From the NCBI GenBank assembly GCA_013285655.1, contig JABDHI010000012.1, positions 1 to 55,356 of the forward strand: DNA of 55,356 nt, written 5' to 3'. Of this stretch, positions 1 to 55,356 are shown piece after piece. Within the stretch, counting starts at the first letter, position 1. The number at the start of each line of letters is the position of its first letter. The DNA is from Bacteroidota bacterium (GTDB taxonomy: Bacteria > Bacteroidota > Bacteroidia > JABEUT01). The notes under the pieces are model-generated. The model saw only the letters and a program-made list of their open reading frames with translations, had not been told where the DNA came from and did not search any database. The translations under genes and the position numbers were made by a program.

Positions 1-468
1 GAATTTATTACAGGCATTTATACAGCCGGCGAATATTTTGGATATGTGGCTATACTGGAAGGAGCTGATTATACGGACTCAGCAACAGCATTAGAGGATA
101 GTGAAGTTGCTCTTGTACCTCGCCACGATTTCCTTTCACTGATTTATTCGAATAGCGAAATTTCGGCAAGATTCATTAAAATGCTTGCCAATGATATAAG
201 AGAGAAAGAAGAGAGGTTACTTGGTTTGGCCTTTAATTCGGTAAGAGCAAGGGTAGCAGATGCCTTAATGTCGTTGCAAAAGAAAAATGAATTAAATACC
301 TCAATTCGCATACCACGTGATGATCTGGCAAGCATTATTGGCACATCCACCGAATCGCTAATACGTACATTATCAGACTTTAAGCAGGAGAAATTGATTG
401 AAACCGATGGGCGCGAAATAAAAGTACTTAATCTAAAGGGTTTAGAACAGGTAAGGAAATTCTCCTAA
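1..468 (+). CDS. Crp/Fnr-family transcriptional regulator, 5'-truncated by window edge
   Basis: The reading frame is open from base 1, so the gene starts outside the window; the visible part is 155 residues. The first ~45 residues look like the end of a cyclic-nucleotide-binding beta-roll (GEYFGYVAILEG, then ALEDSEVALVPR). Then comes a long dimerisation helix (residues ~60-85, ending KMLANDIREKEERLL) and a C-terminal winged helix with the Crp-type DNA recognition pattern (IPRDDLASIIGTSTESLIRTL). It should act as a cytoplasmic DNA-binding regulator, of the Crp/Fnr superfamily. No Cys cluster of an Fnr-type Fe-S sensor is visible, but the N-terminus is missing. In Bacteroidota this type is sometimes fused to an N-terminal receiver domain, which cannot be judged here. 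Target genes are unknown. Confidence 0.9.
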   Translation, partial: EFITGIYTAGEYFGYVAILEGADYTDSATALEDSEVALVPRHDFLSLIYSNSEISARFIKMLANDIREKEERLLGLAFNSVRARVADALMSLQKKNELNTSIRIPRDDLASIIGTSTESLIRTLSDFKQEKLIETDGREIKVLNLKGLEQVRKFS

Positions 469-540
469 TAATGCAATTGTCTGATAATCAATGATAAAAA
501 TACTTAACTTACTTTTCTGTTAAAAATAGTTAAACCTTTA

Positions 541-548
541 TATATTTG
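541..548 (+). promoter_or_regulatory. Putative -7 box (TATATTTG) upstream of lipoprotein 587
   Basis: TATATTTG fits the Bacteroidota sigma-A -7 consensus TAnnTTTG and lies 38 bases before the ATG at 587. The -33 element is weak (TCTG about 21 bases upstream). Inferred from motif only. Confidence 0.4.
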
Positions 549-586
549 AGGTATCAAACAGTTACTAACAAAATATTAAAAACTGC

Positions 587-1465
587 ATGAAAACGAAACA
601 TTTTGTAATTACAGGAATGATAGGTATAGCCTTAGCGGGTATGGTCATTACCGGTTGTAAAAAAGAATCTACTGCCGATACCGATGCTACCGCAGCACAA
701 GATGATGCCAACGCATCATTTATGATTAACGAGTCAAAAACCATATCAGACGGAGCTGCTAAAGGACAGGCTACCGAAAAGATTTTAGGTATATGCGGAA
801 CAGTAACAAAGCGCGATACAACTATCGGTGGTGTTCTTGATACCTTGGTAGATGTATCTTTCCCGGGTGGTTGTGTTAGCAATGATGGAAGAACCAGAAA
901 AGGACATATTTTGTTCTGGTGGAATGGAAAGGGTTATTTCCAGGATTCTGCTTCGGTTACTGAAACCTGGGTGAATTATTCAGTTTATTCACCTTTAAGC
1001 GGTACAACCATTAGCATGGGTAATGGCAGTATAAGAACACTTACTAATATTGGACATGATAGTGCCGGCGATTGCAGTTGGTCTTTCAATGCTAATTTAA
1101 CTCTCAACTACAGTGGTGCAACTACTGGTAAAGCTACATGGACATCTTCCCGCACAAATACACTTACAGATGTTGGCGGTGTTCATTATTATGTAATTAC
1201 AGGTGGTGCAAGTGGAACAAGCAGAACAGGTGTATCATATACACTTAGCATAACCCAGCCGCTTTACTGGACTGCCTATTGGATCAATATTTTCTTAGGC
1301 AAGGCAGCATATAATTGCGATTGCTTTGAATCGGGTACAGTTGAATATACCCGTACGGGCAAAACATACCCATTGTATCTTCAGTTTACCAGTGGTGTAG
1401 GTAAATGCGCTCACACTGCAACTGCGACCATAAATGGTAATACTTATAATATTACACTTCCGTAA
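587..1465 (+). CDS. Hypothetical lipoprotein, paralogue A
   Basis: A 292-residue protein with a type II signal peptide: a Lys-rich start, a hydrophobic stretch and the lipobox VITGC at residues ~20-24, so it should be lipidated and anchored in the envelope. The mature part begins with a Lys/Asp/Ala-rich linker and continues as a beta-strand-rich, Thr/Ser/Gly-rich domain with several Cys residues. No enzymatic motif is visible. It is clearly a paralogue of the next gene (1590-2474): shared blocks include AKGQ-TE, CGTVT, GRxRKG, WVNYSV/WRNYSV, ARTGKTYPL-type and SGVG. Both have their own terminator, so they are separate transcription units arising from tandem duplication. I do not recognise the family and function is unknown. 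Confidence 0.85.
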   Translation: MKTKHFVITGMIGIALAGMVITGCKKESTADTDATAAQDDANASFMINESKTISDGAAKGQATEKILGICGTVTKRDTTIGGVLDTLVDVSFPGGCVSNDGRTRKGHILFWWNGKGYFQDSASVTETWVNYSVYSPLSGTTISMGNGSIRTLTNIGHDSAGDCSWSFNANLTLNYSGATTGKATWTSSRTNTLTDVGGVHYYVITGGASGTSRTGVSYTLSITQPLYWTAYWINIFLGKAAYNCDCFESGTVEYTRTGKTYPLYLQFTSGVGKCAHTATATINGNTYNITLP

Positions 1466-1480
1466 TTAAGAATTAGGTAA

Positions 1481-1511
1481 AAAAAATCCCGAGAGCCTCT
1501 CGGGATTTTTT
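1481..1511 (+). terminator. Rho-independent terminator after lipoprotein A
   Basis: Perfect 14-bp stem (AAAAAATCCCGAGA / TCTCGGGATTTTTT) with a 3-base loop (GCC), ending in a T run, 16 bases after the stop codon at 1465. Confidence 0.93.
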
Positions 1512-1528
1512 ATTTATAGACTAATGGT

Positions 1529-1559
1529 TTTGTATTAGTCAGGAAACTTTTTATATTTG
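1529..1559 (+). promoter_or_regulatory. Bacteroidota-type promoter for lipoprotein B
   Basis: TTTG at 1529-1532, a 19-base spacer, then TATATTTG at 1552-1559. This matches the TTTG-N19-TAnnTTTG consensus exactly and lies 31 bases before the ATG at 1590. Confidence 0.72.
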
Positions 1560-1589
1560 AAATAACAAATTAATTAAAAACAACAAAAA

Positions 1590-2474
1590 ATGAAAAAACT
1601 TTCAACAGTAGTCTTGGGTACTGCCTTGTTATCAGCGGTAATTTATACCGGCTGTAAAAAAGATACCCCGGCTTCTACAAATACTAACACCAATACAACA
1701 AACGACAACGACTATTACGCTGCACAAGATGAAGCCAATGCATCGTTTGTAATGAACGATTCTAAAAACATTTCAGACGGAGCGGCGAAAGGCCAGTCAA
1801 CTGAAAGGGTTTTGGGCGGTGCTTGCGGTACCGTAACCTGGGATTCTACCGGTGTTACAGATACTATTGATATTCACTTTACAGGTACTTGTATGAGCCC
1901 TGATGGCAGATACAGGAAAGGTGATATTCTTGTATATTGGGCCAAAGGCAAAGGATATTTTGATCAGGGAGCATCTATTACCCAAACATGGAGGAACTAC
2001 TCTGTAACCAATCCTGCTACTTTAACTTCAATTGCAGTTAGTGGTAGTACCAATCTACAGAATACCGGTAAAGATTCATTAGGTGACCATAGCTGGAGCT
2101 ATGGCTCAAATGTTACCCTTACCTATAGTGGTGGCACAACCGGAACATCATCATGGAGTGCTACACGTAACAACGTACTTACCAGAGTTGGTAATGTATG
2201 GTACTATTATGTAACAGGTAGTGCTACAGGTACATCTAAAAGCGGTACAACTTATACCTTATCAATTACCAGCCCACTTGTATATACAGCATTGTGGATT
2301 AACCTTGCTGCAGGGAATTCAATTTGTGGTTGCATAGAGGCAGGATCAGAGACCCTGACACGCACAGGTAAAACTTATCCACTAACCTTAACCTATACCA
2401 GTGGTGTAGGCAATTGCAATTACACTGCTAATGCTACTATAAATGGCACAACATACGCCATTACTGTATTATAA
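1590..2474 (+). CDS. Hypothetical lipoprotein, paralogue B
   Basis: 294 residues. The signal peptide ends in a lipobox-like IYTGC at residues ~18-22, followed by KKD and a Thr/Asn/Asp-rich linker (residues ~25-45), typical of exported Bacteroidota lipoproteins. The rest is predicted beta-rich, with repeated Thr-Gly-Thr patterns. It shares with the upstream 587-1465 protein an N-terminal motif (DEANASFVMND versus DDANASFMINE), the CGTVT block and the C-terminal ART/TRTGKTYPL and SGVG blocks, and it is nearly the same length, so the pair is a tandem duplication. Its own promoter and terminator surround it. No catalytic residues are recognisable; a surface or periplasmic structural or binding role is only a guess. 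Confidence 0.85.
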   Translation: MKKLSTVVLGTALLSAVIYTGCKKDTPASTNTNTNTTNDNDYYAAQDEANASFVMNDSKNISDGAAKGQSTERVLGGACGTVTWDSTGVTDTIDIHFTGTCMSPDGRYRKGDILVYWAKGKGYFDQGASITQTWRNYSVTNPATLTSIAVSGSTNLQNTGKDSLGDHSWSYGSNVTLTYSGGTTGTSSWSATRNNVLTRVGNVWYYYVTGSATGTSKSGTTYTLSITSPLVYTALWINLAAGNSICGCIEAGSETLTRTGKTYPLTLTYTSGVGNCNYTANATINGTTYAITVL

Positions 2475-2492
2475 GCAACTAATAAGCTTTTT

Positions 2493-2522
2493 AAAAAAGG
2501 GATGCATTTGCATCCCTTTTTT
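2493..2522 (+). terminator. Rho-independent terminator after lipoprotein B
   Basis: Perfect 13-bp stem (AAAAAAGGGATGC / GCATCCCTTTTTT) with loop ATTT, 18 bases after the stop codon. Confidence 0.93.
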
Positions 2523-2545
2523 AGTTTAATTAATCCCTATTCCTT

Positions 2546-2553
2546 TACATTTG
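2546..2553 (+). promoter_or_regulatory. -7 box (TACATTTG) immediately before the 2561 start
   Basis: TACATTTG matches TAnnTTTG and ends 7 bases before the ATG at 2561, so the transcript would begin at or next to the start codon. The -33 box is not clear. Confidence 0.5.
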
Positions 2554-2560
2554 TAATACT

Positions 2561-2917
2561 ATGTTCGAAAATAAAAATGAACCATTAGCCCCAAAAATTG
2601 TTTTTTATGGCCGCCTAATGCGTATGGCCATGTTTGCGGGTATAGCGGTATTAATATGCCTTATAATTGGCATACTAGGCTATCACTATATTGCGCACCT
2701 CATCTGGATAGACTCATTACATAATGCATCTATGATATTATCGGGTATGGGACCTGTAGCGAACATTGATAACGTTTCAGGAAAGCTATTCTCATCCTTT
2801 TATGCACTGTTTAGCGGGGTAGCATTCATTACTAATATCGGCATATTTTTGTCTCCGGCAATACACCGTTTTTTACATAAAATACATTTAGAAACACCAG
2901 AAACTCCCAACGAATGA
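2561..2917 (+). CDS. Small two-helix integral membrane protein
   Basis: 118 residues with two strongly hydrophobic segments, at about residues 24-46 (MFAGIAVLICLIIGILGYHY) and 82-102 (FSSFYALFSGVAFITNIGIF). A loop between them contains a conserved-looking SGMGPVANI stretch. The helix-loop-helix outline resembles small two-TM channel-like proteins, but I see no selectivity filter and do not assign a function. The stop overlaps the start of the following aminopeptidase P gene by 4 bases (ATGA), so the two are translationally coupled. A TAnnTTTG box just ahead of the ATG suggests this gene heads the operon. Confidence 0.8.
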   Translation: MFENKNEPLAPKIVFYGRLMRMAMFAGIAVLICLIIGILGYHYIAHLIWIDSLHNASMILSGMGPVANIDNVSGKLFSSFYALFSGVAFITNIGIFLSPAIHRFLHKIHLETPETPNE

Positions 2918-4203
2918 AATACCTACCGATCTCATCAGAACTATTTATACGCAACCGTAAGCACTACGCAAAAGAATTAAAAGAAGACTCACTGGCGGTT
3001 TTTAATTCAAATGACCTATTGCCTACCAACGCCGACGGGCACATGGCATTTGTGCAGAACAGTGATCTGTTCTACCTCTGCGGTATCGATCAGGAAGAAA
3101 CCATATTGGTTATTTTCCCTGATGCTAATTCTAAAAAATTCCGCGAAATGCTTTTTTTGCGCGAAACCAACGAGCGCATTGCTGTATGGGAAGGCCACAA
3201 GTATACCAAAGAAGAAGCAAGGGCAACATCGGGCATTGAAGAAATATATTGGCTGAGTGAGTTTGAAACTGTATTCCGCCAGGCAATGGCACAAGCCAAG
3301 CATGTGTATTTAAACTCAAATGAGCATTTACGTGCTACTATTGAAGTTGAGACCCGGGATGCTCGTTTTGCAAAATGGTGCAAAGAGAAATTCCCCTTAC
3401 ATAAATACGAGCGCAGCGCACCTATCATGCATGCACTCAGAATGGTGAAATCGAAAGAAGAAGTAGAGTTGATGAGCCAAGCTTGTTCCATTACTGAAAA
3501 AGGTTTCCGCAGGTTATTATCCTTTATTAAACCCGGTGTTTTCGAATACGAAATTGAAGCTGAACTTATACATGAGTTTACACGCAACCGTTCCAAAGGT
3601 TTTGCATATAGTCCCATCATCGCATCGGGTATTGATAGTTGCGTACTGCACTATATTGCCAACATCAAGCAATGTAAAAAAGGCGAAGTAATTTTGCTTG
3701 ATGTAGCAGCCGAATATGCTAATTACGGATCGGATATGACACGTGTGGTGCCGGTTGATGGTAAGTTTACCAAACGTCAGAAGGATGTGTACAATGCTGT
3801 GTTACGTGTTTTCAGAGGTGCAAGTAAATTGTTGGTAAAGGGCAACACCATTGATAAATACAATGCTGCTGTTGGCCATATGATAGAGGAAGAGCTGGTG
3901 AAACTAAGACTCCTGAAAATGAGTGATATTAAAAAACAGAATCCTGCTGCACCACTTTACAAAAAGTATTTTATGCACGGTACCTCGCATTTCTTGGGGC
4001 TCGATATACATGACGTAGGTTTCTTTGATCTGCCTTTTAAAGCAGGTACTGTGTTCACTTGCGAGCCTGGTATTTATATACCGGCTGAGAAGATAGGAGT
4101 ACGTATTGAGAACAACATACTTATTACTGAAAAGGGTAATGTTGATTTGATGAAGAACATTCCTATTGAAGCCGACGAGATAGAAGAATTGATGAATGCA
4201 TGA
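2914..4203 (+). CDS. pepP: Xaa-Pro aminopeptidase (aminopeptidase P, M24B)
   Basis: 429 residues, the usual length for aminopeptidase P. It removes an N-terminal residue that precedes proline, in the cytoplasm. The N-terminal half (~1-170) is the creatinase-like domain (PISSELFIRNRKHY, NSDLFYLCGI). The C-terminal pita-bread catalytic domain carries the dinuclear metal site: Asp in LLDVAAEY and SDMTRVVPV, His in HGTSHFLGLDIHDVG, Glu in CEPGIYI and Glu in RIENNILI. All expected ligands are present. It overlaps the preceding membrane protein and the following alpha/beta hydrolase by 4 bases each, so the three form one operon. Confidence 0.96.
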   Translation: MKYLPISSELFIRNRKHYAKELKEDSLAVFNSNDLLPTNADGHMAFVQNSDLFYLCGIDQEETILVIFPDANSKKFREMLFLRETNERIAVWEGHKYTKEEARATSGIEEIYWLSEFETVFRQAMAQAKHVYLNSNEHLRATIEVETRDARFAKWCKEKFPLHKYERSAPIMHALRMVKSKEEVELMSQACSITEKGFRRLLSFIKPGVFEYEIEAELIHEFTRNRSKGFAYSPIIASGIDSCVLHYIANIKQCKKGEVILLDVAAEYANYGSDMTRVVPVDGKFTKRQKDVYNAVLRVFRGASKLLVKGNTIDKYNAAVGHMIEEELVKLRLLKMSDIKKQNPAAPLYKKYFMHGTSHFLGLDIHDVGFFDLPFKAGTVFTCEPGIYIPAEKIGVRIENNILITEKGNVDLMKNIPIEADEIEELMNA

Positions 4204-4997
4204 TAAGGTATACCACCTTTCGTAAAGCAAGGATAAGGTACTCTGATGAAGGTAAAGGGCGTGCAATAGTATTATTGCACGGGTTCCCAGAAAACCTTCA
4301 AATATGGCAGGAGTTCTCAAAGACCCTCTCAAAAAGTTTTCGTGTTATAGCTATCGACCTGCCCGGTATGGGCGAAAGTGAGTGTATTGGTTACGTGCAT
4401 ACTATGGACTTGATGGCTGAATGCGTTCATGCAGTAATGCATGAGCTCGATTTGCGCAGGTATGTTGTAGTAGGGCATTCAATGGGCGGCTATGTGGGCC
4501 TTGCTTTTGCAGAACTGTTCCCTGAGAATTTAAAGGGCTTATGTTTATTCCATTCTACTGCCTTGGCTGATAGTGATGAAAAAAAACTCGATCGCGATAA
4601 AGCCAGCCAAACTGCAAAAAGACATACGGCTCAATTTTTAAAAGTTTTTGCTGCAAACTTATTTGCAGATAAAGACGACCCTAATATTAAAAAGCTGCAA
4701 CAGATAACAGCCGGCACATCTGCACGCGGAGTGGTGGCTGCGTTGCAGGGCATGAAGATGCGGCCAAGCAGAGAGATAGTTTTGAAATTTGCGCAATACC
4801 CTGTACTATTTATTATGGGTAAAAAGGATGCGTTGATGAATTGGGAAAAACTATTGCCCCAAACCGAAATTCCTCGGTATAAAGATGTTTTATTGCTTGA
4901 AGATGCTGCCCATATGGGCTTTTACGAAGAGCCTAAGAAAACGCTGCGCGCCGTTCGGAAGTTTGCTTATAGGTGTTTTAGAGAGAAGGCAAACTAA
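4200..4997 (+). CDS. Alpha/beta-fold hydrolase
   Basis: 265 residues with the classic alpha/beta hydrolase layout. The oxyanion-hole motif is LLHGFPENLQIW (residues ~23-34). The nucleophile elbow is VGHSMGGYVG with Ser near residue 97. An acid is probably the Asp in IMGKKDALM, and the catalytic His is in DAAHMGFYEEP near the C-terminus. There is no signal peptide, so it should be cytoplasmic. The substrate cannot be read from sequence; haloalkane dehalogenase, epoxide hydrolase and esterase types are all possible. It overlaps the aminopeptidase P stop by 4 bases, indicating co-translation. Confidence 0.92.
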   Translation: MIRYTTFRKARIRYSDEGKGRAIVLLHGFPENLQIWQEFSKTLSKSFRVIAIDLPGMGESECIGYVHTMDLMAECVHAVMHELDLRRYVVVGHSMGGYVGLAFAELFPENLKGLCLFHSTALADSDEKKLDRDKASQTAKRHTAQFLKVFAANLFADKDDPNIKKLQQITAGTSARGVVAALQGMKMRPSREIVLKFAQYPVLFIMGKKDALMNWEKLLPQTEIPRYKDVLLLEDAAHMGFYEEPKKTLRAVRKFAYRCFREKAN

Positions 4998-5045
4998 ATA
5001 GCGGTCAAATTAAACTTGTTGCTTCCTGTGGCATCTAAACTTTAT

Positions 5046-6467
5046 ATGCTCAGCAACCAGAAGAAAATACAGCACCTTTATTTACGGGCAGGTTTTATGC
5101 CTTCTCCGGCCGATGTAGCTGCCATGGCGCACATGGATATTAAGGATGCTGTAAATAAACTTTTTTCTAATTCTCAAAGCATTACCTCATTGCAATCAGC
5201 AAAGGCTATGGATACTATGCCCGATGTGAAAGATATGACGGCAGATGAGAGAAAGCAGTTTGCGGTTGACCAAGGGAAGGAAGTAAAGGACCTTAATATG
5301 GAATGGGTTAACCAAATGGTTAGCACTAATAATGTATTGCGCGAAAAGATGACACTTTTCTGGCACGGGCATTTCGCTTGCCGGTCGCAATTGTCTGTAT
5401 TCGACCAGGAAATGAATAACGGGATGAGGCAGAATGCGTTGGGTAAATACAACGACCTGCTCACATTCATATCAAAATCGCCTGCTATGTTGCAGTTTTT
5501 AAATAATCAACAAAACAGGAAAAAGAGCCCGAATGAAAATTTTGCCCGTGAGGTGATGGAGCTTTTTACCATGGGGCGTGGCAATTATACCGAAGACGAT
5601 GTGAAGAATGCTGCACGTGCTTTTACGGGATGGAGGTTCAATAAGCAAGGTGAGTTTGAGTTTCGCCCTGAGCAACATGACGACAGTAGTAAAACATTTT
5701 TAGGTAAAACGGGTAATTATAATGGCGACGATGTACTGAATATAATATTAGAGCAATCGCAAACAGCACTATTCATTACCCGTAAGATATACCGCTACTT
5801 TGTAAACGAAAATACTGACGAAGAGAAATGCAAATTTCTGGCATCAAAATTTCAGACAGATTATAACCTGAATAATTTGATGTATAGCATTTTTATTTCT
5901 GACTGGTTTTATGAGGAGCAGAATGTAGGGACTCGAATAAAATCTCCGGTAGAACTTATTGTTAACCTGCAACGTGCAGTGCCATTGCAATTAAATAATC
6001 CTATGGCGCCCTTGTATGTACAAAAAGTATTAGGGCAGGTTTTGTTTATGCCGCCTAATGTTGCCGGCTGGCCTGGTGGCAGAGATTGGATTGACAGTTC
6101 TTCGCTGATGTTCAGAGTATCGTTGCCGGGCGTTATTTTTAATAATACAACTGTTCAGGTAAAGCCGAAAGAAAGTCCTGAGGAAGCGGAACATAAAATG
6201 ATGGGCCCTGTAGATATGCAACAGAGCCAACCTAAAAAATTAGGCAATTTTGCCGTTACTCCTGATTGGGCTACTTACATTAATGCCTTTAATGATGTGA
6301 AGGATGAGAACTTATATCAGGCTATTTCAGAATATCTCATACAAACTCCTACACCCCAATTTAAGGAAGAGACCATTTCGAAATATATAGTTAAGGATAC
6401 ACGCGAAAGTTTTATTAAGAGCCTAACCGTTGCCTTAATGTCAGTGCCTGAATATCAAATGTGTTAA
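5046..6467 (+). CDS. DUF1800 family protein
   Basis: A member of the DUF1800 family, recognised from KIQHLYLRAGFMPSP at the start, MTLFWHGHFA, FAREVMELFTMGRGNYTEDDV, AARAFTGWRF and FMPPNVAGWPGGRDWI. The ORF can be read from a TTG at 5016, but the ATG at 5046 fits the family start (MLSNQKKIQHLYLRAGF) and gives 473 residues. The HGHFA and VAGWPGG blocks are the most conserved in the family and may include functional residues. The biochemical role is not established. It is followed after 10 bases by a DUF1501 protein; this pairing is very common in Bacteroidota and Planctomycetota and suggests a joint function, probably with an exported product. Confidence 0.9.
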   Translation: MLSNQKKIQHLYLRAGFMPSPADVAAMAHMDIKDAVNKLFSNSQSITSLQSAKAMDTMPDVKDMTADERKQFAVDQGKEVKDLNMEWVNQMVSTNNVLREKMTLFWHGHFACRSQLSVFDQEMNNGMRQNALGKYNDLLTFISKSPAMLQFLNNQQNRKKSPNENFAREVMELFTMGRGNYTEDDVKNAARAFTGWRFNKQGEFEFRPEQHDDSSKTFLGKTGNYNGDDVLNIILEQSQTALFITRKIYRYFVNENTDEEKCKFLASKFQTDYNLNNLMYSIFISDWFYEEQNVGTRIKSPVELIVNLQRAVPLQLNNPMAPLYVQKVLGQVLFMPPNVAGWPGGRDWIDSSSLMFRVSLPGVIFNNTTVQVKPKESPEEAEHKMMGPVDMQQSQPKKLGNFAVTPDWATYINAFNDVKDENLYQAISEYLIQTPTPQFKEETISKYIVKDTRESFIKSLTVALMSVPEYQMC

Positions 6468-6477
6468 AGCCAAAGCC

Positions 6478-7683
6478 ATGAGTTACAGCCGCAGAGATTT
6501 CTTACGTCATTCAAGCCTTGCATCGGCATCACTACTGTTGCCCAGGTTTTTGAAAGCATTTCAACCTTTGAATAACAGCATACTTCCGGCAGGGAATAAA
6601 ACATTGGTGGTTATACAAATGTCGGGTGGTAATGATGGGCTTAATACAGTTATACCATACAGGAATGATGATTATTACCGTCTACGTCCAACGCTGGCAG
6701 TAAAGCAGGCTGATGCACTTTCGTTGAATGGTGAACTTGGCTTTAATCCTGTAATGAAAGGGATGAAAGACTTGTTTGATAATGGTTCTATGGCTATCAT
6801 TAATAATGTAGGTTATCCAAACCCGGATAGATCGCACTTCCGGTCGATGGATATATGGCAAACAGCTAGCGATGCAGATAAGTATTTGCAGAATGGGTGG
6901 CTGGGCCGTTATTTAGATAATGAATGTAGTGGCTGTGCAGGTTACGGTGCCATTGAGGTGGATGATACATTGAGCTTAGCCATGAAAGGACTAAATAAAA
7001 AAGGGATGGCCATAAGCGATCCGAGGAGGCTTCACCAGGATACACAACGTAAAATATTAAGAGATGTATCAGCAGATTATGCAACCACACATCATGAAAA
7101 CAATACGGTAGATTATTTATATAAAACACAGGCAGAGACTATTTCATCAGCCGATTTTATTTATGATAAGTTCAATAATTTTCGCAGTACAACTGATTAT
7201 CCGCAAGGAGAATTTGGAAAGAACCTGAAGACAATTGCAGAGTTGATCATTTCGGGTATTGATACGCGTGTGTATTATGTTTCAATCGGTTCTTTTGATA
7301 CCCATGTAGGGCAAAAGGGCAGACAGGAAAAACTGTTACAGGAATTATCGGATGGGCTTGCAGCTTTCGTGAGCGACCTGAAACAGAACAATCGTTTTAA
7401 AGACACAATGGTTATGACCTTCTCGGAATTCGGACGCAGGGTGCATGAAAATGGCAGCAGCGGAACAGACCACGGGACTGCTAATAATATGTTTTTGGTG
7501 GGTGGTGCCTTAACCAAGCCCGGCATTTATAATGAAAGCGCTAACTTGGCCGATTTAGATGAGGGCGATTTGAAATATCACATCGATTTCCGATCGATAT
7601 ATGCCACAGTGCTTAATCGTTGGATAGGTGCAAACGATGCTAAGATTCTTGGCTCGCAGTTCGATTATGTGAATATTATCTGA
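6478..7683 (+). CDS. DUF1501 family protein with Tat signal
   Basis: 401 residues. The N-terminus has a twin-arginine motif (SRRDFLRHS) and a hydrophobic stretch, so the folded protein should be exported by Tat. The body matches DUF1501, which is distantly related to the alkaline phosphatase/sulfatase superfamily: QMSGGNDGLNTVIPY, VGYPNPDRSHFRSMDIWQT, IGSFDTHVGQ, MTFSEFGRRVHENGSSGTDHGTANNMFLVGG. The conserved Asp/His residues in SHFRSMD, FDTH and TDHGT could form a metal site by analogy with that superfamily. It lies 10 bases after the DUF1800 gene and is certainly co-transcribed with it. Its substrate and role are unknown. Confidence 0.92.
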   Translation: MSYSRRDFLRHSSLASASLLLPRFLKAFQPLNNSILPAGNKTLVVIQMSGGNDGLNTVIPYRNDDYYRLRPTLAVKQADALSLNGELGFNPVMKGMKDLFDNGSMAIINNVGYPNPDRSHFRSMDIWQTASDADKYLQNGWLGRYLDNECSGCAGYGAIEVDDTLSLAMKGLNKKGMAISDPRRLHQDTQRKILRDVSADYATTHHENNTVDYLYKTQAETISSADFIYDKFNNFRSTTDYPQGEFGKNLKTIAELIISGIDTRVYYVSIGSFDTHVGQKGRQEKLLQELSDGLAAFVSDLKQNNRFKDTMVMTFSEFGRRVHENGSSGTDHGTANNMFLVGGALTKPGIYNESANLADLDEGDLKYHIDFRSIYATVLNRWIGANDAKILGSQFDYVNII

Positions 7684-7684
7684 G

Positions 7685-8209
7685 TTAGTTCTCGGTTGGA
7701 TTTTCCGGAGTATCCAACAGCAACTCCATAAAAATAAGATCGAGCCATTTGCCAAACTTATAGCCTACTTGTTTAAAGTGGCCCACTTCAACAAACTTAA
7801 ATCGTTTGTGCAATTGAATACTTATACCGTTATTAGAATCGACACCAGCAATTATAGCGTGCACATTATTTTGGCGTGCAGTTTCAATTATCATTTCAAG
7901 TAACTCACCTGCAATGCCTCTCTTTCTGAAATCTGGGTGAACGTATACCGAATGCTCAACCGTATATTTATAAGCAGCCCATGCTCTGAAAGGTCCATAC
8001 GAAACAAAGCCAACGATTTTATCACTGATGGTTGCAACTAAAACAGGATGGCCGGCAACTTGTTTTTCGGCAAACCATTTTTTGCGCATCTCAATGGTAT
8101 GAGGTTTATAATTGTAAACGGAAGTAGTATTTAAAATAGCGTCGTTGTATATTTCTAAAATACCTTCGAGATCATTTTCAGTAGCAGGGCGTATTGATAA
8201 GTGTTCCAT
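7685..8209 (-). CDS. GNAT N-acetyltransferase, phosphinothricin-acetyltransferase-like
   Basis: 174 residues, a single GNAT domain. The acetyl-CoA-binding signature is seen as HSVYVHPDFRKRGIAGELLEMII (the RKRGIAG loop), preceded by the beta strand IVGFVSYGPFR. The N-terminal IRPATENDLEGILEIYNDAI and the C-terminal GYKFGKWLDLIFME are typical of the PAT/Bar/MnaT subfamily, which acetylates amino-acid-like amines such as methionine sulfone or phosphinothricin. The true substrate here cannot be read. It ends 2 bases from the convergent DUF1501 gene, and its start lies 6 bases after the selD stop on the same strand, so it is likely co-transcribed with selD. Confidence 0.92.
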   Translation of the reverse strand: MEHLSIRPATENDLEGILEIYNDAILNTTSVYNYKPHTIEMRKKWFAEKQVAGHPVLVATISDKIVGFVSYGPFRAWAAYKYTVEHSVYVHPDFRKRGIAGELLEMIIETARQNNVHAIIAGVDSNNGISIQLHKRFKFVEVGHFKQVGYKFGKWLDLIFMELLLDTPENPTEN

Positions 8210-8215
8210 ACAATA

Positions 8216-9259
8216 TTATTTTATAGAGATCAATGGTTCTCCCGGTTTAAGTTTACCCAGTAAGCCAATAGGTTCAATATGGTCAGATAAGCCTTCTTTT
8301 TTAAACAAGGCTTCAACTTCGTCCTTTGCTTCCGGTGTAACAGCAATTAATAATCCGCCACTGGTTTGCGGGTCACAAAGTATATCATGTTGTTTATCGG
8401 TAAGTGGTCCTATTGCATCGCCATAGCTGTCCCAGTTACGGTGTGTGCCGCCCGGTATTGCTTTCTGTGCAATATAGTCATCAAGCTCAGCAACTAATTT
8501 TATTTTATTGAAGTAAACAGTAGCATGTAATTTACTGCCCTCGCACATTTCTTTTAAGTGTCCTAATAAACCAAAGCCTGTAACATCGGTCATTGCAGTT
8601 ATGCCATCTATTTGTGCCAATTTCGCGCCAACCGAATTTAATTTCATCATATTGTCGGCAGCAAGGCCCTCATGTTCTTTCTTTAAAATGCCTTTTTTTT
8701 CTGCAGTTGTAAGTATACCTACTCCAACAGGTTTGGTAAGGTAAAGCAAACAGTTTTCTGAAGCGGTATCGTTTCGTTTTAAATACTTAAGGTCTAACAT
8801 ACCTGTAACGGCAAGGCCAAATACGGGTTCAGGACAATCAATACTATGGCCGCCTGCTAATGGTATTCCTATTTCAGCACAAATTTCGCGTGCACCTTCC
8901 ATAACCTGGTGTGCAGCTTCAATAGGCACTGTGTTAATTGGCCAGCCTAAAATAGCTATTGCCATTAAGGGTGTTCCGCCCATGGCATATACATCGCTTA
9001 TAGCATTGGCTGATGCTATTTTGCCAAACTTAAAAGCATCATCAACAATAGGCATAAAAAAATCGGTAGTGCTTATCACCCCGCGTCCGCTGCCAATATC
9101 ATACACCGCTGCATCATCTTTACTGGCATTGCCTACAATAAGATTTTTATTATGCAACGCAGGTTTAGCCGATTGTAAAATAGTATCTAATATTTTAGGC
9201 GAAATTTTACACCCGCATCCGGCACCATGACTATATTGTGTAAGACGTATCTTTTCCAT
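8216..9259 (-). CDS. selD: Selenide, water dikinase (selenophosphate synthetase), Cys type
   Basis: 347 residues, the normal length. SelD makes selenophosphate from selenide and ATP. The N-terminal active-site segment [12 protein letters not shown] gives Cys15 and Lys18, equivalent to E. coli Cys17 and Lys20; the residue is Cys, not selenocysteine. ATP/metal-binding motifs are [50 protein letters not shown] and DPQTSGGLL. Similarity to the enterobacterial enzyme is strong along the whole length. The matching user, tRNA 2-selenouridine synthase, is encoded at 41946-42959. No SelA or SelB is in the window, so a selenoprotein pathway is not indicated here. Confidence 0.97.
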
Positions 9260-9290
9260 TTAAGGTATTTGAAGCAAATGTAGAAAAATA

Positions 9291-9722
9291 CTATGCCGAA
9301 GGAGGCATCCATTTAATTACTGCGTTACCTTCAATAACTATTTCGTTTTTACTGTTGTAGCAGTTGGTGCTTAACTTGTAGATCGATTTTTCCGGGATGA
9401 TCTCCATGATCTCTACCACGCAGGTTACTTCTTCGTTTAAATAAACGGGCCGTTTAAAGCTCATTGCCTGAGATAAGTAAATAGATCCGTTACCGGGCAT
9501 TTTATTGCCCAGTACCGCAGAAATTAAGCTGCCGACGAGGAAGCCATGCACAATTCTTTTTTTGAAAACGGTATTAGCGCTATAGGCATCATCTAAATGA
9601 ACCGGGTTTTTATCAGTAGATAATACAGCGAATAATTCCACTTCTTCGGCTGTATAAGTCTTTTTAACAACCTCTTTGTCTCCTACCTTGTAAGCCATAG
9701 TTTGTGTTTTTAATTGAACCAT
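9291..9722 (-). CDS. MaoC-like (R)-specific enoyl-CoA hydratase family protein
   Basis: A short hot-dog-fold MaoC protein. The hydratase-2 active-site motif is visible as STDKNPVHLDDAYA-like (Asp and His of the D-x4-5-H pattern), followed by KKRIVHGFLVGSLISAVLG and SFKRPVYLNEEV. Family members hydrate trans-2-enoyl-CoA to (R)-3-hydroxyacyl-CoA, for fatty-acid or PHA metabolism. The outer ATG is at 9722 (143 residues); an inner ATG at 9698 (MAYKVGDKEV) matches the usual family N-terminus and may be the real start. The gene stands alone between selD and the DUF5777 gene on the same strand. An acyl dehydratase in fatty-acid synthesis is an alternative role. Confidence 0.88.
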   Translation of the reverse strand: MVQLKTQTMAYKVGDKEVVKKTYTAEEVELFAVLSTDKNPVHLDDAYSANTVFKKRIVHGFLVGSLISAVLGNKMPGNGSIYLSQAMSFKRPVYLNEEVTCVVEIMEIIPEKSIYKLSTNCYNSKNEIVIEGNAVIKWMPPSA

Positions 9723-9773
9723 TTACGTTGCAACTAAGGTAACACTTATTTGGCTATAGTAGGTATGCCATAA

Positions 9774-10709
9774 TTACAAAGTGAAAGCCCTTGAAATAGA
9801 GAACCCTAATTTGAAAGCAGCATTACTCCATGAATCGGTAGTATATGGAATGATATTGTTTTCATTTATGGCAGAGGCGTTGCTCAGGTTAATTTCAAAT
9901 ACGTGTCCACCGGTCTCAATTTCATAGCCAATTGAAAATGCATTAGAATAACTGGGATTGTTGTTGGTACGGAAAGGAGAGATAATGTAAAAATAATCGA
10001 ACACAATAGAGGAGTGTTTGGTTAGCATAACTCTGCCTCCGCCACCTGCAAATGGAATGCCATTTTGATCGGTAGCGCCGTTATTAGGATTAACAGCGGA
10101 TAACACATAATTGCGATGACTGTATCCGGCAAATACTTCAGCTGATATACGATTACTAAATCTGCGATCTAATAATAACTGAGAAACATAAGATAAGCGG
10201 TCTGAAAAATGTTGTGCAGGCGACACAGCCTCAGCGTATAATATTGAATTGGCTTCAGGAGTTATTCCTGCATCTTCATAAAATGCTAAGGATACCGGCA
10301 TGCCAATGGTGTTTTGGGTAAGTATACGATACTTGCCGCTTATATCTATTAGCTGTTGTTGTTCACTTCGGCCTAAACTCAATTGCAGGTTCCTGGTAAC
10401 ACCAAATTCAAATGAAAAATAAATATCAGAAGCTACATCGAATCCGTACAGAGTTGGGAAGCCGCCGCCGCTGGTACCCATATTACCAAAGCGGTGTTCA
10501 ATTCTAAACACCATTACATTCGGGTCGACTGTTTTAGTTGTTTGTGCATTAATGATCCGTGTGTCTTTCCATGTAGAACCAAGTTGTGGTATAGCAACCT
10601 GACTTTTTTGTATAGAATCTTCAAGGGTAGCAAGTGTTTGGCTTGTTGCTGAAAAATAACTTGCGAATAAAATAAATGCGCTAAGGCACAATTTTTTTAG
10701 AGTCTTCAT
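9774..10709 (-). CDS. DUF5777 family beta-barrel protein, copy 1
   Basis: 311 residues with a Sec signal peptide (residues ~1-23, ending SATSQ). The mature protein is rich in amphipathic beta strands and ends in an aromatic-containing C-terminal strand (SISRAFTL), consistent with an outer-membrane barrel. Family landmarks are GSTWKDTRIINAQTTKT, VFRIEHRFGNMG, LQLSLGRS, VSLAFYEDAGITPE and GYEIETGGHVFEINLSNA. A second copy is at 16202-17152, with the same landmarks. It follows a cytochrome-like lipoprotein (10760-11161) by 50 bases, probably in one operon driven by the ECF-type promoter at 11308-11335. The function of DUF5777 is not established; the consistent neighbourhood of heme or redox lipoproteins suggests an envelope redox role. 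Confidence 0.88.
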   Translation of the reverse strand: MKTLKKLCLSAFILFASYFSATSQTLATLEDSIQKSQVAIPQLGSTWKDTRIINAQTTKTVDPNVMVFRIEHRFGNMGTSGGGFPTLYGFDVASDIYFSFEFGVTRNLQLSLGRSEQQQLIDISGKYRILTQNTIGMPVSLAFYEDAGITPEANSILYAEAVSPAQHFSDRLSYVSQLLLDRRFSNRISAEVFAGYSHRNYVLSAVNPNNGATDQNGIPFAGGGGRVMLTKHSSIVFDYFYIISPFRTNNNPSYSNAFSIGYEIETGGHVFEINLSNASAINENNIIPYTTDSWSNAAFKLGFSISRAFTL

Positions 10710-10759
10710 AATATAGTAGGATGGGGTTTTATAAGCTTTATCTAATTAAATTCTAATAT

Positions 10760-11161
10760 TTATTGTGGCGCACCTGCCAATAACCACGCTTTAAACTTAG
10801 CGCTGGTACACGCATCAAGCGGAAGCTCAGGCGCTATAGGCATTCTTTTTTCAATAAATATGTACCTGTAAAAGAAACTTTGTTCGCCACCTGTTACATA
10901 ACGGTTCATGGAAGCATAATTACTAAAATCGCCATGGTCAGATATTCCGGCGTGGCAGCTTGTATTAAAACTACCACAGTTAACATTAATAAGCAGTTGC
11001 ATACTGTTTGTATACGTTAGGTTGGCAGTATCACAACCGGTTGGTAAAGGCGCTGGCTGAGCGGCATTTTTTTCGCAGGAATTGACAGCCAAAATAAAAA
11101 GCACTACTATTATTGTAGTAGCTAGTTTAACAGAAAATAATCGGGATAATTGAAATTTCAT
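10760..11161 (-). CDS. Cytochrome-c-like lipoprotein with expanded C-x6-CH motif, copy 1
   Basis: 133 residues. The signal peptide ends in a lipobox-like NSC (residues ~27-29), followed by EKN. The mature region has the outline of small Bacteroidota heme lipoproteins: GCDTANLTY, then a Cys-rich site NCGSFNTSCHAG, then a C-terminal KAWLLAGAPQ that resembles the end of cytochrome-c domains. The usual CXXCH is replaced by C-x6-CH, so covalent heme binding is plausible but unproven. A paralogue with C-x5-CH lies at 15210-15617. It is the first gene after the minus-strand ECF-type promoter at 11308-11335 and precedes DUF5777 copy 1. Confidence 0.85.
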   Translation of the reverse strand: MKFQLSRLFSVKLATTIIVVLFILAVNSCEKNAAQPAPLPTGCDTANLTYTNSMQLLINVNCGSFNTSCHAGISDHGDFSNYASMNRYVTGGEQSFFYRYIFIEKRMPIAPELPLDACTSAKFKAWLLAGAPQ

Positions 11162-11307
11162 GGGGTTGTAATTGAATGTAATTGATTAATAATTAATTAC
11201 GGCACAAAGTTTAGAATTGCAAAATAGATTCTCTTGTAGTTTGTGAGTATATAATTGTATCATTTACAGATTTAGGTTTTACCTTTCGGTTGTACAGTAT
11301 ACAAGGT

Positions 11308-11335
11308 AGATGAAGAATTTTGGAAATAGTTGGGT
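11308..11335 (-). promoter_or_regulatory. ECF-type promoter copy 4 (minus strand, lipoprotein/DUF5777 operon)
   Basis: Read on the minus strand: ACCCAAC (11335-11329), 16 bases, CATCT (11312-11308). The same two boxes with 17-base spacing occur three times on the plus strand nearby. It lies 146 bases upstream of the ATG at 11161. ECF sigma factors characteristically use an AAC-containing -35 element, which fits. Confidence 0.7.
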
Positions 11336-11455
11336 CATGAGAACAATCATAGAATATTAAAGCAATGGGGCGAGTTGCAGATAAGGTAAAAAATCTGATA
11401 TTTGTATAAGTGAGTAAGGTTGATAACCCCAGGAAAGCCAATAATTTAGTCGGCT

Positions 11456-11484
11456 ACCCAACCTTTTAGGTTATAGAATCATCT
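11456..11484 (+). promoter_or_regulatory. ECF-type promoter copy 1 (sigma factor operon)
   Basis: ACCCAAC at 11456-11462, 17 bases, CATCT at 11480-11484; the sigma factor ATG begins 14 bases later at 11499. It is shared with three other sites in this region, so self-regulation of the sigma gene is likely. Confidence 0.75.
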
Positions 11485-11498
11485 TAATAAACGAGGCA

Positions 11499-12074
11499 AT
11501 GTCTCAAAAGATATCAGAGGAGGAATTAATAGATGGCTGCCTGTCGGGAACCTGGGCCTTTCAGCAGATGCTTTATAAGCAATATGCGTCCAAGATGCTG
11601 ACAGTTTGCATGAGGTATACGCATAGTAGGTTTGAGGCAGAAGATATATTACAAGAGGGATTTATACTGGTTTTTGAGAAGTTGGCGCAGTTTAAAAAAC
11701 AAGGTTCTTTTGAAGGTTGGATACGTAAGATAATGGTGAACAAAGCAATTGAGCATTACCGAAAATCGGCTGCAGTTTACCCGGTAATAGATGTGGCAGA
11801 TGTTGAAAATGTAATAAGCGTAGAAGATGTAACAAGCCAGATAAACGCAAATGAGCTTTTAAAAATGATACAAGAGCTGCCACCGATGTATAAAATGGTA
11901 TTTAACTTATATGCTTTTGAAGGAATGACCCATAAAGAGATAGCTGAGAAGTTGGGCATTGCTGAAGGAACATCAAAGTCGAACTTATCGGATGCACGTA
12001 CACTGTTGAAGAAGAAGATAACGAGAAACATTTTAATTGCAGAGCTTTACGATGAGCGAAAAGCTTACAAATAA
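11499..12074 (+). CDS. ECF-family RNA polymerase sigma-70 factor
   Basis: 191 residues, typical ECF length. Region 2 is visible in residues ~20-90 (ARYTHSRFEAEDILQEGF-like, with the DILQEGF signature and GSFEGWIRKIMVNKAIEHYRK). Region 4 is at ~125-175 (LPPMYKMVFNLYAFEGMTHKEIAEKLGIAEGTSKSNLSDAR), including the helix-turn-helix. The protein directs RNA polymerase to alternative promoters, usually under control of a membrane partner. The next gene overlaps it by 23 bases and encodes a single-membrane-span protein with a cytoplasmic N-terminus, the expected partner. Four copies of one ECF-like promoter around this gene suggest it activates itself and the surrounding redox genes. Confidence 0.96.
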   Translation: MSQKISEEELIDGCLSGTWAFQQMLYKQYASKMLTVCMRYTHSRFEAEDILQEGFILVFEKLAQFKKQGSFEGWIRKIMVNKAIEHYRKSAAVYPVIDVADVENVISVEDVTSQINANELLKMIQELPPMYKMVFNLYAFEGMTHKEIAEKLGIAEGTSKSNLSDARTLLKKKITRNILIAELYDERKAYK

Positions 12075-13584
12075 TAATATTGATGACATTTTCAGAAACT
12101 CCATTGACAATATGGAGACTGAACCCTCTGAGAGTTTTTGGATAAACGCTTCGGAAGATGCTTTGTTTAAAAGCAATCTTATAAAGAAGAGATCTATTAA
12201 CCGATGGAGGATAGTTGCCGCTGTTTTTAGCATAGCAGTTATGGGGCTTACTGCGTATATAATATATATGCAAAAGCAATTGAACGATGTTAAAAGTAAG
12301 CTGGTTGCAGCAGAACATGTTACTTATATTCAACCGGCGCCAGTAGCCAATTCAACCACTGTAGGTACCAGTGCTGCACCGGTTATTACAAAACAAGCTA
12401 CAAGCCAGGCTGAAGAAAGGTCGGCAAAGAAAGTAGTAAAGCAACAAGAGGTTAAGCATGAAATTGCTACTAATTCTAATACAAGCCTCAAGTCAGTGCA
12501 GCCTTTAGTATATGAAAAAAAGAAGCATAAAAAACATGATCACATTAATGCTTCAGCATCAACTGCTTTAAATTCTACTAATGTTTCAAGTACTGCGCAG
12601 CCCTTGGTATATGAAAGAAAAAGACACAAAAAGCATGAGCATGGAAATACTATAACAGCAAGTGCTGTGAATTCAAATAAGGTTGGTAACAATGGTACTG
12701 TTTATACTTCTACCAACGAGCCAATCGCTTCGAATGCAAGCACAACCGAAGTATCTGAAGGGCCTGAATTTATTAATGTGAATGGAAATAATACAATACC
12801 GCAGGCAAGTGCTTTGCCGCTTGCAATATCAAATAATATAGAGCCGGTGCAAAGCACTGTAAGTTCAGCGGCACGGAAAAATATTTTATCAAAACTTTCT
12901 GTATCACTCTTCTTTGAACCGTATATATCTGATGAGTTATTGGAGAACGAAGCAACTGATATTGTAACCGTAAATAATGTTTCTGCAAACGAAGAAGAGG
13001 CACATCCGTTTGTAGCAGGATTAAAAGTTGATTATAATATACTTAAGAATTTAAGTATTACTACCGGTTGTTTGTTTTATAGCTTTAACGTATCGGTTGC
13101 ACCAACTACTATATACGCCCAAAAACAACAAAATGGTGAAGTAGGATATTCTTTTCAAACAAGTATAGGTACAGTAAATTGCCCTTACGTTAAATCGCCA
13201 AAAGTGGGCGATGGTATGGTGGTTAGCGGGGAGGAGAAAGCAAGTTATATATGTATACCCATTCAACTCAAGTACAATTTTATAACCAATAGCAAATGGG
13301 GACTTTACCTAACCGGAGGAATAGAAGCCAATATAATAGCATTAAGGCAAATGGACATGCAATGGCGTGATTTTAATTGGGATGAAGGCAACGCAAAAGA
13401 AGGAATTGATAATTCGAAAAAAATATACACCTCTTATTATTTAGCTCCCGGTGTTAGGTATAACTTATACAAAGGCATTTCTATTTTCCTCGAACCTTCG
13501 TTACAAGGTTCCCCTATATTTTCAAAGGGAGCAAATACTTTACCATATGCAGGTATAGGTACAGGAATTACATATCATTTTTAA
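12052..13584 (+). CDS. Sigma-factor partner: one-TM protein with His/Lys-rich repeats and C-terminal beta-barrel
   Basis: I place the start at the ATG at 12052 (MSEKLTNN), inside the sigma gene; a TTG at 12037 is less likely. The protein is 510 residues. A short cytoplasmic part (~1-50, with IDDIFRNSIDNME and SESFW) is followed by one membrane helix (~52-72). Next is a low-complexity region with two repeats 33 residues apart (QPLVYEKKKHKKHDH and QPLVYERKRHKKHEH, residues ~150 and ~183). The C-terminal ~220 residues are a porin-like barrel (LKVDYNILKNLSITTGCLFY to GIGTGITYHF). The overlap with the sigma gene suggests an anti-sigma role. A single chain with an inner-membrane helix and an outer-membrane barrel is odd; the helix could also be a cleaved signal. 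Confidence 0.85.
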   Translation: MSEKLTNNNIDDIFRNSIDNMETEPSESFWINASEDALFKSNLIKKRSINRWRIVAAVFSIAVMGLTAYIIYMQKQLNDVKSKLVAAEHVTYIQPAPVANSTTVGTSAAPVITKQATSQAEERSAKKVVKQQEVKHEIATNSNTSLKSVQPLVYEKKKHKKHDHINASASTALNSTNVSSTAQPLVYERKRHKKHEHGNTITASAVNSNKVGNNGTVYTSTNEPIASNASTTEVSEGPEFINVNGNNTIPQASALPLAISNNIEPVQSTVSSAARKNILSKLSVSLFFEPYISDELLENEATDIVTVNNVSANEEEAHPFVAGLKVDYNILKNLSITTGCLFYSFNVSVAPTTIYAQKQQNGEVGYSFQTSIGTVNCPYVKSPKVGDGMVVSGEEKASYICIPIQLKYNFITNSKWGLYLTGGIEANIIALRQMDMQWRDFNWDEGNAKEGIDNSKKIYTSYYLAPGVRYNLYKGISIFLEPSLQGSPIFSKGANTLPYAGIGTGITYHF

Positions 13585-13603
13585 TCACTTAATATAATAT
13601 CGT

Positions 13604-13632
13604 ACCCAACCCTTTGGTGTATAAGTACATCT
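13604..13632 (+). promoter_or_regulatory. ECF-type promoter copy 2 (Rieske gene)
   Basis: ACCCAAC at 13604-13610, 17 bases, CATCT at 13628-13632, 40 bases before the Rieske ATG at 13673. Box sequences and spacing are identical to copy 1. Confidence 0.75.
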
Positions 13633-13672
13633 AATAAGTATAGAGGCATTAGTACCCTAATTATATTTTAAT

Positions 13673-14092
13673 ATGGACAGACGCGATTTTCTTCAGAAGT
13701 CAATTATTCTTTCATGTGGTATTGCAGGTGCATCAGCTTTTTTAGAAGCTTGTAAAAAAAATAATAATACTACCACTGCACCAACTGTAAATTTCACAAT
13801 TGATATCAGTTCATCACAATACAGTGCCTTACAACAAAATGGGGGATATGTGTATAACAGTGCAAACAACATTATAATTGCCCGCGATCATTCTGGGAAT
13901 TTTATTGCTTTATATGATGTTTGCCCTCATGCAGGTTGCACCATACAATTCGACGGTAAGTCCACATTCCCATGCCCTTGCCATGGCTCATTATTTGATG
14001 AAAATGGCAATGTAACGCAAGGACCCGCTACAAGTGGGGTAAAAAAATACAGTACTTCGCTTAAAGGCACCCAATTAAATGTATTCGGTTAG
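13673..14092 (+). CDS. Rieske [2Fe-2S] lipoprotein
   Basis: 139 residues. The N-terminus combines a twin-arginine motif (MDRRDFLQKS) with a lipobox-like LEAC (Cys27), suggesting Tat export as a folded cofactor protein and lipid anchoring. The Rieske centre is complete: CPHAGC (Cys and His of box 1) and CPCHGSLFD (Cys and His of box 2), with both extra Cys residues for the disulfide seen in high-potential Rieske proteins. It is a standalone small Rieske protein, not a bc1 subunit by context, since no cytochrome b gene is nearby. It should carry electrons at the outer face of the inner membrane or at the outer membrane. An ECF-type promoter directly precedes it. Confidence 0.95.
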   Translation: MDRRDFLQKSIILSCGIAGASAFLEACKKNNNTTTAPTVNFTIDISSSQYSALQQNGGYVYNSANNIIIARDHSGNFIALYDVCPHAGCTIQFDGKSTFPCPCHGSLFDENGNVTQGPATSGVKKYSTSLKGTQLNVFG

Positions 14093-14130
14093 TATTGATA
14101 ATCAGATAGTTAAATAATATTTTTAGCATA

Positions 14131-14159
14131 ACCCAACCATAAGGCATATTTCCTCATCT
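14131..14159 (+). promoter_or_regulatory. ECF-type promoter copy 3 (anchor V / YceI / DUF5777 operon)
   Basis: ACCCAAC at 14131-14137, 17 bases, CATCT at 14155-14159. The start codon at 14289 is 129 bases further. A possible sigma-A -7 box (TAAGTTTG, 14200-14207) lies between them, so the operon may have two promoters. Confidence 0.72.
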
Positions 14160-14288
14160 AATAATGTGGAATAGTTGATTATGAGGAGTTTTTAGTCAAT
14201 AAGTTTGGAAATTGAAGTAACATTATATAGTTTAGCTAACCCATTAATTAAAAATAACGTACCTGGCGTCAATTAAAAATTAAAAACT

Positions 14289-15149
14289 ATGAAAAAAGTA
14301 AAGCTACTTATTGGAATTGGAATCGCACTTTCTGCAATGATAATTACTGGGTTCTCTACAAGTAATAATCATAATGGAACCCGTCATGCATCAGGTATGG
14401 ATCAGTATACAGATTCTCCTCCGGACGGCGCTGGAGATTGCACTGGCTGCCACAGTGGTGGAAAAACAACCCCAACATTTACTTTAACAGCTTCACCTGC
14501 TTTAGGTGGTAGTAACAACCAATTTATACCAGGTACAAAATATACATTTACTCTTAAGTTAACAGGCTATTCATATTTTGGATTTGACCTTGAAATAATT
14601 AATGGACAAGCTTCAACTTCACTGGATGCAGGTACTCTTGGTGCAGGTACTTCAACCCAGAAAATTGCTAATAGTGGTGCCCCTACTAATATTACGCATA
14701 CCTCCAAAATCAATTCAACTACAGGTGGAACCTTTACCTGGACAGCTCCTTCAACAGGCAATGCTTATATATATGCAACTATAATGGGTGTTAATGGTGA
14801 TGGTAGCACAAGTGGCGATAAAATGGCTTCTCCTTATGAATTAACTCTTACACCTCAATCAACTGTTTCGGTACAAAATGTTGAGGAAGCAGGTAACTCT
14901 TTCGACGTATATCCTAATCCTATAAAGGATCATTTTAATATTAGTTATTCACTACAAAGTACTAAACAAGTTGAGATCAACTTGTATTCAATTGATGGTA
15001 GAAAAGTGGCAACACTTGCACCTTCTGTTGAACAGTCTGCCGGTGAGTATAATCAACGTTTCGAAATGCCTTCAGTTGCACGCGGTATATACCTTGTTCA
15101 AGTTGTTCAAGACGGACAATTTGCCTGCAAAAAGGTAGTAGTTCAATAA
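14289..15149 (+). CDS. T9SS-secreted protein with CXXCH heme motif and choice-of-anchor V-like domain
   Basis: 286 residues. After the signal peptide (~1-25), a short segment SPPDGAGDCTGCHSGG contains a canonical CTGCH c-type heme motif (residues ~50-54). The middle ~100 residues (YTFTLKLTG, FGFDLEIINGQ, HTSKINSTTGGTFTWTAP) match the choice-of-anchor V/reeler-like beta-sandwich often found with this motif. The C-terminus is a type A T9SS sorting domain (DVYPNPIKDHF, GRKVATL, ARGIYLVQV, ending KKVVVQ). So this should be a surface-exposed or secreted heme protein. It heads an operon with a cytochrome-like lipoprotein, YceI and DUF5777 genes. The heme is inferred from the motif alone. Confidence 0.9.
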   Translation: MKKVKLLIGIGIALSAMIITGFSTSNNHNGTRHASGMDQYTDSPPDGAGDCTGCHSGGKTTPTFTLTASPALGGSNNQFIPGTKYTFTLKLTGYSYFGFDLEIINGQASTSLDAGTLGAGTSTQKIANSGAPTNITHTSKINSTTGGTFTWTAPSTGNAYIYATIMGVNGDGSTSGDKMASPYELTLTPQSTVSVQNVEEAGNSFDVYPNPIKDHFNISYSLQSTKQVEINLYSIDGRKVATLAPSVEQSAGEYNQRFEMPSVARGIYLVQVVQDGQFACKKVVVQ

Positions 15150-15162
15150 TAAGTTCTATAGT

Positions 15163-15193
15163 ATGTAGCGTATAGGAAAACTATACGCTACAT
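15163..15193 (+). terminator. Intra-operon hairpin
   Basis: Perfect 13-bp stem (ATGTAGCGTATAG / CTATACGCTACAT) with loop GAAAA, followed by the T-rich TATTTTA. It lies between the T9SS heme protein and the downstream lipoprotein. It may end transcription partly or protect the mRNA end, lowering or raising expression of the downstream genes. Confidence 0.7.
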
Positions 15194-15209
15194 TATTTTA
15201 CAAATCTGT

Positions 15210-15617
15210 ATGAAGAATAAATTTTTGATTGGGGTTGCAATAGTGGGAGCTATTATGACAATTAATTCGTGTGACAGCGAAGAAAATGCACTTCCTGCTC
15301 CTATAACTCCTTCAAGTTGCGATACCAGTAAAATGACCTACTCAACAAACTCAGGTCAAATACAAGGCATTATTAATGCACAGTGTGCAACAACGCCAAG
15401 CTGTCATGGCGCGGGTGCCACTAAAGTAAGTGGTGACTTTTCTTCATGGACCGCACCTAAACTCCAACAGGCAATATCAGGCGGAACAGGCAGCACTATG
15501 TATCAATACCTTCAACCTACCTATCCTACACCAATGCCTAATGTTCCTCAACCAGGCTGGAGCGAATGCGATAGGTTGAAGCTAGACGCATGGCTTCAAG
15601 CAGGCGCCCCTCAATAG
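15210..15617 (+). CDS. Cytochrome-c-like lipoprotein with expanded C-x5-CH motif, copy 2
   Basis: 135 residues with a lipoprotein signal (lipobox-like NSC at ~19-21, then DSEEN). The mature part is parallel to copy 1 (10760-11161): SSCDTSKMTY, a Cys-His site QCATTPSCHGAG, GDFSSW, and the C-terminal LDAWLQAGAPQ. The site is C-x5-CH rather than CXXCH, so heme attachment would be atypical. It lies 19 bases upstream of the YceI gene and downstream of the hairpin at 15163-15193, in the operon headed by 14289. Function is likely electron transfer at the envelope, by analogy with Bacteroidota heme lipoproteins; a metal- or disulfide-based alternative cannot be excluded. Confidence 0.85.
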   Translation: MKNKFLIGVAIVGAIMTINSCDSEENALPAPITPSSCDTSKMTYSTNSGQIQGIINAQCATTPSCHGAGATKVSGDFSSWTAPKLQQAISGGTGSTMYQYLQPTYPTPMPNVPQPGWSECDRLKLDAWLQAGAPQ

Positions 15618-15635
15618 TAAACTCAAAATCTAAAT

Positions 15636-16187
15636 ATGAAAAAGAAATTAATTCTTACCGCAGCACTTTGTGCAACTATGTTTGGCTATGGATTCGGACA
15701 AATATATATGGCTGATTCTGCCCGTATATCTTTCTTCTCAAAAACCAGTGCTGAAGATATTGATGCGGCAAACACAGTTTGCAAACCTATTATGAGCGTT
15801 GCAACCGGTGAGTTTGACGTAAGCCTTATCAATACATCTTTTGATTTTCCAAAGCCTTTAATGAAGGAACACTTCAATGAAGATTATATGGAATCGGCTA
15901 AATTTCCAAAAACAGTATTTACCGGAAAAATTACCGGTTCGGTTGATTACTTAGAGGATGGAACTTATAACGTATCGGTAACCGGTACTATGGATATGCA
16001 CGGAGTTAAAAAACAAATTACCGTTCCGGGTACCATTACTGTAAAGAATGGAATATTATTTGTTTATGCAAAGTTCAACGTTAAAATTGCTGACTATAAT
16101 ATTAAATTACCTTCTTTCCTTAGCATGAATGTGGCAGATAATGTGGATGTAACTGTTAGGGCCACAATGAAACCTTATAAGAAATAG
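15636..16187 (+). CDS. YceI family protein
   Basis: 183 residues with a Sec signal peptide (cleavage after GFGQ, ~21). The mature protein shows YceI landmarks: ARISFFSKTSAEDIDA, ATGEFDVSLINTSFDFPKPLMKEHFNEDYMES, KFPKTVFTGKITG, and the C-terminal VTGTMDMHGVKKQITVPGTI. YceI proteins have an extended lipocalin fold and bind isoprenoid chains; structural work on family members found polyisoprenoid or quinone ligands. It should be periplasmic. Its place between a cytochrome-like lipoprotein and a DUF5777 barrel fits handling of a quinone-like molecule in an envelope redox system, which is inference. Confidence 0.94.
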   Translation: MKKKLILTAALCATMFGYGFGQIYMADSARISFFSKTSAEDIDAANTVCKPIMSVATGEFDVSLINTSFDFPKPLMKEHFNEDYMESAKFPKTVFTGKITGSVDYLEDGTYNVSVTGTMDMHGVKKQITVPGTITVKNGILFVYAKFNVKIADYNIKLPSFLSMNVADNVDVTVRATMKPYKK

Positions 16188-16201
16188 TAGATTTTAAAAT
16201 T

Positions 16202-17152
16202 ATGCAGTTAAACAAAGGCCTTTTATTAGGTGCAGTGTTATTGTGTGGAACCGCTTTTACTGCCAATAGCCAAAGCTTATTAGGAATCACAGATTCAATA
16301 CAAAAAACTACACAACCTCCTCCTCCATTGGAGTCGACATGGAAGGATACCAGGTTAATAAATGAGCAAACCACTAAAACTGCATCACCAGGGGTAATGG
16401 TATTTAGGGTCGATCACCGTTTTGGTAATATGGGCGCTGCAAGTAATGGTGGCATACATACACTTTATGGGTTTGATGTGGTTACCGATATTTATTTAGG
16501 TTTTGAATTTGGTATACTTAAAAACTTACAAGTGGCAGTTGGCCGTAGTAAAAGTTTGGAATTATTAGATGGGAGTATTAAATACAGGCCACTTACTCAA
16601 CAATCTATTGGTATGCCCATATCGCTTGCTATTTATGGCGATGCAGCAATAACACCTGAATTAAGCTCTGTGTTTTATAGCGGAGGTACTGATTCAACAG
16701 CTGCTTTGCAAGGCACCAGAGACAGGATGACCTACACTACAGAGCTATTAATTGACAGAAAATTTGGTGATGTTGGTTCACTTGAATTAATTGCAGGCTT
16801 TAATCACCGTAATTATGTGTTGGCGGTGCATAATCCTTCAAGTGGTGCGCGCGACTCCAACAACATTGCTTATATTGGTGCTGCAGGCAGAGTAAGACTT
16901 AGTAAACATGCTGCACTAGTATTCGAGTATAACTATATCATGTCGGCATACCGAATGAATAACACGGCTACACCATACTATAACGTCTTTTCTGTGGGAT
17001 ATGAAATTGAAACAGGCGGACACGTATTTGAAATTAACCTAAGCAATGCTGCTTATCTTGACATTAACAATATCATACCTAATTCTACAGATACATGGAG
17101 TAAAGGAGGATTCAAGCTTGGCTTCTGTATTTCCAGAGCATTTAATATTTAG
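16202..17152 (+). CDS. DUF5777 family beta-barrel protein, copy 2
   Basis: 316 residues, 14 bases after the YceI gene, last gene of the ECF-linked operon. The signal peptide ends near FTANSQ. The landmarks shared with copy 1 at 9774-10709 include DSIQK, ESTWKDTRLINEQTTKT, VFRVDHRFGNMG, NHRNYVLAV and YEIETGGHVFEINLSNAAY, and both end in a SRAF strand, so the two are paralogues. Amphipathic strands and the terminal aromatic pattern (CISRAFNI) suggest an outer-membrane barrel. The function is not established for the family. The paired lipoprotein-DUF5777 arrangement on both sides of the sigma factor suggests an ancient block duplication and inversion. Confidence 0.9.
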   Translation: MQLNKGLLLGAVLLCGTAFTANSQSLLGITDSIQKTTQPPPPLESTWKDTRLINEQTTKTASPGVMVFRVDHRFGNMGAASNGGIHTLYGFDVVTDIYLGFEFGILKNLQVAVGRSKSLELLDGSIKYRPLTQQSIGMPISLAIYGDAAITPELSSVFYSGGTDSTAALQGTRDRMTYTTELLIDRKFGDVGSLELIAGFNHRNYVLAVHNPSSGARDSNNIAYIGAAGRVRLSKHAALVFEYNYIMSAYRMNNTATPYYNVFSVGYEIETGGHVFEINLSNAAYLDINNIIPNSTDTWSKGGFKLGFCISRAFNI

Positions 17153-17171
17153 AACTTACTTTATTTATAAT

Positions 17172-17200
17172 AAAGCCCTGCAGTTGTGCGGGGCTTTTTT
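17172..17200 (+). terminator. Rho-independent terminator after DUF5777 copy 2
   Basis: Stem AAAGCCCTGCA / TGCGGGGCTTT (one G-T pair), loop GTTG, followed by T6, 19 bases after the stop. It closes the redox operon. Confidence 0.92.
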
Positions 17201-17324
17201 ATTTTAATGTTAAGCGTAGCTAAACTCAGCTTGAAGGGTTATTGAAGCCAAGTCGTCTATAAAGAGATATTTGCAAGTGGGCAGAAGATACCTTTGTGTA
17301 ATTTTGAAGATAAACCCTATTCAA

Positions 17325-18590
17325 TTGCCTATAAGTAGATTACTCGAAAAGTGGGAAACCATTTTGATTTTATTAGTACTAGCCTCAGAGCTATCCACCG
17401 CCCAAACTAACACGGTTATTAAAACCATGAGAGAAGTAGCGGGTACCAATCGAGACAGTATGGTGATTGCTAAAAGAGAGCAGAAGATGCCTGATCAAAA
17501 AGATATAGGCGATATTTTCAGAAGCATCTTTAAAATAAAGACAAGTAATAATACTGATAGTCTTTTTGAAAGGCCAGGTAAATTATTCTTTTCTTTTGCT
17601 CCTGCAGGCGGGTACACACTTGAGGGTGGCCTTACAGGAGTAATGGTGGTAAATTCTTCTTTTTATACAAGCGATCCTAAAACCACCAACTTGTCCGTCT
17701 TTACTTTCGGAGGACAATACTCCCTCGACCATCAATTAATAGTGCCTATTATTAGTAATATCTGGACAAAGGATAATAAATATGATTTGCTTGGCGATTG
17801 GCGATATTATAATTACCCGTCTAAAACATTTGGATTGGGCTCAGACAATTCACTATCAAATTTTGATGTAGTTGATTATTCATATATAAAGATTTACCAG
17901 GAAGTACTCAGACATTTTAGTTCATATTATTATGTGGGTGCTGGTTATGACTTCGATTATCATTATGGCATCAGCACAACCACTGATGTAACGAATTTTC
18001 AATTATACAATGATGGGCTAAGAAGAACCACTTCATCGGGCCCTATAGTGCATTTAATGTACGACAACCGTACAAATAGCAATAACCCGAAGAAGTCATT
18101 ATACGCAAGTGTAATATTACGGGCAAACACTACCTTTTTGGGTAGCAACCAGAACTGGCAATACCTGCAGGTTGAAATAAGAAAGTATGTAATGATATCA
18201 CCACATGATGTACTTGCCTTTTGGAGTTGGAATGAATTTACAAATGGGAAAGCGCCTTATTTTGATCTGCCAAGTAATCAGTGGGATACTTATTCAAATA
18301 CGGGCAGAGGCTATATACAGGGCTTTTACAGAGGAACCAACCTTGTATATTTGGAGGCAGAATACCGATTTGGCATAACACACAATGGCCTGTTCGGCGG
18401 TGTAATATTTTCGAATGCGGGTAGTGCAAGCCAATGGCCATCTAATAGGTTTCAATATGTTGATCCGGCAGAGGGAGTTGGCCTTCGTATAAAGTTCAAC
18501 AAATATTCTGATGTTAACCTGTGTATTGATTATGCTATCGGGTTATTTGGGTCACGTGGTGTCTTCTTCAACTTAGGTGAAGTATTTTAG
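17325..18590 (+). CDS. Omp85/BamA-TamA-like outer membrane barrel protein, copy 1
   Basis: The frame is open from a TTG at 17271, but a promoter-like TACCTTTG (17289-17296) lies inside that stretch. I prefer the TTG at 17325, which gives a normal signal peptide (n-region SRLLEKWE, h-region TILILLVLA, end STAQ); the start is uncertain. The protein of ~420 residues has a short periplasmic N-terminus without recognisable POTRA domains. A bacterial-surface-antigen-type barrel follows: LYASVILRANTTFLGS, VLAFWSWNEFTNGKAPYFDLPS, GRGYIQGFYRG, NLVYLEAEYRF, GLFGGVIFSNAG, and a C-terminal strand ending FNLGEVF. A close paralogue follows at 18688. The role is unknown; an outer-membrane transport or assembly function would be family-level inference. 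Confidence 0.85.
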   Translation: MPISRLLEKWETILILLVLASELSTAQTNTVIKTMREVAGTNRDSMVIAKREQKMPDQKDIGDIFRSIFKIKTSNNTDSLFERPGKLFFSFAPAGGYTLEGGLTGVMVVNSSFYTSDPKTTNLSVFTFGGQYSLDHQLIVPIISNIWTKDNKYDLLGDWRYYNYPSKTFGLGSDNSLSNFDVVDYSYIKIYQEVLRHFSSYYYVGAGYDFDYHYGISTTTDVTNFQLYNDGLRRTTSSGPIVHLMYDNRTNSNNPKKSLYASVILRANTTFLGSNQNWQYLQVEIRKYVMISPHDVLAFWSWNEFTNGKAPYFDLPSNQWDTYSNTGRGYIQGFYRGTNLVYLEAEYRFGITHNGLFGGVIFSNAGSASQWPSNRFQYVDPAEGVGLRIKFNKYSDVNLCIDYAIGLFGSRGVFFNLGEVF

Positions 18591-18687
18591 TGATTTGAAT
18601 TAAAGCAAGTAAACCAATTTAATATCGTCGAATAAGTAAGGTACAAAGAAATGAAGTGGCGAACTATTAAATATAATCAGGGCAGTT

Positions 18688-19935
18688 TTGCGTAGAATAA
18701 GGTTTAAGAAAATTTTACTGTTTATCCTATTACAGGTAACCGTCTCCACGTGCACCCTTGCTCAATTACCTGCCTTTAATACAAAAGATACTTCCATTCA
18801 GGCAAAGAAGAACGATACCAATCGTTATTTGCAGAAGGATGCAATGGATATGATCACTAAAGTACTTAAGATAAAAAACAATGAAGAAGCAGATACTGAA
18901 AACCTAAGAGCGGGTAAATTATATAAATCCATTTTTCCCGCTTTGGGCTATTCCCTTTCTAATGGAGTAACTTTTATATTGGCTTCGAATTTCTCTTTCT
19001 ATACCAATAACCCGAAAACAACGAATTTATCGGTAATTACCTTAAACCCTTTATACTCTCTTAAGCAGCAAACCATTATACCATTACTAAGCAGTATATG
19101 GTTAAAAGATAACAAGATCAATATTCTGGGTGATTATCGCTTTTATCAATATCCTTCTTTTACATACGGACTGGGAGGCCGGCGTTTAATATCGCAAGCC
19201 GACTCGGTAGATTATTCGTACATAAAAATATCTCAGGAGGCACTCTATGCTATTTCGCATAACTTATATGGCGGCATAGGGTACGATTGGGATTATCATT
19301 ATAATATTAAAGAATACGGGCATGCCCGGCAGTATGAGGGATATACACATTCGGTAGGTGCAACATCCTCTTCAGGACTTGTGGCTCGTTTAAAATACGA
19401 TAGCCGAACCAATATTAATAACCCCAAAAATGCATTCTATGCCGATTTGGAATACCGTGATAATTTGACCAGCTTAGGGAGTTCATCTAACTGGCAGGAA
19501 ATAGAAGTGGAATTCAGGAAATACATAAGTCTTTCTAAGTATCCGAGCAACGTATTAGCCTTTTGGAGCTGGAATGAATTTACCTATGGGGGCAAAGTAC
19601 CGTATTTCGATCTTCCAAGCGTTGGATGGGATGAATATTCAAATACTGGCAGGGGCTTTATACAGGGCAGGTTCAGAGGTTCAGATATTATATACTTGGA
19701 GGGGGAGTATAGGTTCGATATTTTGCGGAATGGCTTGCTTGGCGGGGTGGTGTTTTGCAATGGCGAATCGGTGCCTAATTACCCTTCCGAAAGGTTTACT
19801 GCCATTCACGTAGGTAAAGGCATAGGATTGCGTATTAAAATGAATAAATATTCCAATACCAACCTCTGTATTGACTATGGTATTGGCGATCAAGGCTCCA
19901 GGGGCTTCTTTTTCAACGTTGGCGAAGTATTTTAG
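18688..19935 (+). CDS. Omp85/BamA-TamA-like outer membrane barrel protein, copy 2
   Basis: 415 residues, starting at a TTG (no in-frame ATG in range). It has a clear signal peptide (RRIRFKKILLFILLQ, end CTLAQ). It is a tandem paralogue of the preceding gene: both carry a short segment MDMITKVLKIKNNE / IFRSIFKIKTSNN, NNPKTTNLSV / DPKTTNLSVF, VLAFWSWNEFT, PYFDLPS, GRGFIQGRFRG, and end in FFNVGEVF. The size fits a surface-antigen barrel without POTRA repeats. A weak hairpin follows before secA. No operon partner is visible between the two copies (97-base gap). Substrate and function are not known. Confidence 0.87.
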   Translation: MRRIRFKKILLFILLQVTVSTCTLAQLPAFNTKDTSIQAKKNDTNRYLQKDAMDMITKVLKIKNNEEADTENLRAGKLYKSIFPALGYSLSNGVTFILASNFSFYTNNPKTTNLSVITLNPLYSLKQQTIIPLLSSIWLKDNKINILGDYRFYQYPSFTYGLGGRRLISQADSVDYSYIKISQEALYAISHNLYGGIGYDWDYHYNIKEYGHARQYEGYTHSVGATSSSGLVARLKYDSRTNINNPKNAFYADLEYRDNLTSLGSSSNWQEIEVEFRKYISLSKYPSNVLAFWSWNEFTYGGKVPYFDLPSVGWDEYSNTGRGFIQGRFRGSDIIYLEGEYRFDILRNGLLGGVVFCNGESVPNYPSERFTAIHVGKGIGLRIKMNKYSNTNLCIDYGIGDQGSRGFFFNVGEVF

Positions 19936-19972
19936 GCCTAAAAACGTCTTTTTAAAGGGCAAAAAGGAAATA

Positions 19973-19987
19973 TCCCGCCGTGCGGGA
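19973..19987 (+). terminator. Weak hairpin between barrel gene and secA
   Basis: Six-bp GC-rich stem (TCCCGC / GCGGGA) with loop CGT, followed by a modest T-rich stretch, 37 bases after the barrel gene stop. Confidence 0.45.
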
Positions 19988-19995
19988 ATTTGCCT

Positions 19996-20003
19996 TATTT
20001 TTG
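19996..20003 (+). promoter_or_regulatory. Putative -7 box (TATTTTTG) for secA
   Basis: TATTTTTG matches TAnnTTTG, 31 bases before the secA ATG at 20035. A good -33 element was not found because the preceding hairpin occupies that position. Confidence 0.45.
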
Positions 20004-20034
20004 CTTCCTTTACTAATTATATAAAATTGCAATC

Positions 20035-23000
20035 ATGTTAGAAGGTTTTGTAAGTGCATTATCGAAGGTATTTGGTAATAAGCACGACCGCGATGTTAAA
20101 GAAATTCAACCGGTAGTAGATAATATACTTGAAATTGAAAAGTCACTGGCTTCCATTAGTAATGATCAATTACGTGGCAAAACAGCTGAGTTTAAAAAAC
20201 GTATACAGGATAAAATTGGCGCCAGCGAACAACGCAAGACTGAACTGAAGCAAAAGGTTGAGTCAGATGAAGCTCTTCCGGTAAAAGAAAAGGAAGATAT
20301 ATATACTGAAGTTGATAAACTTGAGAAAGAAATATTAACCACCATTACAAGCGAGCTTGACAGCATATTGCCTGAAGCATTTGCAGTAATGCGCGAAACA
20401 GCAAGGCGCTTTAAAGAAAAAGCAACCATTGAAGTAAATGCTACTGAGTGGGATAAAGAACTTGCAGCAGATTTTAACCACATTAAGATACAAGGCGATA
20501 CTGCCAGTTGGAACACAACCTGGAGTGTGCGCGGTAATGATGTAAAGTGGGATATGGTGCCTTACCCTGTTCAGCTTATTGGTGGTGCAGTATTGCACTC
20601 GGGTAAAATTGCCGAAATGGCTACAGGTGAGGGTAAAACCCTTGTGGGTATATTACCTGTTTACCTCAATGCATTATCGGGCCGTGGTGTACATTTAGTA
20701 ACGGTAAACGATTACCTGGCAAAACGTGACTCAGAATGGATGGCCCCTTTGTTCCAGTTTCATGGACTTAAAGTTGATTGTATTGACAGGCATGAGCCGA
20801 ATTCGAACGAAAGGCGCGATGCTTACTTAGCTGATATTACGTACGGAACTAATAACGAATATGGCTTCGACTACCTGCGTGATAATATGGCACGTTCACC
20901 GGGAGACCTGGTGCAACGCGGACACTTTTTTGCCATTGTCGATGAGGTCGATTCAGTATTGATTGATGATGCACGTACCCCATTAATTATTTCGGGTCCT
21001 ACACCGCGTGGCGATAAGCATGAGTTCTTCCAGATGAAACCGCGTGTGGAAAAACTGATGAACGCACAACGTACCTATGTAAATAAGGCTTTGGCTGATG
21101 CTAAAGTATTAATTGAGAGCGGAGATAAAGAAAAGGAAAAAGAAGGCGGTGTTGCATTATTGCGTGCGCACAGAGGTCTGCCTAAGAATAAAGCACTCAT
21201 TAAATTTTTAAGTGAAGAAGGCCGTAGGGCGCTCTTGCAAAAGACAGAGAACCTCTACATGCAGGATAATGGCAGAGAAATGAGCAAGATCGATGAAGAG
21301 CTCTTTTTTGTTATAGATGAAAAAAATAATACAGTTGAATTAGCGGAAAAAGGTATTGACCTCATTACATCGCAAGGCGAAGACCCTAAGTTCTTTATCC
21401 TTCCTGATGTTGGAAGCGAGATAGCGGAAATTGAAAAAATGGAAGCTCCGGATGAAGAGAAAGCGAAGCGGAAAGATGAAATGCTCCGTGATTTTTCAAT
21501 TAAAACCGAACGTGTACACACCATTAACCAGTTATTAAAAGCATACACCTTATTTGAAAAAGATGTGGAGTATGTGGTGATGGAAGGGGAAGTAAAAATT
21601 GTTGACGAGCAAACAGGCCGTATTATGGAAGGCCGTCGTTATTCTGATGGTTTGCACCAGGCTATTGAAGCAAAAGAAAATGTTAAGATAGAAGCAGAAA
21701 CTCAAACCTACGCTACTATTACTCTACAGAATTATTTCCGTATGTATCATAAGCTTGCCGGTATGACTGGTACGGCCGAAACAGAAGCGGGTGAATTTTG
21801 GAGTATATACAAACTTGAAGTTGTTGCCATACCAACGAACAAAGACATGGTTCGTGAGGATAGAGAAGATTTAGTTTACAAAACGAAGAGAGAAAAATAC
21901 AATGCCGTTATTGACCAGATACAGGAAGCTGTAAAAGCAGGAAGGCCTGTGCTGGTGGGTACTACATCGGTTGAAGTATCGGAATTACTTAGCCGTATGT
22001 TAAAGCTGCGTGGCGTTAAACACAACGTACTGAACGCAAAATTACACGAGCGCGAAGCAGAGATTGTTGCTGAAGCGGGTAAGCCGGGTACAGTAACTAT
22101 TGCTACCAACATGGCGGGCCGTGGTACCGACATTAAATTAGGTGCCAATGTTGCTACCTCGGGTGGTTTGGCCATTATGGGTACCGAACGCCACGAATCG
22201 CGCCGTGTTGACCGCCAGTTGCGTGGTCGTGCAGGCCGCCAGGGCGATCCGGGTTCATCGCAATTCTTTGTATCGTTGGAAGATGACCTGATGCGTTTAT
22301 TCGGTTCAGAGCGTATTGCTAAGATGATGGACAGAATGGGTATTGAAGAAGGGGAAGTAATTCAACACGGACTCATTACCAAGTCTATCGAACGTGCGCA
22401 GAAGAAAGTGGAAGAGAACAACTTTGGTATACGTAAACGCCTTATCGACTATGATGATGTAATGAACCAACAGCGTGAGGTTATATACACACGTCGTCGT
22501 CACGCATTATTTGGCGAAAGAATTTCGGTTGATATTGCGAATATGTTCCTTGATGTTTGCGAAACTATTGTAAGCGAATACCACGCTGAAGAAACCGATT
22601 TCGAAGGGTTTAAAATTGAAGTATTACGTACGCTTTCTATAGAGCCACCGGTAACTCAGGATGAATTTAACAGCCTTAAGAGCGAGGATGTGGCTCATAA
22701 GCTTTTCGAAAAGATAGAAGACACTTACATAAGGAAACACGATAAGATATCTAAGGAAGTATTCCCATTCATTAAGAATGTTTTTGAAGACCCTAATAAC
22801 CGTTTCGAAAACATTCAGATACCGATGTCTGATGGATTAAGAGTAGTGCCTATTGTAGTTAATTTAAAGAGCGCTTACCAAAGCGGTGGTAAAGAAGTAT
22901 TGCAAGCACTTGAAAAGAGTGTTATACTGGCTGTAACGGATGATGAATGGAGGGAACACCTTCGTGAGATGGATGACCTTCGCCAATCGGTTCAGAATGC

Positions 23001-23343
23001 TGTATACGAGCAAAAAGATCCATTACTTATTTATAAGTTCGAGTCGTTCGAATTATTTAAGGCTATGGTAGTAAGGATGAACAAGAGCATTGCTTCATTC
23101 TTAATGAAGAGTGCCGTATTTGTTCAGAACCCGGAGCAGATAAAAGAAGCTGAGGTTTTGGAACACCAGGAAGTGGAATATGAAACCAGCCGTTCGGGTG
23201 GAGAAGCTAATGCACAACAACAAGGCAGTGGTGCACCCGCTCCTAAGCCGCAACAACCCGCCAAGGCAGAGAAACGTATTGGTCGTAATGACCCATGCCC
23301 TTGTGGTAGTGGAAAAAAATACAAAAACTGTCACGGAAAGTAA
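20035..23343 (+). CDS. secA: Preprotein translocase ATPase SecA
   Basis: 1102 residues, longer than the E. coli protein because of insertions usual in Bacteroidota SecA. It drives protein export through SecYEG. Motifs: Walker A in MATGEGKTL (residues ~193-200), [31 protein letters not shown], the Walker B DEVDS (~303), the [12 protein letters not shown] helicase region, [13 protein letters not shown], and [19 protein letters not shown]. The C-terminus has a Gln/Pro/Ala linker and the zinc-binding SEC-C motif [13 protein letters not shown]. The last codons and stop (TGTCACGGAAAGTAA) form the left end of the integrated element; the right end keeps an equivalent TGTCACGGAAAATAA, so insertion swapped the final Lys codon but left the protein intact. 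Confidence 0.98.
23328..23343 (+). repeat. Left attachment site (attL) in the secA 3' end
   Basis: CTGTCACGGAAAGTAA, the last codons and stop of secA. The same 16 bases with one change (A for G) lie at 29230-29245. The recombinase gene begins ~200 bases inside this end. Confidence 0.8.
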
Positions 23344-23375
23344 CCGCCAAACTTATTTGGTATCATTTTATATAC

Positions 23376-23411
23376 AAAACCCCTATCAAGTTTAAACCTG
23401 ATAGGGGTTTT
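23376..23411 (+). terminator. Terminator now serving secA, inside the element
   Basis: Perfect 13-bp stem AAAACCCCTATCA / TGATAGGGGTTTT with a 10-base loop, 32 bases after the secA stop. It lies inside the element, so the insertion supplied secA with a replacement terminator. Confidence 0.88.
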
Positions 23412-23466
23412 ATCATTCTGACACCTCTTTTTGTATAGTGTATTCATACTGTTTTCTACCGTATTA

Positions 23467-23487
23467 TTTGTACCTCCGTTGTATCTT
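23467..23487 (+). repeat. Left 21-bp subterminal repeat (probable integrase arm site)
   Basis: A 21-base unit beginning TTTGTACCTCCGTTG and ending TATCTT. It recurs at 29148-29168 with one change (C to T). Part-copies follow it: GTTGTATCTTG (23499-23509) and TTTGTACCTTT (23510-23520). Confidence 0.65.
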
Positions 23488-23490
23488 TAC

Positions 23491-23521
23491 TTGAGGCAGT
23501 TGTATCTTGTTTGTACCTTTA
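23491..23521 (+). promoter_or_regulatory. Putative integrase promoter overlapping arm-like repeats
   Basis: TTG at 23491-23493, a 20-base spacer, then TACCTTTA (7 of 8 to TAnnTTTG) at 23514-23521, 21 bases before the integrase ATG at 23543. It overlaps the arm-like part-repeats, so integrase binding could repress its own gene (inference). Confidence 0.45.
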
Positions 23522-23542
23522 GGCAAGAAATACAAACTGAAA

Positions 23543-24679
23543 ATGATAAAAGTAAAGCTAAGAAACAAGGTAATTTTAGGGGGCAAGAAAAGTTTATACC
23601 TTGACTTCTACCCACCAATTTTACACCCTGATACACAAAAAAATACCCGTAGGGAAGTATTAGGCCTATACATATACGATAAGGCTAAAACACCACTACA
23701 AAAGAATCATAACAATGAAACCTTGTCCCTTGCTGAAAACATTAGGGCAAAAAGACAGATTGAAATTCAAAGTGGCCAATACGGATTTCTATCAACTCAA
23801 AAATACAATGGCGATTTTTTAGATTACTTTCAAGAATTAATTGAAAAGAGAAATAAGAATAGCCGAGGAGCTTGGCAATGTGCATTAGTTTATCTTAAAG
23901 AATTTACAGGAGGGAAAATACGCTTTTCCGACATTAACGTGAAATTTTGCAATGACTTTAAAACATATATTTTAAAGGCTCACCGATTAAGAAGCCGTAA
24001 ATTTTTAATATCACAAAATACTGCACAGTCATATTTTAATAGGTTAAAGGCTGCATTAAAACAAGCCTACAAGGAAGGATTAATAAAAACTGATATTAGT
24101 ATTCAGGTTGAACGTATTAAAGATGCTGAAACTGAAAGAAAATTTGTAACGATTGAAGAATTAAATAAACTAATCCGTACAGAATGCGGATTACCTTTAT
24201 TAAAACAGGCTGCTTTATTTTCAGCACTTACTGGATTAAGATTCTCGGATATTCAAAAATTACAATGGAAAGAGGTACGAAAAAATAAAGGCGCAAATGG
24301 TAAAACAAACTACACATTACATTTTACACAAAAGAAAACTAAAGGTGTTGAGGTATTACCAATATCACAACAGGCTTACGAATTACTAGGTGTAGAAGGT
24401 CAACAGGATGAGAAAGCTTTTGAAGGACTTCAATACTCAGCATTTGTCAATTTTCACTTGAAGCGTTGGATACTGGAGGCAGGGATAACTAAAAACATAA
24501 CCTTTCACTGTTTTAGACATACCTATGCCACCTTACAACTAAGTGCGGGGACTGACCTTTATACAGTAAGCAAAATGCTAGGTCACAGGGACATTAAGAC
24601 TACACAGATATATGCCAAAGTAATGGATAAAGCAAAACGAGAGGCTTCGGAAAGGATAGTGTTGGATTTTTCACAATAA
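23543..24679 (+). CDS. Site-specific tyrosine recombinase (integrase) of the element
   Basis: I choose the ATG at 23543 (MIKVKLRNKV); the frame extends to a TTG at 23507, which would overlap the promoter. This gives 378 residues. The order is an N-terminal arm-DNA-binding domain (~1-85, KSLYLDFYPPIL), a SAM-like core-binding domain (~95-195, YLKEFTGGKIRFSDI), and a catalytic domain. The catalytic residues are visible: Arg in SALTGLRFSDI, His-x-x-Arg in HCFRHTYAT, His in LGHRDIKTT and the nucleophile Tyr in QIYAKVM. It is the enzyme that integrated this element at the secA 3' end. It is distinct in sequence from the housekeeping Xer recombinase at 37335-38210. Confidence 0.95.
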   Translation: MIKVKLRNKVILGGKKSLYLDFYPPILHPDTQKNTRREVLGLYIYDKAKTPLQKNHNNETLSLAENIRAKRQIEIQSGQYGFLSTQKYNGDFLDYFQELIEKRNKNSRGAWQCALVYLKEFTGGKIRFSDINVKFCNDFKTYILKAHRLRSRKFLISQNTAQSYFNRLKAALKQAYKEGLIKTDISIQVERIKDAETERKFVTIEELNKLIRTECGLPLLKQAALFSALTGLRFSDIQKLQWKEVRKNKGANGKTNYTLHFTQKKTKGVEVLPISQQAYELLGVEGQQDEKAFEGLQYSAFVNFHLKRWILEAGITKNITFHCFRHTYATLQLSAGTDLYTVSKMLGHRDIKTTQIYAKVMDKAKREASERIVLDFSQ

Positions 24680-24711
24680 AAATATTTTGATACCATAGGA
24701 CAAATATTAAA

Positions 24712-24738
24712 TAAACAGTTTTAAGTCAAAACTGTTTA
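24712..24738 (+). terminator. Perfect inverted repeat after the integrase gene
   Basis: 11-bp arms TAAACAGTTTT / AAAACTGTTTA around AAGTC, 32 bases after the integrase stop. It could act as an intrinsic terminator (A+T-rich stem) or as an operator for the chimeric HTH-containing gene downstream. Confidence 0.55.
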
Positions 24739-24749
24739 TCTCGGAACAC

Positions 24750-24780
24750 TTGTTTTTACCATAAAAGCAGTATAGTTTTG
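24750..24780 (+). promoter_or_regulatory. Promoter of the HsdS-ATPase-HNH operon
   Basis: TTG at 24750-24752, a 20-base spacer, TAGTTTTG at 24773-24780 (matches TAnnTTTG), 45 bases before the TTG start at 24826. Confidence 0.6.
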
Positions 24781-24825
24781 CGATGTCCTTTAACCAATAG
24801 TAAATTTCTGTGAAGATGGTATCAA

Positions 24826-26307
24826 TTGGAAAAATTTGTGGTTACATCCTTATCGCTGGATGAATTTAGGGTTATTATTGAAGATTGCTTAAATAATATT
24901 CTCAAAGGGAGTAATTTTAACAGTTCTTTTTCTCAATTTGAACCTCCTGATAAACTCCTAACTGTTAAGGAAGCGGCAAGTTTTCTATCTATAACAGTAA
25001 TTGTAAGACCCAATCAGTTCGCTTATAATCCATCGCGTATAAATGTGGGCTCAATTGATTATTTACGAACTGATTTTGAAGTGGCAATAAGCCCTCTATA
25101 CATAGTATTTGAGTGCAAAAACAATTTAAGGAATGATTATTTATTGCGTTACTTGAAGAGCCCAATAGGAAATGACCAAATCAGAAATAAAACAAGAGGG
25201 GCAGTAAGAGAGAATCTTAGCTATAATAGTTTATTAGAAATTAATATACCAATTCCTTCAATTCAGGAACAAGGAAAAATTGCTAAACTTCTTACAAAGA
25301 TTGAGGAAATTATAACGAAAAGGGAAGAAAGTATTGGATTGTTGGATGAAATACTGATCAGTAGATTTAATAGGATGTTTGGTGACCCAATTAGAAATCA
25401 GAAGGGATTTAATAAAATGCAACTAGGTAATTTGGGGGATTGGAAAAGTGGGGGAACTCCTTCAAGAAGCAATGAGGAATATTTTACCGGTGATATACCT
25501 TGGTTGACTTCAGGAGAGTTACAAGATATATACATTAATGAAAGCAAGGAGAAAATAACTTTTGAGGCTGTTAAAAATTCTGGTGCAAAATTAATTGAAG
25601 AGGGAAGTCTATTACTAGGTATGTATGATACTGCCGCATTAAAGTCTTCAATTACTAAAGGTAAGGTTACTTGTAATCAAGCTATTGCTTATGCTAAATT
25701 GAATAGAAAGCTATGCAATACTATTTTTATCTACTTCTTAATTCAAATTGGAAAGGAGTATTTTAAAAGGCAACAAAGGGGTGCTCGTCAACAGAACATG
25801 AATATTTCCATGATAAAAAACATAGAAGTAATTCAACCACCCATTGAATTACAGGATGAATTTGGTGAAATTGTGAAGAAGGTAATAGAAATTAAGAATT
25901 CTCATTCTGCGAACATATACGAGATTAGAAAGCTTTATTCTGCAGTATCATCGTTAGTATTTAATGGTAGTATAGATTTGGGTAATATTCATATTGAGAA
26001 CGTAATTCCTAAGGCAATTGGTGGAACTAATAGTGAGCAGAATATTAAGATTAGATCTGAAAATACTAAGATAAATAATAGTCTTAACGATATTTTGAAC
26101 AATGTAGTTATAAAATATTTCAAAAATAAAGCATTTAGTTATGAGGAATTAGCGGAAAAAATACAAGCTCATTTGGAAGAGGAGGAATATCAATATGATA
26201 AAATACGACTTCATTTGTTTGCTTCTTTAAGAGGATTAGGAAATATTAAACTAGGGCAGTTCTATAATGAAGAGAAAAAAATAATTCAGTTGCAAGTTAT
26301 TAAATGA
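24826..26307 (+). CDS. Chimera: excisionase-like HTH N-terminus fused to truncated type I restriction specificity subunit (HsdS)
   Basis: 493 residues from a TTG; an in-frame stop at 24811 excludes anything longer. Residues 1-58 look like the start of a MerR/excisionase-type helix-turn-helix protein (LSLDEFRVIIEDCL, then LLTVKEAASFLSIT), but the second half of that domain is missing. From residue ~59 the sequence becomes HsdS: the end of the first target-recognition domain (RPNQFAYNPSRINVGSIDY, IVFECKNNLRNDYLLRYL, NIPIPSIQEQGKIAKLL), a spacer helix (~150-185), a full second recognition domain (~190-370, MFGDPIRNQKGF, GGTPSRSNEEYF, NIEVIQPPIELQ), and a ~115-residue C-terminal extension. So half of the first recognition domain is lost. 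No hsdM or hsdR is nearby. It overlaps the ATPase gene by 4 bases. Confidence 0.85.
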   Translation: MEKFVVTSLSLDEFRVIIEDCLNNILKGSNFNSSFSQFEPPDKLLTVKEAASFLSITVIVRPNQFAYNPSRINVGSIDYLRTDFEVAISPLYIVFECKNNLRNDYLLRYLKSPIGNDQIRNKTRGAVRENLSYNSLLEINIPIPSIQEQGKIAKLLTKIEEIITKREESIGLLDEILISRFNRMFGDPIRNQKGFNKMQLGNLGDWKSGGTPSRSNEEYFTGDIPWLTSGELQDIYINESKEKITFEAVKNSGAKLIEEGSLLLGMYDTAALKSSITKGKVTCNQAIAYAKLNRKLCNTIFIYFLIQIGKEYFKRQQRGARQQNMNISMIKNIEVIQPPIELQDEFGEIVKKVIEIKNSHSANIYEIRKLYSAVSSLVFNGSIDLGNIHIENVIPKAIGGTNSEQNIKIRSENTKINNSLNDILNNVVIKYFKNKAFSYEELAEKIQAHLEEEEYQYDKIRLHLFASLRGLGNIKLGQFYNEEKKIIQLQVIK

Positions 26308-28037
26308 AACTTATTAGACTTAAAATATTTGAAGCTTTCAGGAGTTTACCCGAAAATTTTGAGATTCGTTTTCTTTCCACCAAACAAGAAAATAGAATTC
26401 ATGAGTTTATGCCTTATTGCCTTGTTGGGAGGAATGGTAGTGGAAAGTCAAATATTCTGGAAGTGCTAGCTGCTATATTTTATCACTTGGAATGCATGAA
26501 TATAAAGTTACCTACAAGTTTTATTTATGATAAAGAGGATAACCCACATGGGTTTTCAAGTGAGAATGCTATAATTGATGCCTATGAATTGGAATATTAT
26601 TTTCCTTTAAAATTGGAGGATATTAAAGCAACATGGACTGAAATGGGTAATAAAAAATTCAGTAATGCGAATGCCCACATACATGTGGAAAAAGAAAAAG
26701 GAAAGTCGCCCATAATCACATGGCTTAATAGGAAAAGCTTTGATCCAACTGGCGAACCCTTGCTTACAACTTTAGAAGCAAAGAAATTTTTTCCAGACTA
26801 TGTTTTGGGCTATTCATCGGGAGAGAATGAGATTTTGAGTTTGCCATTTTTCAAGATGAGATTTATTCATTATGATGAATATGAAGAAGCCGTATTAGGA
26901 GAACTTCCATATACTCAACCAGCAGGTAGGTTGATTTATTTTGATAATAGTTTTAGTCAGGCGGTATTTCTTACAAATTATTTAATGCAAGAATCCAAAG
27001 TACTAGACCCTATTTATAAGACTTTGGGTATAAAAGGTATTTTCCAATTTCGCATTATTATTCGTATAAACGAAGGAATACAATCAGGGAAAAATAGGCA
27101 ATTAGTAGATGAACGAATAGGCTCCCCCAATAAAGAAAAAGAGGAAAAAAACTTTGATCTTACATCACGCCTAACGGCTTTGATACAGATTTTAAAAAAC
27201 TGTGCTACTTGTTGGGAGAATGATGAGGGAACATTGCTTTTGGATTATAACATCAATGAAGAAACAAAAAAAGCATTCCGAACAAGTTTTGATAATGAAC
27301 CGATAAAGTTATTTCAATCATTTCAAATTCTGCTTACTCTAAATTTATTTGATGTAAAAATTGAACTCAAAAAGGAACTATATGAAAGTGAAAGTTTGTA
27401 TGTAAATGAAACAGTTCCTATTTTACCTTCGGATAGAAGAATTATGAGATTTAAGGACTTAATGATTGATACTGGAACTTATACAGAGGAAATTTATAAT
27501 AAGTCTCTTTCTGATGGAGAACATCAGTTTCTGCATTCTATGGGGATATGCTTGCTTTTTAAGAACTCAAATTCATTATTCCTTTTAGACGAACCAGAAA
27601 CACATTTTAATCCTGATTGGCGTTCATTATTTATTAGTACTCTAAGAGATTGTCTGGTGCAGAAGACTGATAAATTCCTTTCGGATATTTTAATAACATC
27701 CCATTCGCCATTTATTGTTTCAGATTGTGACAGAAACAATGTTATTGTATTTAAAAAATCTAAGGGGGTCAATAGAAAAGTTAATATTTCAAGACCTGAT
27801 TTTAACACTTTTGGTGCATCTGTTAGTATAATAACCCATAATCTTTTCCATAAAGAAGAAACTATTTCAAGGATTGCAAATAAGCGATTAAAGGATGTAC
27901 TGAAAAGATATAAGAATGGAAAAATTAACCTACAACAGGCAATTTTATTTGCAAATCAATTAGGAGATTCTATTGAAAAATTAATTACTATTAATGAATT
28001 GAAGCGCACTAATATAAGTAGCCGAAAAAAGAAGTAA
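26304..28037 (+). CDS. SMC/ABC-like AAA ATPase, restriction-system-associated / Septu PtuA-like
   Basis: 577 residues. An N-terminal MKLIRLKIFEAFRSLPENFEI leads to the Walker A GRNGSGKS (residues 42-49). The ABC-type signature is LSDGEHQF (~401), Walker B with catalytic Glu is LFLLDEPETHFNP (~426-438), and the switch His is in ITSHSPFIV (~464). The middle ~300 residues are an inserted helical/regulatory region. The C-terminus is Lys-rich (SSRKKK). No TOPRIM nuclease domain is seen, unlike OLD proteins. Such ATPases occur beside type I restriction genes and, paired with HNH nucleases, in Septu-type defence. It is translationally coupled to the HsdS chimera (ATGA) and is followed directly by the HNH gene. 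Confidence 0.85.
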   Translation: MKLIRLKIFEAFRSLPENFEIRFLSTKQENRIHEFMPYCLVGRNGSGKSNILEVLAAIFYHLECMNIKLPTSFIYDKEDNPHGFSSENAIIDAYELEYYFPLKLEDIKATWTEMGNKKFSNANAHIHVEKEKGKSPIITWLNRKSFDPTGEPLLTTLEAKKFFPDYVLGYSSGENEILSLPFFKMRFIHYDEYEEAVLGELPYTQPAGRLIYFDNSFSQAVFLTNYLMQESKVLDPIYKTLGIKGIFQFRIIIRINEGIQSGKNRQLVDERIGSPNKEKEEKNFDLTSRLTALIQILKNCATCWENDEGTLLLDYNINEETKKAFRTSFDNEPIKLFQSFQILLTLNLFDVKIELKKELYESESLYVNETVPILPSDRRIMRFKDLMIDTGTYTEEIYNKSLSDGEHQFLHSMGICLLFKNSNSLFLLDEPETHFNPDWRSLFISTLRDCLVQKTDKFLSDILITSHSPFIVSDCDRNNVIVFKKSKGVNRKVNISRPDFNTFGASVSIITHNLFHKEETISRIANKRLKDVLKRYKNGKINLQQAILFANQLGDSIEKLITINELKRTNISSRKKK

Positions 28038-29054
28038 ATGCTATATACTTATAAACATATCAATCATGATTTTGAAAAAATCCAGAAATACATAGAGCAT
28101 CTAGTATTAAATGTCTGGTGTAAACCTAATGGAAACTTTTTGATTAATAAACTTCATCCTGATTTTGTACCAATTGTAAATGGTGTAAACCCCCGGTATT
28201 TGAAAAACCCTATCAAGAATGTATATAGAATTTGTAATGGACTTTTGCCTGCTCAGCTATTAAAACTTAGAAATGGATTTTTGGCAAATAATTCAATTGA
28301 AGAGCTTTGTATGGGAATGGGAACACCATTGCTTTATTCTGAAATATATACTATTCGTCCAGCGCTGAAGAGGCAACTTGAATTGTTTTTTAAAAACCTT
28401 TATTCCAAAGTTCCCCAAATAATTGCATTTAAGAAAGTTTGTGGAGAGATTGATGATTATTACGATAAACTTGTGGATACAAATGAAAAGTGTCCTTTTT
28501 GTGGGATCAATGATATTTTGACACCTAAGCATTCAAAGAGAGATGCCCTTGACCACTATTTACCTAAGGATATTTACCCATTTAATTCAGTTAACCCTAA
28601 TAACTTAGCTCCGATTTGTAAGACATGTAATAGTTCATATAAAGGAACAAATAGTCCGATAAGAGATAATATTGGAGTGAGAAGGAAAGCATTCTACCCT
28701 TTTGCGAAAAAAGCAGTTAAACTAGAATTTAAAGCTAAATTTAACTGTACGAGTATCCTTAAAATGAAAAAGGAAGATGTTGAATTAAAAATCACAAACA
28801 GTAGATACAAGGAACAAATTGAAACATGGGATAGCTTATTTGGAATAAAAGAAAGGTATGCTATTAAATTGAGTAGTAAAGATGCGAGAGGGTGGCTTAA
28901 TACTATGCTAATTGATTTTAAGATTAACCCCAAAACAAAGTATAAATCGTTTGCCAAGAAGATGGAATATTACGAAAATAACCCGATGGAAGATAATAAT
29001 TTTCTAAGAGTTACATATTTTAATGCTTGTAAACAAATGGGGGTATTTAATTGA
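28038..29054 (+). CDS. HNH endonuclease, Septu PtuB-like effector
   Basis: 338 residues, starting on the base after the ATPase stop. The HNH core is at residues ~150-205: a first zinc pair in CPFCG (~152), the catalytic-type DHYLPKDIYP, an Asn in PNNLAPICKTCNSS (second zinc pair and CN). The rest is helical with basic patches and no other recognised domain. HNH proteins paired with an ABC-like ATPase act as nucleases released or activated by the ATPase in Septu-like systems, so this is probably the effector that cuts nucleic acid. The target is unknown. Being last in the operon and tightly spaced, it should be made in ratio with the ATPase. Confidence 0.85.
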   Translation: MLYTYKHINHDFEKIQKYIEHLVLNVWCKPNGNFLINKLHPDFVPIVNGVNPRYLKNPIKNVYRICNGLLPAQLLKLRNGFLANNSIEELCMGMGTPLLYSEIYTIRPALKRQLELFFKNLYSKVPQIIAFKKVCGEIDDYYDKLVDTNEKCPFCGINDILTPKHSKRDALDHYLPKDIYPFNSVNPNNLAPICKTCNSSYKGTNSPIRDNIGVRRKAFYPFAKKAVKLEFKAKFNCTSILKMKKEDVELKITNSRYKEQIETWDSLFGIKERYAIKLSSKDARGWLNTMLIDFKINPKTKYKSFAKKMEYYENNPMEDNNFLRVTYFNACKQMGVFN

Positions 29055-29147
29055 ATATTCAGTGCATTTTATAAGGATTGCATTAGGTTTACTATAAGAC
29101 ACTACCAGTAATTGTAAATTTTATCAAAAACGGGCATTTTAGTTACT

Positions 29148-29168
29148 TTTGTACCTCTGTTGTATCTT
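29148..29168 (+). repeat. Right 21-bp subterminal repeat (probable integrase arm site)
   Basis: TTTGTACCTCTGTTG then TATCTT, identical to 23467-23487 at 20 of 21 bases and in the same orientation, 61 bases inside attR. Confidence 0.65.
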
Positions 29169-29229
29169 GAGCAATGAATAAGTAGCTAAAACCTATGATG
29201 GATAAGGGATTTGACAAAAAAGTTACAAT

Positions 29230-29245
29230 CTGTCACGGAAAATAA
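29230..29245 (+). repeat. Right attachment site (attR), relic of the original secA 3' end
   Basis: CTGTCACGGAAAATAA. It reads as the last secA codons (Cys-His-Gly-Lys-stop) out of context, 15/16 identical to attL. The surrounding 29055-29350 stretch otherwise has only the arm-like repeat and the terminator that follows. Confidence 0.8.
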
Positions 29246-29260
29246 TAATTCATTTTATAG

Positions 29261-29298
29261 AAATAAAAAGCCCCGCAATACTGCGGGGCTTTTTATTT
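29261..29298 (+). terminator. Strong bidirectional terminator outside attR (probably the original secA terminator)
   Basis: Perfect 17-bp stem AAATAAAAAGCCCCGCA / TGCGGGGCTTTTTATTT, loop ATAC, 15 bases after the TAA of the attR copy. Confidence 0.93.
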
Positions 29299-29350
29299 TG
29301 GGTAATGACGGTTTTTCTTAATTTTAATACTACATAATGACCACTATATA

Positions 29351-29836
29351 ATGAAGTTATTTTTAATCAAGTTCGTATTCATATTTGCTATGGCGGCGTA
29401 TTTGACTTCTTGCTCAAAGAAGAATGATCCACCAGCTTCTGTGAACCCTAATCCACCAACGTGCACTATGACTGTTAATGGCACTACATATACATTAACG
29501 GCCTCTGCGCAGTACAGTTCTACCAGGGGGCAGATTCCGTTTAGTGCAGCGGGTGGCGGATATGTGATTCAATTTGTTGACAAAACACCTGGTATAGGTA
29601 CTATTACGTTATCAGATCCTAACACCAATTCATACGCAACCGTAATTCAAAAAGCAAATAGCATCGAATGGTTAACGGATACAGTATATACGGGTAAGCT
29701 AACCCTAACTACCTATAATACCTCAACCAGAACAATTTCAGGCACAATATTGTTTGTAGCTAATGAAAAAACTCCAAATGCAAGCGGATCTACTATTGCT
29801 ATTACAAACGGCTCATTCTCAAATGTTCCTTTTTAA
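29351..29836 (+). CDS. Small lipoprotein, DUF6252-like
   Basis: 161 residues with a lipoprotein signal peptide (lipobox LTSC at ~19-22, then SKK). The mature part is a single beta-rich domain beginning TCTMTVNGTTYTLTAS and ending NGSFSNVPF. This outline (one small domain with a xxTVNGxxxxA start) is common in Bacteroidota lipoproteins of the DUF6252 type; the match is by general pattern and is not certain. There is no enzymatic motif. It has terminators on both sides, so it is a single-gene unit immediately outside the element. Confidence 0.78.
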   Translation: MKLFLIKFVFIFAMAAYLTSCSKKNDPPASVNPNPPTCTMTVNGTTYTLTASAQYSSTRGQIPFSAAGGGYVIQFVDKTPGIGTITLSDPNTNSYATVIQKANSIEWLTDTVYTGKLTLTTYNTSTRTISGTILFVANEKTPNASGSTIAITNGSFSNVPF

Positions 29837-29850
29837 TCAGGAATAAATGC

Positions 29851-29887
29851 AATAAAAAAGCCCCGAAATATTCGGGGCTTTTTTATT
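29851..29887. terminator. Convergent bidirectional terminator
   Basis: Perfect 17-bp stem AATAAAAAAGCCCCGAA / TTCGGGGCTTTTTTATT with loop ATA, between the plus-strand lipoprotein and the minus-strand barrel gene; it works in both directions. Confidence 0.93.
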
Positions 29888-29903
29888 ATTAACGAAGAGT
29901 ATT

Positions 29904-30728
29904 TTATAAATTAAATGCTATACCAACAGAAGCAGTTATAAGGCCAAAAGCCATAGTTTGTGTATAGGTAGTTGGAGAAGAAGTAGTCGAATTACTTCCA
30001 ACAGTAGTTTTTGTTGTACTGCCATCAGGGTATGTAATATTTGCAGCGAGATAGTCTACATTAACTAATAAACCCATACTACTGTTGAAGTTATACTTAA
30101 TACCCAATCCGCCACCATAACCAAAGCCATTACCGGCTTTTCCAGTCGTAACCGAAGTTTCAGTTGCACTACCAATAGTAGAGGTAGTTGTATAAGTTGG
30201 TTGGCCAATCATAACCATGCCAACTAATCCACGCACAGTTACTTTAAAGTCGCTGCCAAATGCAAGGCAAGGTCCAACTAAGAATTGGCCTGAATAATAA
30301 TTTGTTGCAGTAAGAGTTTGAAATGAAGGATAATTGTTTACTGATTGATATTTAGCTGCATCAAACGAATTCATATTGCCACCAATCATTACGGTTGCGC
30401 CAACAGGGCCGGCAAAAATATAGGTTGCTGTAGCATCTAAATGCAGACCAACAGAGGCGAAGCCATCTGAAATAACATTATTACTACTTGTGCTGCCATT
30501 GCTTGATGGTTCCTGGGCCTTAGCACCCCATGCACTTTGAGGTAGCGCAGCACCTAAGGAAATACCAAAAGAAAAACCACCTCCTCCGCCACCCCCGTGA
30601 GGGTGATAACTGGTAGTACTAAAGTTAGAGGTTGGGCTGTCATCAAAAATACGTAGGCCTGTAAGGTCGCCGGCTTTCATGCTAATAGTTGCAAGTACAG
30701 CGACTGCTAATAAAATATTTTTTTTCAT
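29904..30728 (-). CDS. Outer membrane beta-barrel protein
   Basis: The frame opens at 30764 but the signal peptide begins at an internal ATG (30728, MKKNILLAVAVLATISMKA), so I use that start, giving 274 residues. After the signal there is a Gly/His-rich linker (HPHGGGGGGGF), then an 8-strand-like barrel: FSFGISLGAALP, VGLHLDATATYIF, VGATVMIGGNM, FGYGGGLGIKYNF, LLVNVDYLAANI, and a final strand GLITASVGIAFNL. This fits the porin-family outer-membrane beta-barrel group of Bacteroidota. The function cannot be read from the sequence. Its terminator is shared with the convergent lipoprotein. Confidence 0.82.
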   Translation of the reverse strand: MKKNILLAVAVLATISMKAGDLTGLRIFDDSPTSNFSTTSYHPHGGGGGGGFSFGISLGAALPQSAWGAKAQEPSSNGSTSSNNVISDGFASVGLHLDATATYIFAGPVGATVMIGGNMNSFDAAKYQSVNNYPSFQTLTATNYYSGQFLVGPCLAFGSDFKVTVRGLVGMVMIGQPTYTTTSTIGSATETSVTTGKAGNGFGYGGGLGIKYNFNSSMGLLVNVDYLAANITYPDGSTTKTTVGSNSTTSSPTTYTQTMAFGLITASVGIAFNL

Positions 30729-30820
30729 TGTGGTTTGATGTTTTGGATTTGTTTGGTGAATCAAAAATAGAATAATTATCAGATAGTTGTAGCGACCAAA
30801 TGAATTAATAAGAAAATAAC

Positions 30821-31303
30821 CTATTTCTTATTGGTTGGTTCCCAAAGTTCAATTTTATTTCCTTCTATATCCATAATATGAATAAACTTACCATAGTCGT
30901 AGGTCTCAATTTTGTCTACAATAGTTACGTTCTCTTTTCTCAACTCTTCAACCAGTGCTTCTAAATTATCTACCCTGTAGTTTATCATGAACTCCTTTGT
31001 CGAAGGCTCAAAATATTTTGTGTTTTCCGGGAATGAATTCCATTGCGTAAGTCCTTTTTTTGTGCTATCGGCACTTTCACGCCATTCAAAGCTTGTTCCA
31101 TATGGAGTAGTATTAAACCCCAGGTGAGTTTTATACCATTCATTAACTGCTTTTGGGTCTTTACATTTAAAAAAAATTCCGCCAATGCCTGTTACTTTTT
31201 TCATTTTAATTTCATTATTAGATTGTTTTATACTGATGGACTTTATAGTGAAACCAATGCAAAATGATGCTGCAAATCCAACTATAATTATACCTTTTTT
31301 CAT
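30821..31303 (-). CDS. VOC superfamily (glyoxalase-like) protein with N-terminal membrane segment
   Basis: 160 residues. The VOC fold is visible from residue ~34: KVTGIGGIFFKCKDPKAVNEWYKTHLGF, FMINYRVDNLEALVEELRKE, and the final KFIHIMDIEGNKIELWEP carrying the usual metal-type Glu. Before it sits a hydrophobic N-terminus (KKGIIIVGFAASFCIGFTI), so as read the protein would be exported or membrane-anchored. An internal ATG at 31204 (MKKVTGIGG) would give a soluble VOC protein without it. Which start is used cannot be decided. VOC proteins catalyse varied metal-dependent reactions (glyoxalase, dioxygenase, drug binding), and no specific one is supported. Confidence 0.85.
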   Translation of the reverse strand: MKKGIIIVGFAASFCIGFTIKSISIKQSNNEIKMKKVTGIGGIFFKCKDPKAVNEWYKTHLGFNTTPYGTSFEWRESADSTKKGLTQWNSFPENTKYFEPSTKEFMINYRVDNLEALVEELRKENVTIVDKIETYDYGKFIHIMDIEGNKIELWEPTNKK

Positions 31304-31531
31304 GTATGTAAGTTTATTATGGTGAGCATAAATATAAAAGATAAAATGACGTGATTATATGGTAGGAAGGCAAGGCATTAATGGAGATTGTTTCATTAGT
31401 TAGGCCTGAAGTGGAAATTTTAAAGCATATATTATCAATAGGTTACCAAACACTATATATAATAATATACGTTAAGTGAATCTTATTACAGTAATAAACG
31501 TTGAATTAAATAGAACCAAAACATAATTAAT

Positions 31532-32095
31532 ATGAAAACCCTAATTATTGGTTTGATAACATTCTTCAGTACTAGTTTGGTACTTGCTCAAACCGAATCC
31601 GGAAAAGAAATAAACACCACCCCCGTAAGTTTTATGGGTGTTAGCGTGGCTGGAAACTTAAATGATTTTTTGCCTAAAATGGTGGAAAAGGGATTTAAGG
31701 TAAGTGATGATGGTACAGCCAATATGTCTGTGCTTAAAGGCTCCTTTTTAGGAGAGGATGCGCAAATATTGGTATTATCTACTGAAGGGACAGAACAGGT
31801 ATATGGCGTTATAGTGCTGTTGGGGCAGAACAATAATTGGAGTGCGATGAAAAGCAATTTCAATACTTTAAAGAAATCGCTTAGCGAAGAATACGGCAAA
31901 CCTAAAGTGAACGATCATTATTTTGCAAAACCTTTTGACGATGTGCAAGATGAAATGCAAAAGGTTGAATTAGGTATGTGCGATTATATATGCTCATGGA
32001 ACAACCCGAAAGTAGTTTTAGAAATTACAAAAAGTGCCAGGATAATAATAACCTATGAAAACGAAGCCAGTTTTAATCAATATGCCGGTTTGTAG
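31532..32095 (+). CDS. Small exported protein of unknown function
   Basis: 187 residues with a Sec signal peptide (KTLIIGLITFFSTSLVLAQ) and no lipobox. The mature part has SFMGVSVAGNLNDFLPKMVEKGFKVSDDG, a central TEQVYGVIVLLGQNNNW and a C-terminal WNNPKVVLEITKSARIIITYEN. It looks like a small soluble alpha/beta domain found in many Bacteroidota genomes; I cannot name it. It stands alone, with 228 bases upstream and 118 downstream, and no operon context. No catalytic signature is seen. Confidence 0.75.
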   Translation: MKTLIIGLITFFSTSLVLAQTESGKEINTTPVSFMGVSVAGNLNDFLPKMVEKGFKVSDDGTANMSVLKGSFLGEDAQILVLSTEGTEQVYGVIVLLGQNNNWSAMKSNFNTLKKSLSEEYGKPKVNDHYFAKPFDDVQDEMQKVELGMCDYICSWNNPKVVLEITKSARIIITYENEASFNQYAGL

Positions 32096-32192
32096 AAAGG
32101 GAATAATTTTCGGGATCTATTGCTGAATGATTAGCCAGTAACGATTTAGGTGTAACACGTCTAAATGCCTCAATCTAAACGATTTAAATTCA

Positions 32193-32200
32193 TATATTTG
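32193..32200 (+). promoter_or_regulatory. -7 box (TATATTTG) for the secreted esterase gene
   Basis: TATATTTG fits TAnnTTTG, 13 bases before the ATG at 32214; the -33 element is unclear. Confidence 0.5.
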
Positions 32201-32213
32201 TGAGTATAGATAT

Positions 32214-33701
32214 ATGAATATCATGAAAAAAATCTCCTTCTTTTCGATAGTTCTTCTTTCATTGCTGCAATTATCGACCTCAGCACAAGGCATTACGCAA
32301 ATAACAAGTTTTGGTAGCAACCCGGGTGCCTTGAATATGTATGATTATGTGCCTTCAGGATTATCGGGTAAAGTCCCTTTAGTGCTGGCATTGCATGGTT
32401 GCACTGAAAATGCAACATCGTATGCACAGCAAAGTGGCTGGAACAAATTAGCACTACTACATGGGTTCTGTGTGGTGTATGCCGAACAAACTTCTGCAAA
32501 CAATAGTTCAGATTGTTTTAACTGGTTCGACACAACACAGATAGAGCGGAATAAGGGCGAAGCGCTTTCCATTATTCAAATGGTTAGTTATATGAAAGCC
32601 CATTATAATATTGATACTACCCGTATATATGTAACAGGTCTTTCGGCAGGCGGTGCCATGACGGCTGTAATGATGGCCGTTTACCCTGATGTATTTAAAG
32701 CAGGTGCTGTAATGGCTGGCATACCATATTGGGCTGCAACAAATTCTACGATGGCATTGTACATAATGGATGGGTTTGTTGTAAATAAATATACCCCGGC
32801 TCAATGGGCGCAATTGGTAAAAAAACAGTTCCCGGGTTATACCGGAGCGTACCCGCGCCTGGCAGTTTTCCAGGGTACTGCCGATGCCGTGGTAGATACC
32901 GATAACACTACACAACTTATTGACCAATGGACCGAACTCAATCATGCACATCAATCAATAGATTCTACCTATAATTCTTTTCAGGGTAATGCAAATGTGC
33001 AGCAGACCATTTATAATGATAGCTCAAAGAACCCGGCAGTATATCATTATAAAATAACCGGCATGGGACACGCTATAGCGGTTGATACCGGTTCGTGCCC
33101 CAGGCAAGGCGGTGCGGCAGCAACTTACTCTATCGAAGAAAAGGGTTTTCACTCTACGTATTGGGCAGCACAGTTCTTTGGCCTTATTCCTAACCCTTAT
33201 GCTATTACAGGCGCAATTAGCGTTTCAGTTTCTGCAACAGGAGAGGTTTATAGTGTGCCTAACACCACAGGGTCAACTTATACATGGACAGTACCTGCAG
33301 GTGCAACTATTGCAAGCGGCCAGGGAACGAACAGCATCACCGTTAATTTCGGTGCACATAGCGGAGATGTATCGGTTACTGAAAACGAAACTGGCGGATG
33401 TAAGAACGATCCTGCGATATTATATGTAACCGTAGGTTCAACAACCGGTATTGAAACAGTAGCATCGCCTGAAGGTAAAATGTATTACAGCGAACAAGAG
33501 AATAGCATACACACCAATAATATTTCTGCTGAGGCATTACGAAATTTGCATATTTATAATTTAATTGGTCAAGATGTTACGCCTGCATATTTAGTAAATG
33601 GAACAACACTTGGACTGAATAAAAAATTAACGAACGGTATTTATATTATAAGCTTGCAGGGTACTGCAAAAAGGTATACCGGGAAGATCGCTGTTTACTA
33701 G
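32214..33701 (+). CDS. T9SS-secreted PHB-depolymerase-type esterase
   Basis: 495 residues. After a signal peptide (~1-24) comes an alpha/beta hydrolase of the PHB depolymerase/feruloyl-esterase type: VLALHGCTENATSYAQQSGWNKLA (oxyanion region), nucleophile in GLSAGGAMTAVMM, Asp in FQGTADAVVD, His in GMGHAIAVD. These give a complete Ser-Asp-His triad. A PKD-like beta-sandwich follows (~340-415, YTWTVPAGATIASGQGT), then a type A T9SS sorting domain (~425-495, ending GKIAVY). It is a secreted or surface hydrolase acting on an ester polymer or oligomer; a PHB versus plant ester substrate cannot be distinguished. The stop overlaps the convergent NAD kinase by 4 bases. Confidence 0.93.
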   Translation: MNIMKKISFFSIVLLSLLQLSTSAQGITQITSFGSNPGALNMYDYVPSGLSGKVPLVLALHGCTENATSYAQQSGWNKLALLHGFCVVYAEQTSANNSSDCFNWFDTTQIERNKGEALSIIQMVSYMKAHYNIDTTRIYVTGLSAGGAMTAVMMAVYPDVFKAGAVMAGIPYWAATNSTMALYIMDGFVVNKYTPAQWAQLVKKQFPGYTGAYPRLAVFQGTADAVVDTDNTTQLIDQWTELNHAHQSIDSTYNSFQGNANVQQTIYNDSSKNPAVYHYKITGMGHAIAVDTGSCPRQGGAAATYSIEEKGFHSTYWAAQFFGLIPNPYAITGAISVSVSATGEVYSVPNTTGSTYTWTVPAGATIASGQGTNSITVNFGAHSGDVSVTENETGGCKNDPAILYVTVGSTTGIETVASPEGKMYYSEQENSIHTNNISAEALRNLHIYNLIGQDVTPAYLVNGTTLGLNKKLTNGIYIISLQGTAKRYTGKIAVY

Positions 33702-34579
33702 TGTTCGTTCCTTATATCCTTACCCCAGTGCAGTTTTCTGCGTAGGGTTTCAGTAAAACTAGTGCCGGGTATTTGTATAAGCTTAACACCAAATGTTTCT
33801 TTACGGATATTTAACTCTACCGAAGAATCAATATCCTCAGTGCGTGAGTCTAGCGATACCAAATTGGTAGGGTTACGGCCTTCTACCTTTAACTTAATGG
33901 TGTAGCTATCGGGTATTACCACAGGCCTAACATTAAGGTTGTGTGGTGCAATAGGTGTAATAATAAAGCTCGAATCGTCCGGTAGCAGAATTGGTCCGCT
34001 ACAGCTTAACGAATATGCCGTAGAGCCTGTTGGTGTAGCAACAATTAATCCATCTGCCCAATATGAGTTCAGGAATTCACCGTTTAAGTAGGTGTGTATG
34101 GTTAACATAGTCGATGCATCCTTACGTTGTACGCAGATCTCATTCAGGGCGTAATTGTATTTGCCAAATAACGAGCTTGATGTATCAAGGTTCAGCAGCG
34201 TGCGATTCTCTATTGTGAACTTCTTGTTCTTTAACGCTATAAGTGCAGGAGAGAAATTCTCCTCGGGTACAATAGCCAGGAAACCTAACCTGCCGGTATT
34301 TATTCCTAGTACTGGTATGCCGGGCTTAGCAACATAAGGTAGGGTCTCTAAAAGGGTACCATCGCCACCCATACTTATCATATAATCGACCGAGCCGGGA
34401 GCTAATTCATTAGAAAAAGTGCCAGGGGTGGTTTTAAACGAAATAATGTCTTTAAGTGAATGATAAAAGGCTTCATGTATAATGTATTCGAAGCCCAACC
34501 CATCGAGTTGGGTAAATATCTTCTTTACATCTTCGGTTAAGTTCGAGGGTGTGGGCCGCCCGTATATAGCTATCCGCAT
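33698..34579 (-). CDS. nadK: NAD kinase
   Basis: 293 residues, the usual length. It phosphorylates NAD to NADP with ATP in the cytoplasm. The conserved GGDGTLLE (Asp near residue 75) and NTGRLGFLA, and the downstream NEICVQRKDASTM and ADGLIVATPTGSTAYSLSCSGPI blocks, are all present. It is the only NAD kinase candidate in the window. It is convergent with the T9SS esterase and stands alone on its strand; its stop codon overlaps the esterase stop by 4 bases. Confidence 0.97.
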   Translation of the reverse strand: MRIAIYGRPTPSNLTEDVKKIFTQLDGLGFEYIIHEAFYHSLKDIISFKTTPGTFSNELAPGSVDYMISMGGDGTLLETLPYVAKPGIPVLGINTGRLGFLAIVPEENFSPALIALKNKKFTIENRTLLNLDTSSSLFGKYNYALNEICVQRKDASTMLTIHTYLNGEFLNSYWADGLIVATPTGSTAYSLSCSGPILLPDDSSFIITPIAPHNLNVRPVVIPDSYTIKLKVEGRNPTNLVSLDSRTEDIDSSVELNIRKETFGVKLIQIPGTSFTETLRRKLHWGKDIRNEH

Positions 34580-34672
34580 AAGCCTGAGTTAGAATACTCA
34601 AAGTTAGTAAAATAGGGAGAGAGAGGGGAACAGAGGATAAAATTTGTTAAATAGTTTACCGAAGAATTATTG

Positions 34673-37144
34673 TTATTGCAATATTATCTTGCCACTTCCC
34701 AAGAGCTTTCCTTCTTTCGTGCTTACCCTATATAAGTAAACACCATTTGGCCGGTTTACAATATTAACCAAATTCTTTTCTTCATTTAAGAAGGTTTTAA
34801 ATACACTCTCACCAAGCATATTATATATTTCTAATTTATTAGAGACACTACTGCTATGTATTTGCACAGTAAATTCTCCATGATTTGGATTAGGTAATAC
34901 ATATACACTATTTTCACTTGAACTATATAGTAAAGGTTCCGATGTAAGGATAGGACAAATAGATTTTTTTACATATTCACCAAAAGCACCATACTCGAGA
35001 TAGGCTGTGTCAGCAGGTCCAAATAAGAGCTCATTAAGACCTGTTTCAACATAACCCGTTTTGCTTTCATAGAACGGTACATTAACAGTTACCCAATTGC
35101 CACCAACAAATTTTAATGGAGTATGGTCAATGGCACAACCACTGTAACCTAAGAATGATAGATACGGAACACTATGGCTGTCAGTTGTTAAAAAAGGCAT
35201 ATAAACGCCGCAGCCACCTGAGGTAATATTTGTGGTGTCTCCGGCAAATACCCAATTAGTTCCATTATAATATTTAACCACAAATTTGAAAAGCCCGGGG
35301 TATTGCCCGTATCCAACGTAAGGGGTATTATTTGTAGCAATCGTAAAGTTAAAGAGATTGGCATTAGTTCCGCCTGGTGAAAAGTTTGGGGAACCTAAGT
35401 AAGTCCATGAACTGCCACTACGTTCAACAACACAAGCTGAGTTGCTGCTTACTACTGCTACATACAGACTATCGTTAGAATCTTTTTTAAGTATACAGCC
35501 GGTGCCTTTGTATCCTGTACCTATATTAACCCAGCTGGTGCCATTAAATCTCATTACAGTGGCATAGCCTGAATTGGCATCTGCATAACAAACACAAGGC
35601 GCTCCACTCTTATCTATTATCATTGAAACCAAGCCTTGTTGCGGTTCATCTTGAGACAGAACCAAATTATATATTGGGCCTGTAGTAAAACCAGGGGTAC
35701 CTACTACCTGCCAGCTGACACCATTAAATTTTTGAACAGTTATCTTATTAGAATAAGCCACATCAACATAGGCTATATATACTGTATCGTTTGCTCCAAA
35801 AGCTACGCAGTTACCACCGACTGCACCTTTAGAAAAGCCCTGATTTCCCAAATTAACCCAGTTGCTTCCATTAAATGTGCGTACTGTCAATTTATCTGAA
35901 TCTGCACCATCGAGGTAGGAAACATAGAGAACTCCTTTGGAGTTTATGCTAAGCTGATTATGCTGTACATAAGAAGGAGAAATGGAAGGTACAGTAATAT
36001 TGACCCAATAAAGGCTATTATACATAAAAACCGCATTACAGTTTCGCCTATCAGCATTGCTCCAATATATTGCAGAGCTAGAATCATCTACAGCTATATT
36101 GGGATAATTACCAAGACTCATTTCGCCCCAACCGCTATTTGAGATATCATTAGTAGTTAAACTAACCCAACTTGTGCCACTATATCTGCTAACAACAGGA
36201 TATCCGGAAGTATATCCATCGTATAGAGAATAAGCTATTAACGGTTTGCCGGTTTTATCAATGGTTAAAGATGAAGCCTGTACATAATAATAAGAAGCAG
36301 TCATGCCTCGATTACCAATACTGTCCCATACTGCCCCATTAAATTTCATAACGGTTAATTTATTGCTTCTTCCTCCATCATCATAGGCTACATAAGGTAT
36401 TCCTGCCGAGTCTAGTGCAAGAGACAATGAATAGGTAGTATTTTTTGCTGAAAAATCAACTTTCCCAACAGGTATCCAGTTAGTTCCATTGAACTTCATC
36501 ACAGTTATTCTATTGGTATCACTATTATCTACATAAGCAATAAATAGGGTATCAGCTTTACTTATTTTTAGATTAATAAAACTTGCTTTACCGGGTGAAA
36601 AATCAGGAGCCCCTAAGGGAATCCAGGTAGAACCATTATAGGTCACTACTGTAGCATTAATACTATCTTGGTAAGCTAAGAATAGTTGCCCTTTGCTGTT
36701 AAGCACCAGTGAAGTGTATTTAGCACTTTTACCTGAAAACCCAGGCGTTCCGACACTAGTCCAGGAAGTTCCATTAAATTTCATAACGCTTGCCCTGTTC
36801 GCATAGGCCCCATCGCTATATGCTAAATAAGCGGTATCATTAGCAGAGAAAGCAAGGGATGGGGTATTTATGCTACCCGGGGAAAATCCATTACCACCTA
36901 AGAACGACCAATTACTGCCATTGTATCTTAAAACTGCTGCTTTACCCCCATTATTTGCATTACTAAAAGCAAGACACACATTATGAGACTTACTTATAGC
37001 AAGAGAGGAGATAACATCAGTAGCTCCATAGTTCCCATAAAAGGTAGTTGAATCGGTTGGGCCAACCGAGGCCCAAGAACATTGACCAATGGAATGATTG
37101 AGGAACGATAAAAGAATACTAATAGAATAAAAAATTCTTTTCAT
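34673..37144 (-). CDS. T9SS-secreted protein with ~10 propeller-like repeats
   Basis: 823 residues with a signal peptide (~1-20) and a type A sorting domain at the C-terminus (VLPNPNHGEFTVQIH, then NGVYLYRVST, ending GKIILQ). Between them are about ten to eleven ~50-60-residue repeats of the form MKFNGTSWTSVG-x-PGFS, then SLVLNSKGQLFLAYQD or similar, each a set of short beta strands. The layout suggests one or two beta-propellers. The pattern (FNGTNW, YVAYDD, TNKLTVMKFN) is repeated with clear divergence. No catalytic residues are evident. It should be a cell-surface or secreted protein, perhaps for adhesion or binding; no operon partner is visible. Confidence 0.9.
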   Translation of the reverse strand: MKRIFYSISILLSFLNHSIGQCSWASVGPTDSTTFYGNYGATDVISSLAISKSHNVCLAFSNANNGGKAAVLRYNGSNWSFLGGNGFSPGSINTPSLAFSANDTAYLAYSDGAYANRASVMKFNGTSWTSVGTPGFSGKSAKYTSLVLNSKGQLFLAYQDSINATVVTYNGSTWIPLGAPDFSPGKASFINLKISKADTLFIAYVDNSDTNRITVMKFNGTNWIPVGKVDFSAKNTTYSLSLALDSAGIPYVAYDDGGRSNKLTVMKFNGAVWDSIGNRGMTASYYYVQASSLTIDKTGKPLIAYSLYDGYTSGYPVVSRYSGTSWVSLTTNDISNSGWGEMSLGNYPNIAVDDSSSAIYWSNADRRNCNAVFMYNSLYWVNITVPSISPSYVQHNQLSINSKGVLYVSYLDGADSDKLTVRTFNGSNWVNLGNQGFSKGAVGGNCVAFGANDTVYIAYVDVAYSNKITVQKFNGVSWQVVGTPGFTTGPIYNLVLSQDEPQQGLVSMIIDKSGAPCVCYADANSGYATVMRFNGTSWVNIGTGYKGTGCILKKDSNDSLYVAVVSSNSACVVERSGSSWTYLGSPNFSPGGTNANLFNFTIATNNTPYVGYGQYPGLFKFVVKYYNGTNWVFAGDTTNITSGGCGVYMPFLTTDSHSVPYLSFLGYSGCAIDHTPLKFVGGNWVTVNVPFYESKTGYVETGLNELLFGPADTAYLEYGAFGEYVKKSICPILTSEPLLYSSSENSVYVLPNPNHGEFTVQIHSSSVSNKLEIYNMLGESVFKTFLNEEKNLVNIVNRPNGVYLYRVSTKEGKLLGSGKIILQ

Positions 37145-37334
37145 TTTACACAGATTGAATGGTTATAAGCAAATTTATAAAAAATTCTGGTTTTTCATAG
37201 CCAATAATATTGTTTTTACGGTCGATTACCGCTAAGTGGTAGCTTTGATTGTTTTGCTTAATAAAAAGTGTTAAATAATTTGTAATAGCAACCTTTTAGA
37301 CTTATATTCGTTAAGAGAATTAAGAGGCTAAAAG

Positions 37335-38210
37335 ATGGTGGATAAGTTTGTAGAATATTTAAAGTTCGAGAAAAAATTCTCCCCCCACACACTGGTGTCT
37401 TATCAGAATGACATGAACCAGTTTGGCGAATACCTGAAGAAAACTTACGAGATAGAAAAGCCTGAGCAGGCAAGTGCCATGATGATACGTTCGTGGATGG
37501 CTGGGCTAATGCAGCAAAAAATGGCCGCTAAGAGTGTTATACGCAAAGCATCTACCTTGCGGACGTTCTATAAATTCTTGCTACGCCAGGGAGTTATTAC
37601 GGCTACACCCATGGCTAAAATAACTGCACCTAAAACGCCATCGCGCTTACCGGTATTTGTGAATAAAAAAGAGATGGAAGACCTCTTAACGGGTATTCAG
37701 TTCCCGGATGGTTTTACAGGAATACGAGATAGGCTGGTATTAGAGTTGTTTTATGCTACCGGCATAAGGCGTACTGAATTGATTACATTAAAAGATAGTG
37801 ACGTTAACTTATATAACCTGACCATTAAAGTATTAGGTAAAAGAAACAAGGAAAGAATAATACCAGTTACGCCCTTCTTTAAAAAATATGCTGAGGCGTA
37901 TAAAGCAGAAAAGAAAAAAATAGCGAGTGATAGTCCTGCTTTTTTTATAAACGAGAACGGAACACCTTTATATGAGCAAGAGGTTTACCGTTTAGTAAAG
38001 AAGTACCTGGGCATGGTAACAACATTGCAAAAAAAGAGTCCGCACGTATTGAGGCATACTTTTGCAACACATATATTAGATAATGGCGCCGATATAAATG
38101 CAGTAAAGGAATTATTGGGCCATTCAAATCTTTCATCAACACAGGTGTACACACACAATACGCTTGAAAAACTTAAACGCGTGCACAAGCAGGCGCATCC
38201 ACGAGGCTAA
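37335..38210 (+). CDS. xerC: Xer-family tyrosine recombinase (XerC/XerD type)
   Basis: 291 residues. The N-terminal core-binding domain is [27 protein letters not shown]. The catalytic domain contains Arg in [11 protein letters not shown], HxxR in [15 protein letters not shown], His in [11 protein letters not shown] and Tyr in [10 protein letters not shown]; all five catalytic residues are there. It resolves chromosome dimers in Xer recombination; whether it is the C or D partner cannot be decided. It precedes the hpf gene by 29 bases, a common Bacteroidota arrangement, so it is not related to the mobile element upstream. Confidence 0.93.
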
Positions 38211-38239
38211 ATTATTACTAACCATATAAACTAAGAATT

Positions 38240-38539
38240 ATGCAAGTTAAAATTCAATCCATCCACTTCGATGCAGACAAAAAGTTACTTGATTTTATTC
38301 AGGAAAAAGTAGATAAGCTGGGCCATTACTACGATGGGGTAATGGGCGGTGAGGTGTTCCTGCGCGTTGAGAAATCAAAGGATACACAAAATAAAGTTGC
38401 CGAAATAAAAATTCAAACCCGCACAGGCGAACTGTTTGCGAAGAAGCAATGCAAGACTTTTGAAGAAGCGGTAACCGAATCGACCGATGCTTTGCGCATA
38501 CAAGTTAAAAAGCACAAGGAGAAAGTAAGACAGGTATAA
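38240..38539 (+). CDS. hpf: Ribosome hibernation-promoting factor
   Basis: 99 residues, short HPF type. The ribosome-binding fold shows QVKIQSIHFDADKKLLDFIQEKVDKL and the basic strand VEKSKDTQNKVAEIKIQTRTGELFAKK, with a C-terminal TESTDALRIQVKKHKEK helix. It binds 30S/70S in stationary phase and silences ribosomes. It is cotranscribed with the Xer recombinase (29-base gap) and ends in a terminator. In many Bacteroidota this pair is followed by tRNA genes and tuf; here a lipoprotein gene follows. Confidence 0.93.
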   Translation: MQVKIQSIHFDADKKLLDFIQEKVDKLGHYYDGVMGGEVFLRVEKSKDTQNKVAEIKIQTRTGELFAKKQCKTFEEAVTESTDALRIQVKKHKEKVRQV

Positions 38540-38559
38540 GTTTTAATTAATTATAGAAG

Positions 38560-38585
38560 AAAGCCCTGCCGTAAGGCGGGGCTTT
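38560..38585 (+). terminator. Rho-independent terminator after hpf
   Basis: Stem AAAGCCCTGCC / GGCGGGGCTTT (one G-T pair), loop GTAA, then TT. Confidence 0.9.
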
Positions 38586-38662
38586 TTAGTTTATAACTTA
38601 TACTTATTAGGAGTTCTCGTTTGATTTTGCTAATTTGCAATACCATTTTAAAAAGGAATAAG

Positions 38663-39706
38663 TTGAAAACCATAATCTCTATCGCAAGTATCATATTATT
38701 GGTTTCTTCTGGATGTAAAAAAGATAATCCGACAACTACACCCAAAAAGTCAGTACCAACTATTACAGGCAACTGGGCCACTGGAGGACCTAACCTATCG
38801 GGAGGAATAATTGAAACAATTGGGATAGAAAAAAATAAGATTTTTGCTTGCTCAGGTGGTGGAGGTATATACTTATCAACTAATAATGGTTTAAGTTGGC
38901 TTCAGGTTAATAATGGATTGCCAAGTAATAATCACAACCAGAATAACTATAATGAAATTGCAGTAAATGACACTGATATATTTATGAGTTATTTAAGTAG
39001 TTCTGCAGCCATGTATTTCTCAAATAATAATGGTAGTAACTGGTCTGCTATTGATAATGGCTTACCTGCTGCTCAAATAATGGCAATTACCGTGAAAGGG
39101 AATGATGTATTTGCTGGTACTTCTAATGGTATGTACAAATCAAGCAATAATGGAGGTTTTTGGTCTGCTATTGACACAGGACTGCCTGCAAAAACAGTTA
39201 TATATGCAATGGCAGTTACAGACAGTGCTATATATGTAGCATCACTTAATAATATATATATATCAAATAATAGTGGAACAAGTTGGTCGGTACTTGGGCA
39301 GCCCCTACCAGGGATATATCAAAATTGCATGACTGCATCAGGAGATAGTATTGTTGTAGGTACTTATTATGGATTATATACTACAACTAACCTTGGCGCA
39401 ACATGGACAGCTGTTGGGAGTAGTATATTTGGCAATAGCCCGTCATCCGGGGGGCCGCAAATAATTTCATTAGCAACATCAGGTTCAGATATTATTGTAA
39501 GTCTTTTACAAGAGGTTTATTTTTCAAATGATTATGGTAATACATGGTATTTAGTTGCGGGATTGCCAGCTAACATGTCTGTTTTTAGTATTGTAATAAA
39601 TAATGGTACTATATATGCATGTGGTGCAATAGATTCATCGACAAATCCAGAATCTGGACCTATTTGGACAGGAGAGGTTTATACTTGTCCTCTTAACTCA
39701 TTATGA
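38663..39706 (+). CDS. Lipoprotein with BNR/sortilin-like repeats
   Basis: The frame opens at a TTG (38621), but a TTG at 38663 preceded by AAAAAGGA fits better: it gives a signal peptide with lipobox-like SSGC at ~14-18 and a ~347-residue protein. The mature part is a series of ~45-55-residue repeats ending in motifs such as YLSTNNGLSWLQVNNGLP, YFSNNNGSNWSAIDNGLP and YKSSNNGGFWSAIDTGLP. This is the Asp-box/BNR pattern of neuraminidase-like and sortilin-type propellers (SxDxGxTW). It should fold as a beta-propeller on the cell envelope. No sialidase catalytic Arg triad is obvious, so enzymatic activity is not supported. Confidence 0.85.
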   Translation: MKTIISIASIILLVSSGCKKDNPTTTPKKSVPTITGNWATGGPNLSGGIIETIGIEKNKIFACSGGGGIYLSTNNGLSWLQVNNGLPSNNHNQNNYNEIAVNDTDIFMSYLSSSAAMYFSNNNGSNWSAIDNGLPAAQIMAITVKGNDVFAGTSNGMYKSSNNGGFWSAIDTGLPAKTVIYAMAVTDSAIYVASLNNIYISNNSGTSWSVLGQPLPGIYQNCMTASGDSIVVGTYYGLYTTTNLGATWTAVGSSIFGNSPSSGGPQIISLATSGSDIIVSLLQEVYFSNDYGNTWYLVAGLPANMSVFSIVINNGTIYACGAIDSSTNPESGPIWTGEVYTCPLNSL

Positions 39707-40061
39707 GAAATAGTATCTTAATTTGACCTGTTGAAAACCCTCTTCGATTTTTCTTAAGTCTATAAAGGCTGTGTAGTAACTTTGTATGAACCACATGCAA
39801 AACCAATTAAAAATTAATAATGAAAAACTCTGTGCAGTACAGTATGACAATAATCTATGAAATTCGTGTCGAAAAACACAAAGTGGAAAGCTGCAGTGGG
39901 GTGGGTAGCAAAATTCGGGGGTAACACTAAATAGTTCATTTTGATAATCAATAAGTTTAACGGTCGCGTTTTTAAAAAAGTGGGTACCCACTTTTATTCA
40001 ATTAAGAATTAAAAATTAGTAATTAAGAATGGCAGACGGAATTAAAAATGTCCTTATATAA

Positions 40062-40150
40062 GGGGTTTACAAAACAAAAAATTAAATTGGGATATGAGTA
40101 TTGAAAATCAATATACTAAGGTGTTACAAGGTATTAAAAGTGTAAACCCC
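40062..40150. repeat. Inverted repeat enclosing a short ORF
   Basis: Perfect 10-bp arms GGGGTTTACA (40062-40071) and TGTAAACCCC (40141-40150). An ORF of 21 codons runs from ATG at 40094 to the stop at 40159. It could be a remnant of a small mobile sequence or a structured RNA; no homology is claimed. Confidence 0.45.
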
Positions 40151-40239
40151 CTGCCTTAAGAAAATGCGACACTATTTTTAAATCTGTGTGCAAATGTGTC
40201 GCATAATAATGGTGAGTTGTAAATGGTAAATTGTGAACG

Positions 40240-40288
40240 AAAAATCTGCGGCTCTCTGCGGGTATTTTCTCCGTCGACTCTGCGGTAA
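40240..40288. repeat. CTCTGCG-type dispersed extragenic repeat
   Basis: AATCTGCGGCTCTCTGCG, then TATTTTCTCC, then ACTCTGCGGT. Repeats of this CTGCGG-CTCTGCGG pattern occur between genes in many bacterial genomes. Assigned from memory of the pattern, without comparison. Confidence 0.5.
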
Positions 40289-40498
40289 AAAAACGGAAAC
40301 TGGCATTGCCACCTCCGCCAACCCGCGGATTCGCAATGATGGGAATCTCTCTTAGATACAGTTTCGGCACATGAGGTGAAGAGCGACAATGATAGGAAAT
40401 GACACATAGATGCACAGAATTGTGTCAAAACAACATCTAAAAGTAGTTGAGTACAGGCATTTATTGTATTTTCACTTTTTAAGCAGAACAATATATTA

Positions 40499-41944
40499 AT
40501 GGAGAACAACGCCTTAAAACAGAGCCTATCGCTATTTGATGCTACCATGATAGTAGCAGGATCGATGATAGGGTCGGGTATATTTATTGTAAGCGCAAGC
40601 ATGTCGCTGCAATTAGGTTCATCGGGCTATTTGCTATTGGCGTGGGTGGTTAGTGCCATCATTACATTAATGGCTGCATTGAGTTACGGAGAGCTTGCCG
40701 GTATGATGCCTAAAGCCGGTGGACAATATGTTTATTTGAAAGAAGCGTATGGTCCCAAAGTAGGGTTTATGTATGGCTGGACGGTATTTGCCGTAATTCA
40801 AACAGGTACTATAGCCGCGGTTGCAGTTGCCTTTGCCAAATATACGGCTGTGTTTATTCCGGCAGTTAGCACCACTAACATTATTGCAGATCTGGGCTTT
40901 TTGAAAATATCGGCAGGGCAGGCACTGGCTATAGCTACTATAGTAATTATCACGTACATAAATACAAAGGGAGTACAGACTGGTAAAATGCTACAAGGCA
41001 TATTTACATCTACAAAACTAATTGCCTTATTACTCTTAATAATTGTAGGACTGATCGTTGCGTTCAATGGCCATTTTATACGGGAGAATTTCCACAATAT
41101 GTGGAACGCATCTTCGACGGATGAGAAGACTGGAATGGTAACACCTATATCTGGTTTTACACTAGTAGCCGCATTAGGTGTGGCCATGGTAGGCTCTTTG
41201 TTTTCGAGCGATGCATGGAACAACGTAACGTTTATATCGGCTGAGATAAAGAAACCCGGGCGCAACATACCATTAGCACTGCTTTTCGGAACATTGATGG
41301 TTGGTGTGTTATACATATTGGCTAACATTACATACCTGTGTATACTCCCCCTGCATGGTTCGCCGGGCGGAACGGATGTTATGCACCAGGGCATACAATA
41401 TGCAAAAGATGAACGTGTGGCAACGGCTGCCGTATCAATAATACTGGGCAATGCAGCCACATACGTGATGGCGGCATTAATTATGGTATCTACATTCGGG
41501 TGTAACAACGGTATCATATTATCTGGCTCTCGCCTTTACTATGCTATGGCGCAGGATGGGCTTTTCTTTAAGCAAGCAACAGAGTTGAACAGCAAAGGTG
41601 TACCAGCCAAATCATTGATCTTTCAGTGTATTTGGGCTTGCGCATTGTGCTTATCGGGTAAGTACAACCAATTACTCGATTATGTTATTATAGCTTCATT
41701 GTTCTTTTACATATTCACTATAGCGGGCATATTTATTCTGCGTAAAAAACAACCCAATGCTGAAAGGCCGTATAAAGTTTTTGCGTATCCTGTTTTACCT
41801 GCACTTTATATAATCGCGGCTTTGGCAATTAGTATTGATCTGCTGATTGATAAAAGCACACAGAATAATACCTGGCCGGGTATTATAATAGTATTGCTGG
41901 GCTTGCCTATATATTATTTGGTAAAGAAAAAAGAGCGGGCCTGA
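40499..41944 (+). CDS. APC-family amino acid permease
   Basis: 481 residues with about 12 hydrophobic membrane spans. The N-terminal LFDATMIVAGSMIGSGIFIV (helix 1 with the GSGIF unwound motif) and the following ALSYGELAGMMPKAGGQYVYLKEAYG are characteristic of the amino acid/polyamine/organocation superfamily. Other landmarks are GTLMVGVLYILANITYLCIL and a C-terminal ERPYKVFAYPVLPALYI. It should be an inner-membrane amino acid transporter; the L-type or basic amino acid specificity cannot be told. The tRNA selenouridine synthase gene starts 1 base after its stop, so they share a transcript. Confidence 0.94.
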   Translation: MENNALKQSLSLFDATMIVAGSMIGSGIFIVSASMSLQLGSSGYLLLAWVVSAIITLMAALSYGELAGMMPKAGGQYVYLKEAYGPKVGFMYGWTVFAVIQTGTIAAVAVAFAKYTAVFIPAVSTTNIIADLGFLKISAGQALAIATIVIITYINTKGVQTGKMLQGIFTSTKLIALLLLIIVGLIVAFNGHFIRENFHNMWNASSTDEKTGMVTPISGFTLVAALGVAMVGSLFSSDAWNNVTFISAEIKKPGRNIPLALLFGTLMVGVLYILANITYLCILPLHGSPGGTDVMHQGIQYAKDERVATAAVSIILGNAATYVMAALIMVSTFGCNNGIILSGSRLYYAMAQDGLFFKQATELNSKGVPAKSLIFQCIWACALCLSGKYNQLLDYVIIASLFFYIFTIAGIFILRKKQPNAERPYKVFAYPVLPALYIIAALAISIDLLIDKSTQNNTWPGIIIVLLGLPIYYLVKKKERA

Positions 41945-41945
41945 T

Positions 41946-42959
41946 ATGAAAGCCATTTTAGCAGAGGATTTTTTAAAGCTATCATCACAACACCCTGTTA
42001 TTGATGTGCGCACACCTGCCGAGTTTGAGCATGGACATATACCTGGTGCAGTTAATATACCACTGTTTACCAACGAAGAGCGTGTTATTATTGGAACGAT
42101 GTATAAGCAAGAAGGCAAGAAACCTGCTATGTTAAAAGGTATGGAATTGGTGAGCCCCAAGTTCTCTGAGTTTATACGCACTGCTGAAACCATAAGTAAC
42201 ACGGGCACATTATTGGTACATTGTTGGAGAGGTGGTATGCGTAGTGGTGGCATGGCATGGTTGTTCGAATGGTATGGCTTTAAAGTATTCACCCTGCAAA
42301 ATGGGTACAAGGCTTTCAGGCGCATCGCACTCAGTGAGTTTGCCAAGCCACATACTTTTAAAATATTGGCAGGGCGCACGGGTTCTGGTAAAACATTGGT
42401 GTTAAAGGAAATTGAGAAACTGGGCAAAACTATTATTGATCTGGAAGAGCTTGCGCATCATAAAGGCTCGGCATTTGGTACACTGGGTGAAGAACCACAA
42501 CCTACACAGGAGATGTTTGAGAACGAATTGGCTGTTGCTTTAATGAAGGTACAAACTACCGAACCTGTGTGGCTGGAAGATGAGAGCCAAAATATTGGCA
42601 AACGTATTATACCGAACGACCTGTGGATGCAAATGCGTGCTGCCGATGTGTATTACGTTGACCTTCCTTTAGAGAAGAGAATAGATTATTTAGTGGAAGC
42701 TTATGGAAAATATTCACCTGCAGAATTGATAGAATCGATTGAAAAAATAAGAAAGAGAGTAGGCTTTCAAAATGCGAAAGCAGCAATTGAAGCCATTAAT
42801 AATGGCGACTTAAAACAAGCATGTGAAATTAGTTTGGTCTATTACGATAAAAGCTACGACCACGGAGTCGCTAAGCGAAATACAACTACAATTCAGAAGA
42901 AACAATTTGAAGAACTTAACCCAGCGGAGATTGCGAAGGAGATAAGCCTACTTAGCTGA
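41946..42959 (+). CDS. selU: tRNA 2-selenouridine synthase (SelU/MnmH)
   Basis: 337 residues, two domains. The N-terminal rhodanese domain (~1-130) has VIDVRTPAEFEHGHIPGAVNIP and the catalytic Cys loop LVHCWRGGMRSGG. The C-terminal P-loop domain starts with AGRTGSGKTLVLKEIEKL (Walker A near residue 140), with EDESQNIGKRIIP downstream. The enzyme replaces sulfur in 2-thiouridine at the tRNA wobble position with selenium, via a geranylated intermediate, using selenophosphate from SelD (8216-9259). Both genes in one window make the selenouridine route likely. It follows the permease by one base and overlaps the convergent DUF1801 gene by 12 bases. Confidence 0.96.
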   Translation: MKAILAEDFLKLSSQHPVIDVRTPAEFEHGHIPGAVNIPLFTNEERVIIGTMYKQEGKKPAMLKGMELVSPKFSEFIRTAETISNTGTLLVHCWRGGMRSGGMAWLFEWYGFKVFTLQNGYKAFRRIALSEFAKPHTFKILAGRTGSGKTLVLKEIEKLGKTIIDLEELAHHKGSAFGTLGEEPQPTQEMFENELAVALMKVQTTEPVWLEDESQNIGKRIIPNDLWMQMRAADVYYVDLPLEKRIDYLVEAYGKYSPAELIESIEKIRKRVGFQNAKAAIEAINNGDLKQACEISLVYYDKSYDHGVAKRNTTTIQKKQFEELNPAEIAKEISLLS

Positions 42960-43361
42960 ACAGGCCTTAACCTGTAACTCGAGAATCTGTTGCAGAATTT
43001 TAGTATCTATATCCTCTATCTTTTTAATATATAAACAGCCACCACCAATTTTATATTTGCCTAATTTTTCAAGTAGCGAATTGTATTTATCACCCTTTTC
43101 TCCGAGCAGATACAAAGCAAATTTGCCGCTCCTTGGTGAAAAGCCTAACGAAAACCAGTCCATGGTTCTGCCGTTAGGATATTTATAAAGGTAATCACCA
43201 AAACCAATGATAGCAGTACCCCACATTGCACCGTCACTCTTAGTTGCTTTCTTCATTAACTGCATAATAACAGAAGCATCAGTACGCTGCTTCTCATCTT
43301 TCACAGTTTTTAAAAATGCATCTACGCTTTGCTTGGTTTTTTGGGTCTTTATTTCAGCCAT
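42948..43361 (-). CDS. DUF1801 domain protein
   Basis: 137 residues. The family pattern is visible: TKQSVDAFLKTVKDEKQRTDASVIMQLM, GAMWGTAIIGFGDYLYKYPNGRTMDWFSLGFSPRSGKFALYLLG. DUF1801 proteins share an alpha/beta fold related to the YdhG/YjbR group; the function is not established. It overlaps the 3' end of selU by 12 bases on the other strand and lies 22 bases downstream of the CCG-domain gene, with which it could not be in one transcript tightly unless read through. It is cytoplasmic, with no signal peptide. Confidence 0.85.
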   Translation of the reverse strand: MAEIKTQKTKQSVDAFLKTVKDEKQRTDASVIMQLMKKATKSDGAMWGTAIIGFGDYLYKYPNGRTMDWFSLGFSPRSGKFALYLLGEKGDKYNSLLEKLGKYKIGGGCLYIKKIEDIDTKILQQILELQVKACSAK

Positions 43362-43383
43362 GAGTCAAAAATTAAGAAGGTAC

Positions 43384-44187
43384 TTATGATTTTTTTGCAG
43401 TTGCTTCCGAAATCAATTCAGCGACATCCATAACCTTTACGCTTTGTTCTTTATTAAAATGCTTTACTCCGTCAGTCATCATAGTCATACAAAAAGGACA
43501 ACCTGTGGCAATAACTTCGGCGCCTGTCTTCATAGCTTCCTCAGTACGTTCTATATTTACTTCTTTATCGCCTTTCTCAGCCTCTTTAAACATTTGCGCT
43601 CCGCCTGCACCACAACAAAAACTCTTCTGCTTGTTACGTTGCATTTCTTCCAGCATCGCATCCATTTGTATAATTACTTCTCTTGGTGCTTCATATATTC
43701 CGTTGCCACGTCCCAAATAGCAAGGGTCATGGAAAACAATCTTCTTGCCTTTAAAAGAACCGCCTTCAATTTGTATGCGGCCGCTCTTAATCAAATCGTT
43801 AATAAAAGTGGTGTGATGCATTACTTCGTATGTTCCACCCAACGATGGATACTCGTTTTTAATAGTGTTAAAGCAGTGAGGGCAACCGGTAATTATTTTT
43901 TTTACTCCATAGCCATTAAGTATGGCAATATTGTTCATAGCCTGCATCTGAAACAGAAACTCGTTACCCGCACGCTTGGCAGGATCTCCCGTACAAGATT
44001 CTTCGGTACCCAATACAGCAAATTTTATGCCGGCATTATGCAAAATGCGTACTATGGCAACGGTTATCTTCTTTGCCCTATCGTCAAAACTACCCGAACA
44101 GCCTACCCAAAAAAGCACTTCAGGCATTTCGCCTTTTGCAGCCATTTCGGCCATAGTAGGTACGGGTATTTTTTCTTGCTCAGCCAT
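43384..44187 (-). CDS. (Fe-S)-binding protein with two CCG domains (HdrB/GlpC/LutA-like)
   Basis: 267 residues. The C-terminal CCG domain is complete: HDPCYLGRGN, then CCGAGGAQMF, then ATGCPFCMTMM (the CX~35CCGx~35CXXC pattern). The N-terminal half contains VGCSGSFDDRAKK, a GTEESCTGDPAKR and the GCPHCFNTIKNEYP segment, that is, a second CCG-type set. These sets bind noncubane or [4Fe-4S] clusters in electron-transfer complexes such as heterodisulfide reductase, lactate utilisation (LutA) and glycerol-3-phosphate dehydrogenase. In Bacteroidota the partner HdrC-like ferredoxin is often adjacent; it is not visible in this window. A cytoplasmic-face redox role is likely; the donor and acceptor are unknown. 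Confidence 0.93.
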   Translation of the reverse strand: MAEQEKIPVPTMAEMAAKGEMPEVLFWVGCSGSFDDRAKKITVAIVRILHNAGIKFAVLGTEESCTGDPAKRAGNEFLFQMQAMNNIAILNGYGVKKIITGCPHCFNTIKNEYPSLGGTYEVMHHTTFINDLIKSGRIQIEGGSFKGKKIVFHDPCYLGRGNGIYEAPREVIIQMDAMLEEMQRNKQKSFCCGAGGAQMFKEAEKGDKEVNIERTEEAMKTGAEVIATGCPFCMTMMTDGVKHFNKEQSVKVMDVAELISEATAKKS

Positions 44188-44430
44188 AGTACTTGGGTTT
44201 GTAGCCTCAAAAATAGCAAATTCAGTAGTAATGCGAAGAGGATAATAAAATATGACTTAAATCAGAAAAGTGCTGAATATGTGGCGGTTTAAAATATTTT
44301 ATTTTATATTTACGGTTATTAGTTCATCTGCTACAGAATACTTTGCAATATTTTTTTACTGCATGCAACTAAGCCATAATGTGTTACATCTTAATAATTA
44401 GAATAACGCCTTACATTCAAAAATAAATAC

Positions 44431-47400
44431 ATGAAAAAAGTTTTACTTACAGCATCATTGCTTGTTGCTTCATTGGGATTGTTTGCGCAGTCAAACTCGA
44501 TTCCTAATCCAAGTTTCGAAAACTGGACATATGTAGCTTACCAGGACCCGATAAATTGCCAAACCTCGAATGACCAGAATAGCCAAAACAGTAATCCAAT
44601 TTCTGTGTTCAGGGTTGCAGATGCCTACCATGGTAAGTATGCAATTCAAATGAAAACAGTAAAATTTGGAGCTGATACTGATGCATCTTATTTTGCAATT
44701 GGCAATCCTGGCGGTGGTGGTGGCCCTTCTGGTGGTAGCCCTATTAGCGGTACGCCAACAGGAATACGATTGTATTATAAATTTACAGTTAAATCAGCTG
44801 ATACAGCTTTTGTGCTAGTTGAATTTAAGAAAGCCGGAGCAGTAATTAATCAATATTTATATCAGATATATGATACGACCAGCACTTACAAATTGTTTTC
44901 GCAAACATTCTCGCCAGCGTTAAGCCAAACACCAGATAGCATAGTAATTGCATGTGCTTCGTCTACCCGTATAATTTCTAAAAGTAATGGTGGCAGTAAT
45001 GGTTGGGCTCCCGGAAGTATATATCAGGTAGATAGTGTAACCTTTACAGGAATTGCAACGCAACCTAAAAATTTTGATGGGGATTTTGAAAATTGGCAAA
45101 ACGATACACTGTTCAGTTTGACAGGATGGAACATAAGTGCCAATGGTGATAGTTTACCAATGCGCACTAATGATGCGTATGCCGGTAAGTATGCAGTTGA
45201 ACTGGCTACTTCTTATAGCAATTGTAATTCTTGCTCAAGTAATGTTCAGGCAACTGAAATAACAACAGGTAAAACAAATCATAACGGTAGCCCTACAGGA
45301 GGCCTCCCTTATAGTTTGCAGAAGGACACCTTGGAGTTTGTCTACAAATTTTCTTCGCCTAAAAATCTTGGTGATAGTGCATATGTTGGATTACAATTCC
45401 ACAATAGCAGCAACTCAAAGTATTATGATGTTTATTTAGATACTGCATCACATTACAGAAAAGTGGACGTTCCATTCGATATGACCACACTATTTACCCC
45501 TGATAGTGTGCTTATAGACATTTATTCATCTATAACAAGAACCAATAATGGCGGATTACCTGTTACCGATTTGGGCGCTGTTCTTAAAATAGATAGCATG
45601 CATTTTAAATCTCAATTATCCATTTCAACCGTTCCGGCAAATCCTGCTTTTTGTTCTGGTACAGGTGGAGTTAAAATTACTGCTAGTGGTGCAACAAGTT
45701 ATACCTGGAGCCCAAATACAGGATTAAGTGCAACAACAGGTGCAAGTGTAACTGCTAATCCATTCAGTAATCAAACTTATACTATTACAGGTACTAATGG
45801 GGGGCTTGTTGGTACACAAACGGTAGTAGTTACCGTAAACTTTCCGCCAACTGTAAATATTACACCTACAAGTGCATCTATTTGTTCAGGCAATTCTGTA
45901 AATCTTACTGCAAGCGGAGCTTCTGTTAGTTATACCTGGAGCCCGGCAACAGGACTTAATGTAACAACCGGTGCTAAAGTATCGGCAAACCCCACCGGTA
46001 CGCAAGTATATACTGCAACTGGTATGAGTGCAGCCGGTTGCTCTGGTGCCAATGCGGTAACAGTTACAGTTACTACAACCCCAACAGTAACGGTATTACC
46101 AACGTCGGCTATAATTTGTTCGGGTGGCGGAGCCGCTACATTAAGAGCAAGCGGAGCTACTAACTATACCTGGAAGCCAGCAGCAGGACTTAGCACCACC
46201 ACTGGAGCAACTGTTCAGGCAAACCCAACTGTAACTACGACATATACCTTAATTGGTAGCAATGGCAGTTGTACAGATTCGATTACTGTAAAAGTACGCG
46301 TCGATAAAACTATCAACCCTAATTTGACAACTACCAATGTAAGTTGCAATGGAGATTGTAATGGTACCAGTTCTTGCGGAACTACCGGCGGAACTTCTCC
46401 TTACACTTATCTTTGGGCTAGTGCTCAAACTGGTTCTGCTATTTCAAACCTTTGTCAAGGTTCATATTCAGTAACCATAACAGATAGTTTAGGATGTACT
46501 GCAACTGCAAGCGTTACTGTTACGCAGCCACAATCATTACTTGCAAATGCAACAGGTATACCTACAACCTGCGGCCAGAGCAATGGCGAAGGTATTACTA
46601 ATCCTAGCGGAGGTACCGGCCCTTATAGTTATTCGTGGAACAGTAATCCACTACAAACCACACAAAATGCAACAGGTCTTGCAGCAGGAAAATATACTGT
46701 TGTTGTAACCGATGCTAATAAATGTACAGATACTGCCAAAGTAACTATAGCAGCATCAAGTGCACCAACTATTACTGTAAAAGTAACGCCAAGTAATTGT
46801 GGTACACATAATGGTATTGCTACAGCCACTGTAAGTGGTGGTGCAACTCCATATAAATATTCATGGAACAATGGTGCAACAAATCCATCAGTGGATAGCC
46901 TTGCAGCAGGAGTATATATTATAACTGTTACTGACAAGAATGGCTGTTCTTCATTCCAGGCTGTTACGGTAAGCGATACAAATGGCCCTTCGTTATCCGT
47001 AACTTCGATTACACAGAATAAATGCCATGGTCAATCAATAGGTGCAATTAGTGTTACTGCAACCGGTGGTAAAACTCCATATCATTACTTCTGGTCGAAT
47101 GGTGCTACTACGACAAGCATTAGCGGTTTACCGGCTGGCCCTTACCAGGTAACTGTAACGGATGGTACCGGATGTAGCGATGTGAAAACAATTACTATTA
47201 CTGCACCTGCCGCAATAACACTTACTCCAAGCTCTACTCAGGCAAATTGTAAAGTAGCCGACGGCGGTGCTTCTATACTGGTAAGTGGTGGTACATCGCC
47301 ATTTGTGTATAGCTGGAACAATGCTGCAACAACATCTGCAGTAGGTAATGTGGCTGCAGGAACGTATACGGTAATAATTACTGATAATAACGGCTGTAAA

Positions 47401-48525
47401 GATTCGGCTGACGTATCAGTAAGTAACGCATCAGGACCAATTGTAAAGATCATATCGGTTGTAAGTGATAGCTGTACTGCCAAAGGTAGTAGCGGTTCTA
47501 TAAGCATATCCGACAGTGCAGGTTTATCACCTTACACTTATGCTTGGTCGAATGGTGCTACAACATCGAATATTACCGGCTTAGCTGCAGGTTCGTATGC
47601 TGTAACCGTAACCGATGCTGCAGGGTGTATAGGTACTATTAACGGTACTGTTAAGCAAGTTCAACCACCTGCTATATCTATTTGTATGGTTACTGTTAAC
47701 CCTGTAAATAATCAAAACCAGGTAATTTGGAATAAGAGCTTTACACAAAGAATCGCAAAATATAACGTGTATAAAGAAACAACTTCACCTGGTGTTTTCG
47801 GATTAGTAGGCAGTGTAAAAGCAGATAGTACATGCATTTTTAATGATACACTTTCGAATGCTTTAGTTCGCAGTTGGAGGTATGAAATATCACAAGTCGA
47901 CTCTTGTGGCAATGAATCGCCACTTAGCTTACCACATAAAACCATGCACTTAACAATTAACCAGGGAATTGGAAGTACAATTAACCTAATTTGGGATAAT
48001 TATCAAGGGCTAAACTTTGGTTATTATATAGTATACCGCGATACAATGCCCGGCGTAGCTCAGGATAGTATTAATTACATGACTAATAATAATACATATA
48101 CATTATCTGACAGTCCACCTTATTCAGCAACTCATAGCTGGTACTATCACATGGGTATAAATAACCCTGGTGGATGTAATCCTGCTATTGAGAGTATTAA
48201 CTATAATGCCGCTAAATCGAACACAGGTAACTTTACTTTACCATCGGGCATAGCGCAAGTTGATGCTGAAGCAGGTTCGTTGGAAATATTCCCTAACCCA
48301 TCTACAGGAATGGTTAGTATGAGTATTTTCTTAGCGAGTGAAAAGCAGAACATTACCGTTAAGGTGATTAATACGATGGGTCAGGTATTATGGAGTGATA
48401 AATATGACGATGTTGCCGGTAACCTTAAGAAACGAATAGATATGTCTTTATATAGTAAAGGCCTCTATATCATACAGGTTACTACCAATAATAGCTCTAT
48501 GTTCCGTAAGGTAGTTATTCAATAA
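44431..48525 (+). CDS. Giant T9SS surface protein with Ig-like and SprB-type repeats
   Basis: 1364 residues with a signal peptide (~1-20). Two N-terminal beta-rich domains (~22-205, PNPSFENWT; ~212-390, [10 protein letters not shown]) resemble carbohydrate-binding modules. Three ~80-residue Ig/PKD-like units follow (~395-625, [31 protein letters not shown]). Then seven or so SprB-type repeats of ~80 residues (~630-1075; for example [31 protein letters not shown]). An FN3-like region and a type A sorting domain end it (~1290-1364, [10 protein letters not shown], ending RKVVIQ). SprB repeats occur in the mobile adhesin of gliding Flavobacteria, so a cell-surface adhesin is the best guess. Confidence 0.93.
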
Positions 48526-48542
48526 GTATTGGAATAGCTTGT

Positions 48543-48572
48543 ATAAAGCCCCTCGGAAATGGGGGGCTTTAT
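48543..48572 (+). terminator. Terminator after the giant adhesin gene
   Basis: Stem ATAAAGCCCC / GGGGCTTTAT with a 10-base loop, 17 bases after the stop codon. Confidence 0.85.
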
Positions 48573-48586
48573 AATTTGAAGGCTAT

Positions 48587-48618
48587 TTTGGCACATGTGC
48601 CAAAAATGCCTAATTTTG
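48587..48618 (+). promoter_or_regulatory. Promoter of the panD operon
   Basis: TTTG at 48587-48590, a 20-base spacer, TAATTTTG (matches TAnnTTTG) at 48611-48618. The transcript would start a few bases before the panD ATG at 48627. Confidence 0.7.
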
Positions 48619-48626
48619 GGTCCTAT

Positions 48627-48977
48627 ATGTTACTTACAATATTAAAATCGAAACTCCACAGGGTACGCGTTACCGAGGCTAACATTAACTATGTTGGCAG
48701 CATAACTGTAGACGAGGACCTGATGGAAGCAGCGCAACTTCTTGAGAATGAGAAGGTGCAAGTGGTAAATATTAATAACGGCGAACGCCTTGAGACTTAC
48801 GTCATAAAGGGTAAGCGTGGTTCGGGTATTATATGCCTTAATGGTCCGGCTGCACGCAAGGTGTTGGTAGATGACCTGGTAATAGTAATAGCCTATGCGC
48901 ACATGACCCCGGAAGAGGCCAAAAAATATGAGCCGGTGCTTGTTTACCCCGATAGCAAAACCAATAAACTCAAGTAA
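48627..48977 (+). CDS. panD: Aspartate 1-decarboxylase
   Basis: Aspartate decarboxylase makes beta-alanine for pantothenate and CoA. The ATG at 48627 ([18 protein letters not shown]) gives 116 residues; the frame extends to a TTG at 48576 that lies upstream of the promoter, so it is rejected. The self-cleavage site Gly24-Ser25 is intact ([16 protein letters not shown]), producing the pyruvoyl group on Ser25. Other conserved residues are in [25 protein letters not shown] and GPAARK. No panB or panC is in the window. The next gene begins on the base after its stop, so they are co-translated. Confidence 0.95.
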
Positions 48978-50009
48978 TTGAGCCCATTCATTAAAAATGT
49001 CCTCAAATTCCTGCTCTTTTTAGGGATAGGCGTTGGGTTGGTATATCTTATAGTTAGGAAAATAACTCCTGAAGACTGGAAGAATATAAGGTTGGCGGCT
49101 GCTAATGCTAACTATTTCTGGATCATATTATCGATGGTTTTGGGTGCTGTTAGTCACTTGCTAAGAGCCGTGCGCTGGCAAATGCTTATTGAACCTGTTG
49201 ACAAGAAGCCAGGGTTAGCAAACACTTTCTCAGCGGTAATGATTGGGTACATGGCCAACTATGCTGTTCCACGTTTAGGTGAAGTATCGCGTTGCGGAGT
49301 ATTAAGCAGGTACGAAAAAACGCCGTTTGCTACTTTAGTGGGCACTGTAGTAGTAGAAAGGGGTATTGATCTGCTCATGATGGGGCTTTGTTTTGTGGTA
49401 ATGATATCGTTAAGTTTTAATAAGGTTTATACCATTGTAAAAGATAAAGCCACTTTGATTATCAATAGTAAGGTAGATTCTGTTAAACATATTAATCCTG
49501 TTATTCTTTTAATAGTCGTTATCGTTTTGGTTACAGGCATCTGGATCATCTACAAAAAGCGCAATCAACTTTTTGGATTTGCGAGTAAGTTCATCAATAA
49601 CTTTTTAGGCGGCATAAAGAGCGTGGGTAATTTAAAAAGGCCATTCCTCTTTTGGTTCTATTCGGTTGCTATTTGGGTAATGTATCTATTCATGCTCTAT
49701 GTATGTTTCTTCAGCTTTAGCGAAACATCACATCTTTCATTAGCAGATGGCTTGGTGGTATTAACCTTTGCAACATTAGGTGTTATTGCCCCTGTGCCGG
49801 GTGGTATAGGCGCATATCAGTGGCTTGTAATAAGTGTGTTGACCCATATATTTTTCATTTCCCAATCGGTATCCTTTACTCTTGCGTGGATGGCATGGGG
49901 ATCGCAACTAGCGTTGATATTAATTTTAGGAGTAATTTCACTGGTACTATTACCATTAATAAATAAGAATGACAAGGCTGGAAGCGTTACAATCGAAGAT
50001 TCAAAGTAG
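48978..50009 (+). CDS. Flippase-like integral membrane protein (LPG-synthase transmembrane domain family)
   Basis: 343 residues from a TTG directly after the panD stop. There are about 8-9 hydrophobic spans. The pattern of the UPF0104/LPG_synthase_TM family is visible: AVSHLLRAVRWQMLIEPV, VMIGYMANYAVPRLGEVSRCGVLSRYE, VGTVVVERGIDLLMM, and FATLGVIAPVPGGIGAYQWLV. Members include the lipid-flipping domain of MprF, so a role in moving a lipid or lipid-linked sugar across the inner membrane is plausible. The synthase domain of MprF is absent. Its 3' end overlaps the heptose adenylyltransferase gene by 41 bases, which links it to LPS precursor synthesis, though that link is inference. Confidence 0.9.
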   Translation: MSPFIKNVLKFLLFLGIGVGLVYLIVRKITPEDWKNIRLAAANANYFWIILSMVLGAVSHLLRAVRWQMLIEPVDKKPGLANTFSAVMIGYMANYAVPRLGEVSRCGVLSRYEKTPFATLVGTVVVERGIDLLMMGLCFVVMISLSFNKVYTIVKDKATLIINSKVDSVKHINPVILLIVVIVLVTGIWIIYKKRNQLFGFASKFINNFLGGIKSVGNLKRPFLFWFYSVAIWVMYLFMLYVCFFSFSETSHLSLADGLVVLTFATLGVIAPVPGGIGAYQWLVISVLTHIFFISQSVSFTLAWMAWGSQLALILILGVISLVLLPLINKNDKAGSVTIEDSK

Positions 50010-50460
50010 GGAGCAACTCGCCCGTACAATTGCACTCTGGAAATTTAAGGACCGAAAGATTGTTTTTACCAATGGCTGTTTCGACCTGTTGCATAAAGGG
50101 CATGTTACTTACCTGGCACAAGCTGCCGAAATGGGCGATATGTTGGTGGTGGGATTGAACTCAGATGCATCGGTAAAGAAACTTGCTAAGGGCGATAGCC
50201 GTCCTATACAAGATCAGGATTCACGGGCACTTATAATGGCCTCGTTAGAGTCTGTTGCGGCTATTTGCATATTTGATGAGGATACTCCGGCAGATTTGAT
50301 AAAGCTTGTTCAACCTGATGTACTCGTAAAGGGCGGCGATTGGAAACCGGAACAAATAGCAGGGTACGATACTGTAAAAGCAAGTGGGGGCGAGGTTACT
50401 GTAATTGAATTTTTACCAGGATTTTCTACAACAGCAATAGAGAAAAAAATAAAAGGATAA
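49969..50460 (+). CDS. rfaE2: D-glycero-beta-D-manno-heptose 1-phosphate adenylyltransferase
   Basis: 163 residues, a single nucleotidyltransferase domain with the HxGH signature in TNGCFDLLHKGHVTYL. Downstream motifs SDASVKKLAKGDSRPIQD, RALIMASLESV, and KGGDWKPEQIAGYDTVKASGGEV match the HldE C-terminal half (RfaE2). It transfers AMP from ATP to heptose 1-phosphate, making ADP-heptose for the LPS inner core. The kinase half (RfaE1) is not in the window, so this is the separate-domain form. The start codon lies 41 bases inside the preceding flippase gene, and the thiL ATG shares its last base with the stop. Confidence 0.94.
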   Translation: MTRLEALQSKIQSREQLARTIALWKFKDRKIVFTNGCFDLLHKGHVTYLAQAAEMGDMLVVGLNSDASVKKLAKGDSRPIQDQDSRALIMASLESVAAICIFDEDTPADLIKLVQPDVLVKGGDWKPEQIAGYDTVKASGGEVTVIEFLPGFSTTAIEKKIKG

Positions 50461-51515
50461 TGGAAGAGGCAGACGTAAAAAAATATACTGAAATAAGTAA
50501 GCTTGGCGAGTTCGGACTGATCAAGCATTTAACCGATAAGATTGAACTGTTGCAACCTTCTACCCTTAAAGGCGTGGGCGATGATGCGGCTGTAATTGCA
50601 CCACCTGCAGCGGGAGAAGTAATGTTGCTGTCTACCGATATGATGGCTGAAGGCATCCATTTTGAACTGACCTATACACCTTTACGTCACCTCGGCTATA
50701 AGACTGTTGCCGTTAACGTATCCGATATTTGTGCTATGAATGGAGAGCCTACCCAAGTGGTAGTATCTATAGCTGTATCAAACCAGTATTCGGTAGAATC
50801 GTTGGATGAAATTTATAAGGGTATTAAGTTTGCATGTAAAGAATATAAAGTCGATTTGGTGGGTGGAGACACTACTTCATCGCGTTCGGGTTTGGTTATT
50901 GATGTTACCATTTTAGGTAAAGCACCAAAAGAAAAAGTAGTTTACCGCAATGGTGCAAAGCCAGGTGATCTGCTTTGTGTGAGCGGTGACTTGGGTGCAT
51001 CGTATGCCGGACTTTTGCTATTAGAGCATGCAAGGAAAGCAGTAGGCGCTGATCCTGCCAAGAAGCCGGAATTACAAGGCTATGGCTATGTATTACAAAA
51101 ACAGTTAATGCCCCGTGCACGAGTAGATATAGTTGAGATGTTCCGTGCTTCTGATGTTGTGCCAACTTCTATGATCGATATTTCTGACGGTCTCGCTTCA
51201 GAGATACATCATATATGTAACGCCTCACAGACAGGCTGTTTACTCGAAGAGCTGAAAGTGCCTATTCACGAAGAAACAACAAAAGTGGCAAAGGAGAATG
51301 GAGTGCCTCCATCGTTATTCGCTTTAAGCGGTGGCGAAGACTACGAACTTTTGTTTACCATTAACCCTGCTGACTTGAAGAAATTAAAAGAAGCTGGCAT
51401 GATAACCGTAATTGGTGAAATACTCCCTGCTGAAGACGGTATTATGATTGCCGCCAAAGACGGCAAGATGCATCCTTTGGCTGTTCAGGGCTGGGATGGG
51501 TTGAAAGCAAAGTAA
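50460..51515 (+). CDS. thiL: Thiamine-phosphate kinase
   Basis: 351 residues of the PurM/AIR-synthase-like fold. It phosphorylates thiamine monophosphate to thiamine diphosphate. Conserved segments: FGLIKHL, GVGDDAAVIAPP, STDMMAEGIHF, RHLGYKTVAVNVSDICAMNG, VGGDTTSSRSGLVID, RNGAKPGDLLCVSGDLGASYAGL, DISDGLASEIHHIC and SGGEDYELLF. It is the thiamine-cofactor enzyme by these motifs; its upstream neighbours are panD, a flippase-like protein and rfaE2, with no shared pathway beyond cofactors and LPS. Stop-start overlap with rfaE2 (TAATG) gives translational coupling. A convergent kbl gene follows after 8 bases. Confidence 0.95.
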   Translation: MEEADVKKYTEISKLGEFGLIKHLTDKIELLQPSTLKGVGDDAAVIAPPAAGEVMLLSTDMMAEGIHFELTYTPLRHLGYKTVAVNVSDICAMNGEPTQVVVSIAVSNQYSVESLDEIYKGIKFACKEYKVDLVGGDTTSSRSGLVIDVTILGKAPKEKVVYRNGAKPGDLLCVSGDLGASYAGLLLLEHARKAVGADPAKKPELQGYGYVLQKQLMPRARVDIVEMFRASDVVPTSMIDISDGLASEIHHICNASQTGCLLEELKVPIHEETTKVAKENGVPPSLFALSGGEDYELLFTINPADLKKLKEAGMITVIGEILPAEDGIMIAAKDGKMHPLAVQGWDGLKAK

Positions 51516-51523
51516 TAGCCTTT

Positions 51524-52717
51524 TTACTTTATAACCCCTAGTTCCTTACCAACTTTAGTAAACGCTGCAATAGCTTTATCTAAATGTTCCCTAGTATGTG
51601 CTGCTGATAATTGAACACGGATACGGGCTTGTCCTTTAGCAACGACTGGGTAGAAGAAGCCAATTACGTAAATACCTTCTTGCAATAATCTGTCAGCCAT
51701 GTTTTGTGACAGCTTAGCATCGTAAAGCATTACAGGCACAATTGGGTGTATACCGGGTTTAATATCAAATCCCGCTTTGGTCATTCCTTCGCGGAAATAA
51801 AGCGCATTATTCATTACCTTATCACGTAATTCGGTTGTGCTGCTTAATAGATCGAATACCCCAATTGCGGCACCTGCAATAACAGGAGCTAATGAGTTAG
51901 AGAATAAATATGGCCTTGAACGTTGGCGAAGCATATCTATTATCTCTTTACGTCCACTTACATAGCCACCCATTGCACCACCTAAAGCTTTGCCTAATGT
52001 TCCGGTAAGTATATCTATCTTGCCCATTACATCAGCATACTCATGCGTACCGCGGCCCGTTTTGCCTACAAAGCCGGTAGAATGGCTATCGTCAACCATT
52101 ACAAGGGCTTTGTACTTTTCAGCTAATGCAACAATCTCTTTTAATTTGGCAATGTAACCATCCATCGAGAATACCCCATCAGTAATAATTATTTTAAAAC
52201 GATCTGTAGATGCTGCTTTCAATTGCTCCTCCAAATCGTTCATGTCTGAGTTCTTATAACGGTAACGTTTTGCTTTACACAAGCGAACACCATCTATAAT
52301 AGATGCATGGTTAAGTTCGTCAGAGATTAATGCGTCTTGTTCACCGAAGAGCGGCTCAAATACACCACCGTTAGCATCAAAACAAGCAGCGTACAATATG
52401 GTATCCTCTGTATGTAGGAACTTCGATATCTTTTCTTCCAGTGTTTTATGTATATCCTGGGTACCACAAATAAAGCGCACCGATGACATTCCATAACCAT
52501 GCATATCTAATGCTTTTTTAGCAGATGCAATTACTTGCGGGTGAGAAGAAAGACCTAAGTAGTTGTTGGCACAAAAGTTAATTACATCTTTCCCTCCCTG
52601 AACTGTAATATCTGCTCCTTGCGGACTGGTAATAATACGTTCACGTTTAAAGAGCCCTGCTTCTTCAATGCCTTTTAGTTCTGTATTGAGGTGTTTGTGA
52701 AAATCTTCGTTGTACAT
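51524..52717 (-). CDS. kbl: Glycine C-acetyltransferase (2-amino-3-ketobutyrate CoA ligase)
   Basis: 397 residues, a PLP-dependent alpha-oxoamine synthase. It cleaves 2-amino-3-oxobutyrate with CoA to glycine and acetyl-CoA, the second step of threonine breakdown. The N-terminal [66 protein letters not shown] (PLP-ring interaction), and [17 protein letters not shown] with the PLP lysine are all visible. The threonine dehydrogenase (tdh) that usually supplies its substrate is not in this window. The gene stands alone on its strand with its start 54 bases from the next gene's stop. Confidence 0.95.
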
Positions 52718-52770
52718 AATGTGTGTTTATATCGCAAATGTAAAAAAATGGATGCAGTAGGATAGTGATT

Positions 52771-53157
52771 TTATTTCTTCTTCTTTTTCTTCGGCTTGGG
52801 TATCTTTCCAATTCGTGGGTCACCGTGCAATACAAGCTCACAGGCTTTTATTACCAAAGGCTCAAAGTCCTCATCATCGGCCTGTAACATTTGCCAACCG
52901 GTTTCGCCGTTTCCATTATTAAGTACCGATACTGAGATAAGCGAAGGTAATTCTTTCTTCAGGCTTTTATGATGCTCATGGCCTGTAGCTATCCATACCC
53001 CGTTTACTTCAGGATGTGTTTTGCGATCGCGTAAAATGAAAACTATTTTTTCGCCGACATATACAGCGTAACTACCAAACATGGGGTTTATCCTTGGCTC
53101 AAGTTGCATCAGGTAATCTACTACAAAGTAAAATGGTATGTTATGCGAACGTGGCAT
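52771..53157 (-). CDS. Hypothetical protein with TfoX-like outline and Lys-rich tail
   Basis: 128 residues. PRINPMFGSYAVYVGEKIVFILRDR resembles the core of TfoX/Sxy N-terminal domains (MFGGxGxY...), but the rest is not a clear match, so the assignment is tentative. It ends in an unusual tail of PKPKKKKKK. No signal or membrane segment is seen. The start overlaps the upstream MmcQ/YjbR gene region by a 1-base gap (53157 versus 53159), so the two are surely co-transcribed and may work together. The function is unknown. Confidence 0.7.
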   Translation of the reverse strand: MPRSHNIPFYFVVDYLMQLEPRINPMFGSYAVYVGEKIVFILRDRKTHPEVNGVWIATGHEHHKSLKKELPSLISVSVLNNGNGETGWQMLQADDEDFEPLVIKACELVLHGDPRIGKIPKPKKKKKK

Positions 53158-53158
53158 T

Positions 53159-53491
53159 TTACTTAAGCAATTTTTTAGGCACTTTGTCTTTTATCAATTC
53201 GTACGATTGTTTTACATATGCCTCCAGTTCCTTGCGTTTCAGAACGTTAATGTCTTTAAGGCAAACCCATTTGTTACGAGCCAGATAAGGTGCTGGTATA
53301 AATCCTGGACGAAGTGATAGTTCGTCAAATTCTTCCGGGGTAACTTTAAAAGTAATACTCAGTTCACCCTGCAAAGGCACGACACAGAACATTTTACTGC
53401 CAATACAAAAACATAGGTCATTCTCCCATTTTACATCCTCGGTGGCATACGGCAGTTTTTTGCAGAAGGCACGAATGTCTTCAATATTCAT
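53159..53491 (-). CDS. MmcQ/YjbR family protein
   Basis: 110 residues. The family pattern is clear: IEDIRAFCKKLPYATEDVKWENDLCFCIGSKMFCV, FKVTPEEFDELSLRPGFIPAPYLARNKWVCL and YVKQSYELI. The fold is a small alpha/beta domain related to CyaY-like proteins; members have been described as DNA-binding, but the role is not settled. It sits between the DUF3857 gene (3 bases upstream on the minus strand) and the TfoX-like gene (1 base downstream), so the three form one operon. It is cytoplasmic, with no signal peptide. Confidence 0.92.
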   Translation of the reverse strand: MNIEDIRAFCKKLPYATEDVKWENDLCFCIGSKMFCVVPLQGELSITFKVTPEEFDELSLRPGFIPAPYLARNKWVCLKDINVLKRKELEAYVKQSYELIKDKVPKKLLK

Positions 53492-53494
53492 GAC

Positions 53495-55356
53495 TTAGTT
53501 TTTCTGTAAGAATAGAACAATCTTATTAAAATCGGCAGAGGCATTAATTACATTACGAAACTGCTCATACATATTAACAGGGTAACGTAATTGCGAATAA
53601 TACTCATCGCAATAAACGGTAACAGTATTGCCATCAGTTTTATAATATGAATGGAATTCCATGGTATGTGAATCGCTGGAAGCACCGTCGTACACATCCA
53701 TATTAACAGCATCAAGGTTGGTTACCTTGTATCCATCGGGTATAGTGAATTTTATTTCCCTGTGGTAGCCGTGGTTGTAGTGATTCTCGATTGGAGTATG
53801 CCTTACTGAATCGTGATATAATTGGCTCTGTGGCCCGATAAGTGCGCCTATCTTAAAGAGATACTTGTTTCCTGCTTTTTCTAGTACGCTGTTGGTGCTA
53901 AAATCAGCTTCAATAACAAATGGTTTCTGAAAAATATCCGCTTCATTGTAACCAGATACTTTTTCGTTGGTTGGCTTTGCATCTTCAAATATCGACTTGA
54001 ATAGTTTATCTATAAACTCCTTACGGTCTTGATCAGCCAAGTAGTTATAAAAAGGCTGAAATGAATAAGCCTCGTAACCTGAGAAAGTTTGCTTAAAATG
54101 CATATTTACCACAGTCATATCAAAGTCGAACTTTACATCGGCATATATTTTGCTACCTGTTTTTTTGTAGTCGTTGCAAGGTAGGTCGCGTACCTGGCCT
54201 ACGCCTGTTTGCACATCTTTTCCAATAACTACCGAATGCATGAAGTAACCTTTCTGGCATATCCATTCAGCAGGCATAAAACCATAACGAGACGCAGCCT
54301 CGGTAGGAGCTATGTAGTTATTGGTGGTTGGAAAATAGATCAGATACTTCTGTAAATAGGTCCATGAATCAAAATCACCATCGAATGGCTTATCGAACCT
54401 ATCTGAGGTCATTACAATTTGATGTTTTATGTTGGCCGCATTAAACAGTAAGTGGTATAATTTCAGTACACCCGTCTCATCGCAAACGTGATTTTTGAAT
54501 ATTACAGGTAATGAGGAAGCATCGGCTCCTGCAACATCTTGACGTACCACAATGGTACCTTTAATAACGCTTTCAATATGACGTATTTTAATTTCATCCG
54601 TCATATTCTTCATCTTCATGGTATCAATTACCTTCTCAGCCGTTTTCAAATCTTGCTTGTCACTTTGTTTGTCAAGCACATCAAAAAGCTTCTGGCAAAA
54701 ATCGCTGTATGAATACAGGCGTGCATCGGGATCTTTAGCCTTATTATAAGCCAAGGCATATTCCATGCGCATTAATGCGCCATCTTCTGCCGAAAAATCT
54801 TCATGATCGTAACCTTCAATATCATGGCCTATTGCAAAAATGTGGCGTTTGGTATCCATGGTAGAATCGAGTACCATATCAGGAAATCCGTTATAGCTCT
54901 TTGCAACAAACACTAAATGCTTAGGCGAATAAATGTCTACATCAACCAATTTATGTAAGGCTGTCCTCCTTATATATTCTGTGCTGTAAATGCGGACCGG
55001 TCTTCTAACGGTATACAAATACTCTACTTCGCCGCCTGTCTCGATACCATCTATAGCCAATATTCTAAATGGCCCCTGATTCTGATAATTGTCAACGTCC
55101 TTTATGTTCTTAGAGTTTAACGGAGTTACCTTGCCATCAGGACTAATTGCTCTAGCTTTAAGGTCAATTACTTTTACGCCTTCGCCTAACTGTATATAAA
55201 CGGTGTTGTTTTCCTCAATGGCTTTATCAGAATTAACACGTACAATAAAATGGCGTGTTATATATAACGATAATGTATCTTCTGAATCGAAGAAGTATTC
55301 CAGTATACGTTTGTCTTTAATTACCACCTCTATACGCTTCCTTTCTGCACCTGAAA
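53495..55356 (-). CDS. DUF3857/transglutaminase-like domain protein, 5'-truncated by window edge
   Basis: The reading frame continues without a stop to base 55356, so the true start lies outside; a GTG at 55327 is an internal codon. The visible 620 residues start with the DUF3857 domain (RHFIVRVNSDKAIEENNTVYIQLGEGVKVIDLKARAISPDGKV, then EYLYTVRRP). A transglutaminase-like region follows (DETGVLKLYHLLFNAANIKHQIVMTSDRFDKPFDGDF) and a DUF3858-like C-terminal part (VIEADFSTNSVLEKAGNKYLFKIG, HREIKFTIPDGYKV). The family is a periplasmic or secreted group common in Bacteroidota, often with a signal peptide. The catalytic Cys-His-Asp is not fully recognisable. It is the first visible gene of an operon with MmcQ and the TfoX-like gene. 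Confidence 0.85.
   Translation of the reverse strand, partial: SGAERKRIEVVIKDKRILEYFFDSEDTLSLYITRHFIVRVNSDKAIEENNTVYIQLGEGVKVIDLKARAISPDGKVTPLNSKNIKDVDNYQNQGPFRILAIDGIETGGEVEYLYTVRRPVRIYSTEYIRRTALHKLVDVDIYSPKHLVFVAKSYNGFPDMVLDSTMDTKRHIFAIGHDIEGYDHEDFSAEDGALMRMEYALAYNKAKDPDARLYSYSDFCQKLFDVLDKQSDKQDLKTAEKVIDTMKMKNMTDEIKIRHIESVIKGTIVVRQDVAGADASSLPVIFKNHVCDETGVLKLYHLLFNAANIKHQIVMTSDRFDKPFDGDFDSWTYLQKYLIYFPTTNNYIAPTEAASRYGFMPAEWICQKGYFMHSVVIGKDVQTGVGQVRDLPCNDYKKTGSKIYADVKFDFDMTVVNMHFKQTFSGYEAYSFQPFYNYLADQDRKEFIDKLFKSIFEDAKPTNEKVSGYNEADIFQKPFVIEADFSTNSVLEKAGNKYLFKIGALIGPQSQLYHDSVRHTPIENHYNHGYHREIKFTIPDGYKVTNLDAVNMDVYDGASSDSHTMEFHSYYKTDGNTVTVYCDEYYSQLRYPVNMYEQFRNVINASADFNKIVLFLQKN

Follow-up and report, generated by a model that had tools for sequence, protein, structure and literature searches.

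Cyc2 is an iron oxidase in which a monoheme cytochrome is fused to a porin. In the MtrCAB and MtoAB systems a barrel and a cytochrome are likewise encoded together at the outer membrane, but there the cytochrome is a decaheme protein with ten hemes and the barrel has 26 strands. Cbp2D and Cbp2E of Cellvibrio japonicus are secreted carbohydrate-binding proteins in which YceI is joined to a monoheme cytochrome c for extracytoplasmic redox reactions, and relatives of YceI are known to bind polyisoprenoids (PMC8981238).

The locus described here lies in the window, i.e. the whole stretch of 55,356 nucleotides that was analysed, and resembles Cyc2 in that a single predicted c-type heme is paired with a single outer-membrane barrel, here a member of the DUF5777 family. 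Unlike Cyc2, the cytochrome and the barrel are products of separate genes, the cytochrome is a lipoprotein, and YceI and Rieske proteins are found as partners. The Cyc2 porin has 16 strands (PMC8406198), whereas 12 are predicted in DUF5777 by AlphaFold2. The Cyc2 motif AXPXFAR[Q/K][T/Y] (PMC8406198) is absent from both lipoproteins of the window as well as from the cytochrome-barrel fusions described below. The locus differs from MtrCAB/MtoAB in having a single predicted heme per protein, and from Cbp2D/Cbp2E in distributing the functions over three individual envelope proteins, one of which is a barrel. DUF5777 itself is not mentioned in the literature searched.

Gene content and duplication of the locus

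The gene positions in the first-pass annotation were all confirmed. Copy A of the module is encoded on the minus strand and comprises a DUF5777 barrel (positions 9774–10709; PF19089, E-value 1.4e-74, 250.9 bits, cut-off 23.1) and a monoheme cytochrome c lipoprotein (10760–11161), recognized by the match of its family profile to cytochromes c and carrying a stretched heme motif, CX6CH (CGSFNTSCH; 10952–10978, minus strand), as read from the sequence. The remaining genes are on the plus strand. Downstream of a sigma/anti-sigma pair, discussed below, lie genes for an apparently Tat-exported Rieske [2Fe-2S] lipoprotein (13673–14092; PF00355, 55.3 bits), in which both Cys/His motifs are present, and for a choice-of-anchor V protein with a CTGCH motif and a T9SS sorting tail (14289–15149; NF041895 and PF18962). 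A hairpin of 13 pairs (15163–15193, plus strand; a consensus match only) separates the latter gene from copy B, which consists of a second monoheme cytochrome c lipoprotein (15210–15617; family alignment and profile) with the stretched motif CX5CH (CATTPSCH; 15384–15407, plus strand; C59, C65 and H66 invariant in the family alignment), a YceI protein (15636–16187; PF04264, 57.9 bits, cut-off 23.7), presumed by analogy with its polyisoprenoid-binding relatives to be an isoprenoid/quinone carrier, and a DUF5777 barrel (16202–17152; PF19089, E-value 2.3e-69, 233.8 bits, cut-off 23.1). A terminator-like hairpin (17172–17197, plus strand), also identified by consensus match only, marks the end of the operon.

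The two barrels are 56% identical and the two lipoproteins 38% identical; the blocks are thus homologous, and the proposal that the lipoprotein-DUF5777 pairs arose by duplication is supported. The duplication took place within the genus, and block A lost YceI. Blocks A and B are on opposite strands both in the window and in one congener.

Linkage of DUF5777 to redox proteins across Bacteroidota

DUF5777 was found in 115 of the 296 Bacteroidota genomes sampled. Random neighbourhoods elsewhere had been named in the first-pass annotation as grounds for abandoning a redox module; instead, a cytochrome lipoprotein, YceI or Rieske protein is encoded within three genes of DUF5777 in 139 of 142 distinct loci. 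The most frequent partner is the monoheme cytochrome c lipoprotein (103 loci), followed by YceI, whose co-occurrence with DUF5777 it had been suggested to survey (99 loci), and the Rieske protein (19 loci). Expressed per gene, cytochrome lipoproteins account for 15.3% of genes near DUF5777 versus 1.1% of those further away, YceI for 11.9% versus 0.9%, and Rieske proteins for 2.2% versus 0%; overall, neighbour families are enriched around DUF5777 approximately 14-fold. The idea that unrelated envelope genes have clustered by chance, for which nothing speaks except the ubiquity of such genes in Bacteroidota, is refuted by this linkage, set against a background of 0–1%, as well as by the existence of gene fusions. 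That the window locus encodes an envelope redox module is therefore strongly supported.

Where YceI is missing, other redox partners come into view. A related clade of DUF5777 without YceI adjoins NrfC/NrfD quinol modules, NrfD being present in 10 of 43 loci lacking YceI versus none of the 99 with it, and one DUF5777 relative (locus L078) is encoded inside an alternative complex III operon. These complexes thus share operons with a DUF5777 clade, although their subunits are absent from the window; ActD was not found in the genome of origin either, which is 69% complete. The earlier statement that no member is a subunit of a known complex is accordingly correct for the window and too broad for the family.

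The same distribution bears on the view that the module transports lipids or isoprenoids, with YceI as periplasmic shuttle of an isoprenoid, DUF5777 as its outer-membrane passage, and the redox protein (cytochrome or Rieske) doing no more than sensing or setting its redox state. Polyisoprenoid binding by YceI relatives (PMC8981238) and the presence of FadL-type hydrophobic channels among the fold matches of DUF5777 (Z about 13) are in line with such transport. Against it, YceI is missing at 43 of the 142 loci while a redox partner is kept at nearly all, the barrel is fused to cytochromes and never to YceI, and loci with NrfC/NrfD or alternative complex III suggest electrons. We therefore regard lipid transport as improbable.

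The cytochrome lipoprotein and the DUF5777 barrel

The lipoproteins had been described as 'cytochrome-like', an assignment that can now be sharpened: the family profile matches cytochrome c6 (E-value 1.6e-6) and FoxE, and the family is a class I cytochrome c, for which loading with heme is predicted. In an alignment of 50 relatives the lipobox Cys, the heme Cys-Cys-His, a Met-Pro and a Trp are invariant; one row without the heme motif (L190) was taken out of the lipoprotein alignment. The pattern C-X(2-6)-CH is kept in 176 of 178 unique family lipoproteins encoded near DUF5777 versus 6 of 724 unrelated small proteins, and the distance from His to Met (approximately 36–42 residues) is independent of the CXnCH spacing. 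A canonical CX2CH is usual in class I cytochromes c without strictly defining them, and CX3CH, CX4CH and CX15CH are known. Within the family the spacing ranges from CX2CH, found in 106 of the 178 relatives, to CX6CH, and both window copies are non-canonical. The literature search returned other cytochromes that use CX3CH and CX4CH, and no experimental precedent was found in it for CX5CH or CX6CH. The genome of origin encodes further class I cytochromes and a CcmB-like protein beside a CcmC-like one; a search of this incomplete genome for ResB (System II) was negative.

An AlphaFold model of the lipoprotein, built without heme, lacks a recognizable cytochrome fold, and Foldseek and VIA searches with it gave nothing useful. 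With the cofactor left out of the model, this outcome is to be expected and is not evidence against a cytochrome. The stretched motifs are nevertheless unusual, and a noncanonical cytochrome c, TfcP of Myxococcus, is known to act outside electron transport by helping a partner bind calcium (PMC8833165). A comparable part for the lipoprotein, as a factor that stabilizes or assembles the barrel, seems very improbable, since quinol complexes are linked to DUF5777 and since a Rieske protein replaces the cytochrome in other loci, a substitution not easily accounted for if redox activity were irrelevant.

The AlphaFold2 model of DUF5777 (copy B) is a 12-strand barrel. Its sequence matches no solved structure, and the nearest folds to the model are FapF and KdgM, a generic likeness that counts against the Cyc2-like role proposed below. 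A metal site formed by the invariant H72 and H274 was considered and rejected, strand alternation placing both residues facing the membrane and near opposite ends of the barrel. Their position on the hydrophobic face of the strands is read from the alignment together with the AlphaFold2 model.

In six proteins of other Bacteroidota this monoheme cytochrome is fused to DUF5777, in each case N-terminal to the barrel as in Cyc2; fusions between YceI and DUF5777 were not found. The operon of one fusion also encodes MbnP, a MauG-type peroxidase and a molybdopterin oxidoreductase. This operon, the YceI-cytochrome c proteins that act as electron donors in Cellvibrio (PMC8981238), and the export of many Bacteroidota enzymes by T9SS would fit a module that donates electrons to secreted oxidative enzymes (copper monooxygenases or other extracellular oxidases), the barrel only releasing a small reductant. 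Monooxygenase genes were not recognized among the recurrent neighbours of DUF5777, and such a function is unlikely.

The fusions imply that the cytochrome is located on the periplasmic side of the barrel. At least two acidic residues follow the lipobox in 76% of the family lipoproteins versus 32% in comparison, and, as for the LES-type acidic signal after the lipobox Cys, copy B (CDSEEN) fits it and copy A (CEKNAA) does not. These residues may hint at export to the cell surface, which would be hard to reconcile with a cytochrome on the periplasmic side and counts against the Cyc2-like role.

Putative electron route and its regulation

We consider it moderately probable that the module is a split functional analogue of Cyc2, through which the quinone pool exchanges electrons with some partner at the outer membrane. 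DUF5777 and the lipoprotein would act together at the outer membrane as a single functional unit, probably a physical complex, with the cytochrome docked where the barrel opens to the periplasm. YceI with a bound isoprenoid quinone, or the Rieske protein, would link this unit to the quinone pool; the joining of YceI to cytochrome c in Cbp2D (PMC8981238) sets a precedent. In the clade without YceI, the position of YceI and Rieske would be filled by NrfC/NrfD or by alternative complex III. Of the electron-transfer route proposed earlier, the envelope redox module stands, as indicated by the conserved neighbourhood, the fusions and the quinol modules in related loci. A continuous path from the inner membrane to the surface is hypothetical. 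A barrel of 12 strands with a single heme is not enough on its own to bridge the outer membrane. A small mediator must therefore be assumed; such a redox molecule would enter the barrel and exchange electrons with the heme. The choice-of-anchor V protein could serve as heme-bearing partner on the surface side. Outward flow of electrons seems likelier, because the linked complexes oxidize quinol. It speaks against the Cyc2-like reading that YceI proteins may bind other lipids.

More tentatively, DUF5777 might represent an undescribed class of systems for electron exchange at the outer membrane that extends throughout the phylum. In this class a small barrel would be combined with a monoheme cytochrome c, either separate or fused, in which stretched heme motifs from CX3CH to CX6CH are tolerated. 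The link would be either to the quinone carrier YceI or to one of NrfC/NrfD and alternative complex III, and many of the loci with YceI would be controlled by an envelope-spanning anti-sigma factor sensing the outer membrane. If confirmed, DUF5777 would gain a role in electron exchange in a phylum abundant in soils, waters and sediments, and the number of known heme-attachment motifs would grow.

Sigma genes are enriched upstream of DUF5777. In the window, the ECF sigma factor (11499–12074, plus strand; PF04542 and PF08281) is followed by a gene for a Dma-like anti-sigma factor (12052–13584, plus strand), whose product consists of an N-terminal segment, a transmembrane helix near residue 54, a long linker and a C-terminal barrel (PF13505, residues 314–510). 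The first-pass annotation did not single out this gene. The layout, which together with the adjacent ECF sigma is that of Dma anti-sigma factors, recurs beside DUF5777 modules in other loci. The pair belongs to the module, which corrects the earlier description of redox genes on both sides of a sigma factor. Judging from position and layout, the N-terminal segment probably binds and inhibits the sigma factor, and the two proteins would turn the gene set on in response to the state of the outer membrane, the anti-sigma factor spanning the envelope. Dma1 and Dma2 are regulators of vesiculation (PMC13088901); the window pair shares with them the domain layout and the adjacent ECF sigma (PMC13088901) and differs in being placed over a redox gene set, which, if confirmed, would be a second kind of regulon for Dma-type pairs. 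In four loci the sigma gene is followed by one for a 299-aa protein; these resemble FecR/TonB systems, and a connection with the module is improbable.

Redox genes around DUF5777

The genes in question were found where the first-pass annotation had placed them in the window, which is contig 12 of a draft genome (2.69 Mb, 69% complete). Block A, on the minus strand, consists of a lipoprotein gene (10760–11161) and a gene for a DUF5777 barrel (9774–10709). The plus strand carries genes for an ECF sigma factor (11499–12074), a 510-residue product that combines a transmembrane helix with a C-terminal barrel (12052–13584), a Rieske protein (13673–14092) and a choice-of-anchor V protein with a CTGCH motif and a T9SS tail (14289–15149), and then block B, i.e. 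a second lipoprotein (15210–15617), YceI (15636–16187) and a second DUF5777 barrel (16202–17152). The module ends with a terminator-like hairpin (17172–17197). Two Omp85-related barrel genes stand in tandem immediately downstream (17271–19935).

In order to examine DUF5777 neighbourhoods elsewhere, loci were collected from a sample of 296 Bacteroidota genomes (115 positive), 40 relatives (38 positive) and 80 named loci; the count covered 142 distinct loci flanked by at least 3.5 kb on either side. A window-type lipoprotein, YceI or Rieske protein is encoded within three genes of DUF5777 in 139 of these, rather than the random neighbourhoods that had been named as evidence against a module. Per-gene rates close to and distant from DUF5777 were 15.3% and 1.1% for the lipoprotein, 11.9% and 0.9% for YceI, and 2.2% and 0% for Rieske. 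The commonest gene order is lipoprotein, YceI, DUF5777. In some loci the Rieske protein occupies the place of the lipoprotein; what stays constant is therefore the barrel together with a small redox protein that is exported. A small OB-fold (tRNA_anti-like) protein is present in 26/99 loci with YceI (e.g. L032:972–1367) and in 0/43 loci without it. DOMON-like T9SS proteins are found close to DUF5777 in five YceI loci (e.g. L025:634–1386); heme b can be a ligand of DOMON domains.

Upstream of DUF5777, ECF sigma genes are over-represented on the same strand (27/834 genes versus 2/662), and in most of the 26 loci the following gene encodes a product of ~410–600 residues in which an N-terminal segment and a transmembrane helix precede a barrel at the C-terminus. 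The sigma gene and the neighbouring barrel protein thus belong to the module, a membership that the first-pass annotation had not stated.

A candidate cytochrome and its barrel

The window lipoprotein has no trusted-level Pfam match. Alignment of 50 relatives (mean column identity 25%) revealed seven invariant columns, namely the lipobox Cys, Cys, Cys-His, Met-Pro and Trp, which together form the sequence pattern of a class I cytochrome c whose second ligand is Met. Among solved structures, the family profile matched cytochrome c6 (E 1.6e-6) and FoxE (E 3.2e-6). The 178 unique family members close to DUF5777 carry CX2CH (106), CX4CH (49), CX6CH (9), CX5CH (4), CX3CH (3), two motifs (5) or none (2). 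The distance from the heme His to Met-Pro is similar across spacing classes (medians 36–42), indicating that, apart from the stretched motifs, the heme site is intact. In other work CX4CH and CX3CH are recognised as heme motifs (PMC10734462), and reviews describe c-type heme maturation as flexible with regard to spacing, albeit CX15CH requires its own apparatus (PMC7096707, PMC3601427); a literature search for CX5CH retrieved no paper. The same genome has CcmB- and CcmC-like genes, located at the end of a contig, as well as ordinary class I cytochromes, and is therefore probably competent for c-type heme maturation. Heme-like motif spacing varies in choice-of-anchor V proteins as it does in the lipoproteins (CX2CH, CX3CH, CX4CH and CX5CH; L063, L071, L080, L051 and others).

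An AlphaFold2 model of DUF5777 (60 sequences) is a confident 12-strand barrel (pLDDT 86.6, pTM 0.82). Its closest solved folds include FapF (Z 18.1, rmsd 3.7 over 218 residues), KdgM (Z 17.9, rmsd 2.0 over 167 residues), COG4313 and NanC. These are generic outer-membrane channels, and function is not deducible from the predicted fold alone. The best sequence evidence that the otherwise adjacent partners work together is their fusion: a monoheme cytochrome c domain (CX4CH) precedes the DUF5777 barrel in single polypeptides from L159 and, following a directed search, from five further loci (L280 to L284). Pfam confirms DUF5777 in three of the fusion proteins. The L280 fusion gene is the last in a run with MbnP, a MauG-type diheme peroxidase and a molybdopterin oxidoreductase; genes of these kinds lie beside the fusions at L280:666–6450 and L281:485–6137.

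The fusions match the architecture of Cyc2, in which an N-terminal monoheme cytochrome is set on a barrel (PMC8406198). The window module was rejected as a Cyc2, since its cytochrome and barrel are encoded separately, the predicted strand number is 12 instead of 16, and there is no AXPXFAR motif. There is a real chance that the module, as a variant of the monoheme cytochrome-porin, represents a previously undescribed Bacteroidota unit of this sort.

Possible quinone links and electron route

A well-supported DUF5777 clade (98/89; 18 rows) lacks YceI. NrfD is encoded in 10/43 loci without YceI versus 0/99 loci with it, suggesting that YceI and NrfC/NrfD complexes are alternative quinone links. 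The NrfD loci additionally contain 4Fe-4S, ethylbenzene-dehydrogenase-like and class I cytochrome genes; a six-heme protein is encoded at L129. The genes of L078 make up an alternative complex III operon, with ActD and NrfD, a molybdopterin/Fe-S protein, and a protein with seven hemes. A precedent for YceI with cytochrome c is Cbp2D. Its YceI-like domain belongs to a polyisoprenoid-binding kind, with ubiquinone-8 among the ligands, and is attached to a cytochrome serving as reductant of copper monooxygenases (PMC8981238).

In the most likely mechanism, the cytochrome would be located at the DUF5777 barrel and exchange electrons with a small molecule entering it; on the periplasmic side, electrons would be given or taken by YceI, Rieske or a quinol complex, and the choice-of-anchor V protein would be a surface partner. 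The analysis establishes the gene linkage, the signature of a cytochrome, a barrel by prediction, the fusions, and the presence of quinol modules and a sigma pair; the complex, heme loading, direction and substrate are those parts of the mechanism that we infer. The redox module proposed in the first-pass annotation is supported, but the electron route proposed with it is still hypothetical. In the fusions the cytochrome lies ahead of strand 1, so that a periplasmic position is expected. This conflicts with the acidic residues just behind the lipobox of the lipoproteins, which look like the signal for surface export in Bacteroidota (PMC5080379).

Origin of the two blocks and neighbouring genes

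Both barrels of the window fall within one genus clade (100/100), where barrel A clusters with sequences from genomes G304, G305 and G301, and barrel B with those from G303 and G296. The A-clade locus of G305 retains the order lipoprotein, YceI, DUF5777; block A of the window has therefore most likely lost YceI. Block A and the sigma gene are divergent in G304, as in the window. The DUF5777-B gene of this congener (L060:288–683) is truncated and close to a contig end, and its own lipoprotein is encoded on the other strand, a state attributable to rearrangement or misassembly between inverted A and B copies.

Elsewhere in the window, positions 23507–29054 encode an integrase, a type I specificity-like subunit, a PtuA-like ATPase matching its PADLOC profile (E 1.8e-55) and an HNH protein matching PDC-M01B/PtuB profiles. 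The latter two form a Septu-like defence pair on a likely mobile insert. The window also encodes an AIR-synthase-family protein (8216–9259) and a rhodanese protein (41946–42959), which resemble selenophosphate synthase and 2-selenouridine synthase, respectively.

Follow-up and report, generated by a model that had tools for sequence, protein, structure and literature searches.

A putative autoregulated ECF sigma factor-Dma system and its promoter sites around an envelope gene cluster in an uncultured Bacteroidota bacterium

The locus described here raises the question of what reads a two-box element that recurs around the gene of an ECF sigma factor, and how far the set of genes behind it extends. 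In the window, i.e. the whole stretch of 55,356 nucleotides that was analysed, the pattern ACCCAAC-N15..18-CATCT showed exactly four matches. Since dinucleotide shuffles contained a mean of 0.03 matches and none of 100 shuffles reached four, a chance recurrence of the four sites (four observed vs. 0.03 expected) was ruled out.

Promoter sites and the genes behind them

The pattern search confirmed the four positions given in the initial annotation as the only ones in the window. Promoter 1 (11308-11335) lies on the minus strand and comprises the spacer N16, and promoters 2 (11456-11484), 3 (13604-13632) and 4 (14131-14159) lie on the plus strand with N17. The spacers had been listed as 17, 17, 17 and 16, which is correct for the values but not for the order, since the 16 belongs to the minus-strand site, the first by coordinate. 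The distances to the start codon, claimed to range from 14 to 146 bases, were measured in coordinate order as 146 (minus-strand lipoprotein gene), 14 (sigma factor gene), 40 (Rieske gene) and 129 bases (operon head).

The sigma factor (11499-12074, plus strand, 191 aa; Pfam PF04542/PF08281, TIGR02937) consists of the sigma2 and sigma4 domains only, and its recognition helix GTSKSNLSDAR contains Asp165 according to the alignment. Promoter 2, located 14 bases 5' of the gene, is of the AAC type and phylogenetically conserved. Judged from sequence comparison, the sigma factor is almost certainly positively autoregulated, and almost certainly the four sites are its ECF promoters.

Promoter 3 precedes a Rieske [2Fe-2S] lipoprotein (13673-14092, plus strand; PF00355), which carries a Tat-like signal (RRDF), a lipobox and the intact ligand motifs CPHAGC and CPCHGS. 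Promoter 4 precedes a plus-strand operon, headed by a choice-of-anchor V protein with one CXXCH and a T9SS C-terminal sorting domain (14289-15149; NF041895, PF18962) and continuing with a cytochrome-like lipoprotein with a stretched C-x5-CH (15210-15617; recognised by sequence, with family matches below threshold only), a YceI-family protein (15636-16187; PF04264) and, as the final gene, a DUF5777 beta-barrel protein (16202-17152; PF19089). The operon ends at an intrinsic terminator of 11 pairs with a T tail (17172-17197, plus strand). A strong hairpin of 13 pairs (15163-15193, plus strand) follows the CXXCH gene, ahead of the next operon gene, and possibly acts as a partial terminator, which would limit the expression of the downstream genes. 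On the minus strand, divergent from the sigma gene and 3' of promoter 1, lie a cytochrome-like lipoprotein with a stretched C-x6-CH (10760-11161) and a second DUF5777 beta-barrel protein (9774-10709; PF19089). Since the CH motifs of both lipoproteins are degenerate, their haem binding is uncertain. The envelope-redox theme proposed for these genes fits the gene content; from this content we infer the redox role itself.

Three further regions of the window are recorded as separate observations. A type I specificity-like subunit, a PtuA-like AAA ATPase and a PtuB/PDC-M01B-like protein (24826-29054) adjoin an integrase-like gene (23507-24679) and represent a candidate Septu-like defence island. 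Two tandem paralogous outer-membrane proteins, the first of them weakly Omp85-like, are located at 17271-19935 between the DUF5777 operon and secA, and two tandem paralogous lipoproteins at 587-2474.

The assembly of the same genome (2.69 Mb in 121 contigs, 69% complete) was scanned by patterns, and no further exact copy of ACCCAAC-N16/17-CATCT was found in it. Two matches with N15, on contigs C3 and C36, both lie within coding repeats. A non-coding near-copy, ACCCAAC-N17-TATCT, was found on contig C6 at 121 bases 5' of a FadL/OmpP1 gene and is possibly a fifth site of this genome; the FadL ortholog of G008, a genome in which no Asp-type sigma factor was detected, showed no site. The shorter core CCAAC-N17/18-ATCT yielded 44 matches genome-wide and 44 in a control with the reversed pattern, so that at this chance level only the extended motif is informative. 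Since the assembly is 69% complete, further targets may be missing from it.

Conservation of the sites and the base preceding CAAC

Within the genus, conservation was checked in ten other genomes. One sister species (G009) preserves the whole arrangement of four sites, including a counterpart of promoter 1 (G009:C48:4887-4914) with the same spacing of 16. A second sister species (G004) showed three sites in the same places, on a contig that does not contain the divergent lipoprotein/DUF5777 pair. Promoters 3 and 4 are conserved in both, and promoter 3 also in another family, where G025 carries sites at the sigma and Rieske genes. In other families of the class (G025, G034, G194, G361 and G375), a site lies 5' of the sigma gene, and frequently a second one follows the Dma gene described below. 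The comparison of orthologous sigma genes, which had been proposed with the initial annotation, thus found the boxes kept in sister species and in other families. Searching up to 150 bases upstream, [CG]CAAC-N16/17-CATCT was present at 43 of the 132 sigma relatives with usable upstream sequence compared to 16 of 1560 other ORFs and 0.045 in shuffles, while about two thirds of the 132 showed no recognisable site of this form within this distance.

Among the sites upstream of the relatives, the base preceding CAAC tracks the residue at position 165 of the sigma factor. With Asp at this position, CCAAC was found in 17 of 17 cases, and with Arg or Lys, GCAAC in 33 of 34; the split gives a Fisher value of 3e-12 after removal of duplicates and without correction for kinship. 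The single exception is L168, whose site is weak. At 60 further loci, all 31 cases of Arg or Lys with a site showed GCAAC with no exception, and the one Asp among them was accompanied by CCCAAC and a TGTCT -10 box. In the tree, Asp is confined to one clade with a single origin. Nested within it, L094 shows a return to Arg together with a promoter back at CGCAAC, and two further changes lead from Asp to His (GCAAC, CGTCT -10) and from Asp to Tyr (TTGAAC, CGTCT -10). Since Asp arose once and related rows are not independent, the independent changes of residue and promoter number about four. The sigma-Dma paralogues of the genus with His or Tyr, GCAAC or TTGAAC, and CGTCT (L075, L076, L079 and L082) are too few for a firm rule.

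Solved ECF sigma factors carry an Arg at the position aligned with residue 165. In SigH of M. tuberculosis, two bonds connect R186 with the first G of GGAAC, and S182 is in contact with the base following it (PMC6411747); S161 and D165 of the window sigma factor show the same four-residue spacing. An equivalent Arg-G contact was described in a study on C. glutamicum. By analogy, Asp165 probably contacts the C preceding CAAC, and a reading of C by Asp and of G by Arg would be chemically sensible. That the sigma factor reads these sites, its own included, as the initial annotation had supposed, is supported by the conserved placement across species and families and by the covariation of residue and base.

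The extent of the regulon differs between the genomes. G004 carries an additional copy of the site 5' of an unlinked CXXCH T9SS gene, and G001 carries copies 5' of a c-type lipoprotein/DUF5777 pair and of a CXXCH T9SS gene; this assembly of 60% completeness yielded no Asp-type sigma factor. In G001 and G003, sites of like targets are located on contigs other than that of any detected sigma gene. In G003, G005 and G007 the CXXCH/lipoprotein/YceI/DUF5777 cluster lies on a different contig from the sigma gene, and the site of its first gene has one mismatch. Among the genus relatives, CXXCH operon heads mostly showed 0-2 mismatches compared to 3-5 for nearly all internal genes. No site was found at the Rieske-headed cluster of G010, or at one of the two CXXCH genes in each of G002 and G005. 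In G005 the site after the Dma gene precedes a cupredoxin with a T9SS tail. The redox theme does not hold throughout, since the targets change from one subclade to another (cupredoxin, other lipoproteins). The targets are conserved in kind, and tight clustering belongs to the window species and its nearest relatives rather than to the system. The description as a self-contained, local regulon is only partly right, given the related species with equivalent sites at unlinked genes and the possible C6 site in the same genome.

These unlinked sites, the number of related sigma genes, which reaches four or five per genome in related species, and the possible fifth site at FadL would also suit a single genome-wide envelope regulon, in which several sigma-Dma paralogues share sites and none is private. 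We regard this as improbable, since the paralogues of the genus differ in residue and promoter (Asp/CCAAC, Arg/TGCAAC, His/GCAAC with CGTCT, Tyr/TTGAAC with CGTCT) and the sole paralogue found in the same genome is of the Arg type. The latter pair (L102, contig C32, about 22756-25005) carries Arg at the recognition position and the promoter TGCAAC-N18-CATCT, so that the genome contains both kinds, the window pair with Asp and CCCAAC and the C32 pair with Arg and TGCAAC. A gene with distant similarity to the CXXCH T9SS gene adjoins the L102 pair.

The Dma-type partner and the reader of the sites

The initial annotation overlooked the nature of the second gene in the sigma operon, which probably encodes a Dma-type anti-sigma factor (12052-13584, plus strand; PF13505, AlphaFold model, Foldseek, alignment). 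Anti-sigma factors of this class have a four-part architecture, adjoin ECF21 sigma genes and are limited to Bacteroidota (PMC13088901). It shares the last 23 bases of the sigma gene, and the pairing is kept in many relatives. In the alignment of 14 relatives, the N terminus of the protein shows a conserved helical D..F...P..W pattern, which lies in helices of the model. A hydrophobic stretch at about residues 54-73 is contained in a modelled helix of residues 27-88. It is followed by residues 88-278, nearly all of which have a pLDDT below 50 and which align poorly among the relatives, and by a C-terminal barrel (PF13505) with about eight long strands in the AlphaFold model, for which the best solved Foldseek matches include OmpA and Ail. 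Of six features of the Dma class, sequence and model support four (transmembrane helix, disordered tether, outer-membrane barrel and adjacency to the sigma gene), and the N terminus is a candidate sigma-binding domain that matches in shape and conservation. The adjacency rule of PMC13088901 would place the sigma factor in group ECF21.

As Pfam detected no anti-sigma domain in the first 90 residues, the protein might instead be an outer-membrane sensor, with the sigma factor being controlled by other means. This is quite unlikely in view of the gene order, the overlap with the sigma gene, the single transmembrane helix, the disordered tether, the OmpA-like barrel and the conserved N-terminal D..F...P..W, all of which agree with the architecture described for Dma (PMC13088901). 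An assignment as a Dma-type anti-sigma factor is preferred.

A shared upstream element by itself does not identify its reader, and the repeated element could in principle be the operator of another DNA-binding regulator, with the sigma gene merely being one of its targets. Two boxes with a fixed spacing of 16-17 and an AAC-type -35 are, however, typical of an ECF promoter (PMC8103513), and the -35 base follows the recognition-helix residue of the adjoining sigma factor across families and within-genome paralogues, which makes an operator very unlikely. That the sites are housekeeping-type promoters, alike by chance or by the local duplication seen in the two lipoprotein/DUF5777 modules flanking the sigma gene, is hardly credible, since the spacers differ among the four sites although both boxes are identical, a search of the intergenic regions for the Bacteroidota housekeeping pattern (TTTG / TAnnTTTG) gave no full match, and like sites precede non-homologous genes in other families.

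Proposed mechanism and relation to known systems

With the sites assigned to the adjoining sigma factor, the locus very probably encodes a positively autoregulated sigma-Dma system that controls an envelope gene set of redox type and in which Asp165 reads the C preceding CAAC. In this system the ECF sigma factor and the Dma-type anti-sigma factor would form one signalling unit. Dma would comprise an inner-membrane anchor, a disordered tether across the periplasm and an outer-membrane barrel at its end, with its cytoplasmic N-terminal helices holding the sigma factor. A change in the outer membrane, sensed by the barrel or the tether, would set the sigma factor free, and RNA polymerase with the freed sigma factor would initiate at the ACCCAAC-N16/17-CATCT promoters. 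The sigma-Dma operon, raised by its own sigma factor, would thereby act as amplifier and brake. The Rieske lipoprotein, the operon of CXXCH T9SS protein, cytochrome-like lipoprotein, YceI and DUF5777, and the divergent lipoprotein/DUF5777 pair would be raised as well. Reading of the C preceding CAAC by Asp165 in region 4 is predicted to insulate the pathway from the Arg/GCAAC sigma-Dma paralogue in the same genome.

Compared to Das2-Dma2 and Das1-Dma1 of Bacteroides thetaiotaomicron, which consist of an ECF21 sigma factor and a dual membrane-spanning anti-sigma factor (PMC13088901), the window pair is alike in its adjacent sigma and anti-sigma genes, in the four-part architecture of the anti-sigma factor and in its restriction to Bacteroidota. 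The reported outputs of Das-Dma are outer-membrane vesicles and polysaccharide utilisation loci (PMC13088901), whereas the predicted targets in the window are redox-type envelope proteins. While an explicit promoter is given for the window system, the word "motif" does not occur in PMC13088901 on Das-Dma. The Bacteroidales relatives in this data set showed Arg with CGCAAC or AGCAAC, in contrast to Asp with CCCAAC in the window pair. Positively autoregulated ECF sigma factors in general, such as RpoE of E. coli and SigH of M. tuberculosis, resemble the window system in comprising sigma2 and sigma4 only, in the AAC-type -35 and CGTC/CATC-type -10, in the co-transcribed anti-sigma factor and in autoregulation. 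In the window system the first contacted -35 base is a C, apparently recognised by Asp, where these have a G and an Arg, and the anti-sigma factor extends to the outer membrane. The residue-to-base code of ECF promoters by Todor et al. 2020, as described in a review (PMC8103513), matches sigma residues to promoter bases via autoregulated ECFs; its logic is the same as that of the rule linking residue 165 to the -35 base.

A broader reading would be that a single recognition-helix residue (Arg/Lys, Asp, His or Tyr) determines the promoter base preceding CAAC and thereby insulates the sigma-Dma pathways of Bacteroidota from one another, and that in the Asp-type pathway the outer-membrane barrel controls a surface redox module stretching between the periplasm and the T9SS-secreted layer. 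We put this forward tentatively and consider it somewhat less probable than its opposite. In the accessible literature we found no report of a surface redox module as the role of a Dma system.

The Dma anti-sigma factors of Bacteroidota were described as a class only recently, and little is known of their direct targets. The present analysis supplies a concrete promoter for sigma-Dma systems, with the -35 base predicted from one sigma residue, and for Bacteroidales-type pairs the prediction would be CGCAAC-N17-CATCT. One Dma pathway would be linked to envelope genes of redox type instead of vesicles or glycan loci, and the target lists as well as the insulation of the pathways thereby become directly testable in laboratory Bacteroides.

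What the first reader, a model, noticed from the sequence alone, without database searches (positions are those of the whole stretch)
24826..25100. In-frame chimera from a deletion: excisionase-like HTH start joined to mid-HsdS
Residues 1-58 (to FLSIT) match an excisionase/MerR-type HTH start, and the sequence switches near base 24997 to the end of an HsdS recognition domain (RPNQFAYNPSRINVG). Both parts are incomplete at the joint. The simplest explanation is a deletion that removed the rest of the HTH gene and probably hsdM/hsdR plus the hsdS start, yet kept the frame. The fused protein keeps a TTG start and the upstream promoter, so an orphan half-specific HsdS may still be made.
Basis: partly seen in the sequence, partly recalled or inferred. 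Interest (0 to 1): 0.7.

Follow-up and report, generated by a model that had tools for sequence, protein, structure and literature searches.

The report
Deletion-fused remnant of a restriction operon
A small mobile defence island inserted at the end of the secA gene has lost its restriction and methylation genes in one internal deletion that happened to fuse the start of a DNA-binding (excisionase-type) protein in frame to a broken DNA-recognition subunit, leaving two partner nuclease genes intact behind it; it looks like an ordinary decayed system rather than a new kind of protein.

Summary
ORF 24826-26307 (493 aa) is a chimera. Residues 1-58 are the truncated start of an excisionase-type HTH protein. 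From residue 59 it is HsdS, 50-59% identical over TRD1 to intact HsdS proteins whose own residue 59 or 60 aligns there. The joint is 24999/25000. It replaced 58 native residues (about a third of TRD1) with 58 foreign ones; the rest of TRD1, all of TRD2, and a C-terminal extension remain. The ORF belongs to the conserved operon hsdR-hsdM-hsdS-AAA(TIGR04435)-HNH; hsdM lies upstream of hsdS in all 68 relatives with enough flank, but is absent here. One relative (L075) shows the undeleted layout int-HTH-rep-like-hsdR-hsdM-hsdS-AAA-HNH, implying a deletion of about 5-7 kb. The whole is a 5.9 kb integrative element at the 3' end of secA, with core att repeats and arm sites matching a second element in a same-genus genome. 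No homologue has the fusion; no hsdM or hsdR was found in the 69%-complete MAG. The intact AAA/HNH pair is the likeliest part to work; the chimera is probably inert without HsdM. Interest is modest.

The parts
23328..23343 (+). left core attachment repeat, CTGTCACGGAAAGTAA, the 3' end of secA
   Evidence: direct repeat with 29230-29245, 15/16 identical; same-genus G006 has the equivalent pair CTGCCACGGTAAGTAA / TTGCCACGGTAAGTAA
23468..23518 (+). left integrase arm-type sites: two pairs of TTGTAYCT, each pair 11 nt apart
   Evidence: 23468/23479 and 23500/23511; G006 has the same two-pair layout, first site also 140 nt from the core
23507..24679 (+). tyrosine recombinase (integrase)
   Evidence: Phage_int_SAM_5 5.8e-23, Phage_integrase 6.6e-19; 70% identical to the integrase at the same secA site in G006
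24750..24780 (+). Bacteroidetes-type promoter-like site TTG-N20-TAGTTTTG
   Evidence: only plus-strand match in the element, 6 in 55 kb; consensus from general knowledge
24826..24999 (+). truncated excisionase-type HTH gene start (residues 1-58 of the chimera)
   Evidence: profile of seven HTH relatives 22.7 bits against a best of 7.0 in 2000 shuffles
24999..25000 (+). joint V58|I59
   Evidence: HTH similarity ends and HsdS similarity begins here
25000..26307 (+). hsdS without its first 58 codons: rest of TRD1, central conserved region, TRD2, conserved C-terminal extension
   Evidence: PADLOC Specificity_I 2.8e-58; Methylase_S TRD2 4.4e-24; C-terminal extension 34.6 bits
26304..28037 (+). restriction system-associated AAA ATPase (TIGR04435), intact, start overlaps the hsdS stop by 4 nt
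   Evidence: 647 bits, cut-off 300; Walker A, LSDGE and LFLLDEPE present
28038..29054 (+). HNH nuclease-like partner (PtuB/PDC-M01B-like), intact
   Evidence: PDC-M01B 1.2e-16; HNH weakly, 18.2 bits against cut-off 21.4; CxxC...DH...CxxC core
29149..29167 (+). right integrase arm-type pair TTGTACCT-N3-TTGTATCT
   Evidence: the same single right-hand pair in G006
29230..29245 (+). right core attachment repeat, CTGTCACGGAAAATAA

Best explanation
A 5.9 kb integrative element at the 3' end of secA originally carried int, an excisionase-type HTH gene, probably a rep-like gene, and the five-gene defence operon hsdR-hsdM-hsdS-AAA-HNH. One internal deletion (about 5 to 7 kb) ran from codon 58 of the HTH gene to codon 58 of hsdS. 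By inference from relatives, 0-1 nt of microhomology was available, which points to illegitimate end joining. The result is an in-frame HTH'-'HsdS protein of 493 aa. Its TRD1 has lost its first third, so it can no longer be a normal two-half recognition subunit, and no HsdM or HsdR remains at the locus or was found in the MAG; restriction and modification by this system are almost certainly lost (inferred). The AAA and HNH genes are intact and the AAA start still overlaps the hsdS stop by 4 nt. I infer that the fusion ORF now mainly carries transcription and translation from the HTH promoter into the AAA/HNH pair, which may act alone or be a relic on its way out. The HTH protein, a presumed excisionase, is also destroyed, so excision is probably impaired and the element may be stranded (inferred).
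For: Sharp change of relatives at residue 58/59 from both sides. Conserved operon, with hsdM upstream in 68/68 informative loci. Undeleted layout in L075, and in L071 with a different middle gene. Both halves lie between matching att and arm sites of one element, so the joint is not two unrelated contigs. No hsdR; the only N6_Mtase hit in the MAG is a PrmC/HemK-type protein. AAA and HNH intact. hsdS-AAA overlap in 57 of 80 relatives.
Against: No close relative has both sides of the joint in the same sequence, so the deleted DNA, its length and the microhomology are inferred from relatives at about 60% identity or less. A frame-keeping deletion has a 1 in 3 chance, so it says little about selection. 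A 12-nt repeat (CAGTAATTGTAA, 24995 and 29106) spans the joint; only about 1% of points in the element have such a repeat, and this is unexplained. The MAG is 69% complete, so hsdM elsewhere is not excluded.
Confidence: 0.85

Rival explanations
1. Assembly artefact: the joint does not exist in any cell and the MAG collapsed an intact element.
For: The window is from a 121-contig, 68.7%-complete MAG-like assembly. Reads are not available.
Against: No exact repeat longer than 12 nt touches the joint, and relatives suggest 0-1 nt shared between the two sides, so a k-mer assembler had no overlap to collapse on. Both halves lie inside one element with proper ends. The fusion is in frame and free of stops.
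Confidence: 0.08
2. Functional orphan: the chimera, or a shorter product from an internal start such as M184, supplies a TRD2-only half-S that dimerises and works with an HsdM encoded elsewhere, giving a palindromic specificity.
For: An N-terminally deleted EcoDXXI S subunit does this (PMC3874165). TRD2 and both conserved regions are intact here.
Against: No HsdM in the 69% of the genome held. Such homodimers are reported only for Type IC (PMC3874165). The damaged TRD1 is still attached.
Confidence: 0.07
3. An evolved HTH-HsdS fusion in which the HTH start has a use of its own, such as regulation or docking.
For: The replaced and replacing segments are both 58 residues; the ORF is open and full length.
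Against: The HTH is cut before the rest of its fold (relatives continue for about 50 more residues). No homologue has the fusion. Equal length needs no explanation beyond chance.
Confidence: 0.03

Closest known systems
Type I restriction-modification operon with TIGR04435 AAA ATPase and HNH partner (G103, L035-L114)
   Same: hsdS with conserved C-terminal extension, AAA (647 bits) and HNH genes, same order and strand, 4-nt overlap between hsdS and AAA as in many relatives
   Different: hsdR, hsdM and the first 58 codons of hsdS are missing; an HTH start takes their place
Septu (PtuA/PtuB)
   Same: ATPase plus HNH pair; AAA matches a PADLOC PtuA model at 1.8e-55
   Different: AAA is far below the NCBIfam PtuA cut-off (44 of 500 bits); belongs to a Type I operon
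Half or truncated HsdS (EcoR124I delta50, EcoDXXI delta-N, NgoAV; PMC3874165)
   Same: one TRD damaged or lost, the other intact
   Different: those work with their own HsdM; none is present here, and the lost part is replaced by foreign sequence
Integrative element at secA in a same-genus genome (G006, L125)
   Same: 70% identical integrase, same core repeat and arm-site layout, HTH gene
   Different: intact HTH; cargo is a DNA methylase and a neighbouring gene that may be its nuclease (read from the sequence only), not this operon

Membership tests
Type I R-M system | hsdM methyltransferase at the locus | tested here: not met
   none in the element; only a PrmC/HemK-type protein in the MAG
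Type I R-M system | hsdR translocase/nuclease at the locus | tested here: not met
   none in the element; no match in the MAG to the G103 HsdR (MAG 69% complete)
Type I R-M system | HsdS with two complete TRDs | tested here: not met
   TRD1 lacks its first 58 residues; TRD2 complete
TIGR04435 AAA (restriction system-associated) | score over the curated cut-off, full length | tested here: met
   647 bits against 300, 1-565 of 568
hsdR-hsdM-hsdS-AAA-HNH operon | all five genes in order | tested here: not met
   three of five remain, one of them broken
hsdR-hsdM-hsdS-AAA-HNH operon | HsdS C-terminal extension | tested here: met
   34.6 bits with a profile that matches none of the other HsdS loci L127-L155
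Septu | PtuA over the curated cut-off | tested here: not met
   44.2 of 500 bits
Excisionase/MerR-type HTH protein | complete helix-turn-helix and wing | tested here: not met
   cut after FLSITV; relatives continue PTLYSKV...RLYFS; Pfam finds nothing
Integrative element with tyrosine recombinase | integrase plus direct repeats at both ends | tested here: met
Integrative element with tyrosine recombinase | empty site in a close relative | tested here: inconclusive
   G001 and G008 end secA with nearly the same bases and no integrase follows, but their downstream genes differ from the window's

The most novel reading that the evidence does not exclude
The fused HsdS is kept because its C-terminal extension, which a profile found only in HsdS proteins next to this AAA/HNH pair, docks the AAA/HNH effector to DNA; after loss of HsdR and HsdM the remnant would then be a three-gene, methylation-independent defence system guided by one TRD.
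Probability: 0.06. Interest if true: 0.7.

Novelty: new member of a known kind. Interest (0 to 1): 0.3.

Why it matters
It is a clear snapshot of how a mobile Type I operon can decay: restriction and modification go together in one step, which avoids the danger of losing only modification, while the AAA/HNH pair stays intact. It also points to a secA-targeting element family in this genus and draws attention to an uncharacterised HsdS C-terminal extension tied to the TIGR04435/HNH pair. If the pair still defends the cell, it would show that the pair can act without its R-M partner.

Tried and rejected
Site-specific recombination by the neighbouring integrase as the cause of the joint: the joint does not resemble the att core (only AGTAA-type matches). 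Homologous deletion between direct repeats: the expected HTH continuation (PT) and the expected HsdS residues before the joint (YK) share 0-1 nt. The 12-nt repeat at 29106 is not needed to explain the joint, since both sides of the joint look like native sequence; left unexplained. A second hsdS or shuffling partner in the MAG: none. IMG/VR scans for the fusion, the AAA and the joint DNA gave nothing. Paper searches for the TIGR04435/HNH operon and for secA as an integration site found nothing relevant.

Full report
What is there. ORF 24826-26307 runs 493 codons from a TTG. It overlaps the next gene by 4 nt; that gene is a TIGR04435 'restriction system-associated AAA ATPase' (647 bits, cut-off 300), followed directly by an HNH-type partner. 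Upstream, 146 nt away, is a tyrosine recombinase.

The two parents of the chimera. Residues 1-58 match excisionase-type HTH proteins of related elements: a profile of seven such proteins gives 22.7 bits, against a maximum of 7.0 in 2000 shuffles. The similarity reaches residue 58 (FLSITV; relatives have FLSLSVPT and continue through the rest of the fold). Similarity to HsdS begins at residue 59. Curvibacter (L092), Ramlibacter (L088) and a Verrucomicrobia MAG (L041) align from their own residue 59 or 60 at 59%, 54% and 50% identity. In these, the residue before is K, not V. The joint is therefore 24999/25000. The lost and the gained segments are both 58 residues, which I take to be chance.

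What was lost. In 80 loci from other genomes with the same AAA, the usual order is hsdR-hsdM-hsdS-AAA-HNH, and hsdM precedes hsdS in all 68 with enough flank (64 within 250 nt, 4 further away). The window has neither hsdR nor hsdM. L075 shows the layout expected before deletion: int, a 144-nt gap, HTH of 97 aa, a 545-aa rep-like gene (named from its place and look only), hsdR, hsdM, hsdS, AAA, HNH, all on one strand; L071 is similar with another middle gene. Taking L075 as a guide, the equivalent deleted span is about 6.6 kb; without the middle gene it would be about 5 kb. This is inference from relatives, not a direct comparison.

The element. The 3' end of secA (23328-23343) is repeated at 29230-29245 with 15 of 16 bases identical. 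Inside each end lie TTGTAYCT pairs 11 nt apart, two pairs at the left and one at the right. A same-genus genome (G006, L125) has a 70% identical integrase at the same place with the same core repeat, the same two-plus-one arm layout and the same 140-nt distance from the core to the first arm site, but different cargo. Both halves of the chimera lie inside these ends, so a join of unrelated contigs is very unlikely; a collapse within the element is unlikely because no repeat longer than 12 nt touches the joint.

Function. Shown: TRD2, the conserved regions, the C-terminal extension, the AAA motifs and the HNH core are intact in sequence. Shown: no hsdR match in the MAG, and the only N6_Mtase hit is a PrmC/HemK-type protein, with the caveat of 69% completeness. 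Inferred: restriction and modification by this operon are lost; the HTH protein cannot bind DNA normally; the element's excision is probably impaired. An N-terminally deleted S subunit can work as a TRD2 homodimer in EcoDXXI (PMC3874165), but only with HsdM. A promoter-like site of the Bacteroidetes type lies at 24750-24780 (consensus from general knowledge), and the hsdS-AAA overlap, found in 57 of 80 relatives, suggests that an in-frame fusion keeps translation flowing into AAA. That would give the fusion a trivial reason to stay open; a recent event would do so as well.

Is the fusion found elsewhere? No: 395 genomes of the class searched with the whole ORF and with the HTH part, plasmids and phages and IMG/VR gave only one parent at a time. 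This fits a single event in one lineage.

Verdict. It is a decayed Type I operon of a known kind on a mobile element. The open points are the reads, the fate of the AAA/HNH pair, and whether the HsdS extension has a role of its own.

Noticed in passing
window 23328-29245 and L125 (G006): Integrative elements with related integrases target the 3' end of secA in this genus, with a 16-nt core repeat and TTGTAYCT arm sites in pairs 11 nt apart; G006 carries a DNA methylase and neighbouring genes as cargo.
   Followed up: partly
window 26040-26307; last ~110 residues of HsdS in L033 and L035-L114: HsdS proteins next to the TIGR04435 AAA/HNH pair share a C-terminal extension that a profile does not find in other HsdS loci (L127-L155); it may connect HsdS to the AAA/HNH pair.
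   Followed up: partly
window 24995-25006 and 29106-29117: A 12-nt exact repeat (CAGTAATTGTAA) spans the joint and recurs near the right end of the element; about 1% of points in the element have such a repeat.
   Followed up: partly
window 24713-24737: A 10-bp inverted repeat (AAACAGTTTT-N5-AAAACTGTTT) between int and the HTH start, just upstream of the promoter-like site; possibly an operator or the end of the int transcript.
   Followed up: no
L043, L047, L086, L110: hsdM (in L043 also AAA) is split into two or more ORFs in several relatives, so parts of this operon may often be broken or frameshifted, or these are sequencing errors.
   Followed up: no
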